Shown here piece by piece: positions 1 through 50,611 of a DNA stretch of 50,611 nt. The stretch covers positions 1 through 50,611 of the forward strand of contig QQVM01000024.1 in assembly GCA_003389385.1 (NCBI GenBank), read 5' to 3'. Position numbers and translations under genes: made by a program. The stretch is from Bacteroidota bacterium. GTDB lineage: Bacteria; Bacteroidota; Bacteroidia; AKYH767-A; 2013-40CM-41-45. Each line of letters begins with the position of its first letter. The first letter of the stretch is position 1. The notes under the pieces were generated by a model. That model did no database searches, was not told where the DNA came from, and saw only the letters and a program-made list of their open reading frames with translations.

Positions 1-2447
1 AGTCAGCTACAGCTTGTGATTCATACACATGGGCTGAGAACGGACAGACCTACACAGTAAGCGGTACTTACACTCACGTAACTACCAATGCTGCAGGATG
101 CCCACACACAGCTACATTGAACCTGACTATCAATAGCAGCACTTCATCTACAGAGTCAGCTACAGCTTGTGATTCTTACACATGGGCTGAGAACGGACAG
201 ACTTACACAGTAAGCGGTACTTACACTCACGTGTCTACCAATGCTGCAGGCTGCCCACACACAGCTACCCTGAACCTGACTATCAACCAGAGCACCAGCT
301 CTACTGAGTCAGCCACAGCCTGTGATTCTTATACATGGGCTGAGAACGGACAGACCTACACAGTAAGTGGTACATACACTCACGTAACTACTAATGCTGC
401 AGGATGTCCTCACACAGCTACCCTGAACCTGACTATCAACCAGAGCACCAGCTCTACTGAGTCAGCTACAGCTTGTGATTCTTACACATGGGCTGAGAAC
501 GGACAGACCTACACAATAAGTGGTACATACACTCACGTAACTACTAATGCTGCAGGATGTCCTCACACAGCTACCCTGAACCTGACTATCAACAACAGCA
601 CATCATCTACTGAGTCAGCTACAGCTTGTGATTCTTACACATGGGCTGAGAATGGACAGACCTACACAGTGAGCGGTACTTACACCCATGTAACTACCAA
701 TGCTGCAGGCTGCCCTCACACAGCTACCTTGAACCTGACTATCAACCAGAGCACCAGCTCTACAGAGTCAGCTACAGCTTGTGATTCGTACACATGGGCT
801 GAGAACGGACAGACCTATACTGTAAGCGGTACTTACACTCACGTGTCTACCAATGCTGCAGGATGTCCTCACACAGCTACATTGAACCTGACAATCAACA
901 ACAGTACATCATCTACTGAGTCAGCCACAGCCTGTGATTCGTACACATGGGCTGAGAACGGACAGACCTACACAGTCAGCGGTACATACACTCACGTGTC
1001 TACCAATGCTGCAGGATGTCCTCACACAGCTACCCTGAACCTGACTATCAACAACAGTACTTCATCTACTGAGTCAGCTACAGCTTGTGATTCTTACACA
1101 TGGGCTGAAAACGGACAGACCTATACAGTAAGCGGTACTTACACTCACGTGTCTACCAATGCTGCAGGCTGCCCACACACAGCTACCCTGAACCTGACTA
1201 TCAATAGCAGCACTTCATCTACAGAGTCAGCTACAGCTTGTGATTCTTACACATGGGCTGAGAACGGACAGACCTATACTGTAAGCGGTACTTACACTCA
1301 CGTGTCTACCAATGCTGCAGGATGTCCTCACACAGCTACATTGAACCTGACTATCAACAACAGCACTTCATCTACTGAGTCAGCTACAGCTTGTGATTCT
1401 TACACCTGGTCAGTAAACGGACAGACTTACACAGTGAGCGGTACTTACACTCATGTTGGTACAAACGCTGCAGGATGTCCTCACACAGCTACATTGAACC
1501 TGACAATCAATAGCAGCACTTCTTCTACTGAATCAGCCACAGCTTGTGATTCTTACACATGGGCTGAGAACGGACAGACCTACACAGTCAGCGGTACATA
1601 CACTCACGTGTCTACCAATGCTGCAGGATGTCCTCACACAGCTACATTGAACCTGACAATCAATAGCAGCACTTCTTCTACTGAGTCAGCCACAGCTTGT
1701 GATTCTTACACATGGGCTGAAAACGGCGCTACCTATACAGTAAGCGGTACTTACACTCATGTAACTACCAATGCTGCAGGCTGCCCACACACAGCTACCC
1801 TGAACCTGACTATCAATAGCAGCACTTCTTCTACTGAGTCAGCCACAGCTTGTGATTCTTACACATGGGCTGAGAACGGACAGACCTATACAGTAAGCGG
1901 TACTTACACTCACGTGTCTACCAATGCTGCAGGCTGCCCACACACAGCTACCCTGAACCTGACAGTCAATAGCAGCACTTCATCTACTGAGTCAGCCACA
2001 GCTTGTGATTCATACACCTGGGCTGAGAACGGACAGACCTATACAGTCAGCGGTACATACACTCACGTGTCTACCAATGCTGCAGGTTGCCCACACACAG
2101 CTACCTTGAACCTGACTATCAACAACAGTAGCAGCTCCTTCGAATCAGCAGTAGCATGTGACTCTTATATCTGGGGAGTAAACGGACAGGCCTATACGAT
2201 GAGCGGAACATACACTCATGTAAGCACGAACGCATCAGGATGTCCGCATACATCCACGCTTGATCTTGTGATAAACAGCAGTACCAGTTCCAGTGAAACT
2301 GTTACAGCCTGCAACACTTATACCTGGGCCGTAAATGGTTCCACATATACAGCAAGCGGAGTTTATACACATACGGGTACAAATGCCTCTGGTTGTCCGC
2401 ATACATATACACTGAATCTCACAATTGATCCATGTCCAACCAACACA
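1..2447 (+). repeat. Sixteen tandem 153-bp repeats
   Basis: The period is exactly 153 bp (51 codons): the GAGTCAGC-type element recurs at about 1, 154, 307 and so on up to 2143 and 2295. The first fourteen units are close to identical in DNA. Small codon variants (for example TGCCCACAC versus TGTCCTCAC, and AGCAGC, AACAAC or AACCAG at the linker) are shuffled among units rather than tracking order, which suggests recent recombination or conversion. Units 15 and 16 are much more diverged and form the boundary with the C-terminal region. The array continues beyond the left edge of the window. Confidence 0.97.
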
Positions 2448-3038
2448 GTTCTGAACTTCAACGTATTACTCGAGGGTTATTACATAGGCGGTGGATTGAT
2501 GATTAGCACTTTGTATGATCTTGGATTATCCACAGACCCTACAGCATCTGATTCAATAGATATTATGTGGTGGAGTCCTTCGAATCTATCCAATACCAAT
2601 CCTGATTATTCTGTAAAAGTTCTATTGCAGAATAACGGAACTGGAACAGCTATCTTCCCAAGCAGTGTAACAGGCAACTCATTCTATATAGCAGTGAAGC
2701 ACCGTAATTCTGTTGAAACCTGGAGTGCAAATCCTGTTGCATTCAGTTCAAATACTTCATACAATTTCACGGATGCATTGAACAAAGCATATGATGATGG
2801 TTTTATTCCTCCAATGCAGAATCTTGGATCCGGATTGTTTGGAATTTACGGAGGTGATACAAATTATGACGGAGCAGTGGACGGGCTTGATATGAATCTT
2901 GTGGACAATGATGCCAGCTTCGGCGCATTTGGTTACAATTTATCTGATATTACCGGTGACGGAGCTACAGATGGATTGGATATGAACATCATTGACAATA
3001 ATGCAACCTTCGGAGTATTTATGGCTCGTCCATATTGA
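1..3038 (+). CDS. Large repeat surface protein, 3' part (5' end outside window)
   Basis: The frame is open from base 3, so the gene begins upstream of the window. The ATG at 117 lies inside a repeat and is not a start. The visible part has 51-residue repeats, each with the core ACDSYTW, SGTYTHV and AGCPHTATLNLTI. Each repeat carries two cysteines (in ACDSY and AGCPH), probably one disulfide per module. Fourteen copies are nearly identical and two more (from about 2143 and 2295) have diverged. A non-repetitive segment of about 135 residues follows. The protein ends in two calcium-loop motifs, DTNYDGAVDGLD and DITGDGATDGLD, that fit the dockerin/EF-hand-like D-x-N-x-D-G-x-x-D-x-x-D pattern. Such repeats are typical of secreted Bacteroidota adhesins. 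The role in adhesion or matrix building is inferred. No T9SS type A tail is visible. Two hairpins downstream end the unit. Confidence 0.9.
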   Translation, partial: SATACDSYTWAENGQTYTVSGTYTHVTTNAAGCPHTATLNLTINSSTSSTESATACDSYTWAENGQTYTVSGTYTHVSTNAAGCPHTATLNLTINQSTSSTESATACDSYTWAENGQTYTVSGTYTHVTTNAAGCPHTATLNLTINQSTSSTESATACDSYTWAENGQTYTISGTYTHVTTNAAGCPHTATLNLTINNSTSSTESATACDSYTWAENGQTYTVSGTYTHVTTNAAGCPHTATLNLTINQSTSSTESATACDSYTWAENGQTYTVSGTYTHVSTNAAGCPHTATLNLTINNSTSSTESATACDSYTWAENGQTYTVSGTYTHVSTNAAGCPHTATLNLTINNSTSSTESATACDSYTWAENGQTYTVSGTYTHVSTNAAGCPHTATLNLTINSSTSSTESATACDSYTWAENGQTYTVSGTYTHVSTNAAGCPHTATLNLTINNSTSSTESATACDSYTWSVNGQTYTVSGTYTHVGTNAAGCPHTATLNLTINSSTSSTESATACDSYTWAENGQTYTVSGTYTHVSTNAAGCPHTATLNLTINSSTSSTESATACDSYTWAENGATYTVSGTYTHVTTNAAGCPHTATLNLTINSSTSSTESATACDSYTWAENGQTYTVSGTYTHVSTNAAGCPHTATLNLTVNSSTSSTESATACDSYTWAENGQTYTVSGTYTHVSTNAAGCPHTATLNLTINNSSSSFESAVACDSYIWGVNGQAYTMSGTYTHVSTNASGCPHTSTLDLVINSSTSSSETVTACNTYTWAVNGSTYTASGVYTHTGTNASGCPHTYTLNLTIDPCPTNTVLNFNVLLEGYYIGGGLMISTLYDLGLSTDPTASDSIDIMWWSPSNLSNTNPDYSVKVLLQNNGTGTAIFPSSVTGNSFYIAVKHRNSVETWSANPVAFSSNTSYNFTDALNKAYDDGFIPPMQNLGSGLFGIYGGDTNYDGAVDGLDMNLVDNDASFGAFGYNLSDITGDGATDGLDMNIIDNNATFGVFMARPY
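2853..3035 (+). other. Dockerin-like C-terminal calcium-loop pair
   Basis: Two copies about 34 residues apart each show D at positions 1, 5, 9 and 12 of the loop, followed by GLDMN and an acidic/Asn helix (LVDNDASFG and IIDNNATFG). This fits the duplicated F-hand of type I dockerins. Similar pairs are common at C-termini of Bacteroidota surface proteins without any cellulosome. A calcium-stabilised terminal domain or sorting signal is the likely reading. Confidence 0.7.
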
Positions 3039-3062
3039 TACAATGCTAAGGCAAATCAAATA

Positions 3063-3093
3063 TCCGGAATCAGGAAAATGGCCTGATTCCGGA
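3063..3093 (+). terminator. Hairpin after the repeat protein
   Basis: A perfect 12-bp stem (3063-3074 with 3082-3093, TCCGGAATCAGG and its complement) has a 7-nt loop and lies 24 bp after the stop codon. There is only a weak T tract after it, so it may protect the RNA 3' end or act together with the next hairpin. Confidence 0.65.
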
Positions 3094-3228
3094 ATTTGGT
3101 AAGAGTTGATTTTCATTCGATCTTCAGATGGATTGTAAATGAAAAATGAATATTGATTAAAGTGAATATTCTCGAAAATTCTCATCCAGTCGATTTTATC
3201 TTATCCTTTAGTGAAGAATAGTTGAGTT

Positions 3229-3267
3229 ATAAAAGCCAGGAGCATTTGCTCTCGGCTTTTATTTTTC
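3229..3267 (+). terminator. Rho-independent terminator
   Basis: The stem ATAAAAGCC (3229-3237) pairs with GGCTTTTAT (3254-3262). A further 4-bp inner stem (GAGC/GCTC) lies within the loop, and a T run follows (to 3267). It is the stronger terminator of the upstream adhesin transcript. The rest of 3039-3585 is AT-rich and shows no gene. Confidence 0.75.
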
Positions 3268-3465
3268 AAATCACTAAAATGTATTCACCAAAAACTGAAA
3301 TGATAATTTGCAGCTTTGCAATTCTTTAGTAGAATTCAATTAAAGTGAGACATCACTTATAAGGATTTCTGATCTTTTTAATAGTTTATTAAATAAGTCT
3401 TTCCGGCCACAGGACAGGCTAAAAACTTTCGCATATTATTGGTAAAATTTGACCAAGTTTTAACT

Positions 3466-3473
3466 TACATTTG
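3466..3473 (+). promoter_or_regulatory. Possible Bacteroidota -7 box for the 3586 gene
   Basis: TACATTTG matches the TAnnTTTG consensus exactly. A TTTG upstream (3448-3451) is only about 14 bp away, shorter than the usual 19-21 bp, so the -33 half is unconvincing. The start site would fall about 105 bp before the ATG at 3586. Confidence 0.4.
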
Positions 3474-3585
3474 CCAAAATCAGCCACAATTAAGACTTTC
3501 AAGGCTTATCTTTAAGTAATAAAAGTTTAGACATTTGTAGTATATTCATGTAACTAATTACATTTTCACAGCAACTCCAATTTTC

Positions 3586-5244
3586 ATGTTTATCTGTAAA
3601 AGGATTATTTTTTTTATTTGTATAATTTTTTTAAATAATGATGGAAATCTATTTGCCCAAAACGATCTGCCTGCTCCAGCTTCTAACTTTGAAAACATAC
3701 CTGTAGGTTCCCTCATAATTCCTATGGATAATGCTAAGCAATCTATTCCTGGGTATTTCAATCTGAGAGCTTACGGCTTGGTCAATTTGATGTTGCAAAA
3801 TGATATTCCTGTTAAATGGGCGATAAGAAGCGGCAAATCAAAGGATGGAAATGATTTTTCAGCTAATGCAAGAAGAATACTTCCGTCAACTCAGTTTCCA
3901 AACTGGTTTGATTTCAGAGCAGGTCCATTCATAGTTGACAGCACTTATAAAACCGCAGCAAGAAATCTTGCGATCTCTTTTGGAGGGAGCGTTGCGGTTT
4001 ATGAGCTTACGGAAAGTATAAATGTTGATATTCGTTATACGCTTGACTTTAAACCCAGGATTGCAGTTTGCAGTAATGGGGGCAATCAAAATATCCATAG
4101 TAGTATCCTGACGGAAGCAAACATGAATAATCCTGCATGGGTGAGTATAATTCCGGCAAACCAGATTGTTCCTATGTGCGGTTATACTCTTGTGTCGGAG
4201 CCGCACTGGAATGCATCAAATGATACTTTGCACACTTTCGCAGTGTATCGCTATTTAAAAAACGGGGGCAACTTCATAGCACAATGTGCTGGAGTGAGAA
4301 CTTATGAAAATGATGATACGTTGCATACAACTACCGGAATCACATCACAGTCAGGATCCACTCTTGCATACATGAATGCAGATATGCCAGTTATGCAATT
4401 CGAAAATAACCTCACTAATCCCGGTGGCAGTTTGCAGTACTGGGACCGGAATTCAGGCGGTTCATTTCGTTCCACAACTTACACCGGGATCAGAACAAGC
4501 AGTTCTCCCTTTTATCAATTCATGAACGGATCAAAAGTGATTCCAAATAATCAGCGCGGCGGCAACTTGTTTTACTTAGGCGGACATGATTATGGCGGAT
4601 CAAATGCATCCGGCATGATCAATGGGAGAAGGATTTACCTGAATACGATTTTTATACCTCCATCACCGAATGTATACTGCATCACACTTCCTGTCAATTT
4701 GATTTCCTTTTACGGTAAACAGTCAGGGCATAAAATCTCATTGTATTGGGCAACAGCCTCAGAGGAAAATAATGATTATTTTATCCTTGAACGTAGCATA
4801 GATGGAGTCCACTTTGAGGAGATTGCTAAAGTGAATGGTTCAGGAACAGTTTCAACAGTCTCATATTATGAAGCTGAAGATCTTACACCCCTTCCGGGCA
4901 CGAGTTATTACCGTCTTTCGCAAGTTGACTATGACGGCCGAAGTGAAGTATTCGAACCAATATCAATTCGCAACCGCAAAAAATCAGAACTTGTCAGCAT
5001 TTATCCCAATCCTGCAAGTAAAGGGGTGTACGTAATAGGAATTCCATCTTGCGACAGGCAATCACGCGCAGAAATCATCAATTCTGTCAGTTCTACAGTA
5101 CACGTTTCTCATTCCATCAATGCCGACGAAAATGGCATTTGCTACTTCAGTTTTCCGGAAAACCTGCCTGAAGGGCTTTATACTATCAGAATCACTTCAA
5201 AGGAAGAAGTATTCATGAGCAAGTTAGTGGTTCGCAGAAACTAA
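3586..5244 (+). CDS. T9SS-secreted surface protein with type A sorting domain
   Basis: The 552-residue protein starts with a hydrophobic signal sequence (about residues 5-25, ending near LFAQ). Residues about 26-370 form a domain I do not recognise, with motifs such as GGNLFYLGGHDYGG. Residues about 375-465 form a beta-sandwich of the kind often found before Bacteroidota sorting tails (LPVNLISF, LYWATASEENNDYF, YYRLSQVDYDG). From about residue 468 the C-terminus is a T9SS type A domain, with YPNPAS near residue 473 and a basic end (LVVRRN). It should be exported to the periplasm by Sec, then across the outer membrane by T9SS, and anchored or released. It stands alone between the adhesin terminators and the polysaccharide locus. 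Its function is unknown, but the position suggests a surface or matrix role. Confidence 0.9.
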   Translation: MFICKRIIFFICIIFLNNDGNLFAQNDLPAPASNFENIPVGSLIIPMDNAKQSIPGYFNLRAYGLVNLMLQNDIPVKWAIRSGKSKDGNDFSANARRILPSTQFPNWFDFRAGPFIVDSTYKTAARNLAISFGGSVAVYELTESINVDIRYTLDFKPRIAVCSNGGNQNIHSSILTEANMNNPAWVSIIPANQIVPMCGYTLVSEPHWNASNDTLHTFAVYRYLKNGGNFIAQCAGVRTYENDDTLHTTTGITSQSGSTLAYMNADMPVMQFENNLTNPGGSLQYWDRNSGGSFRSTTYTGIRTSSSPFYQFMNGSKVIPNNQRGGNLFYLGGHDYGGSNASGMINGRRIYLNTIFIPPSPNVYCITLPVNLISFYGKQSGHKISLYWATASEENNDYFILERSIDGVHFEEIAKVNGSGTVSTVSYYEAEDLTPLPGTSYYRLSQVDYDGRSEVFEPISIRNRKKSELVSIYPNPASKGVYVIGIPSCDRQSRAEIINSVSSTVHVSHSINADENGICYFSFPENLPEGLYTIRITSKEEVFMSKLVVRRN

Positions 5245-5345
5245 TTGTCAGCCGGTTCTTCTTGTTTCATTCCTGCCTTCATCCAATACAGACAACTGAT
5301 TTTTTTAATATCAATAAAAATTTTACCTATTGAAACCTATTTAGT

Positions 5346-5382
5346 CATTCTTCTGTAGACATTTTATTCATCCAGAAGAATG
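5346..5382 (+). promoter_or_regulatory. Perfect inverted repeat just before the Wza-like gene
   Basis: CATTCTTCTG (5346-5355) and CAGAAGAATG (5373-5382) are exact complements separated by 17 bp. The right arm ends 5 bp before the ATG at 5388. In RNA this would form a hairpin next to the start codon. In DNA it could be an operator for the locus. It has no T tract, so it is not a normal terminator. Confidence 0.5.
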
Positions 5383-5387
5383 TGTCC

Positions 5388-6170
5388 ATGAATCTAAAAA
5401 GGGCAAAAAAATTAAAATTACTAAGGATTTACCTCTTATTCTTGCCTGTATTGCTTCTTTTTGCATGTCAGTCACAGAAAAAGGTGGTCTACTTTCAAAC
5501 AAAAGAAAAAGCTGATACTGTGTCAGTATTCCGTGATACCGGGTATACTGCAGTTATACAACCCAATGATATCTTGAACATATTTGTAGCCAGCATCAGC
5601 GCCGAGGCCAGCAAGTTTTTTAATTATTCTGAAAATCCCAATGATGACAACTCCATGGCTACAGGATTTTTAGTTGATTCGAAGGGAAATATTCAAATGC
5701 CTCTGGTTGGAGTGGTCAAAGTTGGAGGGCTTACATCGGCAGAAGCAAGAGACTCCATTACACGCAAACTTGAAAAATATCTCATTAATCCTTCCGTTAA
5801 ATTAAGCATCCGGAACTATAGAGTAACTGTGCTTGGAGAAGTAAATCATCCAGGGGTGTTCTTGGTTCCCAATGAGCGAATTACACTTCCGGAAGCTTTG
5901 GCGCTGGCAGGTGACATGACGGTTTTCAGCAACAGGGAAAACATTCTGCTCATCAGAGAAAAAAATGGAATAAAGGAGTTTGTAACGATCAACCTCACTC
6001 AACGCGATTTATTCAATTCTCCTTACTATTATCTGCATTGCAATGACATTATTTACGTAGAGCCAACACGAAACAAACGATTCCTGTCTCAAAACTATTA
6101 CAGGGTGATGCCTGTTGTCTTTGGCGGACTGGCAACTCTTATTGCCATATTCAATCTAACTCAACCATAA
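5388..6170 (+). CDS. Wza-like polysaccharide export lipoprotein
   Basis: Outer-membrane polysaccharide export protein (Poly_export/SLBB family), the presumed exit channel partner of the Wzc-like protein that follows 22 bp later. The ATG at 5388 is preferred over the in-frame GTG at 5382, because it gives a clean lipoprotein signal: a basic start, a hydrophobic core and the lipobox LLFAC with the lipidated Cys at residue 27. The export domain follows (YTAVIQPNDILNIFV, then LVDSKGNIQMPLVG and GLTSAEARDSI). An SLBB-type segment comes next (VTVLGEVNHPGVF, ITLPEALALAGD). A C-terminal hydrophobic stretch (VVFGGLATLIAIF) is the likely membrane-spanning helix. At 260 residues it is shorter than E. 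coli Wza, as is usual for Bacteroidota. Confidence 0.92.
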   Translation: MNLKRAKKLKLLRIYLLFLPVLLLFACQSQKKVVYFQTKEKADTVSVFRDTGYTAVIQPNDILNIFVASISAEASKFFNYSENPNDDNSMATGFLVDSKGNIQMPLVGVVKVGGLTSAEARDSITRKLEKYLINPSVKLSIRNYRVTVLGEVNHPGVFLVPNERITLPEALALAGDMTVFSNRENILLIREKNGIKEFVTINLTQRDLFNSPYYYLHCNDIIYVEPTRNKRFLSQNYYRVMPVVFGGLATLIAIFNLTQP

Positions 6171-6192
6171 ATCTCAAGCATACAAGCAATAA

Positions 6193-8643
6193 ATGTCTCA
6201 AATAAATAACCCAAATCAGGATTTTCAGGAAGCTGAAGAAACAGGGTTTGACCTGAAGGGTTTCTTTTTTAATTATATCATCAGATACTGGTATTTGTAC
6301 ATCATCAGCATAGTGATGTCTCTGCTGATAGCTTATTACTACACCTGGTACGCGACTCCGGTTTTCAGTGCATCAGGTACGGTGATGATCAAGCAGCCTA
6401 AAAGCAGTACAGACGCTGCGGACATTCTCAAGCAGCTGAACGATTTCACTACGGACCGAAATATCCAGAATGAAATTGAAGTGCTTAAATCTCGGTCTTT
6501 GATTTCCAAAACCGTACAATCACTCAATTTTAACATTACTTATTTCCTTAAAGGGAATATTAAAACGACAGAGTTATATAAAATTTGCCCTATTGAATTT
6601 AAAGATGATTCACTCAGATATTTCGCATTCTCGGTGCCAATTAAGATTACGATTCTCAGTTCGAGCAAATTTGAGATTTCCTTTTTTAATCCTTCTCTCG
6701 ACAATGAGATAAAAGAAACCTACCGTTTTGGCGAACGTGTCTCAAATGCTTTGGGAAGTTTCAGAATTGAGAAAAGAGATTTCTTCAATAATAAAGCGTT
6801 TGACAACCCGGAATACGATAAAAGAAATTTTGTGATCAGGGTGAATACCATTGACGGACTTATTGACAGGTATCAGAGAGCTGTGGCAATTGCCATAACC
6901 AATAAACAATCATCCATATTGAAGATTTCTCTTGAAGATCCTGTTGCTGAAAAAGCTGTTGATTTCATCAATAAACTGGTTGAAGTTTGGCTCAAGAGCA
7001 ACATTGATGAAAAAAATGAACTTGCCCATAATTCTCTTGTCTTTATTGATGACCAGCTTGCATTGATTTCCAAGGATCTTGACGCGGTTGAAGGCGAGTA
7101 TGAAGAATTCAGATCCAGAAAAGGAATCACGGATGTGAGTTCAGAAGCACAGGCTTATCTGGAAAGCGCGAAAAATTATGATGCGAAAATTTCCGAGCTA
7201 GATGTGAAGCTCAGCTTTTTAAATTATTTGGAAAACTATGTAAAAGAAGGAAAGAATATAAAAGGCCTTTCACCGGCCAGTATAGGAATTGAGGATGCAT
7301 TGTTATTGAAATTGATTACAATGCTCAATGATCTTGAATCACAGCGAAGCTTGCTGTCAACCAGCGCCACTCCTGATAATCCGAGGATGGTTGAGCTGAC
7401 ACTGGCGATTCAAAATACAAAGAGCGATCTGATTGAAAATGTGAAGAGCATCAGACAGGGACTGCAGGCGTCACAAGCAGAAGCCACATCTCAGTTAGGA
7501 AGGATAGAAGGTAAAATTAAATTGCTCCCGGGCTCACAAAGGGTAATGGTGAACATTGAACGGCAGAGAAATGTGAAAGCTTCATTATATACTTATCTGA
7601 TGCAGAAAAGGGCTGAAACTGCCATTATTCTTGCATCTACAGTTTCCGATAACAAACTGATAGACCGGGCACATGCTTCGCACCGGCCAATCAGACCAGT
7701 AAAAACAGAAATATTTGCCATTGCCATTTTAGTCGGGCTGGTGTTTCCTGCCGGATTTACCTATTTGCGCGACATGCTGAATGATAAGATTCGTGACAGA
7801 AATTCACTTGAAAAATCAACTAGCATTCCTCTGCTTGGAATAGTCGGATTCAGCAATACGGAATCAGAACTGGTAGTACGTGAGAATCCCAGAGGATACA
7901 TTGCAGAAGCATTCCGTTCCATCAGAACTAATCTTCAGTATTTCAATACCGTTTCAAACAAGTGCATCACCGTGCTGGTGACTTCTTCCATCAGTTCTGA
8001 AGGAAAAAGTTACTGCGCGCTCAATCTTGCAGGAATCATCGCTTTGTCAGGTAAGAGAACCGCACTGGTTGGATTTGACTTGAGAAAACCCAAAGCTCCT
8101 GAGAGATTTAATCTTTCAAGTGAAGTGGGAGTCAGCAATTACCTCATCGGTGTGGCTGAAAAGACTGACATCATTCAAAAGTCAGATCTGGTGAACCTGG
8201 ATTTCATTTTATCGGGTCCAAAGCCGCCGAATCCCTCGGAGCTTCTCATGAGTCCGAAGATGCCTGAGCTGATAGAATATCTGAAGGAAAACTACGACTA
8301 TGTGATTCTGGACTCACCGCCGGTAGCCCTGATTACAGACGCTCTGATGCTGACTCAATACGCCGACTCCACCATCTATGTGGTGCGGCAAAATCTTACC
8401 AGAAGACATCATCTGGACATAATAAATAAATTCTACAGAGAGGGTAAAATTAAAAACCTCAGCATCCTTCTGAATGCAGTAAAAGCAGGTAGCCTTCCTT
8501 ATGGATATGGCTACGGTTACGGCTACGGCTATGGTTACGGCTATGGCTATGGCAGTGGTTATGGCTATTATGAAGATGACAACGGGAATAAAAAGAAGTT
8601 TTTCAGAAAAAAGAAAAAGAAGAAACAGGAGTCGGCATCTTAA
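6193..8643 (+). CDS. Wzc-like polysaccharide co-polymerase with BY-kinase domain
   Basis: The 816-residue inner-membrane protein has a Wzz-type N-terminus with helix 1 at about 32-53, a long coiled periplasmic part (about 260-470), a second membrane helix at about 507-525, and a cytoplasmic bacterial tyrosine kinase domain. Kinase motifs visible: Walker A SSISSEGKS (598-606), Walker A' ALVGFDLRKP (624-633) and Walker B VILDSPP (704-710). The first Asp expected in the A' motif is Gly here (residue 627), while the second Asp (629) is kept. The C-terminal tyrosine cluster is a strict Tyr-Gly repeat with 12 Tyr (about 770-793), followed by a lysine-rich tail. Autophosphorylation of such clusters regulates chain length and export in known systems. 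It lies directly after the Wza-like gene, as expected for a Wzy-dependent export pair. Confidence 0.93.
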   Translation: MSQINNPNQDFQEAEETGFDLKGFFFNYIIRYWYLYIISIVMSLLIAYYYTWYATPVFSASGTVMIKQPKSSTDAADILKQLNDFTTDRNIQNEIEVLKSRSLISKTVQSLNFNITYFLKGNIKTTELYKICPIEFKDDSLRYFAFSVPIKITILSSSKFEISFFNPSLDNEIKETYRFGERVSNALGSFRIEKRDFFNNKAFDNPEYDKRNFVIRVNTIDGLIDRYQRAVAIAITNKQSSILKISLEDPVAEKAVDFINKLVEVWLKSNIDEKNELAHNSLVFIDDQLALISKDLDAVEGEYEEFRSRKGITDVSSEAQAYLESAKNYDAKISELDVKLSFLNYLENYVKEGKNIKGLSPASIGIEDALLLKLITMLNDLESQRSLLSTSATPDNPRMVELTLAIQNTKSDLIENVKSIRQGLQASQAEATSQLGRIEGKIKLLPGSQRVMVNIERQRNVKASLYTYLMQKRAETAIILASTVSDNKLIDRAHASHRPIRPVKTEIFAIAILVGLVFPAGFTYLRDMLNDKIRDRNSLEKSTSIPLLGIVGFSNTESELVVRENPRGYIAEAFRSIRTNLQYFNTVSNKCITVLVTSSISSEGKSYCALNLAGIIALSGKRTALVGFDLRKPKAPERFNLSSEVGVSNYLIGVAEKTDIIQKSDLVNLDFILSGPKPPNPSELLMSPKMPELIEYLKENYDYVILDSPPVALITDALMLTQYADSTIYVVRQNLTRRHHLDIINKFYREGKIKNLSILLNAVKAGSLPYGYGYGYGYGYGYGYGYGSGYGYYEDDNGNKKKFFRKKKKKKQESAS
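8500..8571 (+). repeat. Tyr-Gly dipeptide microrepeat in the BY-kinase tail
   Basis: Nine consecutive Tyr-Gly pairs, then SGYGYY, encoded by alternating TAT/TAC and GGA/GGC/GGT codons. The codon mixing argues that the repeat is kept by selection on the protein rather than by fresh slippage. Near-repeats of 6 bp could still slip and change the number of tyrosines. Confidence 0.9.
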
Positions 8644-8684
8644 CTGAACCGAATACCGGATTCGTACTTTTTTAGCGACAGCCC

Positions 8685-10013
8685 ATGAAATTTTTCGGGA
8701 AAACTCTCGATGCGGAAAGCAGGACTTTATTCAGAAACTCTTCCTGGGTATTCTTTTCAAATTTCTTCAGCACCGGTCTCGCATTTCTTCGCTCAATTAT
8801 CATTGCACGTGGACTTGGTGTGACGATTTTTGGTAACTATGCCGTAGTGGTGGCATTTGTCGGACTCATACAAGAGTTCCTGAATCTGAACATCGGTACA
8901 GCACTCATTCGTTACGGAGCCATTTACCAGTCTGAAAAAAGATACGACAAACTTACTGCACTTGTCCGCCTGAGCGTATATGCCAGCCTTGCCATGGCTG
9001 TAGTTTCGGTCATTATTGTGGCGGTACTCAGTCGGTTTTCTTACTCTACCTTCTTCACTGAGCCTGGACTGGAATGGTTTATTGTCGGATTTGCTGCCGC
9101 TGCAAGCATCACATATGTCAATTCAATCAGTCGCGGACTGCTGAGGCTTCATTACAAATTCCGGCTTAGTTCAGTCATCCAGATGATCATGGATGTGATT
9201 GAAACCCTGGCGATCGCAATTGCTGTATTCTTTTTTCCAAAGGATCTGAGCATCTTTTTTACAGCGGTAATTCTTACCCGATTCATCAATGGATTTATCT
9301 GCAATGCACTTGCGTTTTGGGAATTGAAGAGCCAGTTACTACCTGCGAATGAATCAAAAATGGAACTGATAAAACCCGATGTTCGTGATTTCCGCTCATA
9401 CGTATTGGGTAATTCACTCGGAAACACTCTGAAGACATTGATTTCTCAGGGAGACATTGTGCTCTTACGGGTATTTGCAAGTGTTGAGCAGGTTGGCTTT
9501 TACAGTGTAGCAAAAAAACTGGCTTATTCTGTACTCACACTTTCGGATCCGCTTGTACAATCGATCTTCCCTCAACTTTCACGTTTACTGGCAGAAAAGA
9601 AGTATCCTGAAATGAGGGCGATGTTAAGGAGGATCACTTCTATCACTATTCTGCCCAGTATTGCATTTTTAATTGCTGCCATATTTCTCAGCGAATTGAT
9701 CATGGGGATTGTGTATGGTAAAGAGTATCTGCCTGCAGCCCTTTCTTTTAATTATTTCGTAGTTGGAGCCGTTCTTGCCAGCATTACCTTTTGGATGCTC
9801 CCACTTGTTCAAAGCCTTGGCCTGATCAGGGAACGTTTAAATGTGTATTTTGTCACCATACTTGCGGGAATAGTTCTCAGTTACCTGATAGTACCCTCAC
9901 TACAGGCTCAGGGAATGGCTATGGTTCTGCTGCTCGTCAACATTCTCAATCTTGCGCTGTTCGGCCTTATGGCCGACAGGAGAATGAAAACAATAGAAAG
10001 CCATTTGTCTTAG
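8685..10013 (+). CDS. Wzx-like lipid-linked oligosaccharide flippase
   Basis: A 442-residue, strongly hydrophobic protein of the polysaccharide biosynthesis/MATE-like (MOP) superfamily, with about 12 membrane segments. The N-terminus (FFSNFFSTGLAFLRSIIIARGLG) and the following GxxxFGNYAVVVAFV are typical of RfbX/Wzx transporters. Its expected role is to flip undecaprenyl-linked repeat units from the cytoplasmic to the periplasmic face, where the Wzy-like protein (21778-23103) would polymerise them. It starts at ATG 8685, 41 bp after the kinase gene, and is followed 9 bp later by a methyltransferase, so it is probably in one operon with both. Family assignment is firm; substrate is unknown. 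Confidence 0.9.
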   Translation: MKFFGKTLDAESRTLFRNSSWVFFSNFFSTGLAFLRSIIIARGLGVTIFGNYAVVVAFVGLIQEFLNLNIGTALIRYGAIYQSEKRYDKLTALVRLSVYASLAMAVVSVIIVAVLSRFSYSTFFTEPGLEWFIVGFAAAASITYVNSISRGLLRLHYKFRLSSVIQMIMDVIETLAIAIAVFFFPKDLSIFFTAVILTRFINGFICNALAFWELKSQLLPANESKMELIKPDVRDFRSYVLGNSLGNTLKTLISQGDIVLLRVFASVEQVGFYSVAKKLAYSVLTLSDPLVQSIFPQLSRLLAEKKYPEMRAMLRRITSITILPSIAFLIAAIFLSELIMGIVYGKEYLPAALSFNYFVVGAVLASITFWMLPLVQSLGLIRERLNVYFVTILAGIVLSYLIVPSLQAQGMAMVLLLVNILNLALFGLMADRRMKTIESHLS

Positions 10014-10022
10014 ACAAAGTTT

Positions 10023-10766
10023 ATGATTATTCAATACAACAAATTCAGCTTTATCAGTCATCCATTCGCACTGGCCAAATTCGCACTTGGAAGAAAAATG
10101 GATTTACATGAACGAATGCTGGTGCGATCTGCAAAATTGCTTCTCGGGAAAAAGTTTGACCAGTCTCTTTCAAATCAGGCATTGAATGAAATACGTGCAG
10201 GTGATTTCATCCCTATGCGCAATATACCCGGTGTTGCACTTCCAGGTAACATGCCCACCTATTTGTTCGGGAAGTTTCTGTATTACATCGTAAGATGCGC
10301 AAGGCCTGAACTCATGGTTGAGACAGGTGTTGCTCACGGAGTTTCCTCCTGGACTATCCTAAACGCCATGCACAGGAACGGTACCGGAAATCTGTATTCC
10401 ATCGACCTTCCGAATCTTGATCTCAAAAGTTATAATCCTGCGAATATCAGCCAGCAATCTGGCTGGGTTGTTCCGGACATTCTGCGGCAACGCTGGGAGC
10501 TTCAGTTAGGTCCGTCATCTGAATTGTTACCTGCTCTCATAAAGAGGCTTGGAAAGATTGACATCTTTTTTCACGACAGTGACCATAGCTATGATAACAT
10601 GATGTTTGAATTTGGAGCTGTATATGATAGCATTAAGGAAGAAGGCTTGATTCTTTCGGATGATGTACACAAAAACAATTCATTCAGGGATTTTGTGAAT
10701 TCAAGCAATATCTGCGGTATTCAGTTCTATACCAAAGGCGGAGCAGCTGTCAAACGCAGGCAATAA
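10023..10766 (+). CDS. SAM-dependent methyltransferase (Methyltransf_24 type)
   Basis: A 247-residue Rossmann-like methyltransferase. The motif I region is MVETGVAHGVSSW (the usual E-x-G-x-x-x-G-x-S), and IDIFFHDSDHSYDNM contains the Asp/His stretch typical of class I sugar methyltransferases of this family. GLILSDDVHKN marks the next strand. The protein probably methylates a sugar hydroxyl or a sugar-bound substituent of the repeat unit. It follows the flippase by 9 bp and precedes the aminotransferase by 66 bp. Some related proteins are annotated as cephalosporin hydroxylases. The exact reaction cannot be read from sequence. Confidence 0.8.
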   Translation: MIIQYNKFSFISHPFALAKFALGRKMDLHERMLVRSAKLLLGKKFDQSLSNQALNEIRAGDFIPMRNIPGVALPGNMPTYLFGKFLYYIVRCARPELMVETGVAHGVSSWTILNAMHRNGTGNLYSIDLPNLDLKSYNPANISQQSGWVVPDILRQRWELQLGPSSELLPALIKRLGKIDIFFHDSDHSYDNMMFEFGAVYDSIKEEGLILSDDVHKNNSFRDFVNSSNICGIQFYTKGGAAVKRRQ

Positions 10767-10832
10767 TCCCGGCTTTTTTCAGTAACTTTTAGTCTGTTAG
10801 CGAGTAAAAACACATTCAGCTTCTGACTCTCT

Positions 10833-11933
10833 ATGTTGCCAATTTACCAGCCATATCTTCCTAAAGAATCATTAAAGTATGCGCACGACGCATTGGATTC
10901 GACCTGGATATCTTCTCAAGGGGTCTATATAGACAAGGCGAAGGAATTGCTTAAAGAAAGCATTGGATGCAAGTATTTGATCATGGTCAACAATGGCACT
11001 TGTGCCACTCATATGCTTGCATTGGGAATGCAGTATAAATATCCTACTGTAAAAAAGATCATCGTTCCGAACAATGTGTATGTAGCTGCGTGGAACAGCT
11101 TTTTATTTTCCGGAAGTTTTGAGCTGAAACCTGTGGATGCAAATCCTGATACATGGAATATGGATGCTTCAAAGATCGGGCAGATCGGCGATGATACCGC
11201 CATTCTTGTAGTGCACAATCTGGGTAACATTCAGAATGTTCCTGCACTATCAAGGCAATACAGGGGAGCTCACATATTGGAAGATAATTGCGAAGGACTT
11301 TTTGGCAAGTACGAGAACAAGTTTAGCGGTACGGCTTCCCTGATGTCTTCCGTATCTTTTTTCGGAAACAAGACCATTACAAGCGGTGAAGGCGGGGCAG
11401 TGTTTACGAACGATGAAGAATTGTTTGAATACCTCAACTCTGTTCGAGGACAAGGGCAGTCCAGCGTGAGATACATTCACGACAAGCTTGGTTATAACTA
11501 CAGAATGACAAATATTCAGGCAGCCATTTTGTACGGACAACTTTTGATACAGTCGGAAATACGTGAAAGAAAAGCAGAAGTTTTCAATTTATACATGAAT
11601 GAATTGAAAGATGTTGAAGGAATTTCTTTTCAGCTCAGTGAGCCTGAGACTGTTCATGCTCAGTGGATGTTCGCAGTGAGATTCATCAATTTCGATCTTC
11701 AAAAAAAACGAATGCTGGAGCTTTTCCTCTTTGAAAACAATATTGAGACCAGGCCTATGTTTTATTCAATAAACCAGCATGCTCATCTTAAAGACATCAA
11801 GTCTGAAAATAGAGTTGCTGACATGTTGAATGCGCAATGCCTGATTCTCCCAAGTTTTCCTGAATTGACACGCAGCCAGATACTGACAGTGTGCAGAAAG
11901 ATCAAGGAGTTTGTACTAAAAAACAAACACTGA
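10833..11933 (+). CDS. DegT/DnrJ/EryC1/StrS sugar aminotransferase
   Basis: A PLP-dependent aminotransferase of 366 residues that converts a keto-sugar nucleotide to an amino sugar. Visible features are VNNGTCATHMLAL (52-64, phosphate-binding loop), HILEDNCEG (147-155, Asp binding the PLP ring nitrogen) and SFFGNKTITSGEGG (175-188), with the Schiff-base lysine at 180. The length is normal for the family (about 360-400). The next two genes encode acyltransferases, so a 3- or 4-amino-deoxy sugar that is then N-acylated is the likely product. No nucleotide-sugar dehydratase lies in the window, so the keto-sugar must come from elsewhere in the genome. Confidence 0.93.
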   Translation: MLPIYQPYLPKESLKYAHDALDSTWISSQGVYIDKAKELLKESIGCKYLIMVNNGTCATHMLALGMQYKYPTVKKIIVPNNVYVAAWNSFLFSGSFELKPVDANPDTWNMDASKIGQIGDDTAILVVHNLGNIQNVPALSRQYRGAHILEDNCEGLFGKYENKFSGTASLMSSVSFFGNKTITSGEGGAVFTNDEELFEYLNSVRGQGQSSVRYIHDKLGYNYRMTNIQAAILYGQLLIQSEIRERKAEVFNLYMNELKDVEGISFQLSEPETVHAQWMFAVRFINFDLQKKRMLELFLFENNIETRPMFYSINQHAHLKDIKSENRVADMLNAQCLILPSFPELTRSQILTVCRKIKEFVLKNKH

Positions 11934-11936
11934 AAA

Positions 11937-13034
11937 ATGAGTCAGGATTACTATACGGAAATCCTTGATCTGAACCGGCAAACCGAATGGAACCAAATTC
12001 TTTCAGCTTTGCCGGATGAATTACAGGACATCAACTTCAGTTCTGAATACCACAGGATGTATGAGGAAAACGGAGACGGCAAAGCTCATTTGTTTGTCTA
12101 CAGAGAAGGCGGAAATATTTTTGCATATCCTTTTATGCTTTGCCCCATCGAAGAGAGCCCTGAGTCTGATTCATGCTATGATATTGAGTCAGCATATGGA
12201 TACACAGGTCCGCTCAGCAGCACTAATTCAGTGTCATTCGTAAGTAAAGCTCAGGAGAGTTTCAGGCAATTTTGCGGAGAGATAAATGTCGTTTCCGAGT
12301 TTGTGAGATTTCATCCGCTCCTTCATAATTCAAGGATGATGCAAGGAGTTGACGACATGAAATTGATTCCTCTGAGAGATTATGTCTATCTCAATCTTGA
12401 ACGGGAGGAAAAGCAAATTTGGGAATCATACAGCAGCCCTAACAGAAACAAGATTCGCAAGGCCCGTCTCCATGATGCTACTGTGATTGAAGAGTATTCT
12501 AATTCCGCATTTGAAGAGTTCAGAAGAATTTACGTCGACAATATGCGTGCCTTACATGCCGCTCCCATGTATTATTTTTCAGACAGATTTTTTCAGCTTC
12601 TGTCCGAGCTGTTACAATCCAAAGGAGTGCTGATTACCGTGAAGCTAAAGCAGGAAACCGTCGGAGCAGCGGTTTTCCTTAAAGGTAAAGGAATAGGACA
12701 TTATTTTTTATCTTCTGTGGATGCGGATGGAAAAAAAATCGGTGTGAGCAACCTCTTGCTTCATTCAGGGGTATTATGGTGTAAGAAAGAAGGATTGTCG
12801 AAGATTCATCTGGGTGGAGGAGTCACTGCTGATCAGAACGATCCTCTGCTGCAGTTCAAGCTGAATTTTTCAAGTAACACAGAAAAATTCTTCATAGGAA
12901 AAAGAATACACAATGCCAGGCTCTATGAAAAGCTTACATCGGACTGGGATAAGAAACATTCTCTTCACGCTGAAAAATATCGCACTATTCTTCAAAGATA
13001 CCGGCTTCGTGAAAAAGACCTTGTGAATCCTTAA
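11937..13034 (+). CDS. FemAB-like GNAT-fold acyl/aminoacyl transferase
   Basis: A 365-residue protein of the FemAB/GNAT-fold group. Landmarks are SAYGYTGPL (85-93), VRFHPLLHN (123-131), RNKIRKARLH (170-179), and the diagnostic IHLGGGVTADQNDPLLQFK (290-308), close to the LGGG segment of FemAB-like proteins. Members add amino acids or acyl groups to amino groups of glycans. It begins 3 bp after the aminotransferase stop and is followed by a GNAT gene after 10 bp. The best guess is attachment of an amino-acid or acyl side chain to the amino sugar made by its neighbour. FemX-type peptidoglycan work is less likely in this position. Confidence 0.82.
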   Translation: MSQDYYTEILDLNRQTEWNQILSALPDELQDINFSSEYHRMYEENGDGKAHLFVYREGGNIFAYPFMLCPIEESPESDSCYDIESAYGYTGPLSSTNSVSFVSKAQESFRQFCGEINVVSEFVRFHPLLHNSRMMQGVDDMKLIPLRDYVYLNLEREEKQIWESYSSPNRNKIRKARLHDATVIEEYSNSAFEEFRRIYVDNMRALHAAPMYYFSDRFFQLLSELLQSKGVLITVKLKQETVGAAVFLKGKGIGHYFLSSVDADGKKIGVSNLLLHSGVLWCKKEGLSKIHLGGGVTADQNDPLLQFKLNFSSNTEKFFIGKRIHNARLYEKLTSDWDKKHSLHAEKYRTILQRYRLREKDLVNP

Positions 13035-13044
13035 TTTCACATAC

Positions 13045-13557
13045 ATGATTAAACTTAGATCCCTGACGCTGGAAGACGCGCAGATTACGTGGAAGTGGAG
13101 GAATTTACCTGATGTCAGAAATGATTTTTCAGGGCAGCCTTTTCATGTGAGTATTGAACATGAGCAGCAATGGATAAAAACTGTGATTGGATCCAATCTG
13201 CCGAATTCTGTTTTCGGTGTTGAGTTGCTTCAAAGTGCTGATTTAGTCGGACTGACCTATCTGAAGAACATACATCTGGTGCACCGTCAGGCAGAATTTG
13301 CAATCCTGATTAGTCCTGAGCATTCCGGCAAAGGAGTCGGGAAAGCTGCCTGCAGGGAAACGCTGAAATTCGGATTCCATGACCTCAATTTGCACAGGAT
13401 TTATTTGAAAGTCAGACAAGACAATGCTCCTGCAATCAGAGTGTATAAAAGTTGCGGATTCACAGAAGAGGGAATCTTGCGGGATGATGTTTTCAAGCAG
13501 GGCGAATTCCGAAATCATATCCTCATGTCAGTTCTTGAACATGAGTTTAAAGGTTAA
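13045..13557 (+). CDS. GNAT N-acetyltransferase (RimJ/PseH-like)
   Basis: A 170-residue Acetyltransf_3-type protein. The acetyl-CoA pyrophosphate loop is HSGKGVGKA (93-101). The C-terminal motif DNAPAIRVYKSCGF (126-139) is the standard N-x-x-A-x-x-x-Y-x-x-x-G-F of the family. It is probably an acetyltransferase for the 4-amino group of a UDP/dTDP-amino-dideoxy sugar, in the manner of PseH or WbjD-type enzymes. It is tightly packed (10 bp) after the FemAB-like gene. Ribosomal-protein acetylation (RimJ/RimL) is possible by sequence alone, but the operon context disfavours it. Confidence 0.88.
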   Translation: MIKLRSLTLEDAQITWKWRNLPDVRNDFSGQPFHVSIEHEQQWIKTVIGSNLPNSVFGVELLQSADLVGLTYLKNIHLVHRQAEFAILISPEHSGKGVGKAACRETLKFGFHDLNLHRIYLKVRQDNAPAIRVYKSCGFTEEGILRDDVFKQGEFRNHILMSVLEHEFKG

Positions 13558-13578
13558 AGCGTTGTAGGAATATTGGTA

Positions 13579-14754
13579 ATGAAGAACCTTAAAGTCATTA
13601 TATATTCTCCTTATTGTATCCTCAGGCCGACAACCAACAGGATTTTTGACATGCGGATGAGTGATGCTCTTGCAGGCAAAGGTGCTGAAATCTCTTTGGT
13701 ATATCCTTATACATATATGAAAGAGAACATCAGGAAAAAAGATATAGCTTCATGTTACGGACTTGAACACAAGTTTAAAACCAGGCTGCTGCCAACCGTC
13801 CTTTTTGAAAATTCATCAAAGTGGATGAGATTTATGCAGATGATGCTGGCATATTCATTTCACTCTATGATCATGTTTTTCGAAAACATATTCAGTGGAA
13901 AAAAGTATGTTTTTTTTTCAAGAGATGCCAAATCGCTCATCCCGCCGCTGCTGTTTAAAAAGTACCTTCCTTTTTTATGCAAGTGGAAAGTCGTATTCAT
14001 GGCGGCAGAAGTAAAGAACAATCGAACATATCGATGGGTGCTCAATAATTCTGACGGAGTGTTTGCAGGAGTTACATCAACCAAGGAGGCCATTAAAAAA
14101 ATTGCGAAGGTGGATGAAAGCCGCTTTCTGCTGTCTCTCGCTCCAGTTCCGGTTTACAAAAACGATGTAAGCAAGACAGAAGCACGAAATAGAATAGGCA
14201 TTGCGGATAGTGAAAAACTGGTGGTGTACACAGGAAAACTTGGTCTTGATGTGCAGGAAGTGCTCTATATTCTTGACGCAGCTGCTTTGCTTAAGGAGTA
14301 CGTTTTTCTTTTTACCGGTGGCCGTGAATCTGTAGTACGCAAAGTGAAAACTTACTGCCAGGAGCGGCACATATCTAATGTGATGTTTACCGGTTTCATG
14401 GACGACAGTACATTGATCAGGAATTACCAGCTTGCCGCAGATGTTCTGGTGTCCTACTACACCTCCAGAGATCACATGGTTGAATTCAATTATCCTCAAA
14501 AGATTAATGAATATCTGTCAACCGGCAATCCTGTCATCACACCGAATTTCCCGGCTACACAGGATGTACTCAACGAAACGAATGTGTTTTTTGTAAAAGA
14601 AGATTCACCGCAACATCTGGCGCAAGGAATCAGAAAACTGATGGAAGACAGGATTCTTGCAAGAATGCTGGCGGAACAAGCAAAGAAAGATTCTGAAAAG
14701 CTTTCTTTTGAAAGCAGAGCTACAGAAATTATCCGGTTTATCAGCCAGCTTTAA
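13579..14754 (+). CDS. Glycosyltransferase, GT4-like (group 1)
   Basis: A 391-residue GT-B fold protein. The ATG at 13579 is preferred over an in-frame TTG two codons earlier. The C-terminal half has the nucleotide-sugar-binding pattern (LVVYTGKLGLDVQ, then FLFTGGRES, FTGFMDDS and YPQKINEYLSTGNPVI). The usual E-x7-E is altered (FNYPQKINEYLS), as in many capsule enzymes. It should add one sugar to the growing lipid-linked repeat unit. Its stop codon (14752-14754) directly abuts the stop codon of the convergent gene, leaving no intergenic base between them. Confidence 0.85.
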   Translation: MKNLKVIIYSPYCILRPTTNRIFDMRMSDALAGKGAEISLVYPYTYMKENIRKKDIASCYGLEHKFKTRLLPTVLFENSSKWMRFMQMMLAYSFHSMIMFFENIFSGKKYVFFSRDAKSLIPPLLFKKYLPFLCKWKVVFMAAEVKNNRTYRWVLNNSDGVFAGVTSTKEAIKKIAKVDESRFLLSLAPVPVYKNDVSKTEARNRIGIADSEKLVVYTGKLGLDVQEVLYILDAAALLKEYVFLFTGGRESVVRKVKTYCQERHISNVMFTGFMDDSTLIRNYQLAADVLVSYYTSRDHMVEFNYPQKINEYLSTGNPVITPNFPATQDVLNETNVFFVKEDSPQHLAQGIRKLMEDRILARMLAEQAKKDSEKLSFESRATEIIRFISQL

Positions 14755-15516
14755 TCAGTCAATAATGATATATGACTGGTAGTGGCTATAGGGGCTTCTC
14801 TGAATTTTATAGCGGTCAAGTCCGAAGGCTTCTCTGAGAGCCACCGTTTCACCAGGAAATTTAGGCTGATTGAGTTCATCAAAGCCGATGACACTTCCCT
14901 TTGTCAAATGAGGGCGGATTAGCTCAAGACATTTTTTTGTCGGCTCGTAAATGTCGAAATCAAAATAGGCCATGGAAATAATGGTTTCGGGATGAGCAAT
15001 AAGGTATTTGTCCAATTCCTTAATAGCATCGCCTTTGACCAGCTCGAATTTCTGCATATGATCAAGCGGACTTTCTTTCTCCAGGTTTCTAAGAAGTTTC
15101 TGCAGGTAAGTTTCGTAGTTGCGTGTAACGGAATATCCTCCCTTCTGTATGTTTTCTTCTTTTCCATCCTTTTCATGCACAGAAGGGAATCCCTCCCAGG
15201 TATCGAAGCCGATTATTTTTCTGCTGTAGTTAAAGGGTTCGTAAATGGAGCGTAATGACTGCAGCAGAGAGAGATTTTGTCCCCATCGCACTCCGAACTC
15301 CATGATTACACCGTGGACAGAAATGTTCTTTGTGTACATGTCATTCATGAACAGGAATTTCCGAAGATCGGCAGGATTCAGATACAGTCCGAGATTCCTT
15401 AGAAGTTCCTCGTCTGGAATCGGGCTCTCGTTAAAAAGGTCCAATAGTTCCTTCCTGTTATCTGCTTGCTTTTGTGAGACTATGCTCGGGGTGGTCTTGA
15501 AATTATCTGCTTTCAT
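14755..15516 (-). CDS. TylF/MycF-type O-methyltransferase
   Basis: A 253-residue protein of the macrocin O-methyltransferase (TylF) family. Motifs are MEFGVRWGQNLS (72-83, SAM loop), GFDTWEGFPS (103-112), YFDFDIYEPTKK (184-195, metal-binding acidic residues) and IGFDELN (210-216). Such enzymes methylate sugar hydroxyls and need Mg2+. It is the only minus-strand gene inside the locus. Its end touches the end of the preceding glycosyltransferase, and its start faces away from the next plus-strand gene across a 115-bp gap, so it must have its own promoter there. Late insertion into the locus, or separate control of methylation, would explain this. Confidence 0.85.
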   Translation of the reverse strand: MKADNFKTTPSIVSQKQADNRKELLDLFNESPIPDEELLRNLGLYLNPADLRKFLFMNDMYTKNISVHGVIMEFGVRWGQNLSLLQSLRSIYEPFNYSRKIIGFDTWEGFPSVHEKDGKEENIQKGGYSVTRNYETYLQKLLRNLEKESPLDHMQKFELVKGDAIKELDKYLIAHPETIISMAYFDFDIYEPTKKCLELIRPHLTKGSVIGFDELNQPKFPGETVALREAFGLDRYKIQRSPYSHYQSYIIID

Positions 15517-15631
15517 ACTTGAGGCGGGGAATCTGATTTAACTTTTTATATATGCGAATGTTTCAATTTGCGAAAAAATAGCGTTTAACACTCAATACTT
15601 TGAAACTTTTAGCTTAAAGATTGATATAAAA

Positions 15632-16663
15632 TTGCCTTTCTGCATTATTTTTCCCCCCTTGATTCTGCAACGCAAACTCCTTACGGCATATTTCAGCGGC
15701 GCCCGCTTCGGGCCCCTTGACGGAATTTTATCTCTCGCTCATCCTTTGCTTCCTTTTAAGAGGCACACAAGGGAAGTGATTGATGAATGGAAAAGTTTAC
15801 AGTCGGGAGAGCTTTGCGGACAAGAACAGGAAGTTGTCATTCCGGTTTATGAGGGTAAAAATCCGCATTTGCTGGCAATCATGTCCGGACTTAAAAGCCT
15901 GGAATCAGAACTGGCGGGAGCATACGTGCATGGTAGCATCGCACTTGGTGAAGAGATTGCGTACAGCGATTTTGACGGGTTGATTATAATCAAAGACCAG
16001 GTATTCGAAGAGCCTTCGAGGCTTGCTAGACTTGCAATGCAAATCAATCGCCTTGGAGCTGTCATGTACCGAATTGATCCTTTGCAGCATCACGGATGGT
16101 TCATCATGACAGAAAATGACATGGAATGTTATCCTGAAAATTACTTACCCTCGGCAGTCCTTGCGCAGTCAAAATCTTTGCTGCAAAACAAAGGAATTAA
16201 TGTTAAATACAGAGTGCCAGAGTACATAGATTTCTTCTCAGGCTTAAAAAGCGCATGCAGAAGAATCAGGAAGATGAAAACTCCGGAGAACCAGCCTGCA
16301 AATTTATTTCAGCTTAAAAGTATCCTGAGTGAATTCATGATGTTGCCAGTGCTTTATGTACAAGCCAGGGATCAAAAAGGAATACATAAAAAATACAGTT
16401 TTCAAATAGCTGCGGCCGACTTCAGCGAGAGAGAGTGGAAAGTAATGGATGAAGTGTCGCAGATTCGCCAGTCATGGAAGCAGGAATTTAGTCCTTCAAT
16501 GTTGAATCGGCTGCAGAAAAACGGCTACTTTTGGATGATGTACAAAAAGAAGTTTGGCCCGGGTATTCCGGAAGAGCTGCGAAATATAATTGACCAGCGC
16601 TTTTACGAAAGAATGGCTGAGTTCGCGAACAGGATTGAAATGAGGCTGTTCCGATCTGTCTGA
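15632..16663 (+). CDS. Nucleotidyltransferase-fold protein (first of a pair)
   Basis: About 343 residues. The N-terminus is uncertain: the frame offers TTG at 15632 or 15659 and no ATG before residue 84. At about 98-118 the sequence reads YVHGSIALGEEIAYSDFDGL, the h-G-S-x-n-D-h-D signature of the DNA polymerase beta/MNT nucleotidyltransferase superfamily, with Asp 113 and 115. A third Asp may be the one in MYRIDPLQHH. The rest is mainly helical and unlike known antitoxin MNT proteins, which are much shorter. It precedes another protein of the same fold and is followed by glycosyltransferases. Transfer of a nucleotide or phospho-group to a sugar, lipid or protein is possible, but the substrate is unknown. 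Confidence 0.75.
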   Translation: MPFCIIFPPLILQRKLLTAYFSGARFGPLDGILSLAHPLLPFKRHTREVIDEWKSLQSGELCGQEQEVVIPVYEGKNPHLLAIMSGLKSLESELAGAYVHGSIALGEEIAYSDFDGLIIIKDQVFEEPSRLARLAMQINRLGAVMYRIDPLQHHGWFIMTENDMECYPENYLPSAVLAQSKSLLQNKGINVKYRVPEYIDFFSGLKSACRRIRKMKTPENQPANLFQLKSILSEFMMLPVLYVQARDQKGIHKKYSFQIAAADFSEREWKVMDEVSQIRQSWKQEFSPSMLNRLQKNGYFWMMYKKKFGPGIPEELRNIIDQRFYERMAEFANRIEMRLFRSV

Positions 16664-16707
16664 GTTTGACAGGTCTGGCAGATCATCATATTAAAGAAAT
16701 TGCTTGA

Positions 16708-17679
16708 ATGAAAGGATCATACAGATATACTGATGTGCCTGAGTGGAAGGATGAAAGTCTATATGATGTTCAACGGGAAAAGATGCTGGATTTTCTCACT
16801 AAGCTTCCTGATGTGCTTTCGGTTTATCAGGTGGGTAGTGTCGGGATTCCGGGAATATCCGATCTCGACCTCGTAGTTATCTTCAGAAATGGATGCAAAT
16901 CTCTGAAACAGCCTTTGGATATACTGGATGATGAAGGCAGATATGTATTCATTCATAACCTGTATGCCTGCAGTGAGTCATATTTCCGAGAAGCTGTCAG
17001 GTATTCAATTTTCAGTCCTTATTACTGTCTTTGGGGAAGACATATCCTGGATGAGGAAACACTGAGCAGTCCTGTAGCGGAAGAAATTGGATTTCAGATT
17101 GCACTTGAATTTCTTGTGCAAATGTTCGTCAATGCAGCACATACACGTGAGTTCAGGTTAATTAAAGTTCGCAGTCTTCTTTTGCATGCGAAGGGTGTGA
17201 AGTTTGATCTCAAAATTCTGGGTGATGAGCAATGCAATCTGGGAATTGTCACAAACAAACTTATTGCACACAGAGAAAATTGGTTCAGTAACACGAGTCA
17301 AAAGAAGGATACAGCGGCACTTTTTGAAGAATTTTATTCTGCCCTGAAACAATATCTTGAATTGAAATTGCTGATTTGTCCTATGTATTTGCCCGGCAAA
17401 TCTGCATATAACATTTCCAAACGTGTGAAGCTGGTCAAATCAGATAAATTGGCATACAGCAGAAAAGGAATAGTATTTCCTTCAGTTTTAAGCTCACGTT
17501 CAGATTATATGAAAAAAGTACAGAATCGCCTCAATTCATTTGAAGTGTACTGTCCTTTCAGATCAGATGGTTATGGAAATGTATTGAAGGAGTATTTTGA
17601 CTTTCACGAAAAATACAGAAAATACAACAGGATTCACTTGCCTCATTATTACACACTCTCAAGCAGTCTGAAAGCATGA
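16708..17679 (+). CDS. Nucleotidyltransferase-fold protein (second of a pair)
   Basis: The 323-residue protein has the superfamily signature early: VYQVGSVGIPGISDLDLVVI (39-58), with Gly-Ser 43-44 and Asp 52 and 54. A clear third acidic residue on the next strand is not seen (RYVFIHNLY), so activity is uncertain. The remainder is helix-rich, with a basic C-terminus (HEKYRKYNRIHL). The gap of 44 bp from the first nucleotidyltransferase gene and the 4-bp ATGA overlap with the following glycosyltransferase show tight coupling to glycan synthesis. The two paired proteins share only the fold signature at sight, not an obvious overall identity. No function can be given with confidence. Confidence 0.72.
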   Translation: MKGSYRYTDVPEWKDESLYDVQREKMLDFLTKLPDVLSVYQVGSVGIPGISDLDLVVIFRNGCKSLKQPLDILDDEGRYVFIHNLYACSESYFREAVRYSIFSPYYCLWGRHILDEETLSSPVAEEIGFQIALEFLVQMFVNAAHTREFRLIKVRSLLLHAKGVKFDLKILGDEQCNLGIVTNKLIAHRENWFSNTSQKKDTAALFEEFYSALKQYLELKLLICPMYLPGKSAYNISKRVKLVKSDKLAYSRKGIVFPSVLSSRSDYMKKVQNRLNSFEVYCPFRSDGYGNVLKEYFDFHEKYRKYNRIHLPHYYTLSSSLKA

Positions 17680-18686
17680 AGAAAGTGGTTTGGCAAACAA
17701 AAACAACGGTTGTCGCCGATTCATTTACCATTGGAAAGCTGTCTGCAGGAGCCAACGGGGGCAATGTCTATGATGTTCATGCTGCCGAAGCACTTCGTAA
17801 TTCTTTTGTGGTTGAAATGGATTTCAATACTGTCATGAGGACGGGAGAAAATATGTTCAGGTACTGGATGAGAATGAAGCGTCATGCAGCTGAAGCTGAT
17901 GTTATTATTCGTGAGCCTTATCCAATCGTTTTTGGCAATTATAAAAAGGGAATGAAGTATGTAGGCATGATACATCACATTGATGATGAAATCGCGAGGA
18001 GTTCATTCAGGCACAAATGGTATTTCAGGCGTCTAAAGCGAAAATTACGTTCGCTTGATCTTGTAATCACTGTTTCTGAATTCTGGAAATCATATCTGGA
18101 AAACATAGGTTGCAGAAATGTGGAAGTAATTTACAATGGTTTTGATTTACAGGAGTACAATATAAGCGTTGCGATGGTGGAAAAGTTCAAGTCGGATTAC
18201 AATATCCCTGCGGACAAAAAACTGATTTATGCTGGAAATGCAGTGAAACAGAAAGGGATTTACGATGTGTATGACGCTCTTAAGTCTGAGGGCTATCACC
18301 TGCTGATGTCGGGATCCAGAAATCAGGCTTCCGACCTTCCTGTTCAATATCTTCATCTGAGCAGATCAGAATATATTGTGATGTTACATGCCTGCGATCT
18401 TGTGATCAGCTTGTCGAGGATGACCGAAGGTTGGAACCGTATCGCACATGAAGCATTGCTTTGCGGGACGCCTGTCATTGGCAGCGGAGCAGGCGGAATG
18501 CGAGAGCTCCTTGAAGGTGCCGGTCAGGAGATTGTCGTAAATCCTTCCTATCTTGCAGATGCTGTACGCACAGTGCTGAGCAATTCGAAAGATTATTCCA
18601 GTCGCGGAAAAGAGTTCGCGCTTACGTTCAGCCGCGAAAATTTCAACCGGCATTGGAACGAAACCATCAACCGGCTGATAAGCTAA
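17676..18686 (+). CDS. Glycosyltransferase family 4
   Basis: A 336-residue GT-B enzyme. It starts at an ATG overlapping the previous stop by 4 bp, so the two are translationally coupled. Its N-terminus contains GGNVYDVHAAEAL, matching the acceptor-side loop of GT4 enzymes. The donor site shows LIYAGNAVKQKGIYD, MTEGWNRIAHEALLCGTPVI (E-x7-E) and SGAGGMREL. It probably adds a sugar from a nucleotide donor with retention of configuration. The 15-bp gap to the asparagine synthase suggests co-transcription. Confidence 0.9.
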   Translation: MKKVVWQTKTTVVADSFTIGKLSAGANGGNVYDVHAAEALRNSFVVEMDFNTVMRTGENMFRYWMRMKRHAAEADVIIREPYPIVFGNYKKGMKYVGMIHHIDDEIARSSFRHKWYFRRLKRKLRSLDLVITVSEFWKSYLENIGCRNVEVIYNGFDLQEYNISVAMVEKFKSDYNIPADKKLIYAGNAVKQKGIYDVYDALKSEGYHLLMSGSRNQASDLPVQYLHLSRSEYIVMLHACDLVISLSRMTEGWNRIAHEALLCGTPVIGSGAGGMRELLEGAGQEIVVNPSYLADAVRTVLSNSKDYSSRGKEFALTFSRENFNRHWNETINRLIS

Positions 18687-18701
18687 TCTGTTTTCGGACA
18701 C

Positions 18702-20606
18702 ATGTGTGGTATTAACGGAATTATGTCGCTTGGCAGCCATCCAGTATCGGAGGCTTCTGATTTCATTCACAAGATGAATGACAGAATCCGGCATAGGGGG
18801 CCTGACGGAAGTGGCTACTGGACTGACGGAAGCGGGAAACTGCATTTGGGACATCTTCGTTTGAGTATTTTGGATCTCAGCGATAATGGCAGTCAGCCGA
18901 TGATCAGCCGTCAGGGAAACGTCATTGTATTCAACGGGGAAATTTATAATTTCAAAGAACTTAGGGAAAGATTCTTCTCGGATGTCACTCTCAGATCAGA
19001 AAGCGATACGGAAATTATCCTACTGCTGTATGAAAAATTCGGCAAGGATTTTTTACGGCACCTGAATGGGATGTTCGCTTTTGCGATTTGGAATCCAAAG
19101 GAGCAATCGCTGTTTCTGGCAAGAGATCCTTCTGGAAAGAAGCCAATATATTATACAAATCAGAATGGCGTTTTTGCATTTTCTTCAGAGATAAAAGCTT
19201 TGCTTGAACTGCCTTGGGTAAAGCGGGAGAGTGATCCGGAATCTTTGTATCACTTCCTGACGTTCAATATGCTTCCGCCGCCGCTTACTATGTTCAGGAA
19301 TATTTACAAATTCCATCCCGCACATGCCATGATTATAAGGGAGAACGGCGAGTCTGATTATTACTCTTACTGGGAAGTTGAATATTCAGACAAAAGCGTT
19401 GCGACTGAAAGCGAGTTGTGTGAAGCAGTGTTTGACGGACTGAAGAAATCTGTGAGTTATCGTATGGTGAGCGATGTGCCAGTAGGCGCATTTCTCAGTG
19501 GGGGAGTAGATTCCAGCGCTGTAGTTGCAATGATGACTGAAGCAGCATCTTATCCGGTGAAAACCTATTCTGTGGGTTTTGATGGACAACCTGATTATGA
19601 CGAGTTGGACTATGCTTCAAAGGTTTCAAGGTTGTTTAATACTGAACATTATGAGAAAATCGTCACACCGTCTGAGATTGCCGATTTTCTTCCGCGCGTA
19701 GTAGAGATATTTGATGAGCCTCTGGCAGACGCGACTTGCATTCCGATTTATTTCATTTCTGAACTGGCAAGAAAACATGGCACCAAGGTCGTGCTCACAG
19801 GTGACGGAAGTGATGAGTTGTTTGCCGGATACAGAAACTGGCAGAAATACATCAGGATGTATCCTGCTTTTCACCGTTATTCTGCATTGCCCTTAACACT
19901 GAAGAGAGTGATTCGCAATGTTTACGGAGTTTACGAAGAAGAAAGTCCGCGTTATGAAATACTTCAGAGAGCTGCAAGAAATGAAGAATTTTTTTGGGGT
20001 GGAGCAAAAAGTTTCAAGGAGAGTGTGAAGAAACGTGTTTTGGAACCGGAATTTATCAGCAACGGCAAAGGTTTCGATTCTTACAGCGTAATTAAATCAT
20101 TCAGGGAGGCATTTGAAGTTCAGAAGCTAAATCATACTTTCTTGAATGATACCGACTGGATGTGCTGGCTGGGGTTTAAGTTCATTATTCCGAACTTTTA
20201 TCTGAACAGAATGGATAAGCTTGGTATGGCTCATTCGGTCGAAATCAGAAATCCCTTCCTTGATAAAAACTTTGTTAATCTGGCATTATCCGTTCCATCC
20301 AGATTCAAAACAAAAAATGATGAGCCAAAGTACATCCTGAAAAAAGCACTTGAAGAAATATTACCTGCAGATATTTTATACAGAAAAAAAATGGGCTTCT
20401 GTGTTCCTCTGCGTGAATGGGCAGGAGAGATTATCAGTTCTCAGCTTCATGATAATTTAAAAGGCTTTTGTGAGGAGCATCCTCAGTTCAATTACGGGGA
20501 GCTCAGGCAGCTTGTGACTAAGCTTGACAAGGGGGAGCAAGGTGTGACTAACCGGATGTGGACACTTTATTTTCTGATTTCATGGTATAAAAAGTGGATG
20601 AATTGA
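18702..20606 (+). CDS. asnB: Glutamine-dependent asparagine synthase (AsnB type)
   Basis: A 634-residue two-domain enzyme. It starts MCGINGI, with Cys2 as the processed glutaminase nucleophile, followed by RHRGPDGSGYW (30-40) and FNGEIYN (77-83). The synthetase domain has the ATP pyrophosphatase loop SGGVDSS (266-272) and TGDGSDELFAGY. AsnB homologues are frequent in capsule and O-antigen clusters, where they are thought to amidate uronic acid carboxyls using Gln and ATP (as proposed for WbpS-like proteins). The position between GT4 genes supports glycan amidation over bulk asparagine synthesis, although the sequence itself is a canonical AsnB. The next gene starts 3 bp downstream. Confidence 0.93.
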   Translation: MCGINGIMSLGSHPVSEASDFIHKMNDRIRHRGPDGSGYWTDGSGKLHLGHLRLSILDLSDNGSQPMISRQGNVIVFNGEIYNFKELRERFFSDVTLRSESDTEIILLLYEKFGKDFLRHLNGMFAFAIWNPKEQSLFLARDPSGKKPIYYTNQNGVFAFSSEIKALLELPWVKRESDPESLYHFLTFNMLPPPLTMFRNIYKFHPAHAMIIRENGESDYYSYWEVEYSDKSVATESELCEAVFDGLKKSVSYRMVSDVPVGAFLSGGVDSSAVVAMMTEAASYPVKTYSVGFDGQPDYDELDYASKVSRLFNTEHYEKIVTPSEIADFLPRVVEIFDEPLADATCIPIYFISELARKHGTKVVLTGDGSDELFAGYRNWQKYIRMYPAFHRYSALPLTLKRVIRNVYGVYEEESPRYEILQRAARNEEFFWGGAKSFKESVKKRVLEPEFISNGKGFDSYSVIKSFREAFEVQKLNHTFLNDTDWMCWLGFKFIIPNFYLNRMDKLGMAHSVEIRNPFLDKNFVNLALSVPSRFKTKNDEPKYILKKALEEILPADILYRKKMGFCVPLREWAGEIISSQLHDNLKGFCEEHPQFNYGELRQLVTKLDKGEQGVTNRMWTLYFLISWYKKWMN

Positions 20607-20609
20607 TTT

Positions 20610-21743
20610 ATGAGGAACGGAAAAGTCATCCTGGTCACCAATGTCCCGAGTCCATACAGGATTCCGCTTTTTAATTTGCTTCATGAAAAGTTAAGGGTAG
20701 CAGGATATGAATTCAAAGTATTGTTTGGATCAGAAACTTATTCCCGCAGGCGCTTTAATTCAGAGTTAAATCTTTGCCGATTCGATTATGAATTCATCAA
20801 CTCAGGTAAATTCAATCTTGGGAACGATGAAAAAACAATATTCACTTACAAGGGTTTGTACTCAACACTAATCAGAGAAAAGCCGGATTGTGTCATCATT
20901 AACGGATTCTCGATAGGAACCATGTTGCTTTGGTTTTATTCGGCTTTTCACAGGGTAAAAAAAATTATCTGGACTGGGTCAGTGAAGCATAAGGGAAGAA
21001 ATGATTCTTTTTTGCGCCTGATTCAAAGACGATTTCTAGTTCGTGGCTCTGATGCTTTTATAACTTATGGCAGCCGTGCCGAGTCTTATCTTCAGAGCCT
21101 GGGTGCTTCAGAAGATAAGATTTTCAGAGCCATAAACACTGTGGATACTGAATTTTTCTCAGAGGAGACTATTGCTCTTCGCAATACTATACCTGCAGAA
21201 AAGAAAAAGCATCTTACTTACATTGGATATTTGTCAGCCCGCAAGGATGTTATCACTCTTTTAGCCGCAATCAAGCAGCTAAGTCAGAAAAGAGACGATT
21301 TTTTACTTGAAATCATTGGTGACGGGGAAGACAAACAAAATCTTCAGAATTTCGTATCAGAGAACCGTCTTGAATCCTTTGTCAGGTTTCATGGCTTCAG
21401 GCAGAAAAGTGAATTGCCGGCTTATTTGGCAAAAAGCACATGTTTTCTGTTTCAAACAGGCTTCGATATCTGGGGGCTTGTGCTGAATGAAGCAATGGCG
21501 TCCGGATTACCCTGCATTTGTTCAGTAAATGCAGGGGCCTGTGAGGACCTGATCAGAGAAGGAGAAAACGGATTCATCATGGATTATTCAAACACTGAAA
21601 AACTGCTCGAAAAAATCGAGTTTATTCTCGACAATCCGGAGAAAGCAAATGCAATCGGCCAGGCAGCCAGGCGGTTTATTCATGAGAATGCTACTCTGGA
21701 AAAGAGTGCCGATGGCTTTGTTCGAGCGATAAGCTTTGTCTGA
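20610..21743 (+). CDS. Glycosyltransferase family 4
   Basis: A 377-residue GT-B protein. The start VILVTNVPSPYRIPLFNLL is characteristic of GT4 enzymes acting at the cytoplasmic membrane. The donor domain reads LTYIGYLSARKDV, LEIIGDGEDKQNL, FRQKSELPAYL and FDIWGLVLNEAMASGLP. The usual E-x7-E is D-x7-E here (Asp in FDIWG). It begins 3 bp after the asparagine synthase, and its last codons lie just before the Wzy-like gene. It is one of three consecutive sugar-adding/polymerising genes. Confidence 0.9.
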   Translation: MRNGKVILVTNVPSPYRIPLFNLLHEKLRVAGYEFKVLFGSETYSRRRFNSELNLCRFDYEFINSGKFNLGNDEKTIFTYKGLYSTLIREKPDCVIINGFSIGTMLLWFYSAFHRVKKIIWTGSVKHKGRNDSFLRLIQRRFLVRGSDAFITYGSRAESYLQSLGASEDKIFRAINTVDTEFFSEETIALRNTIPAEKKKHLTYIGYLSARKDVITLLAAIKQLSQKRDDFLLEIIGDGEDKQNLQNFVSENRLESFVRFHGFRQKSELPAYLAKSTCFLFQTGFDIWGLVLNEAMASGLPCICSVNAGACEDLIREGENGFIMDYSNTEKLLEKIEFILDNPEKANAIGQAARRFIHENATLEKSADGFVRAISFV

Positions 21744-21777
21744 AGCGCTCAGAGAGATTATCTTTGTATACAGTAAA

Positions 21778-23103
21778 ATGACTTACAGCCACTGGAAAGC
21801 TTATTGGGTAAAAATGGACTGGACCAAGAAATGGTTCGTTCTGTTTGTGCTTCTGCGTCCGCTGGTTGACAACTTTTACTACATTAAGGAATTTACCTCA
21901 TTTCTCTCTCCTTTATACATTGTTGGAGTACTGACACCATTGCTGGGGCTTATGAGTATGTTCTCTGGTCGTATGGGCAGGCGGAAAGAAAATTCAGCGG
22001 ATGAATTCATCCGGGTATGGGGTCTTGTACTAATCATCAACTGCATTGTGATGGTCATCACCAAATTCACCATTGACAATTTTGGTGATGCCATCAAGTA
22101 TGTAACACCGGTATTGCTATTCTTTTATCTGCGGCATTTCATACAATCAAAGGAAGACCTTCATTTTATTCTCCAGACATTTCTATACAGTTGCATCTTT
22201 CCTTTCGGAATGCTGGCGTATGAATCTGTATTCGGTCCGATAGACCCGCATCACGTATCAGAAGGAAGGGGCGGGGGGACCAGATTGAGGGGAGAATACG
22301 GCGATAGCATGAGTTATGCGGTATACTTCATCGGATCCTTCATGATATACAGTTATTTTTTTCTTGAAAAAGTTTTTTCTCAGACAAAGAGTCAGAAACC
22401 AAAAGTTTTCAAATTGTTTCTGCTATTTGCTGTTTGCCTTTACGGGGTCATTTCAATCAAGCACGTATCTACATGGTCGGTATTCATTACCCTGGTTGCT
22501 CTTTTGCTTTTGTTTAATTCAAAAAATGCGAAAGGATTTGCCGTAGTTTTCTTTGTCGGATTGGTGGTGCTGCCTTTTTTCGCCCGGACTATCTATGAAA
22601 AGCAAATTCGTCCGCTTATCGAAAAAGAGTTTACAGTCATCAGTGGTGAAAAAGATATGGAGTATGCTTTCAATGGAAGGATGCAAAGGTGGGAAAGATA
22701 CTTTGACATATGGGACAGGATGCCGGCGTTTTCGCATTTCTTCGGCGTATCATTTTCAAGGTTCAAGGAAGTGCCTGTGATGATTGGTGGCGGGATGCAC
22801 AATGATTATGTGCGATTACTCTTCCTGACAGGATATTTTGGTATTGCGATGTATGTCCTCTTTCTATTCATGGTCTTTATGCAGAAGAACAGGTTCCGTC
22901 CGCCTGAACGTTTTCTGATACTTTGTTCTATTGCGGCTGTGCTGCTTTACTCAATAAGTACACTGCCAACATTGTATCTGGCACTAATGAATTACATTTT
23001 TCCTGTATTCGCGTTCGCCATGCTTCCGCGCAGATATGCATATGCAAGTGCAATTCCTGGAGATCAGTCAAGGAAACAGATAAACCGGCAGGCAGCAGCA
23101 TGA
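21778..23103 (+). CDS. Wzy-like O-antigen/capsule polymerase (or ligase)
   Basis: Polytopic membrane protein. I prefer the ATG at 21778 (441 residues) over an in-frame TTG at 21736, which would overlap the previous gene and add a non-hydrophobic leader. It has about 10-12 membrane helices and a large loop near the C-terminal half that ends in GGGMHNDYVRLLFLTGYFG. That HNxY-L-x-G pattern is the Wzy_C/WaaL signature. It probably polymerises repeat units on undecaprenyl diphosphate in the periplasm after flipping. The stop codon overlaps the start of the next glycosyltransferase (ATGA). Confidence 0.82.
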   Translation: MTYSHWKAYWVKMDWTKKWFVLFVLLRPLVDNFYYIKEFTSFLSPLYIVGVLTPLLGLMSMFSGRMGRRKENSADEFIRVWGLVLIINCIVMVITKFTIDNFGDAIKYVTPVLLFFYLRHFIQSKEDLHFILQTFLYSCIFPFGMLAYESVFGPIDPHHVSEGRGGGTRLRGEYGDSMSYAVYFIGSFMIYSYFFLEKVFSQTKSQKPKVFKLFLLFAVCLYGVISIKHVSTWSVFITLVALLLLFNSKNAKGFAVVFFVGLVVLPFFARTIYEKQIRPLIEKEFTVISGEKDMEYAFNGRMQRWERYFDIWDRMPAFSHFFGVSFSRFKEVPVMIGGGMHNDYVRLLFLTGYFGIAMYVLFLFMVFMQKNRFRPPERFLILCSIAAVLLYSISTLPTLYLALMNYIFPVFAFAMLPRRYAYASAIPGDQSRKQINRQAAA

Positions 23104-24203
23104 AGAAAGAACGTGTTTTACTGCTTGGAAAAATTCCCCCGCCATATATGGGTCCGGCAATTGCAACTGCAATCCTGCTCAACTCAGGTTTAAAAGACCG
23201 CTTTGAACTGATACACCTTGATACGCGAATCAATCGTAGTCTCGAAGACATGGGTAAGTGGAGCCTGGCCAAAGTGTTTCGCAATATTTTTATTTACGCC
23301 AGGATGAAAATCATCCTCCTTACACGATGGCCGAAACTGGTCGTCATCCCAATCAGTCAGTCCAACACAGGGTTCATCAAGGATTTTTTTTTTATTGTCA
23401 TCGCCAGACTTTTTTTCAGGAAAATACTCTTGCATTTGAGAGGAAGTGAACTAAGAAACTGGATAGATTCAAATAATCCTGTGATGAAGAGATTCATCAT
23501 TTATACACTAAGACTATCAAACGGAGTAATTGTGCTTGGAAACAACTTAAAATACCTGTTTGAAGGAATTTTTCCTGAAAAACAGGTATATGTGGCACCC
23601 AATGGTGGTAACTATAGCTTTAAAAAATCAGTAAAAACAGAGGATAAAGTCAGGATTCTCTATTTGGCAAATCTGCAAGCCACCAAAGGCATTGAGGATC
23701 TGCTTGAAGCGCTTGTGATTGTTGCTGGCGAAGTGAATGAAGGATTTGTTGCTGATGTTGTAGGATCTTGGCGATCAGAAAACACAAAGACTAAATGCAT
23801 GGAAATCGTATCCGTAAATAATTTGCCCGTTAACTTCCATCCGTCAGCCGCAGGTGAAGAGAAGTTGAATTACTTTTCCAATGCGGATTTGTTTGTGTTC
23901 ACTCCTCGTTCACCGGAAGGACATCCCTGGGTGATAGTTGAGTCTATGGCTGCAGGATTGCCAATTATCTCTACTGATAAAGGCGCCATTCGTGAGTCAG
24001 TCATTGACGGTCAAAACGGATATATAGTGGAAGCTGGAAATACGAGAGAAATTGCAAGTCGTATTTTAGAACTGATTAAAGATAAATCCAGGCGGGAAGA
24101 AATGGGAATGAAGAGCAGAAAATTTTACGAAGAAAAATTTACGGAAGAAAAGATGGTGGAAAATCTGACTTCGATTTTTCACAAGGTAATATCGGAAGCC
24201 TGA
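23100..24203 (+). CDS. Glycosyltransferase family 4
   Basis: A 367-residue GT-B protein. A longer frame opens at 22923, but that part lies inside the Wzy-like gene in another frame. The ATG at 23100 gives MKKERVLLLGKIPPPYMG, the normal GT4 N-terminus, and overlaps the Wzy stop by 4 bp. The donor site shows RILYLANLQATKGIEDLLEA, FTPRSPEGHPWVIVESMAAG (E-x7-E intact) and GAIRESVIDGQNGYIV. The oxidoreductase gene starts 2 bp after the stop. It is probably the last chain-extending transferase of the central operon. Confidence 0.9.
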   Translation: MKKERVLLLGKIPPPYMGPAIATAILLNSGLKDRFELIHLDTRINRSLEDMGKWSLAKVFRNIFIYARMKIILLTRWPKLVVIPISQSNTGFIKDFFFIVIARLFFRKILLHLRGSELRNWIDSNNPVMKRFIIYTLRLSNGVIVLGNNLKYLFEGIFPEKQVYVAPNGGNYSFKKSVKTEDKVRILYLANLQATKGIEDLLEALVIVAGEVNEGFVADVVGSWRSENTKTKCMEIVSVNNLPVNFHPSAAGEEKLNYFSNADLFVFTPRSPEGHPWVIVESMAAGLPIISTDKGAIRESVIDGQNGYIVEAGNTREIASRILELIKDKSRREEMGMKSRKFYEEKFTEEKMVENLTSIFHKVISEA

Positions 24204-24205
24204 TC

Positions 24206-26329
24206 ATGGAGCAGCTCACACAAAATCTTAAAGACGGAAGAATGGAACTCCTTGAAGTTCCATTTCCGGTATTGCAGAGCGGTTCTGTATTGGTCAGGAA
24301 TCACTATTCACTCATCAGCGCGGGCACTGAAGGCAAGACTGTGAAAGATGCCAGGGCTGGATTAATCGCCAAGGCAAGAAGCCGTAAAGAGGAGGTGAAA
24401 AAAGTGATCGAGGCTGCAAAAACTTTCGGCTGGAAGGAAACTTACCGGATGGTGATGAACAAGCTGGATGCTCCATCTGCTTTAGGCTACAGCTGTGCCG
24501 GTGAAATTATCGCTGTTGCAGATGACGTGAAAGATTTCAGTGTTGGCGACCTCGTTGCCTGCGGGGGATCCGGCGCAAACCATGCAGAAGTGGTGTGTGT
24601 ACCTGTCAATCTATGCGTCAAAGTGCCAAAGAACGTTTCACTTGATCATGCAAGCTTCACTACATTGGGTGCTATTGCATTGCAAGGTATCCGCCAGGCT
24701 GATCTGCGTCTTGGTGAAAACTGCGCTGTGATCGGTTTGGGGCTTATAGGTCAACTCACCGTTCAAATGCTCAAAGCTTCCGGGGTTAAAGTTGCCTGCA
24801 TTGATATCAGCGATGAAATGGTCCGACTTTCAAAGGAAAGCGGAGGAGACCTTTGCCTCAACAGGAACAGGGAAGATGCAGAGCAGCAGTTGATTCACTT
24901 CAGTGAAGGTCATGGTTGTGACTCTGTGATTATTACTGCGGGAACAAACTCTACAGATCCCGTTGATTTTGCCGGCGCCATTTGCAGAAAAAAAGGAAAA
25001 GTGATTATTGTAGGTGCGGTGCCGACAGGATTCAAGCGATCAAATTTCTATCGCAAGGAGCTCGATCTTCGAATGTCATCTTCATACGGTCCGGGCAGGT
25101 ATGATCCTGAGTATGAAGAGAAAGGAATTGATTATCCATATGCTTATGTTCGCTGGACGGAAAACAGAAACATGTCAGCATTTGTGAATATGTTGAGTGA
25201 AGGAAAGGTTCATCTAAATCATCTTCTTACACATCAGTTTGATTTTAATGCTGCGCCAAAAGCATATAACATGATTTTGGAAAGGACTGAAAGTTTCGGA
25301 GGAATCGTTTTGAAATACGATCTGGCATCTGAGTTGAAATCAGTTGTGGAACTTAGGAAGAAAAGTATCAAAGCAGGTGAGCCTGTTCTGGGTGTTATAG
25401 GTGCCGGATCTTTCGGACAGAATATCCTGCTGCCTGCTGTAAAAGGAAAAGCGACACTTCTGAATGTGGTCACTGCCCGTCCGAATCATGCAAGGGATAT
25501 TGCTGATAAGTTCGGATTTACATCATGTTCCGGTAATCCGGAAGATATTTTCAGCAATCCTGACATTAACACAGTCATGATTGCCACCAGGCACAACACA
25601 CATGCAGATTTTGTATTGAAGGCAATTGATTCAGGAAAGCATGTCTTCGTGGAAAAACCGCTCTGTGTTACAAGAGATGAGTTTGAAGAGATAAAGCATA
25701 GGTACACTTCTGGAAAATCCATCCTAATGGTTGGATTCAACAGAAGATTTTCTTTTTTGACGCGAAAGCTTAAGTCTTCATTGATTCAGGGGGCCCCTGT
25801 TTCGATGATATACAGGATCAATGCAGGATATATTCCTACTGATCACTGGGTTCACGATCCTCAGGCAGGCGGAGGGAGAATTATTGGTGAAGTTTGCCAC
25901 TTCATTGATTTGTGCATGTACCTGTCAGGATCTGAAATCATATCTGTGGCTGCTCAAAAAATGTACGCATCCAAAGACATGAGCGACACAGTCGGGATTA
26001 CACTCACTTTACAGAACGGAAGCATTGCCCAAATCGCATATTATGCTAACGGAAATAAATCGCTTGCGAAGGAATACATAGAATTACATACAGCCGGCCT
26101 ATCAGCTGTGATGGAAGATTTCCGAAGTTTAAAGCTTCACGGGAAGTCTGTGACTGAATTGAAAATACAGCAAGACAAAGGTCATAAGGCGGAACTGGAT
26201 TTATTTCTTGAATCAGTAAGACAGGGAAAAGAAAGCCCAATTCCGTTCAACGAGATTTGCATGACCACTGCTGCAACATTCGCTGTAATTGAATCGATAG
26301 CTCTCAAGGGACAACCTGTTTACCTGTAA
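24206..26329 (+). CDS. Fused MDR (zinc-type) dehydrogenase and Gfo/Idh/MocA oxidoreductase
   Basis: A 707-residue bi-domain protein. Residues 1-370 resemble medium-chain dehydrogenases with the NAD loop AVIGLGLIGQL (174-184). The catalytic-zinc Cys of the usual GxCGxD is absent (SAGTE at 38-42). Residues about 395-707 are a Gfo/Idh/MocA enzyme: GVIGAGSFGQN (396-406), then the EKP motif FVEKPLCV (481-488), GEVCHFIDLC and a late acidic loop. Such fusions occur in polysaccharide loci, and two linked redox steps (for example oxidation then reduction to epimerise or rearrange a sugar) are the simplest guess. It lies directly between a glycosyltransferase (2 bp) and the toroid protein (13 bp). Confidence 0.88.
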   Translation: MEQLTQNLKDGRMELLEVPFPVLQSGSVLVRNHYSLISAGTEGKTVKDARAGLIAKARSRKEEVKKVIEAAKTFGWKETYRMVMNKLDAPSALGYSCAGEIIAVADDVKDFSVGDLVACGGSGANHAEVVCVPVNLCVKVPKNVSLDHASFTTLGAIALQGIRQADLRLGENCAVIGLGLIGQLTVQMLKASGVKVACIDISDEMVRLSKESGGDLCLNRNREDAEQQLIHFSEGHGCDSVIITAGTNSTDPVDFAGAICRKKGKVIIVGAVPTGFKRSNFYRKELDLRMSSSYGPGRYDPEYEEKGIDYPYAYVRWTENRNMSAFVNMLSEGKVHLNHLLTHQFDFNAAPKAYNMILERTESFGGIVLKYDLASELKSVVELRKKSIKAGEPVLGVIGAGSFGQNILLPAVKGKATLLNVVTARPNHARDIADKFGFTSCSGNPEDIFSNPDINTVMIATRHNTHADFVLKAIDSGKHVFVEKPLCVTRDEFEEIKHRYTSGKSILMVGFNRRFSFLTRKLKSSLIQGAPVSMIYRINAGYIPTDHWVHDPQAGGGRIIGEVCHFIDLCMYLSGSEIISVAAQKMYASKDMSDTVGITLTLQNGSIAQIAYYANGNKSLAKEYIELHTAGLSAVMEDFRSLKLHGKSVTELKIQQDKGHKAELDLFLESVRQGKESPIPFNEICMTTAATFAVIESIALKGQPVYL

Positions 26330-26342
26330 ACAAGCGGCAAGT

Positions 26343-27551
26343 ATGAACATTCGGAGCGAGGGCGACAAAAGTTTCTTTGAAGATTCCCTGAAGCGATTAA
26401 GGGAGTATGTGGAACGTGAGAATTTCAAAGGGTATGATCCCTACGACACTCTCCTGTCAGTTTTTCCTTTTCGGAAATTCGGGAACTGGCCGGCAGTACT
26501 TGCCACGCAGGTGCAGAAGAGAAATCCTTTTCAGGTCAGGCCTTTGCTAGGCATTAAAAAAGCATACAATCCTAAAGCGATTGGTTTGATTCTTCAGGCC
26601 TATTCACGATTGCAGTTGATAGACCGGGATTCAGACTATTCGGACAGGTTTGTGTATTTAACAAACTGGCTGGATGAAAATCAAAGCAAAGGTTTTAGCG
26701 GGAGCTCCTGGGGGTACAATTTCCCTTGGGCAGGACCGGGAAAATTTCTTGACGCATGGACTCCGACAGTGGTGGCGACGGGTTTTGTCGCCCAGGGTCT
26801 GCATGCATATTATTTATACAGCGGCAATTCAACGGCAAGAAAGCTACTGTTACAAAGCGCTCGATTCATCATCGATCATATTCCAAGAACTGAATTTGAT
26901 GAAGGTGTTTGTTTCAGTTACAGTCCTCTCTTTGTCGATTGCTGTTACAATGCAAGTCTTCTTGCTGCAGAGACATTAGCGCGGGCCTATTCAATTGAGC
27001 CAATTGAACAATACAAGACACTCGCATTGTCAGCGGTACGATTCGTAGTTTCAAAACAGCATGAAGACGGGCACTGGAAGTATAAGCTTGACCCGAAATC
27101 AGGAAAGGAAAGACATCAGGTAGATTTTCATCAGGGATATGTACTTGATTCCATCAGGGAAATCATAAAACTTACCGGCACAAAAGAGAATTCCTGGGAA
27201 GCCGCTGTTCAAAATGGACTGGAATATTACAGGCACAGGCAGTTTTTTTCTGATGGGAGAAGTTTATGGAGAGTGCCGATCGTTTATCCGGTAGAAATTC
27301 ACAATCAAAGCCAGGGCATCATTACATTTTCAAGACATGCCCGTGAGTTTCCTGAATACCTGCCCTTCGCGAAGAAAATCGCAGTCTGGACAATAAAGAA
27401 TATGCAAGACGAAAGGAATGGCTATTTTTACTACAGGAAATTAAAATATTATACAAACAAACTTTCGTTCATGAGATGGAGCAATGCCTGGATGTTTGTA
27501 GCGCTCACAGAATTATTGAGTGCGATTAACCGGGAGGGGAGAGCAACGTAA
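26343..27551 (+). CDS. Alpha-toroid protein of the polysaccharide locus, function unknown
   Basis: A 402-residue protein rich in Trp and aromatic residues, with repeated helix pairs such as AIGLILQAYSRLQ, FLDAWTPTVVATGF, YNASLLAAETLARAY and FHQGYVLDSIREI. The pattern resembles an (alpha/alpha)6 barrel as in glycoside hydrolases, lyases and C5-epimerase-like proteins. No established catalytic pair could be assigned. Related proteins next to the fused oxidoreductase often carry misleading names (for example dehydratase). Its position between that enzyme and a deacetylase-like gene suggests action on the same sugar or on the polymer. No signal peptide is seen, so it should be cytoplasmic. The stop overlaps the next ATG by one base. 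Confidence 0.75.
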   Translation: MNIRSEGDKSFFEDSLKRLREYVERENFKGYDPYDTLLSVFPFRKFGNWPAVLATQVQKRNPFQVRPLLGIKKAYNPKAIGLILQAYSRLQLIDRDSDYSDRFVYLTNWLDENQSKGFSGSSWGYNFPWAGPGKFLDAWTPTVVATGFVAQGLHAYYLYSGNSTARKLLLQSARFIIDHIPRTEFDEGVCFSYSPLFVDCCYNASLLAAETLARAYSIEPIEQYKTLALSAVRFVVSKQHEDGHWKYKLDPKSGKERHQVDFHQGYVLDSIREIIKLTGTKENSWEAAVQNGLEYYRHRQFFSDGRSLWRVPIVYPVEIHNQSQGIITFSRHAREFPEYLPFAKKIAVWTIKNMQDERNGYFYYRKLKYYTNKLSFMRWSNAWMFVALTELLSAINREGRAT

Positions 27552-28315
27552 TGAAACGTGATTTTACTTTGGATGTTTATTCAGAGCTGATTGATGCGAT
27601 CGGAAAAAACTATCCAGTACTCACCTATGAGAAATTCACTGAGCTAAATCCGGTAGGAAGATCTTATGTGCTGAGGCATGACGTAGACCTTCTGCCTTAC
27701 AGGTCTGTAGAAATAGCCAGGTTGGAGTCTGGTAAAGGAATTCAGGGCACTTATTACTTCAGGATTGTGCCGCAAAGTTTTGATGTCAAGGCTATCAGGG
27801 AAATTGCGGATATGGGGCATGAGATCGGCTATCATTACGAGGATCTTGCACTGTGTAACGGTAATTTTGAAAAAGCGTATGAACAGTTTCAAAGAAATCT
27901 GGAAAAAATCAGAATGATATATCCTGTTCGTACCATATGCATGCATGGCAGTCCATTGTCAAAATGGGATAACCGTAAGCTGTGGGATGTTTATGATTAC
28001 AGGAATCACGGTATTATTTCGGAGCCATACTTTGACACTGATTTCAAAAAAGTGTTTTACATCACCGATACTTCCAGGTCATGGAATGCCGGACAATATA
28101 GCATTCGTGACAAAGTTAATGACAGTTTCAGGATTGGAATAAGTTCCACTTACGATCTCATTGAGAAAATCCGAAATAATGAATTGCCAATGCAGGTGAT
28201 GCAGAATGTTCATCCGCAGCGATGGACGAACCAACTTGGCGGCTGGACAAAGGAACTTATCTGGCAGAATGTGAAAAATGTGGCTAAAGGAATTTTAAAT
28301 AAGTTAAAAAGCTGA
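27551..28315 (+). CDS. NodB-like polysaccharide deacetylase-family protein
   Basis: The 254-residue protein retains the metal site of the NodB/CE4 family: RHDVDLLP (42-49), with the Asp pair as base and ligand, and GHEIGYHYEDL (89-99) with His90 and His95 as zinc ligands. CMHGSPLSKWDN carries a further His in the position expected for the catalytic acid motif. It has no signal peptide, so it would act in the cytoplasm on a lipid-linked or nucleotide-linked sugar rather than on the exported polymer. It overlaps the toroid gene by one base and is followed 2 bp later by the beta-helix acyltransferase, which fits deacetylation followed by new acylation. Confidence 0.78.
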   Translation: MKRDFTLDVYSELIDAIGKNYPVLTYEKFTELNPVGRSYVLRHDVDLLPYRSVEIARLESGKGIQGTYYFRIVPQSFDVKAIREIADMGHEIGYHYEDLALCNGNFEKAYEQFQRNLEKIRMIYPVRTICMHGSPLSKWDNRKLWDVYDYRNHGIISEPYFDTDFKKVFYITDTSRSWNAGQYSIRDKVNDSFRIGISSTYDLIEKIRNNELPMQVMQNVHPQRWTNQLGGWTKELIWQNVKNVAKGILNKLKS

Positions 28316-28317
28316 GG

Positions 28318-29358
28318 ATGCTGGTAAAGAAAGAAAGCATTCCATTACTGCACATGATTCTGGTGGGCCTGCTTCCTTCATTTATTAAGATTATGGTTTA
28401 CCGTCTACGCGGCTACAAAATAGATAAGAGTGTCAGCGTCGCTTTCGGTGCTGTTGTGATAGGCAAGAAAGTTTCAATAGGCAGCTTCAGCAAGGTTGGG
28501 ATGTTCACTATTATACGAGCGGATGAAATTGCAATTGGAAGACATGTGACTATCGGGTCCATGTCTGTGATGGATACCGGCAAAATTTTCATTGATGATG
28601 ATGCGCGCGTCAACGAACAGGTTTATGTTGGCGGCATGAAGACTCCGGAGTCAGAAATTCGTCTGGGCAAAAGGACCATTGTAATGCAAATGAGTTACCT
28701 TAATCCTACGCTTCCTATACATGTTGGTGATGATTCCGGAATCGGTGGACATTGTCTCTTGTTCACACATGCAAGCTGGAACTCTATGCTTGATGGTTTT
28801 CCTGTAAAGTTTGCGCCTATTAAGATTGGACGAAAAGTATGGCTTCCATGGAGAGTGTTCATCATGCCAGGAGCTGAGATTGGAGATGAAGTGGTGATCG
28901 CAGCAAATTCTCTAGTTAACGGCATCATACCACGCAACACTCTTGCTGCTGGCTCTCCTGCGAAGGTGATTAGGGAAAATTTTCCTCAGAAACCTGATAA
29001 TAAAGAAAGAGACAACATGGTCAATCATATACTGGGTGAGTTCTGCCGATATCTTGTCTATAACGCATATCAGGCTGATTTAAGTTCAGCCTTGCATGGC
29101 GTGGTCCTTAAAATTGCAGGAAAGAAAAACGCGAAGATTCATTATGTATCCTCTGCAGATAAGTTTGTTGTAAGCGGATCTGAGGACGTTTATGTTCTGT
29201 TAAATGGAAATAATGATGATTTGAAAAGCCTCTTGAAACGGGGGGCCGGAATGGCAGTAACACTCAGCGAAAACGTAAGGGCTGGCAGCAATGATGCAGG
29301 GGAGGAGCTGCTCAGATTTTTTTCCAGATACGGAGTCAGGTTTGGCAGAATAGACTGA
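28318..29358 (+). CDS. Left-handed beta-helix (hexapeptide) acyltransferase with C-terminal extension
   Basis: A 346-residue protein. Residues about 35-225 contain many hexapeptide steps (VVIGKKVSIGSFSKVG, AIGRHVTIGS, IKIGRKVWLPW, AEIGDEVVIAANSLV) and the family end motif AAGSPAKVI. The likely catalytic His lies in LLFTHASW, as in galactoside/serine acetyltransferases. The first 30 residues include a hydrophobic amphipathic stretch (LLHMILVGLLPSFIKIMVYRL) that may tether it to the membrane. The C-terminal 110 residues are outside the usual fold and I do not recognise them. It probably O- or N-acetylates the glycan. Confidence 0.88.
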   Translation: MLVKKESIPLLHMILVGLLPSFIKIMVYRLRGYKIDKSVSVAFGAVVIGKKVSIGSFSKVGMFTIIRADEIAIGRHVTIGSMSVMDTGKIFIDDDARVNEQVYVGGMKTPESEIRLGKRTIVMQMSYLNPTLPIHVGDDSGIGGHCLLFTHASWNSMLDGFPVKFAPIKIGRKVWLPWRVFIMPGAEIGDEVVIAANSLVNGIIPRNTLAAGSPAKVIRENFPQKPDNKERDNMVNHILGEFCRYLVYNAYQADLSSALHGVVLKIAGKKNAKIHYVSSADKFVVSGSEDVYVLLNGNNDDLKSLLKRGAGMAVTLSENVRAGSNDAGEELLRFFSRYGVRFGRID

Positions 29359-29390
29359 TCAGGAAAGTCTCTTTGTTGATCCTCTTTTTA

Positions 29391-29398
29391 TAGATTTG
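29391..29398 (+). promoter_or_regulatory. Possible -7 box for the DUF354-like gene
   Basis: TAGATTTG matches TAnnTTTG exactly and sits 25 bp before the chosen ATG at 29423. The only TTTG upstream (29372-29375) is about 15 bp away, so the -33 element is poorly spaced. Weak internal promoter at best. Confidence 0.35.
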
Positions 29399-29422
29399 CA
29401 ACATTCATCCGGAATTATTCAA

Positions 29423-30517
29423 ATGATCAAAGCGCTTTTTTACCTTGGGCATCCTGCGCACTTTCATCTATTCAGAAATGCCATTTCAAAGCTGGATAGA
29501 AAGGAGTATGTAGTAGTAATAAAGACCAAGGATGTACTTCAAAAGCTGTGTGATGAAGCGGGCATTAATTACATCAATGTGGATCCGGTTGCTATAAAGC
29601 CGGGCGGGAGTGGTTTAGGAAAATACCTGAAAATGCTGAGGAGGGCATTTCGCCTTTCCCGGCTTGTGCGAAAGTATCGCCCACAAAGGCTTGTTGGAAG
29701 TGCAGCAGAGCTTGCTGTGCTGGGAAAGCTTCACGGCATTAAATCATTTATCTTTTTTGAAGATGATTTTGAAAAAGTTCCATTCTTCGCTCGTATTGCG
29801 GGACCCTTTGCAGATTATTTAATTTGTCCGGACTGCTGCAGCGCCTGGAAATGGAGTGATAAAAAAGTTTCATACAGCAGTTATCATGAGCTGGCCTATC
29901 TGCATCCGAATGTTTTTACTCCGGATCCGAAAAAAGTAAAGAGCATTTTTAAGGAAGGGGAAAGAAATTTCATTCTTCGTTTCTCAGAACTTGGTGCTTA
30001 TCACGACAAGAATAAAAGCGGAATACACGATCAGCTGGCATTGGAATTGATTAATGTGCTTCGAAGCAAAGGAAATATATTCGTTTCATCCGAGAGAAAA
30101 CTCAGTGCAGAGCTTGAGCCATTCCGCATTAAAATACCCGCATCCGATGTTCATCACGCTTTATATTTTGCGGATATGTTTGTCGGAGACAGCCAAACCA
30201 TGAGTGCCGAGGCTGCTGTACTCGGAACACCTTCAATTAGGTTCAATGACTTTGTGGGTGAATTGGGTTATCTGGAAGATCTTGAGCATGTCTACGGACT
30301 CACAAAAGGAATTCGAACAAGTCAACAGGATCAGTTATTGTCTGTTTGCAGAGAATGGTCGGAACTGAAGTATGGACGTACGGATTGGAAAGAGAGAAGA
30401 GACAAGATGCTGAATGAAAAGAGTGACTTCTCAAAATGCATCTCCTGGATTCTAACATGTGAACCCGGTGACAAATCTTGTATCTCACAGATATCTGAAA
30501 CTATGAGATTTCAATGA
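29423..30517 (+). CDS. DUF354-like GT-B protein
   Basis: A 364-residue protein. An in-frame TTG at 29396 would extend it by nine residues, but the ATG at 29423 gives MIKALFYLGHPAHFHLFRNA, the family's conserved beginning. The C-terminal domain shows FVGDSQTMSAEAAVLGTPSIRFND, which resembles the UDP-binding region of epimerase and MurG-like GT-B enzymes. DUF354 proteins are common in archaeal and bacterial polysaccharide loci and are thought to be glycosyltransferases or nucleotide-sugar enzymes. It is the last gene of the central run and is followed by a hairpin. Confidence 0.82.
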   Translation: MIKALFYLGHPAHFHLFRNAISKLDRKEYVVVIKTKDVLQKLCDEAGINYINVDPVAIKPGGSGLGKYLKMLRRAFRLSRLVRKYRPQRLVGSAAELAVLGKLHGIKSFIFFEDDFEKVPFFARIAGPFADYLICPDCCSAWKWSDKKVSYSSYHELAYLHPNVFTPDPKKVKSIFKEGERNFILRFSELGAYHDKNKSGIHDQLALELINVLRSKGNIFVSSERKLSAELEPFRIKIPASDVHHALYFADMFVGDSQTMSAEAAVLGTPSIRFNDFVGELGYLEDLEHVYGLTKGIRTSQQDQLLSVCREWSELKYGRTDWKERRDKMLNEKSDFSKCISWILTCEPGDKSCISQISETMRFQ

Positions 30518-30543
30518 GAGTTACAACATAGATTCCTTGGAAT

Positions 30544-30567
30544 GCCTGAAAACAGCTTATTTCAGGC
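30544..30567 (+). terminator. Hairpin after the central operon
   Basis: GCCTGAAA (30544-30551) pairs perfectly with TTTCAGGC (30560-30567) over an 8-nt loop. It is followed by GCTTTTGAG, with only four T. It lies 27 bp after the DUF354-like stop codon and is likely a partial terminator, with a new promoter about 45 bp downstream. Confidence 0.6.
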
Positions 30568-30611
30568 GCTTTTGAGGGATTGACTGATGTGCGATTTTTT
30601 GACTAAAAAAC

Positions 30612-30641
30612 TTGCAAGGAATTTTTTCTTTCATACATTTA
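30612..30641 (+). promoter_or_regulatory. Bacteroidota-type promoter for the sugar transferase/Wzi pair
   Basis: TTG (30612-30614), then exactly 19 bp, then TACATTTA (30634-30641), seven of eight matches to TAnnTTTG. This is the best-spaced promoter in the window. Transcription should start around 30648, leaving a leader of about 270 nt before the ATG at 30917. Confidence 0.6.
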
Positions 30642-30647
30642 CGCTAC

Positions 30648-30916
30648 AATTCAGTAACGACCTTAACACAGAAACACACCTACTTAAACAAGTAGTTCGA
30701 TGATCCGGTTCGTTGAGTAGGCCTGCGAGACCTATCTTCCCTGCGAAGAAGCTGCGACATTCGGAAATCTTCAAAAAAACTCCACTCAGTCTGGAATTAA
30801 CCATGCTGAGAGGAACATTCACCTGTTAACCGGGCCTGTTTACCGAATTAATTCCCTCCAACTGCGGCAGGGGTTTATATTAAAGTGTATTGCCCATGCG
30901 GGCAACAGCGTGAAAA
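30648..30916 (+). other. Long leader with alternative hairpins and a six-codon upstream ORF
   Basis: No gene is seen here. CTACTT (30680-30685) pairs with AAGTAG (30690-30695) in a tight hairpin. The same left arm, as CCTACT (30679-30684), can pair instead with AGTAGG (30716-30721), so the two structures exclude each other. A short ORF (30700-30720, MIRFVE) lies between them and stops inside the second arm. A 5-bp hairpin (TGCCC/GGGCA, 30891-30904) sits just before the start codon. This looks like a regulated leader, but none of it matches a riboswitch class I know. Confidence 0.4.
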
Positions 30917-32092
30917 ATGAAAAAGGGAAGCAGTAAAACAAGCAATGGGAGCAAATGGCTTGAGCGTTTCAGGCCAAATGGGCTATATAGGAATGCAACT
31001 TCCCTGGCTATGACTGCACCTGAGCTCAGAAGGTCCAAGAAGCGCAGGTTTCAACCAAAACCCCATCTTGAGAAGATTGGGGGAATGGACAAGCAGGTAA
31101 GAAGCTTCATTTCTGCACATTGTGAGTTAGCTTCGCCAGAAACATCTATCCTGCGAACTGCAATTGCGGAAAGCATACTTCACCTTTCAAAAAATTTCAA
31201 CACCATCATAAATCTGAAACGGATCAATGATGTAAAAGAAATAAACCGTTTTCTTCATGCGGTCAATCAGCATTTACCTGAAAACGGCAAGTTCATCGGT
31301 TGTGTGGAAACAAAATACCTTCGGAAAAGAAGAATCATGAGGAAGTTTCCTCCTGTGATTAACCAGCTTTACTACTTACTTGATTTCATCTTAAAGCGTG
31401 TATTCCCCAAACTTCCGGTCACTCGTTTTATTTATCTGAAATTAACCGGAGACCGGAACAAAGTTTTATCACGTACAGAAACTTTCGGCCGTTTGTATGC
31501 CGCAGGTTTCGAAATTTGCGAGCGAGAGTTCATTGGCAACAATCTTTATTTTATTGCTAAGAAGGTTAAGGAACCTTTGTTCAATTATGAACCTGTTTAC
31601 GGGCCAATTTTCAGAATGAGAAGGCACGGAAAGGATGGGCGCATCATACATGTATACAAGATGCGAACTATGCATGCTTACTCTGAATTCATTCAGCAGT
31701 ATGTGTATGAATGCAATAATCTGGCAGAAGGAGGGAAGTTGAAAGATGACTTCAGGGTATCGACACTCGGAAGATTTTTCAGAAAGTACTGGATCGATGA
31801 GCTGCCTATGATCATAAACTTTTTCAGGGGTGACTTGAAATTGATCGGTGTAAGGCCCCTGAGTTCACATTATCTTAGCCTGTATTCTCCTGAACTTCGC
31901 GAAAAACGTCTCAAACATAAACCCGGCCTTATTCCGCCATTTTACGCCGACATGCCGAAAACGCTGGAAGAGATCATGGAGTCTGAGTTGCGTTACCTTG
32001 ATGCCTATGAAAAAACAGGTTTCAGAGCGGACGTGAAATATTTTTTCAGGGCCCTTTACAACATCGTTGTGAGGAAGGCACGCAGTAAATAA
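30917..32092 (+). CDS. Priming sugar transferase (Bac_transf) with unusual N-terminal half
   Basis: A 391-residue protein. Residues about 218-391 are a bacterial sugar transferase domain (WcaJ/WbaP catalytic core): VYGPIFRMRRHGKDGR (227-242), VYKMRTM (246-252), FRVSTLGRFFRKYWIDELP (279-297) with the catalytic Asp-Glu in the last part, then LIGVRPLS (309-316). The membrane hairpin that normally precedes PxFFxQxRxG is not seen. Instead, residues about 98-216 resemble the C-terminal half of a SAM methyltransferase (EINRFLHAVNQHLPENGKFI, then a GF-x(n)-FIAKKVK ending). A moderately hydrophobic stretch at 151-177 may still bind membrane. It should load the first sugar phosphate onto undecaprenyl phosphate. 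Confidence 0.83.
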   Translation: MKKGSSKTSNGSKWLERFRPNGLYRNATSLAMTAPELRRSKKRRFQPKPHLEKIGGMDKQVRSFISAHCELASPETSILRTAIAESILHLSKNFNTIINLKRINDVKEINRFLHAVNQHLPENGKFIGCVETKYLRKRRIMRKFPPVINQLYYLLDFILKRVFPKLPVTRFIYLKLTGDRNKVLSRTETFGRLYAAGFEICEREFIGNNLYFIAKKVKEPLFNYEPVYGPIFRMRRHGKDGRIIHVYKMRTMHAYSEFIQQYVYECNNLAEGGKLKDDFRVSTLGRFFRKYWIDELPMIINFFRGDLKLIGVRPLSSHYLSLYSPELREKRLKHKPGLIPPFYADMPKTLEEIMESELRYLDAYEKTGFRADVKYFFRALYNIVVRKARSK

Positions 32093-32144
32093 ATTGGCAC
32101 GGTTCCCCGATAAGAATTATAATTGCTTTATAAAACAGCTGATC

Positions 32145-33779
32145 ATGGGCCGGTCAATCAAATCAATTTCAACCTTAATCATTTTATTTGTTTTATTAAG
32201 CAGGAATAGCAGGTCTCAGGAAGTTTATGTTCATGTGAGCAACAAGGATATTTACATTTTTTTGGATGAACTTGCCAATACCGGCGTCATTGAACTTAAT
32301 TCTGCCATCAAGCCTTATTCAAGAATGATGATAGCTTCAAGGCTTTCAGATGCGCTTAACAGAATCGATCAGCTGAATGAAAGGCAACAGGATGAGCTCA
32401 GGTTTTACCTGAAAGATTACGGCAAGGAAATGCAGCCGGATAAGAATTTCGACCGAAGGCGCGATCTTTTCTATCACAAAGATACTTTGTTTGCATTCAC
32501 ACTCAATCCAATTTTAGGCTTCAGTTATTTTACCAATGACAGCGGAGGTTTTTATCATCGGTGGAACGGCGCCGAAGCACATGCCTACGTGGGCAGAAAA
32601 TTCGGATTCTATGCCAGTCTGAGAGACAACCGTGAAAACAGGAGGTTAAGTGATCCTCTTTATCTGAACCAGTTTAACGCATCCAACTATAAAGTGGATA
32701 CCGAGGGTGGAGGAGACTTTGATGAAATGAGGGGAGGAATTACGTATACCTGGAATTGGGGCAGCCTTGGACTGGTGAAAGATCATTTTGTCTGGGGTGA
32801 TAATTACAACGGCGCGAACATATTCTCGGGTCATCAGCCGAGCTTTACATTCCTGAAGCTTCACATGAATCCGGTTCGTTGGTTTGATTTCAATTATGTG
32901 CACGGTTGGCTAGTCTCAGACGTAATCGACAGCAGCAAAAGTTACATCAATAATCAGTCGGTTCGCATACATTATTTTCCGAAATACCTTGCGGCGAACA
33001 TGTTCACTTTTACACCGCTCCGGAAGCTGCAATTTTCAATCGGAAATTCTATTGTGTATTCTGACCAAAATGTTCACCCGGCTTATCTGATACCGGTCTT
33101 TTTTTACAAGACAATTGATCACTCGCTTACAAGTACCGGAAGTAATTTTCTTGGGCAGAATTCTCAGTTCTTTGCCAATATCAGCTCAAGAAATATTCGC
33201 AACCTTCACTTGTATTCAAGTCTGTTTGTCGATGAAGTTGCCATTGGAAGGATGACTGACAAAGACAGGCATTCTAATTTTTATTCTTTGAAAGTGGGGG
33301 CACATGCAAGCAATCTGTTTATTGATAATCTTTTTCTCACGGCAGAATACACCAGAACTAACCCGCTCGCATACCGACACTATCTGATTACGGCGACATT
33401 TGAATCCAGCAGTTTTAATCTCGGACATTATCTCAAAGACAATGCGCAGGAAGTTTTTCTTGCTGTAGGTTACAAGCCTATTTCTAGGCTTCACCTTGAA
33501 GCATCTTCCACTTTCGCACAAAAAGGGTGGGATTACCGTTATACCGGTGTATCGTATGATCTGACCGGAAACGGACTCGGCTTACCTTTCATAGACCGTG
33601 TTACATGGCAGGCAAGCGAATATGCATTTAAAGCCAGGTACCAGCTGTTACATGATGCCTGGGTGTTTGGGTCATTTACTGTGAGTGATCATCACGGCTT
33701 ATTTGATGAAACATATACAATGCCCTATTTCAGAGGTAAGCTTAACACAGTCAACCTTGGAGCTAACATCGGATTTTAA
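32145..33779 (+). CDS. Wzi-like capsule assembly outer-membrane protein
   Basis: The frame opens at a TTG at 32094 just after the sugar transferase stop. The ATG at 32145 (544 residues) is preferred because it gives a proper signal peptide (basic MGRSIK, hydrophobic TLIILFVLL, cleavage near SRSQ). The body contains alternating amphipathic beta strands with many aromatic residues and Asn/Asp turns (FGFYASLRDNRENRR, LVKDHFVWGDNYNGANIFSG), typical of the Caps_assemb_Wzi family. The protein ends in a terminal aromatic strand (VNLGANIGF), as expected for an outer-membrane barrel recognised by BAM. Wzi in E. coli helps anchor capsule at the surface. It is the last gene of the locus, followed by a strong terminator. 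Confidence 0.88.
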   Translation: MGRSIKSISTLIILFVLLSRNSRSQEVYVHVSNKDIYIFLDELANTGVIELNSAIKPYSRMMIASRLSDALNRIDQLNERQQDELRFYLKDYGKEMQPDKNFDRRRDLFYHKDTLFAFTLNPILGFSYFTNDSGGFYHRWNGAEAHAYVGRKFGFYASLRDNRENRRLSDPLYLNQFNASNYKVDTEGGGDFDEMRGGITYTWNWGSLGLVKDHFVWGDNYNGANIFSGHQPSFTFLKLHMNPVRWFDFNYVHGWLVSDVIDSSKSYINNQSVRIHYFPKYLAANMFTFTPLRKLQFSIGNSIVYSDQNVHPAYLIPVFFYKTIDHSLTSTGSNFLGQNSQFFANISSRNIRNLHLYSSLFVDEVAIGRMTDKDRHSNFYSLKVGAHASNLFIDNLFLTAEYTRTNPLAYRHYLITATFESSSFNLGHYLKDNAQEVFLAVGYKPISRLHLEASSTFAQKGWDYRYTGVSYDLTGNGLGLPFIDRVTWQASEYAFKARYQLLHDAWVFGSFTVSDHHGLFDETYTMPYFRGKLNTVNLGANIGF

Positions 33780-33878
33780 TTTAATAGTGTTAGTATTGTA
33801 AATCGATCTTGTCTGCTTTTTTCTTTTGAGTCAGGGCATATTAACATCAGGTGCAGATACTCGATTGCCTCTAATGAT

Positions 33879-33915
33879 AAAAGCATTTATACATGAAGTT
33901 ATAAATGCTTTTTTT
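33879..33915 (+). terminator. Strong rho-independent terminator closing the polysaccharide locus
   Basis: A perfect 13-bp stem (33879-33891 with 33900-33912) has an 8-nt loop and ends in seven consecutive T (33909-33915). It lies about 100 bp after the Wzi-like stop. A 92-codon frame that spans this site is therefore not a gene. Confidence 0.88.
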
Positions 33916-34232
33916 AACGGTCAATTTCATAACTGTAAGAAATGCCGTCAAGTTGCATACACATTCAATATTGATGTATTAGTCTTGCGCTATTGTAATT
34001 TAAATGTAAAATTGCTTAAAGTATTTAGTGCAATCGAGAGAGTAATTAGTGCAATTGTGTTTTTAGAAAGGAATTGTGCTGCATGGATGAAAAAAATATT
34101 TTAACCAAACTCAGAGTGAAATTCGCCAAAAAAAAGATGAGAATTTACCCGAAACTTTTGTGATCAAAGAAAAATATTTCTAATATTCGGTTGTCAAATC
34201 GTGAGAGAGAAAATTTTGTATGGAAAAATAAT

Positions 34233-34265
34233 TTTGACGAAGAGAAATAAATTTGTATATCTTTA
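34233..34265 (+). promoter_or_regulatory. Bacteroidota-type promoter of the giant adhesin
   Basis: TTTG (34233-34236), 21 bp, then TATCTTTA (34258-34265), seven of eight matches to TAnnTTTG. Transcription would start near 34272 and give a leader of about 400 nt. Apart from the locus terminator (33879-33915), the interval 33780-34232 is AT-rich and shows no gene. Confidence 0.5.
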
Positions 34266-34562
34266 CATGCCTGACATCACACAGGTATGCAAATAAAAAT
34301 CTAGCGGGACTGCTAATCCGGCAATATTAATTAGAGGGTTGCCTGAGAATAGAAAGAAGATCATCACACTTTTTTCTACAGCGAAAAAATGGGAACAGGA
34401 AGATTCAGGCAGAGGAGAAATTCAATTAATAAAAAAAACTGCGTATCAGACAGGAGTGTCATCAACCATTCCCTGTAAAATAAAATCACTTAACACCGAA
34501 ACAATAGTGACGAAAGTCTACCCCTGGTATTATCGAAGATTTCTGACGAAATCACACGAAGC

Positions 34563-34598
34563 AAAATTGCACCGCTGTTCACAGTCCGGTGCAATTTT
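34563..34598 (+). terminator. Perfect 12-bp hairpin in the adhesin leader (attenuator-like)
   Basis: AAAATTGCACCG (34563-34574) pairs without mismatch with CGGTGCAATTTT (34587-34598) over a 12-nt loop, followed by CGTTTTAT. It has the form of an intrinsic terminator but sits 74 bp before the giant adhesin start. It would either end a short leader RNA of about 330 nt or act as an attenuator. Confidence 0.65.
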
Positions 34599-34671
34599 CG
34601 TTTTATACCCTAGCAATAAATAATCCCAATTGATAAATAATTAAGACAACATAACTTAAATCTCAATTAAT

Positions 34672-37600
34672 ATGAAAAACGACAACTACCCAATTGCAAA
34701 AACACCGGGTTTCAATCGTTGGATGTTATTTGCAGGCATCATGATGGCAGGATTGTTTCTTTCTGCTGCTGTGATTGCTCAGCCAAATTACACCATGTCA
34801 ACCTTCACAGGCACTTATTCGCCACTAGGCGGTGGTGCTGTATCGTTGGTTGCAGGAACCGGAACTGGAAACCTTTCAACTTCCGGAGGTGCATCTAATG
34901 ATGATGACGGAACGGCTTACATTGCACTTCCGTTCACTTTCAATTACAACGGTACATTATTTTCCGCAACCACCAATTTCATAGGTGTTTGTACAAACGG
35001 TTTCGCCTACTTGTCAACCGACGGTACAAACACGACCAAGGTGACTACAGCTGGCAATAACCTTTCCAGCGGAACTGCAAGGATTATTGCACCGTGGTGG
35101 GATGACATGAAAGCTATCACCGCAGTAAACGGTATTTCTGGTACTATTAAGTACGAGACAAGCGGTACTGCACCTGACAGGGTTATGACTATTGAATGGG
35201 GTAACTATCCGGCTTATTTCACTGGCAGTGTAAAGGCACTTAATTTTCAGTTGAAGATTTATGAAAACGGACATAGTTCAAAAAGCAACCACATTGAATT
35301 CTGGTATGGTTCAGTGAATGATGTGGGTACTACACCTAATCAGTTTAGCACTTCAGAGACCGCATCAATTGGTTTGAAAAATGTAACAGGAGGTTTCGGA
35401 CAGTTCATCGATGCAGTTACAGGATCAACTCAAATGACTTCAACATTGATGAATAGCAATAAATTTCCCAGAAGGAATTTCTTGTTTGTACCTGGAGCAC
35501 CAACTGCCATTGCAGCCGGTACTTATACAGTCGGTGCAGGCGGTACATATAGTAACCTTTCATCTGCTGTGCGTGATCTGAATCATCGTGGCGTAAGCGG
35601 AGCAGTTACTTTAAGCCTGCTTGACGCTACATATGATACAAGCACCGCCGGCGGATCTAACATCTTCCCTATCCTCTTGGGTCCGATTGCAGGAACCAGC
35701 GCCAGCAATACTGTTACTATAGAGTCCAGCCTGGCTACTTCGACTCTGGCTTACAGAGGTAACACAAGCACCAGCGGTAACCTGATTACTGCTGCAAGCT
35801 CAACTCACCTGACAACCACTACGGAGCCCATCATTGGTATTATCGGATCCGACTATGTAACTCTTGATAAACTGACTCTGGTTCAGGCTACCGGAGCAGG
35901 TTCACACGTCGCTTCAGTAAAAAGAGGTCTGCAAATGACTAATGTCACCACAGCGGACGGAGCCACAAATAACACAGTAAAAAACCTTACCGTAACACTT
36001 GGAAAGAGCAATGTGTCCACATCAATTGTGGCTATTCAGTCCAGTATACTTGGCACACCGACAACAGGATCAAATAATTTCAATAAGTTTCTCGACCTTA
36101 ACATCACTGCAGCTGCGAGAGGAATCGAGCTGATCGGTAACTCAACTGTTCCTGATGACGGCAATGAAATCGGATCTTCCAGCCCGACAACTTTCAGCAT
36201 TATCGGTGCGGCAAACGATACAATCGGCGGTACAACATCAATCTCTACTCAAGGTATAACCGCCACAAGTCAAAAGAATGTAAAAATTTACAATAACCAT
36301 GTGCGCAACGTGATCTCCATTGCAACAATGGACGGTATCTTCCTGAATCTAGGACAGGGCATCTGCCAAATATATAATAATAAGGTAGAAAACGTAAGCA
36401 ATTACAGTACAACGTCTACATCATCTGCTACCGGTATTCGAGTAAACCTTGCCACATCCGGATCTCATGAATCTCGTGTATATAATAACTGGGTAACCGG
36501 AGTTACACGTGGATTCACAGGTACAGCTACTGCTTCCCGTTATGCTAAAGGCATACATGTTCAGAGTAACGGTTCAGGAACAGGCAGCACACACAGAATT
36601 GAATTCAACAGCGTAAGGATGGAGCTTCCGGCCGGTTATACCGGTTCGAGCGCTGCTTATGAAATAGGAACTACTTCCGGTGTTACAATCATTACTCGTA
36701 ACAACATTTTTGCTGATTTCTCTCCAGCACAGAGTGGTAATGCGCGTCATATGGCATTTTACAGCACCTCAGCGACTCTTATCGGAAATACAGGGTCACT
36801 CTCTGATTACAATGATCTTTATGTAGCAAATCTGACCAACGGATTTGTAGGAGTGGGTAACACCACTACATATACAGGTTTGACTGACTGGCAGAGTGCA
36901 ATGTCTTCTGACGCGAGTTCACTTAGTGTTGGTCCTGGCTTCACTTCTGAAACAGATCTGCACGCTTCTGCTCCAAGTCTGAACGGATCTGCTGATCCAT
37001 CCTATGCTACCAATTCCAGCTGGGTGACGGTAGATATTGATAACCAAACAAGACAACTCACCACAGATATTGGTGCTGATGAATTTACTCCTGCAACTAT
37101 AGACATGGGTGCTACTGCATTACTCAGTCCTGCATCAAGCGGATGTTTCAGCAATGCACATCCTGTGATAGTAAGAATTAGGAACTTTGGTTTGAATGAT
37201 ATTGATTTCTCAACCGATAATACAACCATCACAGTGAATGTTAGCAATGCTGTTACACAAACTCTCACGCTTACATTGACTGACAATGCACTTAATCCAG
37301 GCGGACTCCCGCTTGCTGTGGGATCTTCTATGGATGTAACTGTAGGCAACCTTGATATGTCCACATTAGGCACATATGATTTTACAGTAAGCACTTCAGT
37401 TGCAGGTGACGGAAATTCAGCCAATGATGCAGTGAGTCCCAATCCGTCTACTTTGGTGGCCGGTGTTGTGGCAGGTACTGCAAAGGCATCACCTAATTCC
37501 ATTTGTGCTACTGGCGGTCCTACACTCACATTAACCGGCGCATCTGCCGGTGCGAGTATTCAGTGGAAAGAGTCTTCCACATCTGGTGGACCTTATACAA

Positions 37601-40600
37601 ATATTTCTGGTGGGACCACCAATCCTTATGTTGTATCTAGCATCACTGCTCTCACATATTATGTAGCGGAAGTGACTTGTAACGGAACTGCAACATCAAA
37701 CCAGGATTCTGCAACTTATAATAACCCTGTGGTGTCGAGTGTAACAAATGGCACTCGTTGTGGTACCGGTACAGTTGAGTTGTCCGCCACAACCTCAGGA
37801 TCAGGCTTGAGTTGGTATGCGGCCCAGACAGGCGGATCACCATTGGGAACAGGTAATACATTCACTACCCCGGTGATAAGCAGCACTACATCTTTTTGGG
37901 TTGCAGCTAATGACGGAGGAACAACAACATCAGTAGGTCCACCAAATGAAGGTGGAGGTGGTAGCTATACTCTAGAGGCAGGATTGATTTTTGACGCATC
38001 AGTTCCATTTGTAATTGAAGGCGTTCACATTTATCCAATCGGAACAGGAGCAGGAACAGTGGAGATCATTCTTCGTGACCCATCTACAGCTATCATCGCA
38101 ACTTATATTTTCTCCGGAACGGGTACTGCAGCTCCTGGAATTAAAACATATGTTCCTATTAATTTCACGGTACCTGCTGCAGGAACAGGTTACAGTCTGA
38201 ACATGCTTCAGAGAACAGGTTCAATTGCTTCGCTTGCCCGAGATGGATCAGCAGCTATTGTTGGATCATTTCCGTTCACTATTCCTGGTGTTATGTCTAT
38301 AACTTCAGGTCGCTGTTGTCCGGCTGCTACTTCTACATCATATTATTATTTCTATGATTGGCAAGTGGCAACAGGTTGCGAAGGAACAAGATCAGAAGTA
38401 ATAGCAACAGTAACTGCGCCTCCTGCAATTAATGTATCAGCTTCAAATCCTACACTTTGTGCTGGCCAGTCTACGCAACTTAGCGTCAGCAGCGCAAATT
38501 CCAATTACCAATACCAGTGGTCTTCGTCTCCTGCCGGTTTTGACAGCACCGGAGCAGGTCCTTTCAGCGGAGTGAATCCAAGCCAGACTACTACTTATTC
38601 AGTTAATGCCATTGATACTGCAGTTGCTAGTCCCGATAGCGGATGTGCTACTACAGGATCTGTAGTTGTAACAGTTCATCCATTGCCATTGCCTCCAAGC
38701 ATTGTCCCAAGTGCACCTATTTCTGTGTGTGCAGGACAAAGCGTGGAGTTAATCGCTAATCTGACTGCGCCTCCATCACAGTTCACTGTGGGAACACAGT
38801 CCGGAACAATTGGCGGTTCTGACGGAAACCCATATCGTTCAGGTAATGGAGCCGGAAACCAGGTAAGAGCACAAGTGCTTTACACTGCAGCTGAGTTAAG
38901 TGCAGCAGGTCTAACGGCAGGTTATCTGACCGGCGCAGGCTTCACTGTGACCAGCGTATCTGCTTCAACCATTTCAATGGATGAGTGGGAGTTCAAGATT
39001 GGCACCACATCAGCCACTTCTCTGACTACTACTTTTGAAACTACACCTTTGACAACCGTCCACACTCAGGCTACAGGTTTCCACCCTCCTGTGGGCGTAA
39101 ACATCCATCCTTTCAGTGCACCATTCTTCTGGAACGGAACATCGAATATTCTTATAGAGACATGTCAGAGAAACAATTTGATCGGAACGCATACTGTAGC
39201 GGTATATGCACCTGGCTTTACATCCAATTCTCACCGTGCCGGAAGTGCTACAAGTTGTACTAATCCATCAGCGGTGAATATTGCTAACAAGCCTGTAATC
39301 ACATTTGAAAGATTAAATTCAGTAGTGGGTGTGGTTGACTGGACTTCAATTCCAGCAGGCTTTACGGCCACTTCTGATACAATCAATACAGGTGCTTTAA
39401 GTACAAGCACCACTTTCGTAGCAACAGTAACCGATACAAACGGTTGTTCTAATTCAAGCAGCAAGCTGATCACAGTTCACCAGAATCCGGTCGCTTACAA
39501 TGTAAGTGGTGGTGGCACCATGTGCGAAGGTGATCCTGGTTTCAGTATCACTTTGGATGGATCAGAAACCGGAATCAGCTACCAGCTTGTTCTGAATGGT
39601 TCCACCAACATTGGCAGTCCTCTTGCAGGCACCGGAAGTCCGCTTAATTTCGGAACTTTCACAGATGCAGGCACATATACTGTGATTGCAAGTACTTCGA
39701 CAAGTCCGGTTTGTAACACCACAATGAGCGGTTCAGCAGTGATAGTAGTAAATGCATTACCTACTGCTACCGTAACCGGCGGAGGAACAGTTTGCGACAC
39801 GCAGACGAATCCTGATGTTACGATCGCTCTTACAGGAACTGCACCTTGGGACATCACTTATTTTGATGGAAGTACTTCGACGACAGTAAACGGAATCAAT
39901 TCCAGTCCTTATGTGATCTCTGCGGCAGCTGCCGGTACTTACACAGTTACCAATGTTACAGATGCTACCACATGTGTGAACACTGGCAGCGGATCCGCAA
40001 CTGTAACGGTCATCACTACTGTTCCGGTAAGCGTTACAATCAATGCAACAGCAAACAATATTTGTGACGGAACCAATGTAACATTCACTGCCACCCCGGT
40101 TAATGAGGGTGGTTCACCTGTATATCAGTGGAAATTGAATGGAACCAATGTAGGTACCAACAGTGACACATATTCATCTTCAACACTTGCTGATAATGAT
40201 CAGGTAACTTGTGAGTTAACTTCTTCGCTTCCTTGCGTTAGCGGAAATCCTGCTACATCTAACACTATCACAATGACAGTGTTTGCAAATGCGGCAGTAA
40301 GTGTTGTTATCTCTGAGTCATCAAACAATATTTGCCAGGGCGATAATGTGACCTTTACCGCAGTTCCTACTAACGGCGGTGTTACACCTTCCTATCAGTG
40401 GCAGGTGAATGGCACTAATGTCGGACTTGACCAGGATACATATTCATCCACTTCACTCAATAACGGTGATGTGGTGACTTGTATACTTAATTCTTCAATT
40501 ACTTGTACCACAGGAAATCCAGCTACATCGAACAGCATAGTGATGTCTGTAAATCCGGTGCTTCCTGTGAGCGTTTCTATCGCTGCTTCACCCGGAACTG

Positions 40601-43600
40601 ATATCTGTTCCGGAACCTCTGTAACATTCACAGCCACACCGGTAAATGGTGGAAGCACTCCTTCTTACCAGTGGAAAGTGAACGGAACCAATGTCGGAAC
40701 TGACTCTGATACTTATACAACTACATCTCTCAATGACCAGGATGTAGTGACTTGTGAGCTTACGTCAAATGCGGCTCCTTGTGCAACCGGAAATCCTGCA
40801 ACTTCAAATTCAATTACAATTACAGTTTCAGGTGCTGTGCCTGTGAGTGTAAGCATTGCAGCTACTGCCTCAACTATCTGCGATGGTACCAATGTGACAT
40901 TCACTGCAACACCTACAAACGAAGGAAACACACCTTCCTATCAGTGGCAGGTGAATGGAACGAATGTTGGTCTTGACCAGACGACTTATTCTTCCAGTAC
41001 TTTGGCGAATGGAGATTTGGTAACTTGTATTCTTACTTCCAGCCTGACTTGCGGAACAGGCAATCCTGCCACTTCCAATACAATCACAATGGCAGTAAAT
41101 CCAAATCTTCCTGTCAGCGTGACTATCGCTGAATCGGCAAACCCTGTTTGCGCAGGAGACAATGTTACATTCACTGCTGTGCCTACCAATGGCGGTGCAA
41201 CTCCATCTTATCAGTGGAAAGTGAACGGATTCAATGTTGGAACGAACAGTGATACTTATGTTTCCTCAACACTTACCAATGGAGATGTGGTAACTTGTGA
41301 ACTTACTTCATCAGAGATTTGTACTTCAGGAAATCCTGCTACTTCAAATTCTGTGACCATGACAGTTAATCCACTTCCTGATGCTACTATCACTCCAAGT
41401 GGACCAACCACATTCTGCACAGGTGGAAGCGTGACCTTGAGCGCTGAGCCTGGTCTGACCTATCTCTGGTCTCCAGGAAATGAAACCAGTCAGTCGATTC
41501 TTGTCACTACCGGAGGAACATACTCATTATTGGTTACCGACGCAAATAACTGTACAAATTCAAATTCGACCAATGTGATTGTTTCCGATTACCCAACTGC
41601 TTCTATCAGCGGTGACATCGATGTTTGTCCTGGCGAAATCGCACCACTGACAGCCACAGCCACAGCAGGTTCTGGAACAATCGCTTCTTACCAGTGGGTA
41701 TTGAACGGTTCGACCAATGTTGGAACTAACAGCGACACATACAATGCAACTGTAGGCGGAAGCTATACCGTGATTGTAACAAACTCACACGGTTGCTCAG
41801 TAACATCTGCCGCTCACGTAGTGACAGAGTTCAATGGTCCAATGGCTGGAACATACACTGTTGATGCGGGTTCAGCTGCAAGCTGCACTAACTTCACAAG
41901 CCTCGCGTTCGCTGTTCAGAATTTGAACACACGCGGACTTGCAGGCAATGTAACAATAGATGTTCTTGCAGGCCATACTGAAACAGCTCCTGCAGGAGGA
42001 ATTACACTTGATCAGTGTGCCCTTGGAGCGGGACTTAAATCCGGCGCTTCACAGACCATAACCATCCAGAAGAGTGGGGCAGGAGCAAATCCTGTGATTA
42101 CGGCTGGAACAGGGGTTGGTGCGTTCGATTTCATTTTCGCGATTCAGGGTGCTGATTATGTAACAGTGGACGGAATTGATCTGCAGGCTAATCCAGCCAA
42201 TACTACTGCCAGCGAAAAAGCAGAGTCTGGTTATCTTATAGTGAAATGTTCTGACACAGACGGATCACAGTTTGTTACGATCAGAAATTGTGCTGTTACA
42301 CTTGATAAGAGCAATTCAAATGCTTCAACCGGTATTTACCAGGCGAGTGCAACAATCACTACTCCACTGCTGACATTCATTGGAACAAGCAGCCTTGCCG
42401 GTGCGAACTCAAACAATACTTATGTAAACAATACAGTCAGTAACTCATACAATGGTATCGTTCTATCAGGTTATGCTGATGCTGCACCATTCACATTCTA
42501 CGATCAGGATAATAAAATTGGTATGACAGGAATGGGTAATACCATTTCTAACCTGGGAGGTGGAAGTTCCATCACCTATGGTATCTATTCAGACTACCAG
42601 AATAATCTTTCAATCCGTGACAATAATGTAAATACAGGTGCGAATGCAGGAACAGGTATCATCCGCGGTATCCATCACGGTGTTGCCAGAAACGCCACGT
42701 CTGAGGTTGTGAATAATACAATCACAATCCAGGCAAGTGCAGCTACAACAAACCAGTGCATTGCGCTTGCAACATTTGCGGGTTCACGTGAAGGACGTCC
42801 TGCATCAGACGGAATCAATAATACTGTATCCATTCTGAATAATACTATCCAGAACAGCACTTATCCTGCTGACGGTACAAATGACCTCTGGCTTATCTTC
42901 AGCGGTAAGTCATCTCTTGACTCACTTTCTGCGAGAAACCTCTTCATCTCAGGAAACCAGCTTGTGAACAATACAAGTTCTTCCAACAATGCCAGCGGAT
43001 CCATGTATGGTATTATTCACCAGATCATCGCTGATTCCTGCCGCATTGAAAACAACAATATCAGCAACAATACTGCGAACGGAAACGTGGCACATAGGTT
43101 GCGTCTGCTGATTACAGGATGGGGTGGTTCCTCTGTTGCTAACTATTCACAGAAACTTTATGTGAATGGAAACACGGCTAATGCAAACAGTACGAATTCT
43201 ACAACTGCAGCATTCGACGGATTCCTTTGTGAGTCTTATACATCTGCAAGTCCAATGCAGGGTGTTCTTGAAATGAAGAACAATACCATCACCAACATGA
43301 CATTTGCTGCACAGACTACAGGAGCATTCACAGGTATATCTGCTTCTGCCCCAACTACATCAACTGTTAATATAGATGTAGACATGAGTGGAAATACTGT
43401 TTCGAATATTACTCGTACTACTGCAACTACAGGCGCATTCAATGGTATCCGCTCACTCGGAACATCAAGAATCACTTCAGTGGTAATGGATAATAACACC
43501 CTTTCTGGAATATCACAGCCTGCAGCGACCACTAGTGTGGTGAATGGTATCACTTCCGGTGGTTCCTCAACAGTAACCACTACTGTGTCAATGAGCAACA

Positions 43601-46600
43601 ACCAGGTTATGAATTTTGTAACCAACGGTACCGGTACTCTTACATTGATGGATGCCGGACTTGGTGTTACACTTACAGTAAATGGCAATACTGTCAGCGG
43701 TAACCAGCGTACCGGTGCAAGTGGAACAACATATTGCATCAGGGCTTCTACATCACAGATTACCTTTAACGGCAATACAATTACCAATAACTCGCATACC
43801 AATACTAGCGGAACATCTGCTTCAAGCTTGTACGGATATTACAACTTTGGCTCGCCAACTCTGGAAAATATCACAAATAATAATGTGAACAATCTGAGTT
43901 TGTTGGGAACCAACACTTCCACGTCTAGCTTGATTTATGGATTATATTCAAATACTACCGCCTCTGCAACAAAGATTATCAGCGGGAACACAGTGCATAC
44001 ATTGACCAGCACTCTGCCTGGATCAATCCACGGCATGCATTGGGCTCTCGGTACGGATGTGAATGTATTCAAGAATAAGGTCTACAACCTTGCATCCAGT
44101 ACTACAAGCACCACAACTAATGTGTATGGTATTCATATTGCATCTGGTTCTGCCAATGTGTACAATAACATTGTTGGTGATCTGAGAGCTGAAGCATCTG
44201 CTTCTACCGATGCGATCCGCGGTATAAGTGTGGCTTCTACGACAACTAGTTCAAACATTAATATCTATCACAACAGCATACGACTTGATGGTACATCTAC
44301 CGGAACCAACTTCGGTACATCCGGTATTTACACCACCACAAGCACTTCAGCTACTACTGCAGCACTTGATCTTAGCTATAACATCGTAATCAACCTTACT
44401 ACTCCGAAAGGAACCGGAAGGGCAGCGGCGTATCGCAGAAGTTCAACTACTCTTACCAACTTCACGAACGCTTCCAACAGGAATATCTACTACGCAGGAA
44501 CTCCTGCAACAAACAATGTGATATTCTTTGACGGAACCAATGCTGACCAGACTCTTGCGGCATACAAGACAAGAGTGTCTCCGAGAGAAGCAAATTCTTT
44601 CACTGAAAACAGCGTATTCCAGAGTGTGGTAAGTTCTGATGCAAACTTCCTCAAGTTGAGCCTTTCTTCTGCGACATTCGCAGAAGGCGGAGCAGTTCAG
44701 ATCACTTCACCTCCGATTACGGATGACTATTTCGGAACACTACGTTCTACCTCAGCTCCTGATATCGGTGCACATGAGGATAACTTCCTTGGTGTTCTGC
44801 CTGTTCTCAGCAACCTGACCATTACTCCGTCAGCGCCTCAGTGTTCTTCAGTGGCTCATACTGTAACTGTAGATGTTACAAGTCCGGTTTCATCTCCGAT
44901 TACTGCTGTATGGCTGTTCTTCCAGCCGACCGGCGGAGCGCTTGACAGCGTTCAGATGACCAATACCAGTGGAAACACATATCAAGGCACCATTCCTGCA
45001 AAAGGAGATTCTATTGTGACCTGGTGGGTGAGAGCGACAGACAGTCAGCCTTATAACTCCTTCAGTGCAAATGCTACTTATCAGGATGCTTATTTAGGTA
45101 CACTTGCATTCAATGTGAATGCGGATCCAAATCCAATGTGTCTTGGTGAAACAACTGATCTGAGTGCATTGCTGATCGCGCCGAATCCGGCACAGATTGG
45201 TACTGCTACCACTACTACTTCAACTTACCCATACTATCGTTTATATGGCTCATCAAAAACTCAGATGATGTACCGTGCAAATGAGTTGACTGCTGCCGGT
45301 TTGGTAGCAGGTGATATTACAGCACTTGGGTTTGATGTGACGTCAGCGCTTACTAATATGCCAAATGTTACAATCGCACTTAAGAATTCATCCAACAACA
45401 CATTGCCGGATTTCGAAACAGGCATGACAACGGTATACACTGCCGCGGATTTCATTCCAGTTGTGGGTGTAAATATGCACCAGTTCCAGACTCCGTTTAA
45501 CTGGAACGGAACTTCCAATCTCATTGTGGAATTCTGTTTCGAGAATAATGATGCGGGTGGTTCTTCATCAACCGTTCGTTACAGCAATCCTGGATTTGCC
45601 GCTACATATAAGCGTTATATGGATAACAATCCTACTTTCTGTTCTAACCCAACAGCAGGAACTGTAAGTTCATCATCTACCATCCGTCCAAACCTCTTCA
45701 TTGCACAGCCACAGCCGGGAATTACATATACCTGGTCTTCTACCAGCACTGATGCAGGCCTGAATGCCAGCAGCGGTTCAAATGTAACTGCTACACCAAC
45801 TGGAATAGGAGTTATTGTTTATGATGTACTGGCTACAGACGGAAACGGATGTACTGTAAGCAACTCAGTGAGTGTAACAGTAAATTCAGTTCCATTAGCT
45901 CCATCTGGAACTAATTCCACGCAGTGTGGTATTGCTATTCCGACAGCTTCTGTGAGTTCCAATAATTCACCAAGCGGCACCTTCATGTGGTATGACGCTG
46001 CGAGTGGCGGAACATTGCTTCAGACAGGCGGTACCAGCTATGCTTCACCAATTTCTTCGCCTACAAACTTCTATGTATCAGAAGAGATTAATGGTTGCGA
46101 AAGCACCAGGACACTTGTATTTGCAGACGTGACTGCGCCTGATCCAGTAACAATTGTAATCACTCCGGATACAATCTGTCTTGGAACAACAGTTACGATT
46201 CAGGCACAGAGTACTAACACTAATTATGCATATATCTGGTCAGCGGCTACAGAAGCTGGTTTGTCCGGAAACACAGGAAGCAATATTACAGCGACTCCTA
46301 CCGAAGCAGGTGATTTTACAATCAGTGTGAGCGCCGATGACGGAAGCTGTTTAACTAGTGCAAGCAATACACTTGTAGTGAAGCCTTATCCTTCTGCGGT
46401 TGCTCTTGGAAACGATACCACTGTATGTCCGGGTTCAAGTGTTATCCTTCATGCTGATCTTCTTACAGGCAGTGGTGCATTCAAGATTTCTGAGGTGATC
46501 CTGTTCTATACAGGAACCGGAAGCCAGTCAACTAAGCCTGCATATATTGTTCAGACAGACGACTTCATCGAAATTACCAATGCATCTACTGTTGCTGGTG

Positions 46601-49600
46601 ATCTTAGCGGTTATACTTTGAATTATCAGCTAACTACCGGTACACCTGCCGCGAAGACTTTCCCTAATGGTACAATTGTTCCTGCCGGAGCTGTTGTGGT
46701 AGTCTATATCGGAACTGCTGCTGAAGATCCTGCTAATCTCTACTTCAGTCTGGGCGGCTCTACCCCTGGATCAGGAAGTGCGATGGGTATCTGGTTAAAG
46801 GATCCTTCCAACAATGTTGTTGACGCAATCGCCCTGAATACTTATTCAGGATTCCCTGCAGGTTCTGGTGTGACAGCAGCAGACTGGAATCTATCTGCCA
46901 ATATTTCAAGTCCGACCAGTTCTGCAGGTCCGCGTCTTGAAGGTGCAGATATGAATGACAATACAAACTGGGTGTCTTCACACCTTGTGCCGACGACTTC
47001 TATCGGTTATACAAACCCTGGAATTCCTCTGGCTCCGCCTCCAGGCAGCTTGTCCTGGTCATCTATTCCTGCAGGCTTCACTGCTTCAGGAAATGATGTA
47101 AACACAGGTCCGATCAACAGCGCTACAACCTTTGTTGTTGTAAATGACAACGGATTCTGCCAGACTTCTGACACCATCGTTGTGAATACATTTACTCCGC
47201 TACCTGCACCAACAGCAACCAATTCGTCACAATGTGGTGTAGGTGTGCCAACCTGTTCTGTGTCCACCAGCGGATTCATCATGCGCTGGTATCTGACTCC
47301 AACCGGAGGCACACCACTGGCTGGTGAATCAAGCACAAGCCTTGCATCTTATAGCATCAGCACTACAACTACATTCTATGTGTCTGAATTTGACGGATCA
47401 TGTGAAAGCGACCGCACTCCTGTTACTGCAACGGTTGCGTCAGCTGATGCAATAACAGTTTCTGGAACTCCATCAATGGTATGTCCTGGCGAAACTGTGA
47501 CTTTAACCAGCAATAATAACAGCGGTCCTCTTAACTATACTTATACCTGGAATGCCAACCCTGTTTCTGGAAGTGGCATGCCAAGTCCTGTTGTAGATTC
47601 AACAGTTATTGTTACTCCAACATTGTCGGGTACCTACTACTATGTTGTAACAGCAAATGATGCAGCTGCCGGTTGTACAGTAGTTGACAGTGTTGAAATT
47701 ACTGTGAAACCACGTCCGGTAATCAGTGGAATCTCTGTGAGTCCGTCTGAATCTGTTTGTTCAGGTACAACTGTTACATTGACTGCTGCATCTACCTGTA
47801 ATGTTCCAGGAAATGCATTCGTGGGTAATGGTACCAGTTCTAACGGAGCTCAGGCATTTCCAGCTCCATATGGTAACTACTATTGGGGTGCGCGTCATCA
47901 GATGCTGATTAAGGCTGCTGATATGACCGCTGCCGGTTTTGCTGCCGGAAATCTGACAAGCATTGCATTTGATAATGATGCACTCAACAGCGTTCCTGCA
48001 CTCACTAATTTTACCATCAGTATGAAGCTTGCTTCTTTGGCTAGTATCATAGGTTTCGAAACAGGTCTGACTCAGGTTTACACTGCTTCGAGTTATACAC
48101 CTGTGGTTGGAGTCAATACTCACACATTCAGTACTCCTTTCTTCTGGAATGGAACTTCAGATATTGTGATTGAGACTTGTTTCAATAACTCTGGCTTCCT
48201 TACAAACGGAAATGCAAGTACTAAATACACTACAACAGCATACACTTCTGTTGTATTCTACAGAGCAGACAATGCAACAGTGTGTGGTACTTCAACAGTT
48301 TCCGGTACTTCAGCAAATCGTCCTAACATGGGCTTCAATGGCACCATCGCCGGTACGGGCGCATGCGGTCTTAACTGGGTATGGAATCCGGGAAATGTAA
48401 GTGGAAACGTACTTACTGTAACTCCAAGTGTTAACACGACCTACACAGTTACAGCTACCGATCCTATTACAAACTGTACTACGGACAGCAGCAGAACAAT
48501 AGAAATCATCACTACTGTACCTACACCTGTAATTACTTCAAGTACCAACTTGATTTGCAACAGCGGATCCGTTACTCTTAACATGACAAATGCCCTGCAA
48601 GGAGTAAATCACCAGTGGCAGAATTCTTCAGATGGCATCAGCTGGTCTGACATTCCTTCTGCAACAAATGATTCATATACTGCAACAATCAACAGCTCTA
48701 CTTATTTCAGAGTTTACAGCGGATGCGCAAGTGCAGACACTTCGAATGTTGAGTATGTACAGGTTGATGTTCCTACTGTGTCAGCATCTGGTGTTACAAG
48801 ATGCGGTCCTGGCCCGGTTAATCTGACTGCTACCGGTAACGGAACCTTCAGCTGGTATACAGTGTCTACAGGAGGTACTGCAGTTGCAACAGGAAGCACT
48901 TATTCGCCAACCGTTTCTTCAACAACTACATTCTATGTTGAATCTGCAATCGGTGCTTGTATAAATGCAGGCGGCAGGGTGGCAGTAGTTGTTACTGTAA
49001 CAACTCCTCCGACTGTAAGTATTGCTTCAAGCCCTGGTACAAGTATTTGTAACGGTTCTTCTGTAACACTGACTGCAAGCAGCAGCAATGATCCTGACTA
49101 TACTTACAATTGGAGCGTAGATCAGACTACTGTCTTCGCAACAGGAGCAGTTCAAACTGTATCTCCGACTGCAAACACTACATACTATGTCTATGCAGTT
49201 GACAGCTCTAATGGTGCTAACCACGGTTGTGCCGCAGTAGCCAGCCAGTTGATCACAGTATTGCCGGTTCCTGCCACACCATTGATCAGCCCTGCAAATC
49301 CTGCAGTTTGTTCAACAGGTGGTTCTACTACACTGACTATTTCAAATCCTGAAATCAATCAGGGAACCAAGACTTTTGGCAACCAGACTTCTAGCAGTTC
49401 TACCGGTGCTCCTTACAGGAATGGTTTGTCAGCTGGTACCCGTGTGCAATATCTCTATACAGCGAGTGAGTTGAGCTCATCCGGTATCACTTCTGGTAAC
49501 CTGCTTTCTGTAGGCTTCAATGTGGTATCTGCAGGATCTGGTAGTATTGATCTGACTATACGTCTGAAAGCGACTAATACTGCTTCACTTGCTACTACTT

Positions 49601-50611
49601 TCGAAACAGGCACATTCACAACTGTGTATACTGCTACAGGATACACTGTGACTGCAGGATTGAACACTCATACCTTCAGTTCACCATTCTTCTGGAATGG
49701 TACTTCCAATATCATTGTTGAAGTATGTCAGGTGACAGTTACTACAGGTAGTTCGCCAACTGTTTCTATGTTCAGTATTGGCAGTTCCAGCACTTATTCG
49801 ACTGTAACTAACCCATGTGTAGCGACAACCGGTACAGCTGGAACAAATCGTCCAGTTACAACCATCGGCTACAATAGCTCCAATACATATGTATGGCAGC
49901 CGGGTGGTCTTACCGGAGTGTCAGTTTCTGTATCGCCTACCAGCAATACAACTTACACTGTAACAGCAACCAATCCTGTTGGATGTACTTCCAGTAACAG
50001 CGTACTGGTTGTATACGAGCCTGTGACAGTGCCGACAATCACACCTTCCGGTCCGACTACATTCTGTCCTGGTGAATCTGTAACCCTTGATGCCGGTGCA
50101 GGATATACCAACTATAACTGGTCTGACGGATCAACTGTGGTAGGAAACAGCCAGACTCTGCTGGTGTCACCATCAGCTACAACAACCTACACCGTTACAG
50201 TTGACAATGGCGGTATCTGTACTCAGTCTGCCAGCCAGACGATTACAGTTCATCCTTTCACTCAGCCGGTTATCAGTGCTGATAATCCAAGCATTTGTCT
50301 TGGCCAGGAAACAGCTACACTGACTCTGAATGACTCCTATGCCAGCTATCTGTGGTCTCCAGGAGGTGAAACCACTTCCAGCATCACTGTTAGCACAGGT
50401 GGCACATACAGTGTCAGCGTAACTGCTGCTAACGGCTGTTCTGGCTCTGCCAACATCAACATCATCGGCAAGTTTGTGCCTCCAGTTCCTTCAGTGACTC
50501 CGGTTGGTCCTATCAACCTATGTTGGGATGGCTCTACGGATGCAACAGCTGTTCTTACTGTGGATACTACAGGTGCGGGTCCTGGTGCCAGCATCCTTTG
50601 GAACGACCTCT
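34672..50611 (+). CDS. Giant multidomain surface adhesin, 5' part (3' end outside window)
   Basis: One frame without a stop runs from the ATG at 34672 to the window edge, at least 5,313 codons. Residues 1-36 are a signal peptide (basic start, hydrophobic WMLFAGIMMAGLFLSAAV, cleavage near IAQ). In order: a beta-sandwich (about 40-275), a parallel-beta-helix region (about 282-807, ending IGADEF), a CARDB-like domain (about 812-923), many Ig-like/CHU_C-type domains, five 90-residue Ig repeats (40021-41373), a second longer beta-helix (41850-44770, ending IGAHE), then further Ig-like domains with globular domains inserted in them, including one like a lamin tail domain. No catalytic motif was seen. 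A secreted adhesin, probably exported by T9SS with a C-terminal signal outside the window, is the best call. Confidence 0.93.
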   Translation, partial: MKNDNYPIAKTPGFNRWMLFAGIMMAGLFLSAAVIAQPNYTMSTFTGTYSPLGGGAVSLVAGTGTGNLSTSGGASNDDDGTAYIALPFTFNYNGTLFSATTNFIGVCTNGFAYLSTDGTNTTKVTTAGNNLSSGTARIIAPWWDDMKAITAVNGISGTIKYETSGTAPDRVMTIEWGNYPAYFTGSVKALNFQLKIYENGHSSKSNHIEFWYGSVNDVGTTPNQFSTSETASIGLKNVTGGFGQFIDAVTGSTQMTSTLMNSNKFPRRNFLFVPGAPTAIAAGTYTVGAGGTYSNLSSAVRDLNHRGVSGAVTLSLLDATYDTSTAGGSNIFPILLGPIAGTSASNTVTIESSLATSTLAYRGNTSTSGNLITAASSTHLTTTTEPIIGIIGSDYVTLDKLTLVQATGAGSHVASVKRGLQMTNVTTADGATNNTVKNLTVTLGKSNVSTSIVAIQSSILGTPTTGSNNFNKFLDLNITAAARGIELIGNSTVPDDGNEIGSSSPTTFSIIGAANDTIGGTTSISTQGITATSQKNVKIYNNHVRNVISIATMDGIFLNLGQGICQIYNNKVENVSNYSTTSTSSATGIRVNLATSGSHESRVYNNWVTGVTRGFTGTATASRYAKGIHVQSNGSGTGSTHRIEFNSVRMELPAGYTGSSAAYEIGTTSGVTIITRNNIFADFSPAQSGNARHMAFYSTSATLIGNTGSLSDYNDLYVANLTNGFVGVGNTTTYTGLTDWQSAMSSDASSLSVGPGFTSETDLHASAPSLNGSADPSYATNSSWVTVDIDNQTRQLTTDIGADEFTPATIDMGATALLSPASSGCFSNAHPVIVRIRNFGLNDIDFSTDNTTITVNVSNAVTQTLTLTLTDNALNPGGLPLAVGSSMDVTVGNLDMSTLGTYDFTVSTSVAGDGNSANDAVSPNPSTLVAGVVAGTAKASPNSICATGGPTLTLTGASAGASIQWKESSTSGGPYTNISGGTTNPYVVSSITALTYYVAEVTCNGTATSNQDSATYNNPVVSSVTNGTRCGTGTVELSATTSGSGLSWYAAQTGGSPLGTGNTFTTPVISSTTSFWVAANDGGTTTSVGPPNEGGGGSYTLEAGLIFDASVPFVIEGVHIYPIGTGAGTVEIILRDPSTAIIATYIFSGTGTAAPGIKTYVPINFTVPAAGTGYSLNMLQRTGSIASLARDGSAAIVGSFPFTIPGVMSITSGRCCPAATSTSYYYFYDWQVATGCEGTRSEVIATVTAPPAINVSASNPTLCAGQSTQLSVSSANSNYQYQWSSSPAGFDSTGAGPFSGVNPSQTTTYSVNAIDTAVASPDSGCATTGSVVVTVHPLPLPPSIVPSAPISVCAGQSVELIANLTAPPSQFTVGTQSGTIGGSDGNPYRSGNGAGNQVRAQVLYTAAELSAAGLTAGYLTGAGFTVTSVSASTISMDEWEFKIGTTSATSLTTTFETTPLTTVHTQATGFHPPVGVNIHPFSAPFFWNGTSNILIETCQRNNLIGTHTVAVYAPGFTSNSHRAGSATSCTNPSAVNIANKPVITFERLNSVVGVVDWTSIPAGFTATSDTINTGALSTSTTFVATVTDTNGCSNSSSKLITVHQNPVAYNVSGGGTMCEGDPGFSITLDGSETGISYQLVLNGSTNIGSPLAGTGSPLNFGTFTDAGTYTVIASTSTSPVCNTTMSGSAVIVVNALPTATVTGGGTVCDTQTNPDVTIALTGTAPWDITYFDGSTSTTVNGINSSPYVISAAAAGTYTVTNVTDATTCVNTGSGSATVTVITTVPVSVTINATANNICDGTNVTFTATPVNEGGSPVYQWKLNGTNVGTNSDTYSSSTLADNDQVTCELTSSLPCVSGNPATSNTITMTVFANAAVSVVISESSNNICQGDNVTFTAVPTNGGVTPSYQWQVNGTNVGLDQDTYSSTSLNNGDVVTCILNSSITCTTGNPATSNSIVMSVNPVLPVSVSIAASPGTDICSGTSVTFTATPVNGGSTPSYQWKVNGTNVGTDSDTYTTTSLNDQDVVTCELTSNAAPCATGNPATSNSITITVSGAVPVSVSIAATASTICDGTNVTFTATPTNEGNTPSYQWQVNGTNVGLDQTTYSSSTLANGDLVTCILTSSLTCGTGNPATSNTITMAVNPNLPVSVTIAESANPVCAGDNVTFTAVPTNGGATPSYQWKVNGFNVGTNSDTYVSSTLTNGDVVTCELTSSEICTSGNPATSNSVTMTVNPLPDATITPSGPTTFCTGGSVTLSAEPGLTYLWSPGNETSQSILVTTGGTYSLLVTDANNCTNSNSTNVIVSDYPTASISGDIDVCPGEIAPLTATATAGSGTIASYQWVLNGSTNVGTNSDTYNATVGGSYTVIVTNSHGCSVTSAAHVVTEFNGPMAGTYTVDAGSAASCTNFTSLAFAVQNLNTRGLAGNVTIDVLAGHTETAPAGGITLDQCALGAGLKSGASQTITIQKSGAGANPVITAGTGVGAFDFIFAIQGADYVTVDGIDLQANPANTTASEKAESGYLIVKCSDTDGSQFVTIRNCAVTLDKSNSNASTGIYQASATITTPLLTFIGTSSLAGANSNNTYVNNTVSNSYNGIVLSGYADAAPFTFYDQDNKIGMTGMGNTISNLGGGSSITYGIYSDYQNNLSIRDNNVNTGANAGTGIIRGIHHGVARNATSEVVNNTITIQASAATTNQCIALATFAGSREGRPASDGINNTVSILNNTIQNSTYPADGTNDLWLIFSGKSSLDSLSARNLFISGNQLVNNTSSSNNASGSMYGIIHQIIADSCRIENNNISNNTANGNVAHRLRLLITGWGGSSVANYSQKLYVNGNTANANSTNSTTAAFDGFLCESYTSASPMQGVLEMKNNTITNMTFAAQTTGAFTGISASAPTTSTVNIDVDMSGNTVSNITRTTATTGAFNGIRSLGTSRITSVVMDNNTLSGISQPAATTSVVNGITSGGSSTVTTTVSMSNNQVMNFVTNGTGTLTLMDAGLGVTLTVNGNTVSGNQRTGASGTTYCIRASTSQITFNGNTITNNSHTNTSGTSASSLYGYYNFGSPTLENITNNNVNNLSLLGTNTSTSSLIYGLYSNTTASATKIISGNTVHTLTSTLPGSIHGMHWALGTDVNVFKNKVYNLASSTTSTTTNVYGIHIASGSANVYNNIVGDLRAEASASTDAIRGISVASTTTSSNINIYHNSIRLDGTSTGTNFGTSGIYTTTSTSATTAALDLSYNIVINLTTPKGTGRAAAYRRSSTTLTNFTNASNRNIYYAGTPATNNVIFFDGTNADQTLAAYKTRVSPREANSFTENSVFQSVVSSDANFLKLSLSSATFAEGGAVQITSPPITDDYFGTLRSTSAPDIGAHEDNFLGVLPVLSNLTITPSAPQCSSVAHTVTVDVTSPVSSPITAVWLFFQPTGGALDSVQMTNTSGNTYQGTIPAKGDSIVTWWVRATDSQPYNSFSANATYQDAYLGTLAFNVNADPNPMCLGETTDLSALLIAPNPAQIGTATTTTSTYPYYRLYGSSKTQMMYRANELTAAGLVAGDITALGFDVTSALTNMPNVTIALKNSSNNTLPDFETGMTTVYTAADFIPVVGVNMHQFQTPFNWNGTSNLIVEFCFENNDAGGSSSTVRYSNPGFAATYKRYMDNNPTFCSNPTAGTVSSSSTIRPNLFIAQPQPGITYTWSSTSTDAGLNASSGSNVTATPTGIGVIVYDVLATDGNGCTVSNSVSVTVNSVPLAPSGTNSTQCGIAIPTASVSSNNSPSGTFMWYDAASGGTLLQTGGTSYASPISSPTNFYVSEEINGCESTRTLVFADVTAPDPVTIVITPDTICLGTTVTIQAQSTNTNYAYIWSAATEAGLSGNTGSNITATPTEAGDFTISVSADDGSCLTSASNTLVVKPYPSAVALGNDTTVCPGSSVILHADLLTGSGAFKISEVILFYTGTGSQSTKPAYIVQTDDFIEITNASTVAGDLSGYTLNYQLTTGTPAAKTFPNGTIVPAGAVVVVYIGTAAEDPANLYFSLGGSTPGSGSAMGIWLKDPSNNVVDAIALNTYSGFPAGSGVTAADWNLSANISSPTSSAGPRLEGADMNDNTNWVSSHLVPTTSIGYTNPGIPLAPPPGSLSWSSIPAGFTASGNDVNTGPINSATTFVVVNDNGFCQTSDTIVVNTFTPLPAPTATNSSQCGVGVPTCSVSTSGFIMRWYLTPTGGTPLAGESSTSLASYSISTTTTFYVSEFDGSCESDRTPVTATVASADAITVSGTPSMVCPGETVTLTSNNNSGPLNYTYTWNANPVSGSGMPSPVVDSTVIVTPTLSGTYYYVVTANDAAAGCTVVDSVEITVKPRPVISGISVSPSESVCSGTTVTLTAASTCNVPGNAFVGNGTSSNGAQAFPAPYGNYYWGARHQMLIKAADMTAAGFAAGNLTSIAFDNDALNSVPALTNFTISMKLASLASIIGFETGLTQVYTASSYTPVVGVNTHTFSTPFFWNGTSDIVIETCFNNSGFLTNGNASTKYTTTAYTSVVFYRADNATVCGTSTVSGTSANRPNMGFNGTIAGTGACGLNWVWNPGNVSGNVLTVTPSVNTTYTVTATDPITNCTTDSSRTIEIITTVPTPVITSSTNLICNSGSVTLNMTNALQGVNHQWQNSSDGISWSDIPSATNDSYTATINSSTYFRVYSGCASADTSNVEYVQVDVPTVSASGVTRCGPGPVNLTATGNGTFSWYTVSTGGTAVATGSTYSPTVSSTTTFYVESAIGACINAGGRVAVVVTVTTPPTVSIASSPGTSICNGSSVTLTASSSNDPDYTYNWSVDQTTVFATGAVQTVSPTANTTYYVYAVDSSNGANHGCAAVASQLITVLPVPATPLISPANPAVCSTGGSTTLTISNPEINQGTKTFGNQTSSSSTGAPYRNGLSAGTRVQYLYTASELSSSGITSGNLLSVGFNVVSAGSGSIDLTIRLKATNTASLATTFETGTFTTVYTATGYTVTAGLNTHTFSSPFFWNGTSNIIVEVCQVTVTTGSSPTVSMFSIGSSSTYSTVTNPCVATTGTAGTNRPVTTIGYNSSNTYVWQPGGLTGVSVSVSPTSNTTYTVTATNPVGCTSSNSVLVVYEPVTVPTITPSGPTTFCPGESVTLDAGAGYTNYNWSDGSTVVGNSQTLLVSPSATTTYTVTVDNGGICTQSASQTITVHPFTQPVISADNPSICLGQETATLTLNDSYASYLWSPGGETTSSITVSTGGTYSVSVTAANGCSGSANINIIGKFVPPVPSVTPVGPINLCWDGSTDATAVLTVDTTGAGPGASILWNDL
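35515..37090 (+). repeat. Parallel beta-helix region 1 of the giant adhesin
   Basis: It begins AAGTYTVGAGGTYSNLSSAV and ends DIGADEF. In between are many short strand-turn units with Asn ladders (VKIYNNHVRNV, CQIYNNKVENV, RVYNNWVTGV), typical of right-handed beta-helix (pectate-lyase-like) folds. The same start and end motifs bracket a second region at 41850-44770, so the module has been duplicated. Confidence 0.75.
37910..38370 (+). other. Inserted domain in a CHU_C-type Ig host
   Basis: The host Ig domain reads TTSFWVAA and then, about 150 residues later, ATGCEGTRSEVIATV. An uninterrupted sister domain at about 46030-46130 reads TNFYVSEEINGCESTRTLVFADV. The intervening part holds a beta-sandwich (GLIFDAS, VEIILRDPS, GTGYSLNML, YYYFYDW). 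Confidence 0.7.
38764..39330 (+). repeat. Nested beta-sandwich domain, copy 1 of 4
   Basis: Inserted after SVCAGQSVELIANL of an Ig host, which resumes at VDWTSIPAGFTA. Shared core: YTAAELSAAGL, TTTFET, VGVNIHPFSAPFFWNGTSN and IETCQRNN. It has the same frame of landmarks as the copies near 45178, 47800 and 49345. Confidence 0.8.
40021..41373 (+). repeat. Five tandem Ig-like repeats of about 90 residues
   Basis: Units begin at about 40021, 40291, 40561, 40837 and 41107 (periods 270, 270, 276 and 270 bp). The shared core is P-x-S-V-x-I, NICxGxxVTFTA, PSYQWxVNGTNVG, DTYSS and GNPATSN. Each unit has Cys near its start and two further Cys (VTCxL and xxCxTGN), giving likely disulfides. DNA identity is lower than in the 153-bp array at the left end of the window, so this array is older. 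Confidence 0.92.
41850..44770 (+). repeat. Parallel beta-helix region 2 of the giant adhesin
   Basis: It starts MAGTYTVDAGSAASCTNFTS, close to the start of region 1, and ends PDIGAHEDNF. Nearly a thousand residues consist of short repeated coils with Asn/Thr/Ser turns (LEMKNNTITNM, VVMDNNTLSGI, VNGNTVSGN, FNGNTITNN). It is about twice as long as region 1, so coils were added after the duplication. Confidence 0.75.
45178..45720 (+). repeat. Nested beta-sandwich domain, copy 2 of 4
   Basis: Inserted after MCLGETTDLSALLI of an Ig host, which resumes at ITYTWSSTSTDAG. Core: RANELTAAGLVAGDITALGF, DFETGMTTVYTA, VVGVNMHQFQTPFNWNGTSN and EFCFENN. Confidence 0.8.
46460..47046 (+). other. Lamin-tail-like domain nested in an Ig host
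   Basis: After TVCPGSSVILHADLL the sequence reads FKISEVILFYTG, DFIEITNAS, DLSGYTLNY, PAGAVVVVYIG and GIWLKDPSNNVVDAI. This is the order of conserved blocks in lamin tail domains (EI..Y...FIELYN....LSGW.L...). The host resumes at LSWSSIPAGFTAS. Confidence 0.7.
47800..48360 (+). repeat. Nested beta-sandwich domain, copy 3 of 4
   Basis: Inserted after SVCSGTTVTLTAAS of an Ig host, which resumes at CGLNWVWNPGNVS. Core: QMLIKAADMTAAGFAAGNL, GFETGLTQVYTA, VVGVNTHTFSTPFFWNGTSD and IETCFNN. Confidence 0.8.
49345..49875 (+). repeat. Nested beta-sandwich domain, copy 4 of 4
   Basis: Inserted after AVCSTGGSTTLTIS of an Ig host, which resumes at NTYVWQPGGLTG. Core: YTASELSSSGITSGNLLSVGF, TTFETGTFTTVYTA, GLNTHTFSSPFFWNGTSN and VEVCQ. 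Confidence 0.8.

Follow-up and report, generated by a model that had tools for sequence, protein, structure and literature searches.

A giant protein encoded in a Bacteroidota genome is best read as an Ig-like stalk that is split at fixed loops to hold exchangeable cargo, likely several binding heads standing off its axis, a reading to which a probability of about 0.7 is assigned. As established by computation, complete cargo domains are nested within single Ig-like hosts, occupy specific loops and differ in kind at collinear sites of related proteins. Their fold and the precedent of RTX adhesins suggest that the cargo binds ligands, probably glycans, and the heads would project sideways from the stalk.

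The window, which is the whole 50,611-nt contig QQVM01000024.1 of a 3.36 Mb genome, stops within the giant gene, and the C terminus of its product, here termed the window protein, lies beyond the contig end (Table 1). By eye, the N terminus carries a signal-peptide-like stretch, and two long stretches resemble a parallel beta-helix (about aa 285–800 and 2390–3370), with arrays of Ig-like domains between and after them. Five segments of the protein were scanned with Pfam: Ig_7 (PF19081) scored 47.4–131.9 bits in four of them (curated cut-off 27.3), accompanied in some by PKD-like and Ig-like families, and no Pfam family matched segment 41842–45111. Of the 26 host domains detected in all, six bear cargo, and among the intact ones 12 reach a score of at least 20 bits; these 12 are the uninterrupted hosts for which the earlier note had recommended a search, and others were found in relatives. 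G001, another genome from this genus, contains two related frames of 5900 aa (ORF1) and 6265 aa (ORF2), both counted from stop to stop. In the second half of the window protein, two intact Ig-like domains are followed by a split one, with three intact domains before the last split; the second halves of ORF1 and ORF2 likewise place two intact domains between cargo-bearing ones and three before the last. Given this regular spacing, the copies of insert A may partly stem from duplication of a repeat unit.

Along the window protein the inserts follow the order B, A, A, LTD, A, A. Copies 2–4 of insert A are 37–42% identical to copy 1, in agreement with the earlier description of four copies of one beta-sandwich. 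The likeness of another insert to a lamin tail domain (LTD) was upheld by Pfam (49.3 bits and E 7.4e-13 for the insert alone; curated cut-off 34.3), and its G001 counterpart reaches 16.9 bits, below the Pfam cut-off. Neither the four A copies nor the insert B of the window matched any Pfam family at a score beyond the cut-off; the G001 copy of insert B has sub-cut-off matches to DUF7907 (E 0.0015) and DUF4082 (E 0.033). Other Pfam matches of the inserts, e.g., Decapeptide, fell below cut-off and were set aside. A similarity of insert A to DotG/IcmE was also rejected, its matches lying on or near an AAELxAAGLxAG stretch and being taken as repeat-like chance matches.

The giant gene is preceded by a polysaccharide-synthesis region with Wzz/GNVR and sugar-transferase genes, a neighborhood that would fit, rather than prove, a role at a polysaccharide surface. 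The genome also encodes the T9SS translocon SprA (2654.9 bits against a cut-off of 200; found in 0 of 14 control genomes), and its presence makes type IX export of the giant protein plausible. The last 300 residues of ORF1, the complete relative, gave no match to Pfam (E 0.01) or NCBIfam (E 0.05), and neither collection recognized a sorting domain, RTX repeats or a type I signal there. The protein would be exposed at the cell surface.

Table 1. Reading frame, Ig-like hosts and inserts in the window (position 1 is the first nucleotide of the contig).
Feature	Position	Strand	Basis
Giant reading frame (window protein, 5313 aa)	34672..50610	+	3'-open, contig stops at 50611
Host 1 (Ig_7), portion before FG loop	37726..37929	+	Pfam Ig_7 profile 4–67 of 84; host profiles; AF2 model 2
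Insert B, jelly-roll-like, in FG loop of host 1	37942..38358	+	Joined-host profile; AF2 model 2; G001 match
Host 1, G strand (CEGTRSEVIATV)	38362..38412	+	Alignment with intact Ig_7 domains
Uninterrupted host of the same family (aa 1251–1335), one of several	38422..38676	+	52 bits
Host 2, before BC loop	38695..38775	+	Host profiles
Insert A, copy 1	38776..39309	+	Insert comparison; host profile
Host 2, after BC loop	39310..39477	+	Host profiles
Host 3, before BC loop	45115..45183	+	Host profiles
Insert A, copy 2	45184..45705	+	Insert comparison; host profile
Host 3, after BC loop	45706..45885	+	Host profiles
Host 4, before BC loop	46396..46464	+	Host profiles
Lamin tail domain insert (LTD, PF00932); tail may reach about 47040	46465..46986	+	Pfam; host profile
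Host 4, after BC loop	47050..47184	+	Host profiles
Host 5, before BC loop	47737..47808	+	Host profiles; AF2 model 1
Insert A, copy 3	47809..48339	+	Insert comparison; AF2 model 1; host profile
Host 5, after BC loop	48340..48501	+	Host profiles; AF2 model 1
Host 6, before BC loop	49285..49362	+	Host profiles
Insert A, copy 4	49363..49875	+	Insert comparison; host profile
Host 6, after BC loop	49876..50013	+	Host profiles

Ig-like hosts continue across their inserts

Two host profiles were used, one built from ten uninterrupted Ig-like domains of the window protein, with which 151 uninterrupted domains were then collected to build the other. The first profile detects intact domains as well as the separate half domains that flank each insert. 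With the inserts cut out, a domain map made with the second profile, HMMER filters being off, reads one host per insert in all six cases, at the places where the earlier note had put six complete domains inside Ig-like hosts. Five inserts have their junction at host residues 23–27 (BC loop), and that of insert B corresponds to residue 72 of 81 (FG loop). The fixed entry point proposed earlier for five cases is thus right for the BC sites, but the first insert enters its Ig_7 host at the FG loop, so that there is more than one way in. On direct reading of the sequence, the exit motif C-x-G-x(3-5)-L-x-A, described for five sites, and the restart W-x-x-x-P/S were each recovered at four of the five BC sites; the last site departs from both, reading CSTGGSTTLTIS and WQPGG, respectively.

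Over the loci gathered, the gap between host halves was bimodal, with 113 gaps below 40 aa (intact domains, counted without de-duplication) and 54 distinct gaps of 60–300 aa, mostly 160–220 aa; 16 of 183 pairs were excluded for having a further first half in between. Among the 54 wide gaps, three (two from L120 and one from G001 ORF2) run across a complete domain and are artefacts, and one (L011) is a CD-loop case, while the span in L014 starts one domain early.

Insert A has 168 distinct matches in 128 records, and 166 of these have enough flank for a joined-host test, in which 64 matches pass as compared with 1, 0, 0, 0, and 0 when the downstream flanks are shuffled. The junctions of these 64 lie at host position 21–27 of 79 in 55 cases, at 60–65 in seven, and at 16 and 31 once each. 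By the order of Ig strands, they correspond to the BC and FG loops, which are both located at the same pole of an Ig domain. When both cuts are moved by 10 aa, only 15 (N side) or 48 (C side) of the 64 passes remain, and a shift of 20 aa leaves 4 or 16, respectively. The strict test is failed by 102 of the 166 matches (30 within 70 aa of an open-frame start, 72 elsewhere), some of which look nested by eye and some of which do not; among the failing ones is copy 3 of insert A in the window, which is read as nested in the domain map. When the N flanks of nested matches were combined with the C flanks of failed ones, 6–14 of 64 still passed, a control that is not clean since some failed matches look nested and the strict test misses true cases. 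A test on motifs only gave 70 BC cases among 168 matches, but shuffled flanks averaged 21, and therefore only the profile test was used. For insert B, one of 32 matches passes, a low rate which is attributed to the short piece (about 12 residues) that follows the FG loop; intact Ig_7 homologues align across the junction of host 1.

Two AF2 models cover split hosts of both loop types. Model 1 (47446–48744, aa 4259–4691; 39-row alignment) comprises an intact PKD-like domain, a host with insert A and the next domain, with a mean pLDDT of 85.0 and a pTM of 0.68; most of the host and insert exceeds 90, and the last domain is unreliable. Its residues 110–126 are predicted as a single strand leading from the host B strand toward the insert. 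Model 2 (37714–38421, aa 1015–1250) comprises Ig_7 and insert B and has a mean pLDDT of 83.1 and a pTM of 0.67, from a 19-row alignment of which 14 rows are intact Ig_7 domains. The best structural matches of the host are the solved Ig domains of GhpA, a grappling hook protein with which Aureispira catches prey. In model 1, two consecutive GhpA Ig domains (3832–3993) align over 151 residues of the range 1..357 (3.5 Å, Z 8.9), and from the aligned lengths the second of them must sit on the split host. In model 2, the GhpA Ig domain 2062–2146 aligns over 83 residues of the range 2..236 (1.8 Å, Z 11.2), which is about the combined length of the host 1 flanks, and single Ig domains from eight GhpA chains align within the range 1..236 over 79–83 residues (1.8–2.0 Å, Z 10.1–11.2, 20–28% identity). 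The structural aligner reports range ends only, and the skipping of the insert is read from these lengths. The flanks, which in the structural test set by the earlier note could have come out as two separate domains, went the other way, and the predicted structures support one split Ig fold.

In sequence searches of the PDB, too, the Ig_7 profile has GhpA as its sole match up to E 0.1 (E 0.0012), and the insert A profile has three PDB sequence matches up to E 1, GhpA not being among them. The cargo itself resembles jelly-roll domains. Insert A in model 1 (118..303) is similar to the N-terminal domain of a carbohydrate esterase (7toh; 157 residues, 3.5 Å, Z 10.4) and to the lectin-like domain of Cwp84 (4d59; 149 residues, 3.8 Å, Z 9.9), and insert B in model 2 (70..221) to the PHR domain of BTBD2 (3no8; 140 residues, 3.2 Å, Z 12.2) and, among others, again to Cwp84 (Z 9.3). 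Identities in these cargo matches are 5–16%, and a shared fold shows no function. Plain Foldseek gave no match of model 2 at E 0.001 or better, and among the Foldseek/VIA-align matches listed no known split-Ig adhesin was recognized, which is not evidence of absence.

Loops and cargo in related proteins

A search of the genome collection gave 149 stretches with insert A, and the 79 best loci were retained. These belong mostly to Bacteroidota, some come from Cloacimonadota, Calditrichota and Ignavibacteria, and two carry gammaproteobacterial names. Among 61 genomes (the relatives and the genome of the window), insert A is present in 49 and insert B in 52. Since the loci were mostly fetched for carrying one of these two inserts, rates of splitting in them are biased. 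Placement of insert B is highly regular: of the 35 matches examined, all from fetched loci (the full listing has well over a hundred), 34 directly follow an Ig_7 part ending at position 60–70 of 79, although a few of these parts score only 8–14 bits, and 24 show a strict C-x-S-x-R-like restart. The sole exception to the Ig_7 FG placement is the copy in G001 ORF2.

The earlier expectation that a host loop tolerates unrelated inserts, met with in the window as A and LTD, extends to further kinds in relatives. There, the BC loop holds seven kinds of cargo: A, LTD, GEVED and choice-of-anchor J, with B, an unnamed type E and a nidogen-like domain (in L103, named from its look) seen a single time each. 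GEVED occupies the BC loop in ORF1 (also seen as L087), in L134 and, partly by eye, in L014, and choice-of-anchor J does so at two sites in L008. A further unnamed insert (alignment A3), which is L-type-lectin-like by eye and has no Pfam, NCBIfam or PDB-sequence match, occurs in eight of the 61 genomes. It lies in the CD loop (host positions 37–44) in the five of 12 cases that pass the joined-host test, and two of the seven failing cases look like the same CD site by eye. In seven loci, a circularly permuted insert A is itself found inside lamin tail domains; in the four that were tested, the Pfam LTD match stops at profile position 74 with the insert in place and reaches 100–106 of 109 once it is removed.

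Cargo at collinear sites

The comparison of cargo covers three proteins from the assemblies of two genomes of one genus. ORF1 has seven cargo domains, six placed in a host and the seventh with the downstream host half alone recognized, and ORF2 has eight, all in hosts. At the collinear site after the second helix, the window protein holds A, ORF1 GEVED and ORF2 A. At the last collinear site the cargo is A, A and B, respectively, and the neighbors on both sides are rank-1 partners in the comparisons of the window with ORF1 and with ORF2. The first Ig_7 site has B in the window and A in ORF2, in the same loop, and the following site has A versus E, with a host pair that ranks only 7th. Between ORF1 and ORF2, the kind of cargo is kept at three A/A sites and one LTD/LTD site. 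When the window is compared with G001, most cargo-bearing hosts rank 3–7 and are not mutual best matches, and rank 1 is reached in the comparison with ORF2 alone, at the first Ig_7 and the last site; since cargo hosts are so rarely best matches, collinearity with G001 rests largely on the neighboring domains.

The closest view is provided by a collinear ORF1/ORF2 site at which the host halves are 73 and 76% identical, the preceding and following domains 77 and 68%, and the A cargo 33%; in the adjacent G001 pair, the A cargo is 68% identical. The A/B site (host halves 50 and 53%) and the GEVED/A site (29 and 41%) give weaker evidence of exchange on account of their low host identity. Insert B of the window, which occupies the FG loop of its Ig_7 host, has an 88% identical (aa) copy in the BC loop of a different host type in G001 ORF2. 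At the DNA level the two match in one ungapped block (37931–38363, 73.2% over 433 bases), which ends near the ends of the insert and is the best DNA match of the giant gene in the 51.6 kb of G001 compared; the 16 intact collinear pairs of window and ORF2 domains have a mean identity of 47% and a maximum of 71%. Copy 2 of insert A in the window is 71% identical to cargo in ORF2, whereas the respective hosts share only 38%. Across 14 A-bearing sites in the three proteins, host identity is correlated with that of the preceding domain (r 0.44, P 0.001), but not with that of the cargo (r 0.08, one-sided permutation P 0.30); the correlation with the next domain is also weak (r 0.23, P 0.06). From these sequence comparisons, cargo appears to have been exchanged at sites while the host stayed, and exchange would be the cause of the differing cargo at collinear sites. 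Such signs strengthen the idea that the loop accepts unrelated cargo.

Interpretation and comparison with known systems

Several other explanations have been weighed. Were the protein organized as beads on a string, the flanks would be separate small or partial domains and each insert merely the next bead, and Pfam alone does report fragments of this sort, such as an Ig_7 match ending at profile position 67 of 84. This reading, against which the earlier note had already argued, is scarcely credible: the joined flanks score as one host, the passes drop when the cuts are shifted by 10 or 20 aa, single solved Ig domains (of GhpA) fit both flanks together and intact homologues span the junction. 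It is more conceivable, though still unlikely, that the nesting is real and the cargo structural, serving as a stiffener or spacer or being neutrally kept, with no binding. The cargo has no known ligand, inserts A and B lack a name, binding does not follow from a shared jelly-roll fold, and the nearly constant position of insert B behind an Ig_7 FG-loop part (34 of 35) resembles a fixed compound domain. Yet the domains that emerge from split Ig domains of RTX adhesins include proven sugar binders (PMC10865825, PMC12077191), and different cargo at a site with a conserved stalk agrees better with selection for binding than for stiffness.

The differences in cargo could also have arisen by duplication of repeat units, divergence and domain loss, with no exchange. 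Similar units make up the array, and identity of the other A copies in the window to the first is only 37–42%, so that ancient paralogy could mimic exchange, and host pairing between the window and G001 is weak in places, as at the GEVED/A site with its 29 and 41%. This account is nevertheless improbable in view of the G001 site where divergent cargo sits between conserved host halves and neighbors, of the 88% identical B inserts in different loops of different host types, and of the last site, where rank-1 flanks enclose A, A and B in the three proteins. There is, finally, a small chance that the protein is a prey-catching hook or filament like GhpA rather than an adhesin with ligand-binding heads, a suggestion prompted by GhpA being both the best structural match of the hosts and the only PDB match of the Ig_7 profile. 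However, GhpA is missing from the three PDB sequences matched by insert A, and an Ig stalk is common to many surface proteins.

In the favored reading of a split stalk with exchangeable heads, an array of Ig-like domains (Ig_7, PKD-like) would reach out from the cell. The chain would exit the Ig fold at a fixed loop, fold a complete second domain, return and complete the Ig fold, the host loop acting as a socket for unrelated cargo families. Cargo could then be replaced or moved between sites with host and neighbors unchanged, and at set intervals one stalk domain would bear a head with both of its ends on the stalk side. Insertion requires the ends of a head to lie together, which fits the permuted insert A inside lamin tail domains. 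A role as binding head seems likeliest for the cargo because its models resemble lectin-like and other jelly-roll domains. More tentatively, and with some doubt, a socket code may exist in Bacteroidota, in which BC, CD and FG loops have their own cargo preferences and domains pass between sockets by recombination. One stalk could in that case be refitted with new specificities while its plan is kept, and the permuted insert A in lamin tail domains would represent the same exchange at a new entry point. Giant adhesins are usually taken for linear strings of domains, and profile annotation then yields only broken stalk halves and overlooks the cargo, which was also the case here. If the loops are indeed sockets, a search for split Ig domains could reveal binding domains in many unannotated Bacteroidota surface proteins, and the loops would offer natural insertion points for multivalent display proteins. 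The socket idea also makes a testable prediction on how a surface protein could alter its binding and still retain its stalk.

The nearest known arrangement is that of the RTX adhesins FrhA, MpIBP and AhLap, in which a ligand-binding domain buds off-axis from a split Ig-like stalk domain, with more than one split domain per giant adhesin (PMC10865825, PMC12077191). Emergence from split domains marks the ligand-binding domains in these proteins, and in one split domain of AhLap the chain runs from the first strand into the insert, according to the second study (PMC12077191), whose main text has no occurrence of “Bacteroid-”. As in the window protein, where the structure is predicted rather than solved, an Ig-like domain is discontinuous and holds a complete domain. 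The RTX adhesins, however, belong to Vibrio, Aeromonas and Marinomonas and use type I secretion, whereas the hosts in the window protein are Ig_7/PKD-like; its chain leaves after the B-strand motif (five sites) or before the G strand (one site) rather than after the first strand. A CD-loop exit is also used in its relatives, and signs of exchange at fixed sites further set these proteins apart from the RTX adhesins as described. Among fibrillar adhesins, ligand-binding heads such as CshA NR2 and GEVED are recombined with many kinds of stalk (PMC10952558). The GEVED family is thus shared with the relatives of the window protein, but the domains of fibrillar adhesins are described there as lying side by side (PMC10952558), whereas here GEVED and other cargo are nested in a stalk domain.

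The closest solved relatives of the stalk hosts are the Ig domains of GhpA (PDB 9flp and related entries). Among the matches listed from open-licence literature, there was no report of nested cargo in Bacteroidota Ig_7 stalks. Integrin beta likewise nests an I-like binding domain in an Ig-like hybrid domain, a eukaryotic case with a single fixed insert that is not known to be exchanged. The principle of display from a split Ig domain is hence already known; relative to the literature searched, the novelty lies in which loops are used, in the families of host and cargo, and in the signs of exchange at fixed sockets.

Permuted insert A in lamin tail domains

In seven loci (L123, L124 and L126–L130), insert A, the cargo domain with no Pfam family above its cut-off that is found nested in Ig-like hosts, is circularly permuted, with its second half first, and lies within a lamin tail domain (LTD; PF00932) close to the protein N terminus. 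In the four of these loci that were tested, the Pfam LTD match breaks off at position 74 of the 109-position profile while the insert is in place and reaches positions 100–106 after its excision. Since the seven proteins, judged by eye, form one family, the permuted arrangement may stem from a single event.

Nested insert A is also found in two loci under gammaproteobacterial names (L010 and L038), one from a complete genome that bears the name Glaciecola amylolytica and one from a Gammaproteobacteria MAG; either the sequence was acquired horizontally, or the records are mislabelled or contaminated. Elsewhere, A-like matches, possibly nested, adjoin a stretch resembling, by eye, a LamG-type domain (L107–L113); the frames carrying both are mostly 1160–1190 aa long, two being 894 and 1052 aa.

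The giant gene and its upstream region

The two helix-like stretches of the giant Ig-stalk gene separate its Ig arrays, and a Pfam scan of window positions 41842–45111 found no family. The region upstream of this gene is one of polysaccharide synthesis, with Wzz/GNVR/AAA_31, hexapeptide transferase, DUF354 and bacterial sugar transferase families. The Por_Secre_tail match of the 552-aa protein scores 25.6 bits, below the cut-off of 27, and on this sequence match the protein is a possible type IX substrate.

Features of the giant gene and its upstream region
Feature	Window position	Remark
552-aa protein	3586–5244	weak Por_Secre_tail match
Polysaccharide-synthesis region, two parts	6193–8643 and 28318–32092	
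Long parallel beta-helix-like stretch	35500–37100	by look
Five similar PKD_3/Ig_3-like repeats	40030–41370	aa 1787–2234
Long parallel beta-helix-like stretch	41842–44800	by look

Further hosts and a third loop

By eye, insert A in other genomes seemingly also occupies the FG loop of PKD_3/Ig_3-like hosts, the type of the five window repeats (L020, L024, L073, L094, L095 and L098). The CD loop is the third host loop seen with an inserted domain: in Ig_7 and PKD-like hosts of five loci (L009, L011, L040, L135 and L137) it holds an unnamed domain which, judged by eye, resembles an L-type lectin.
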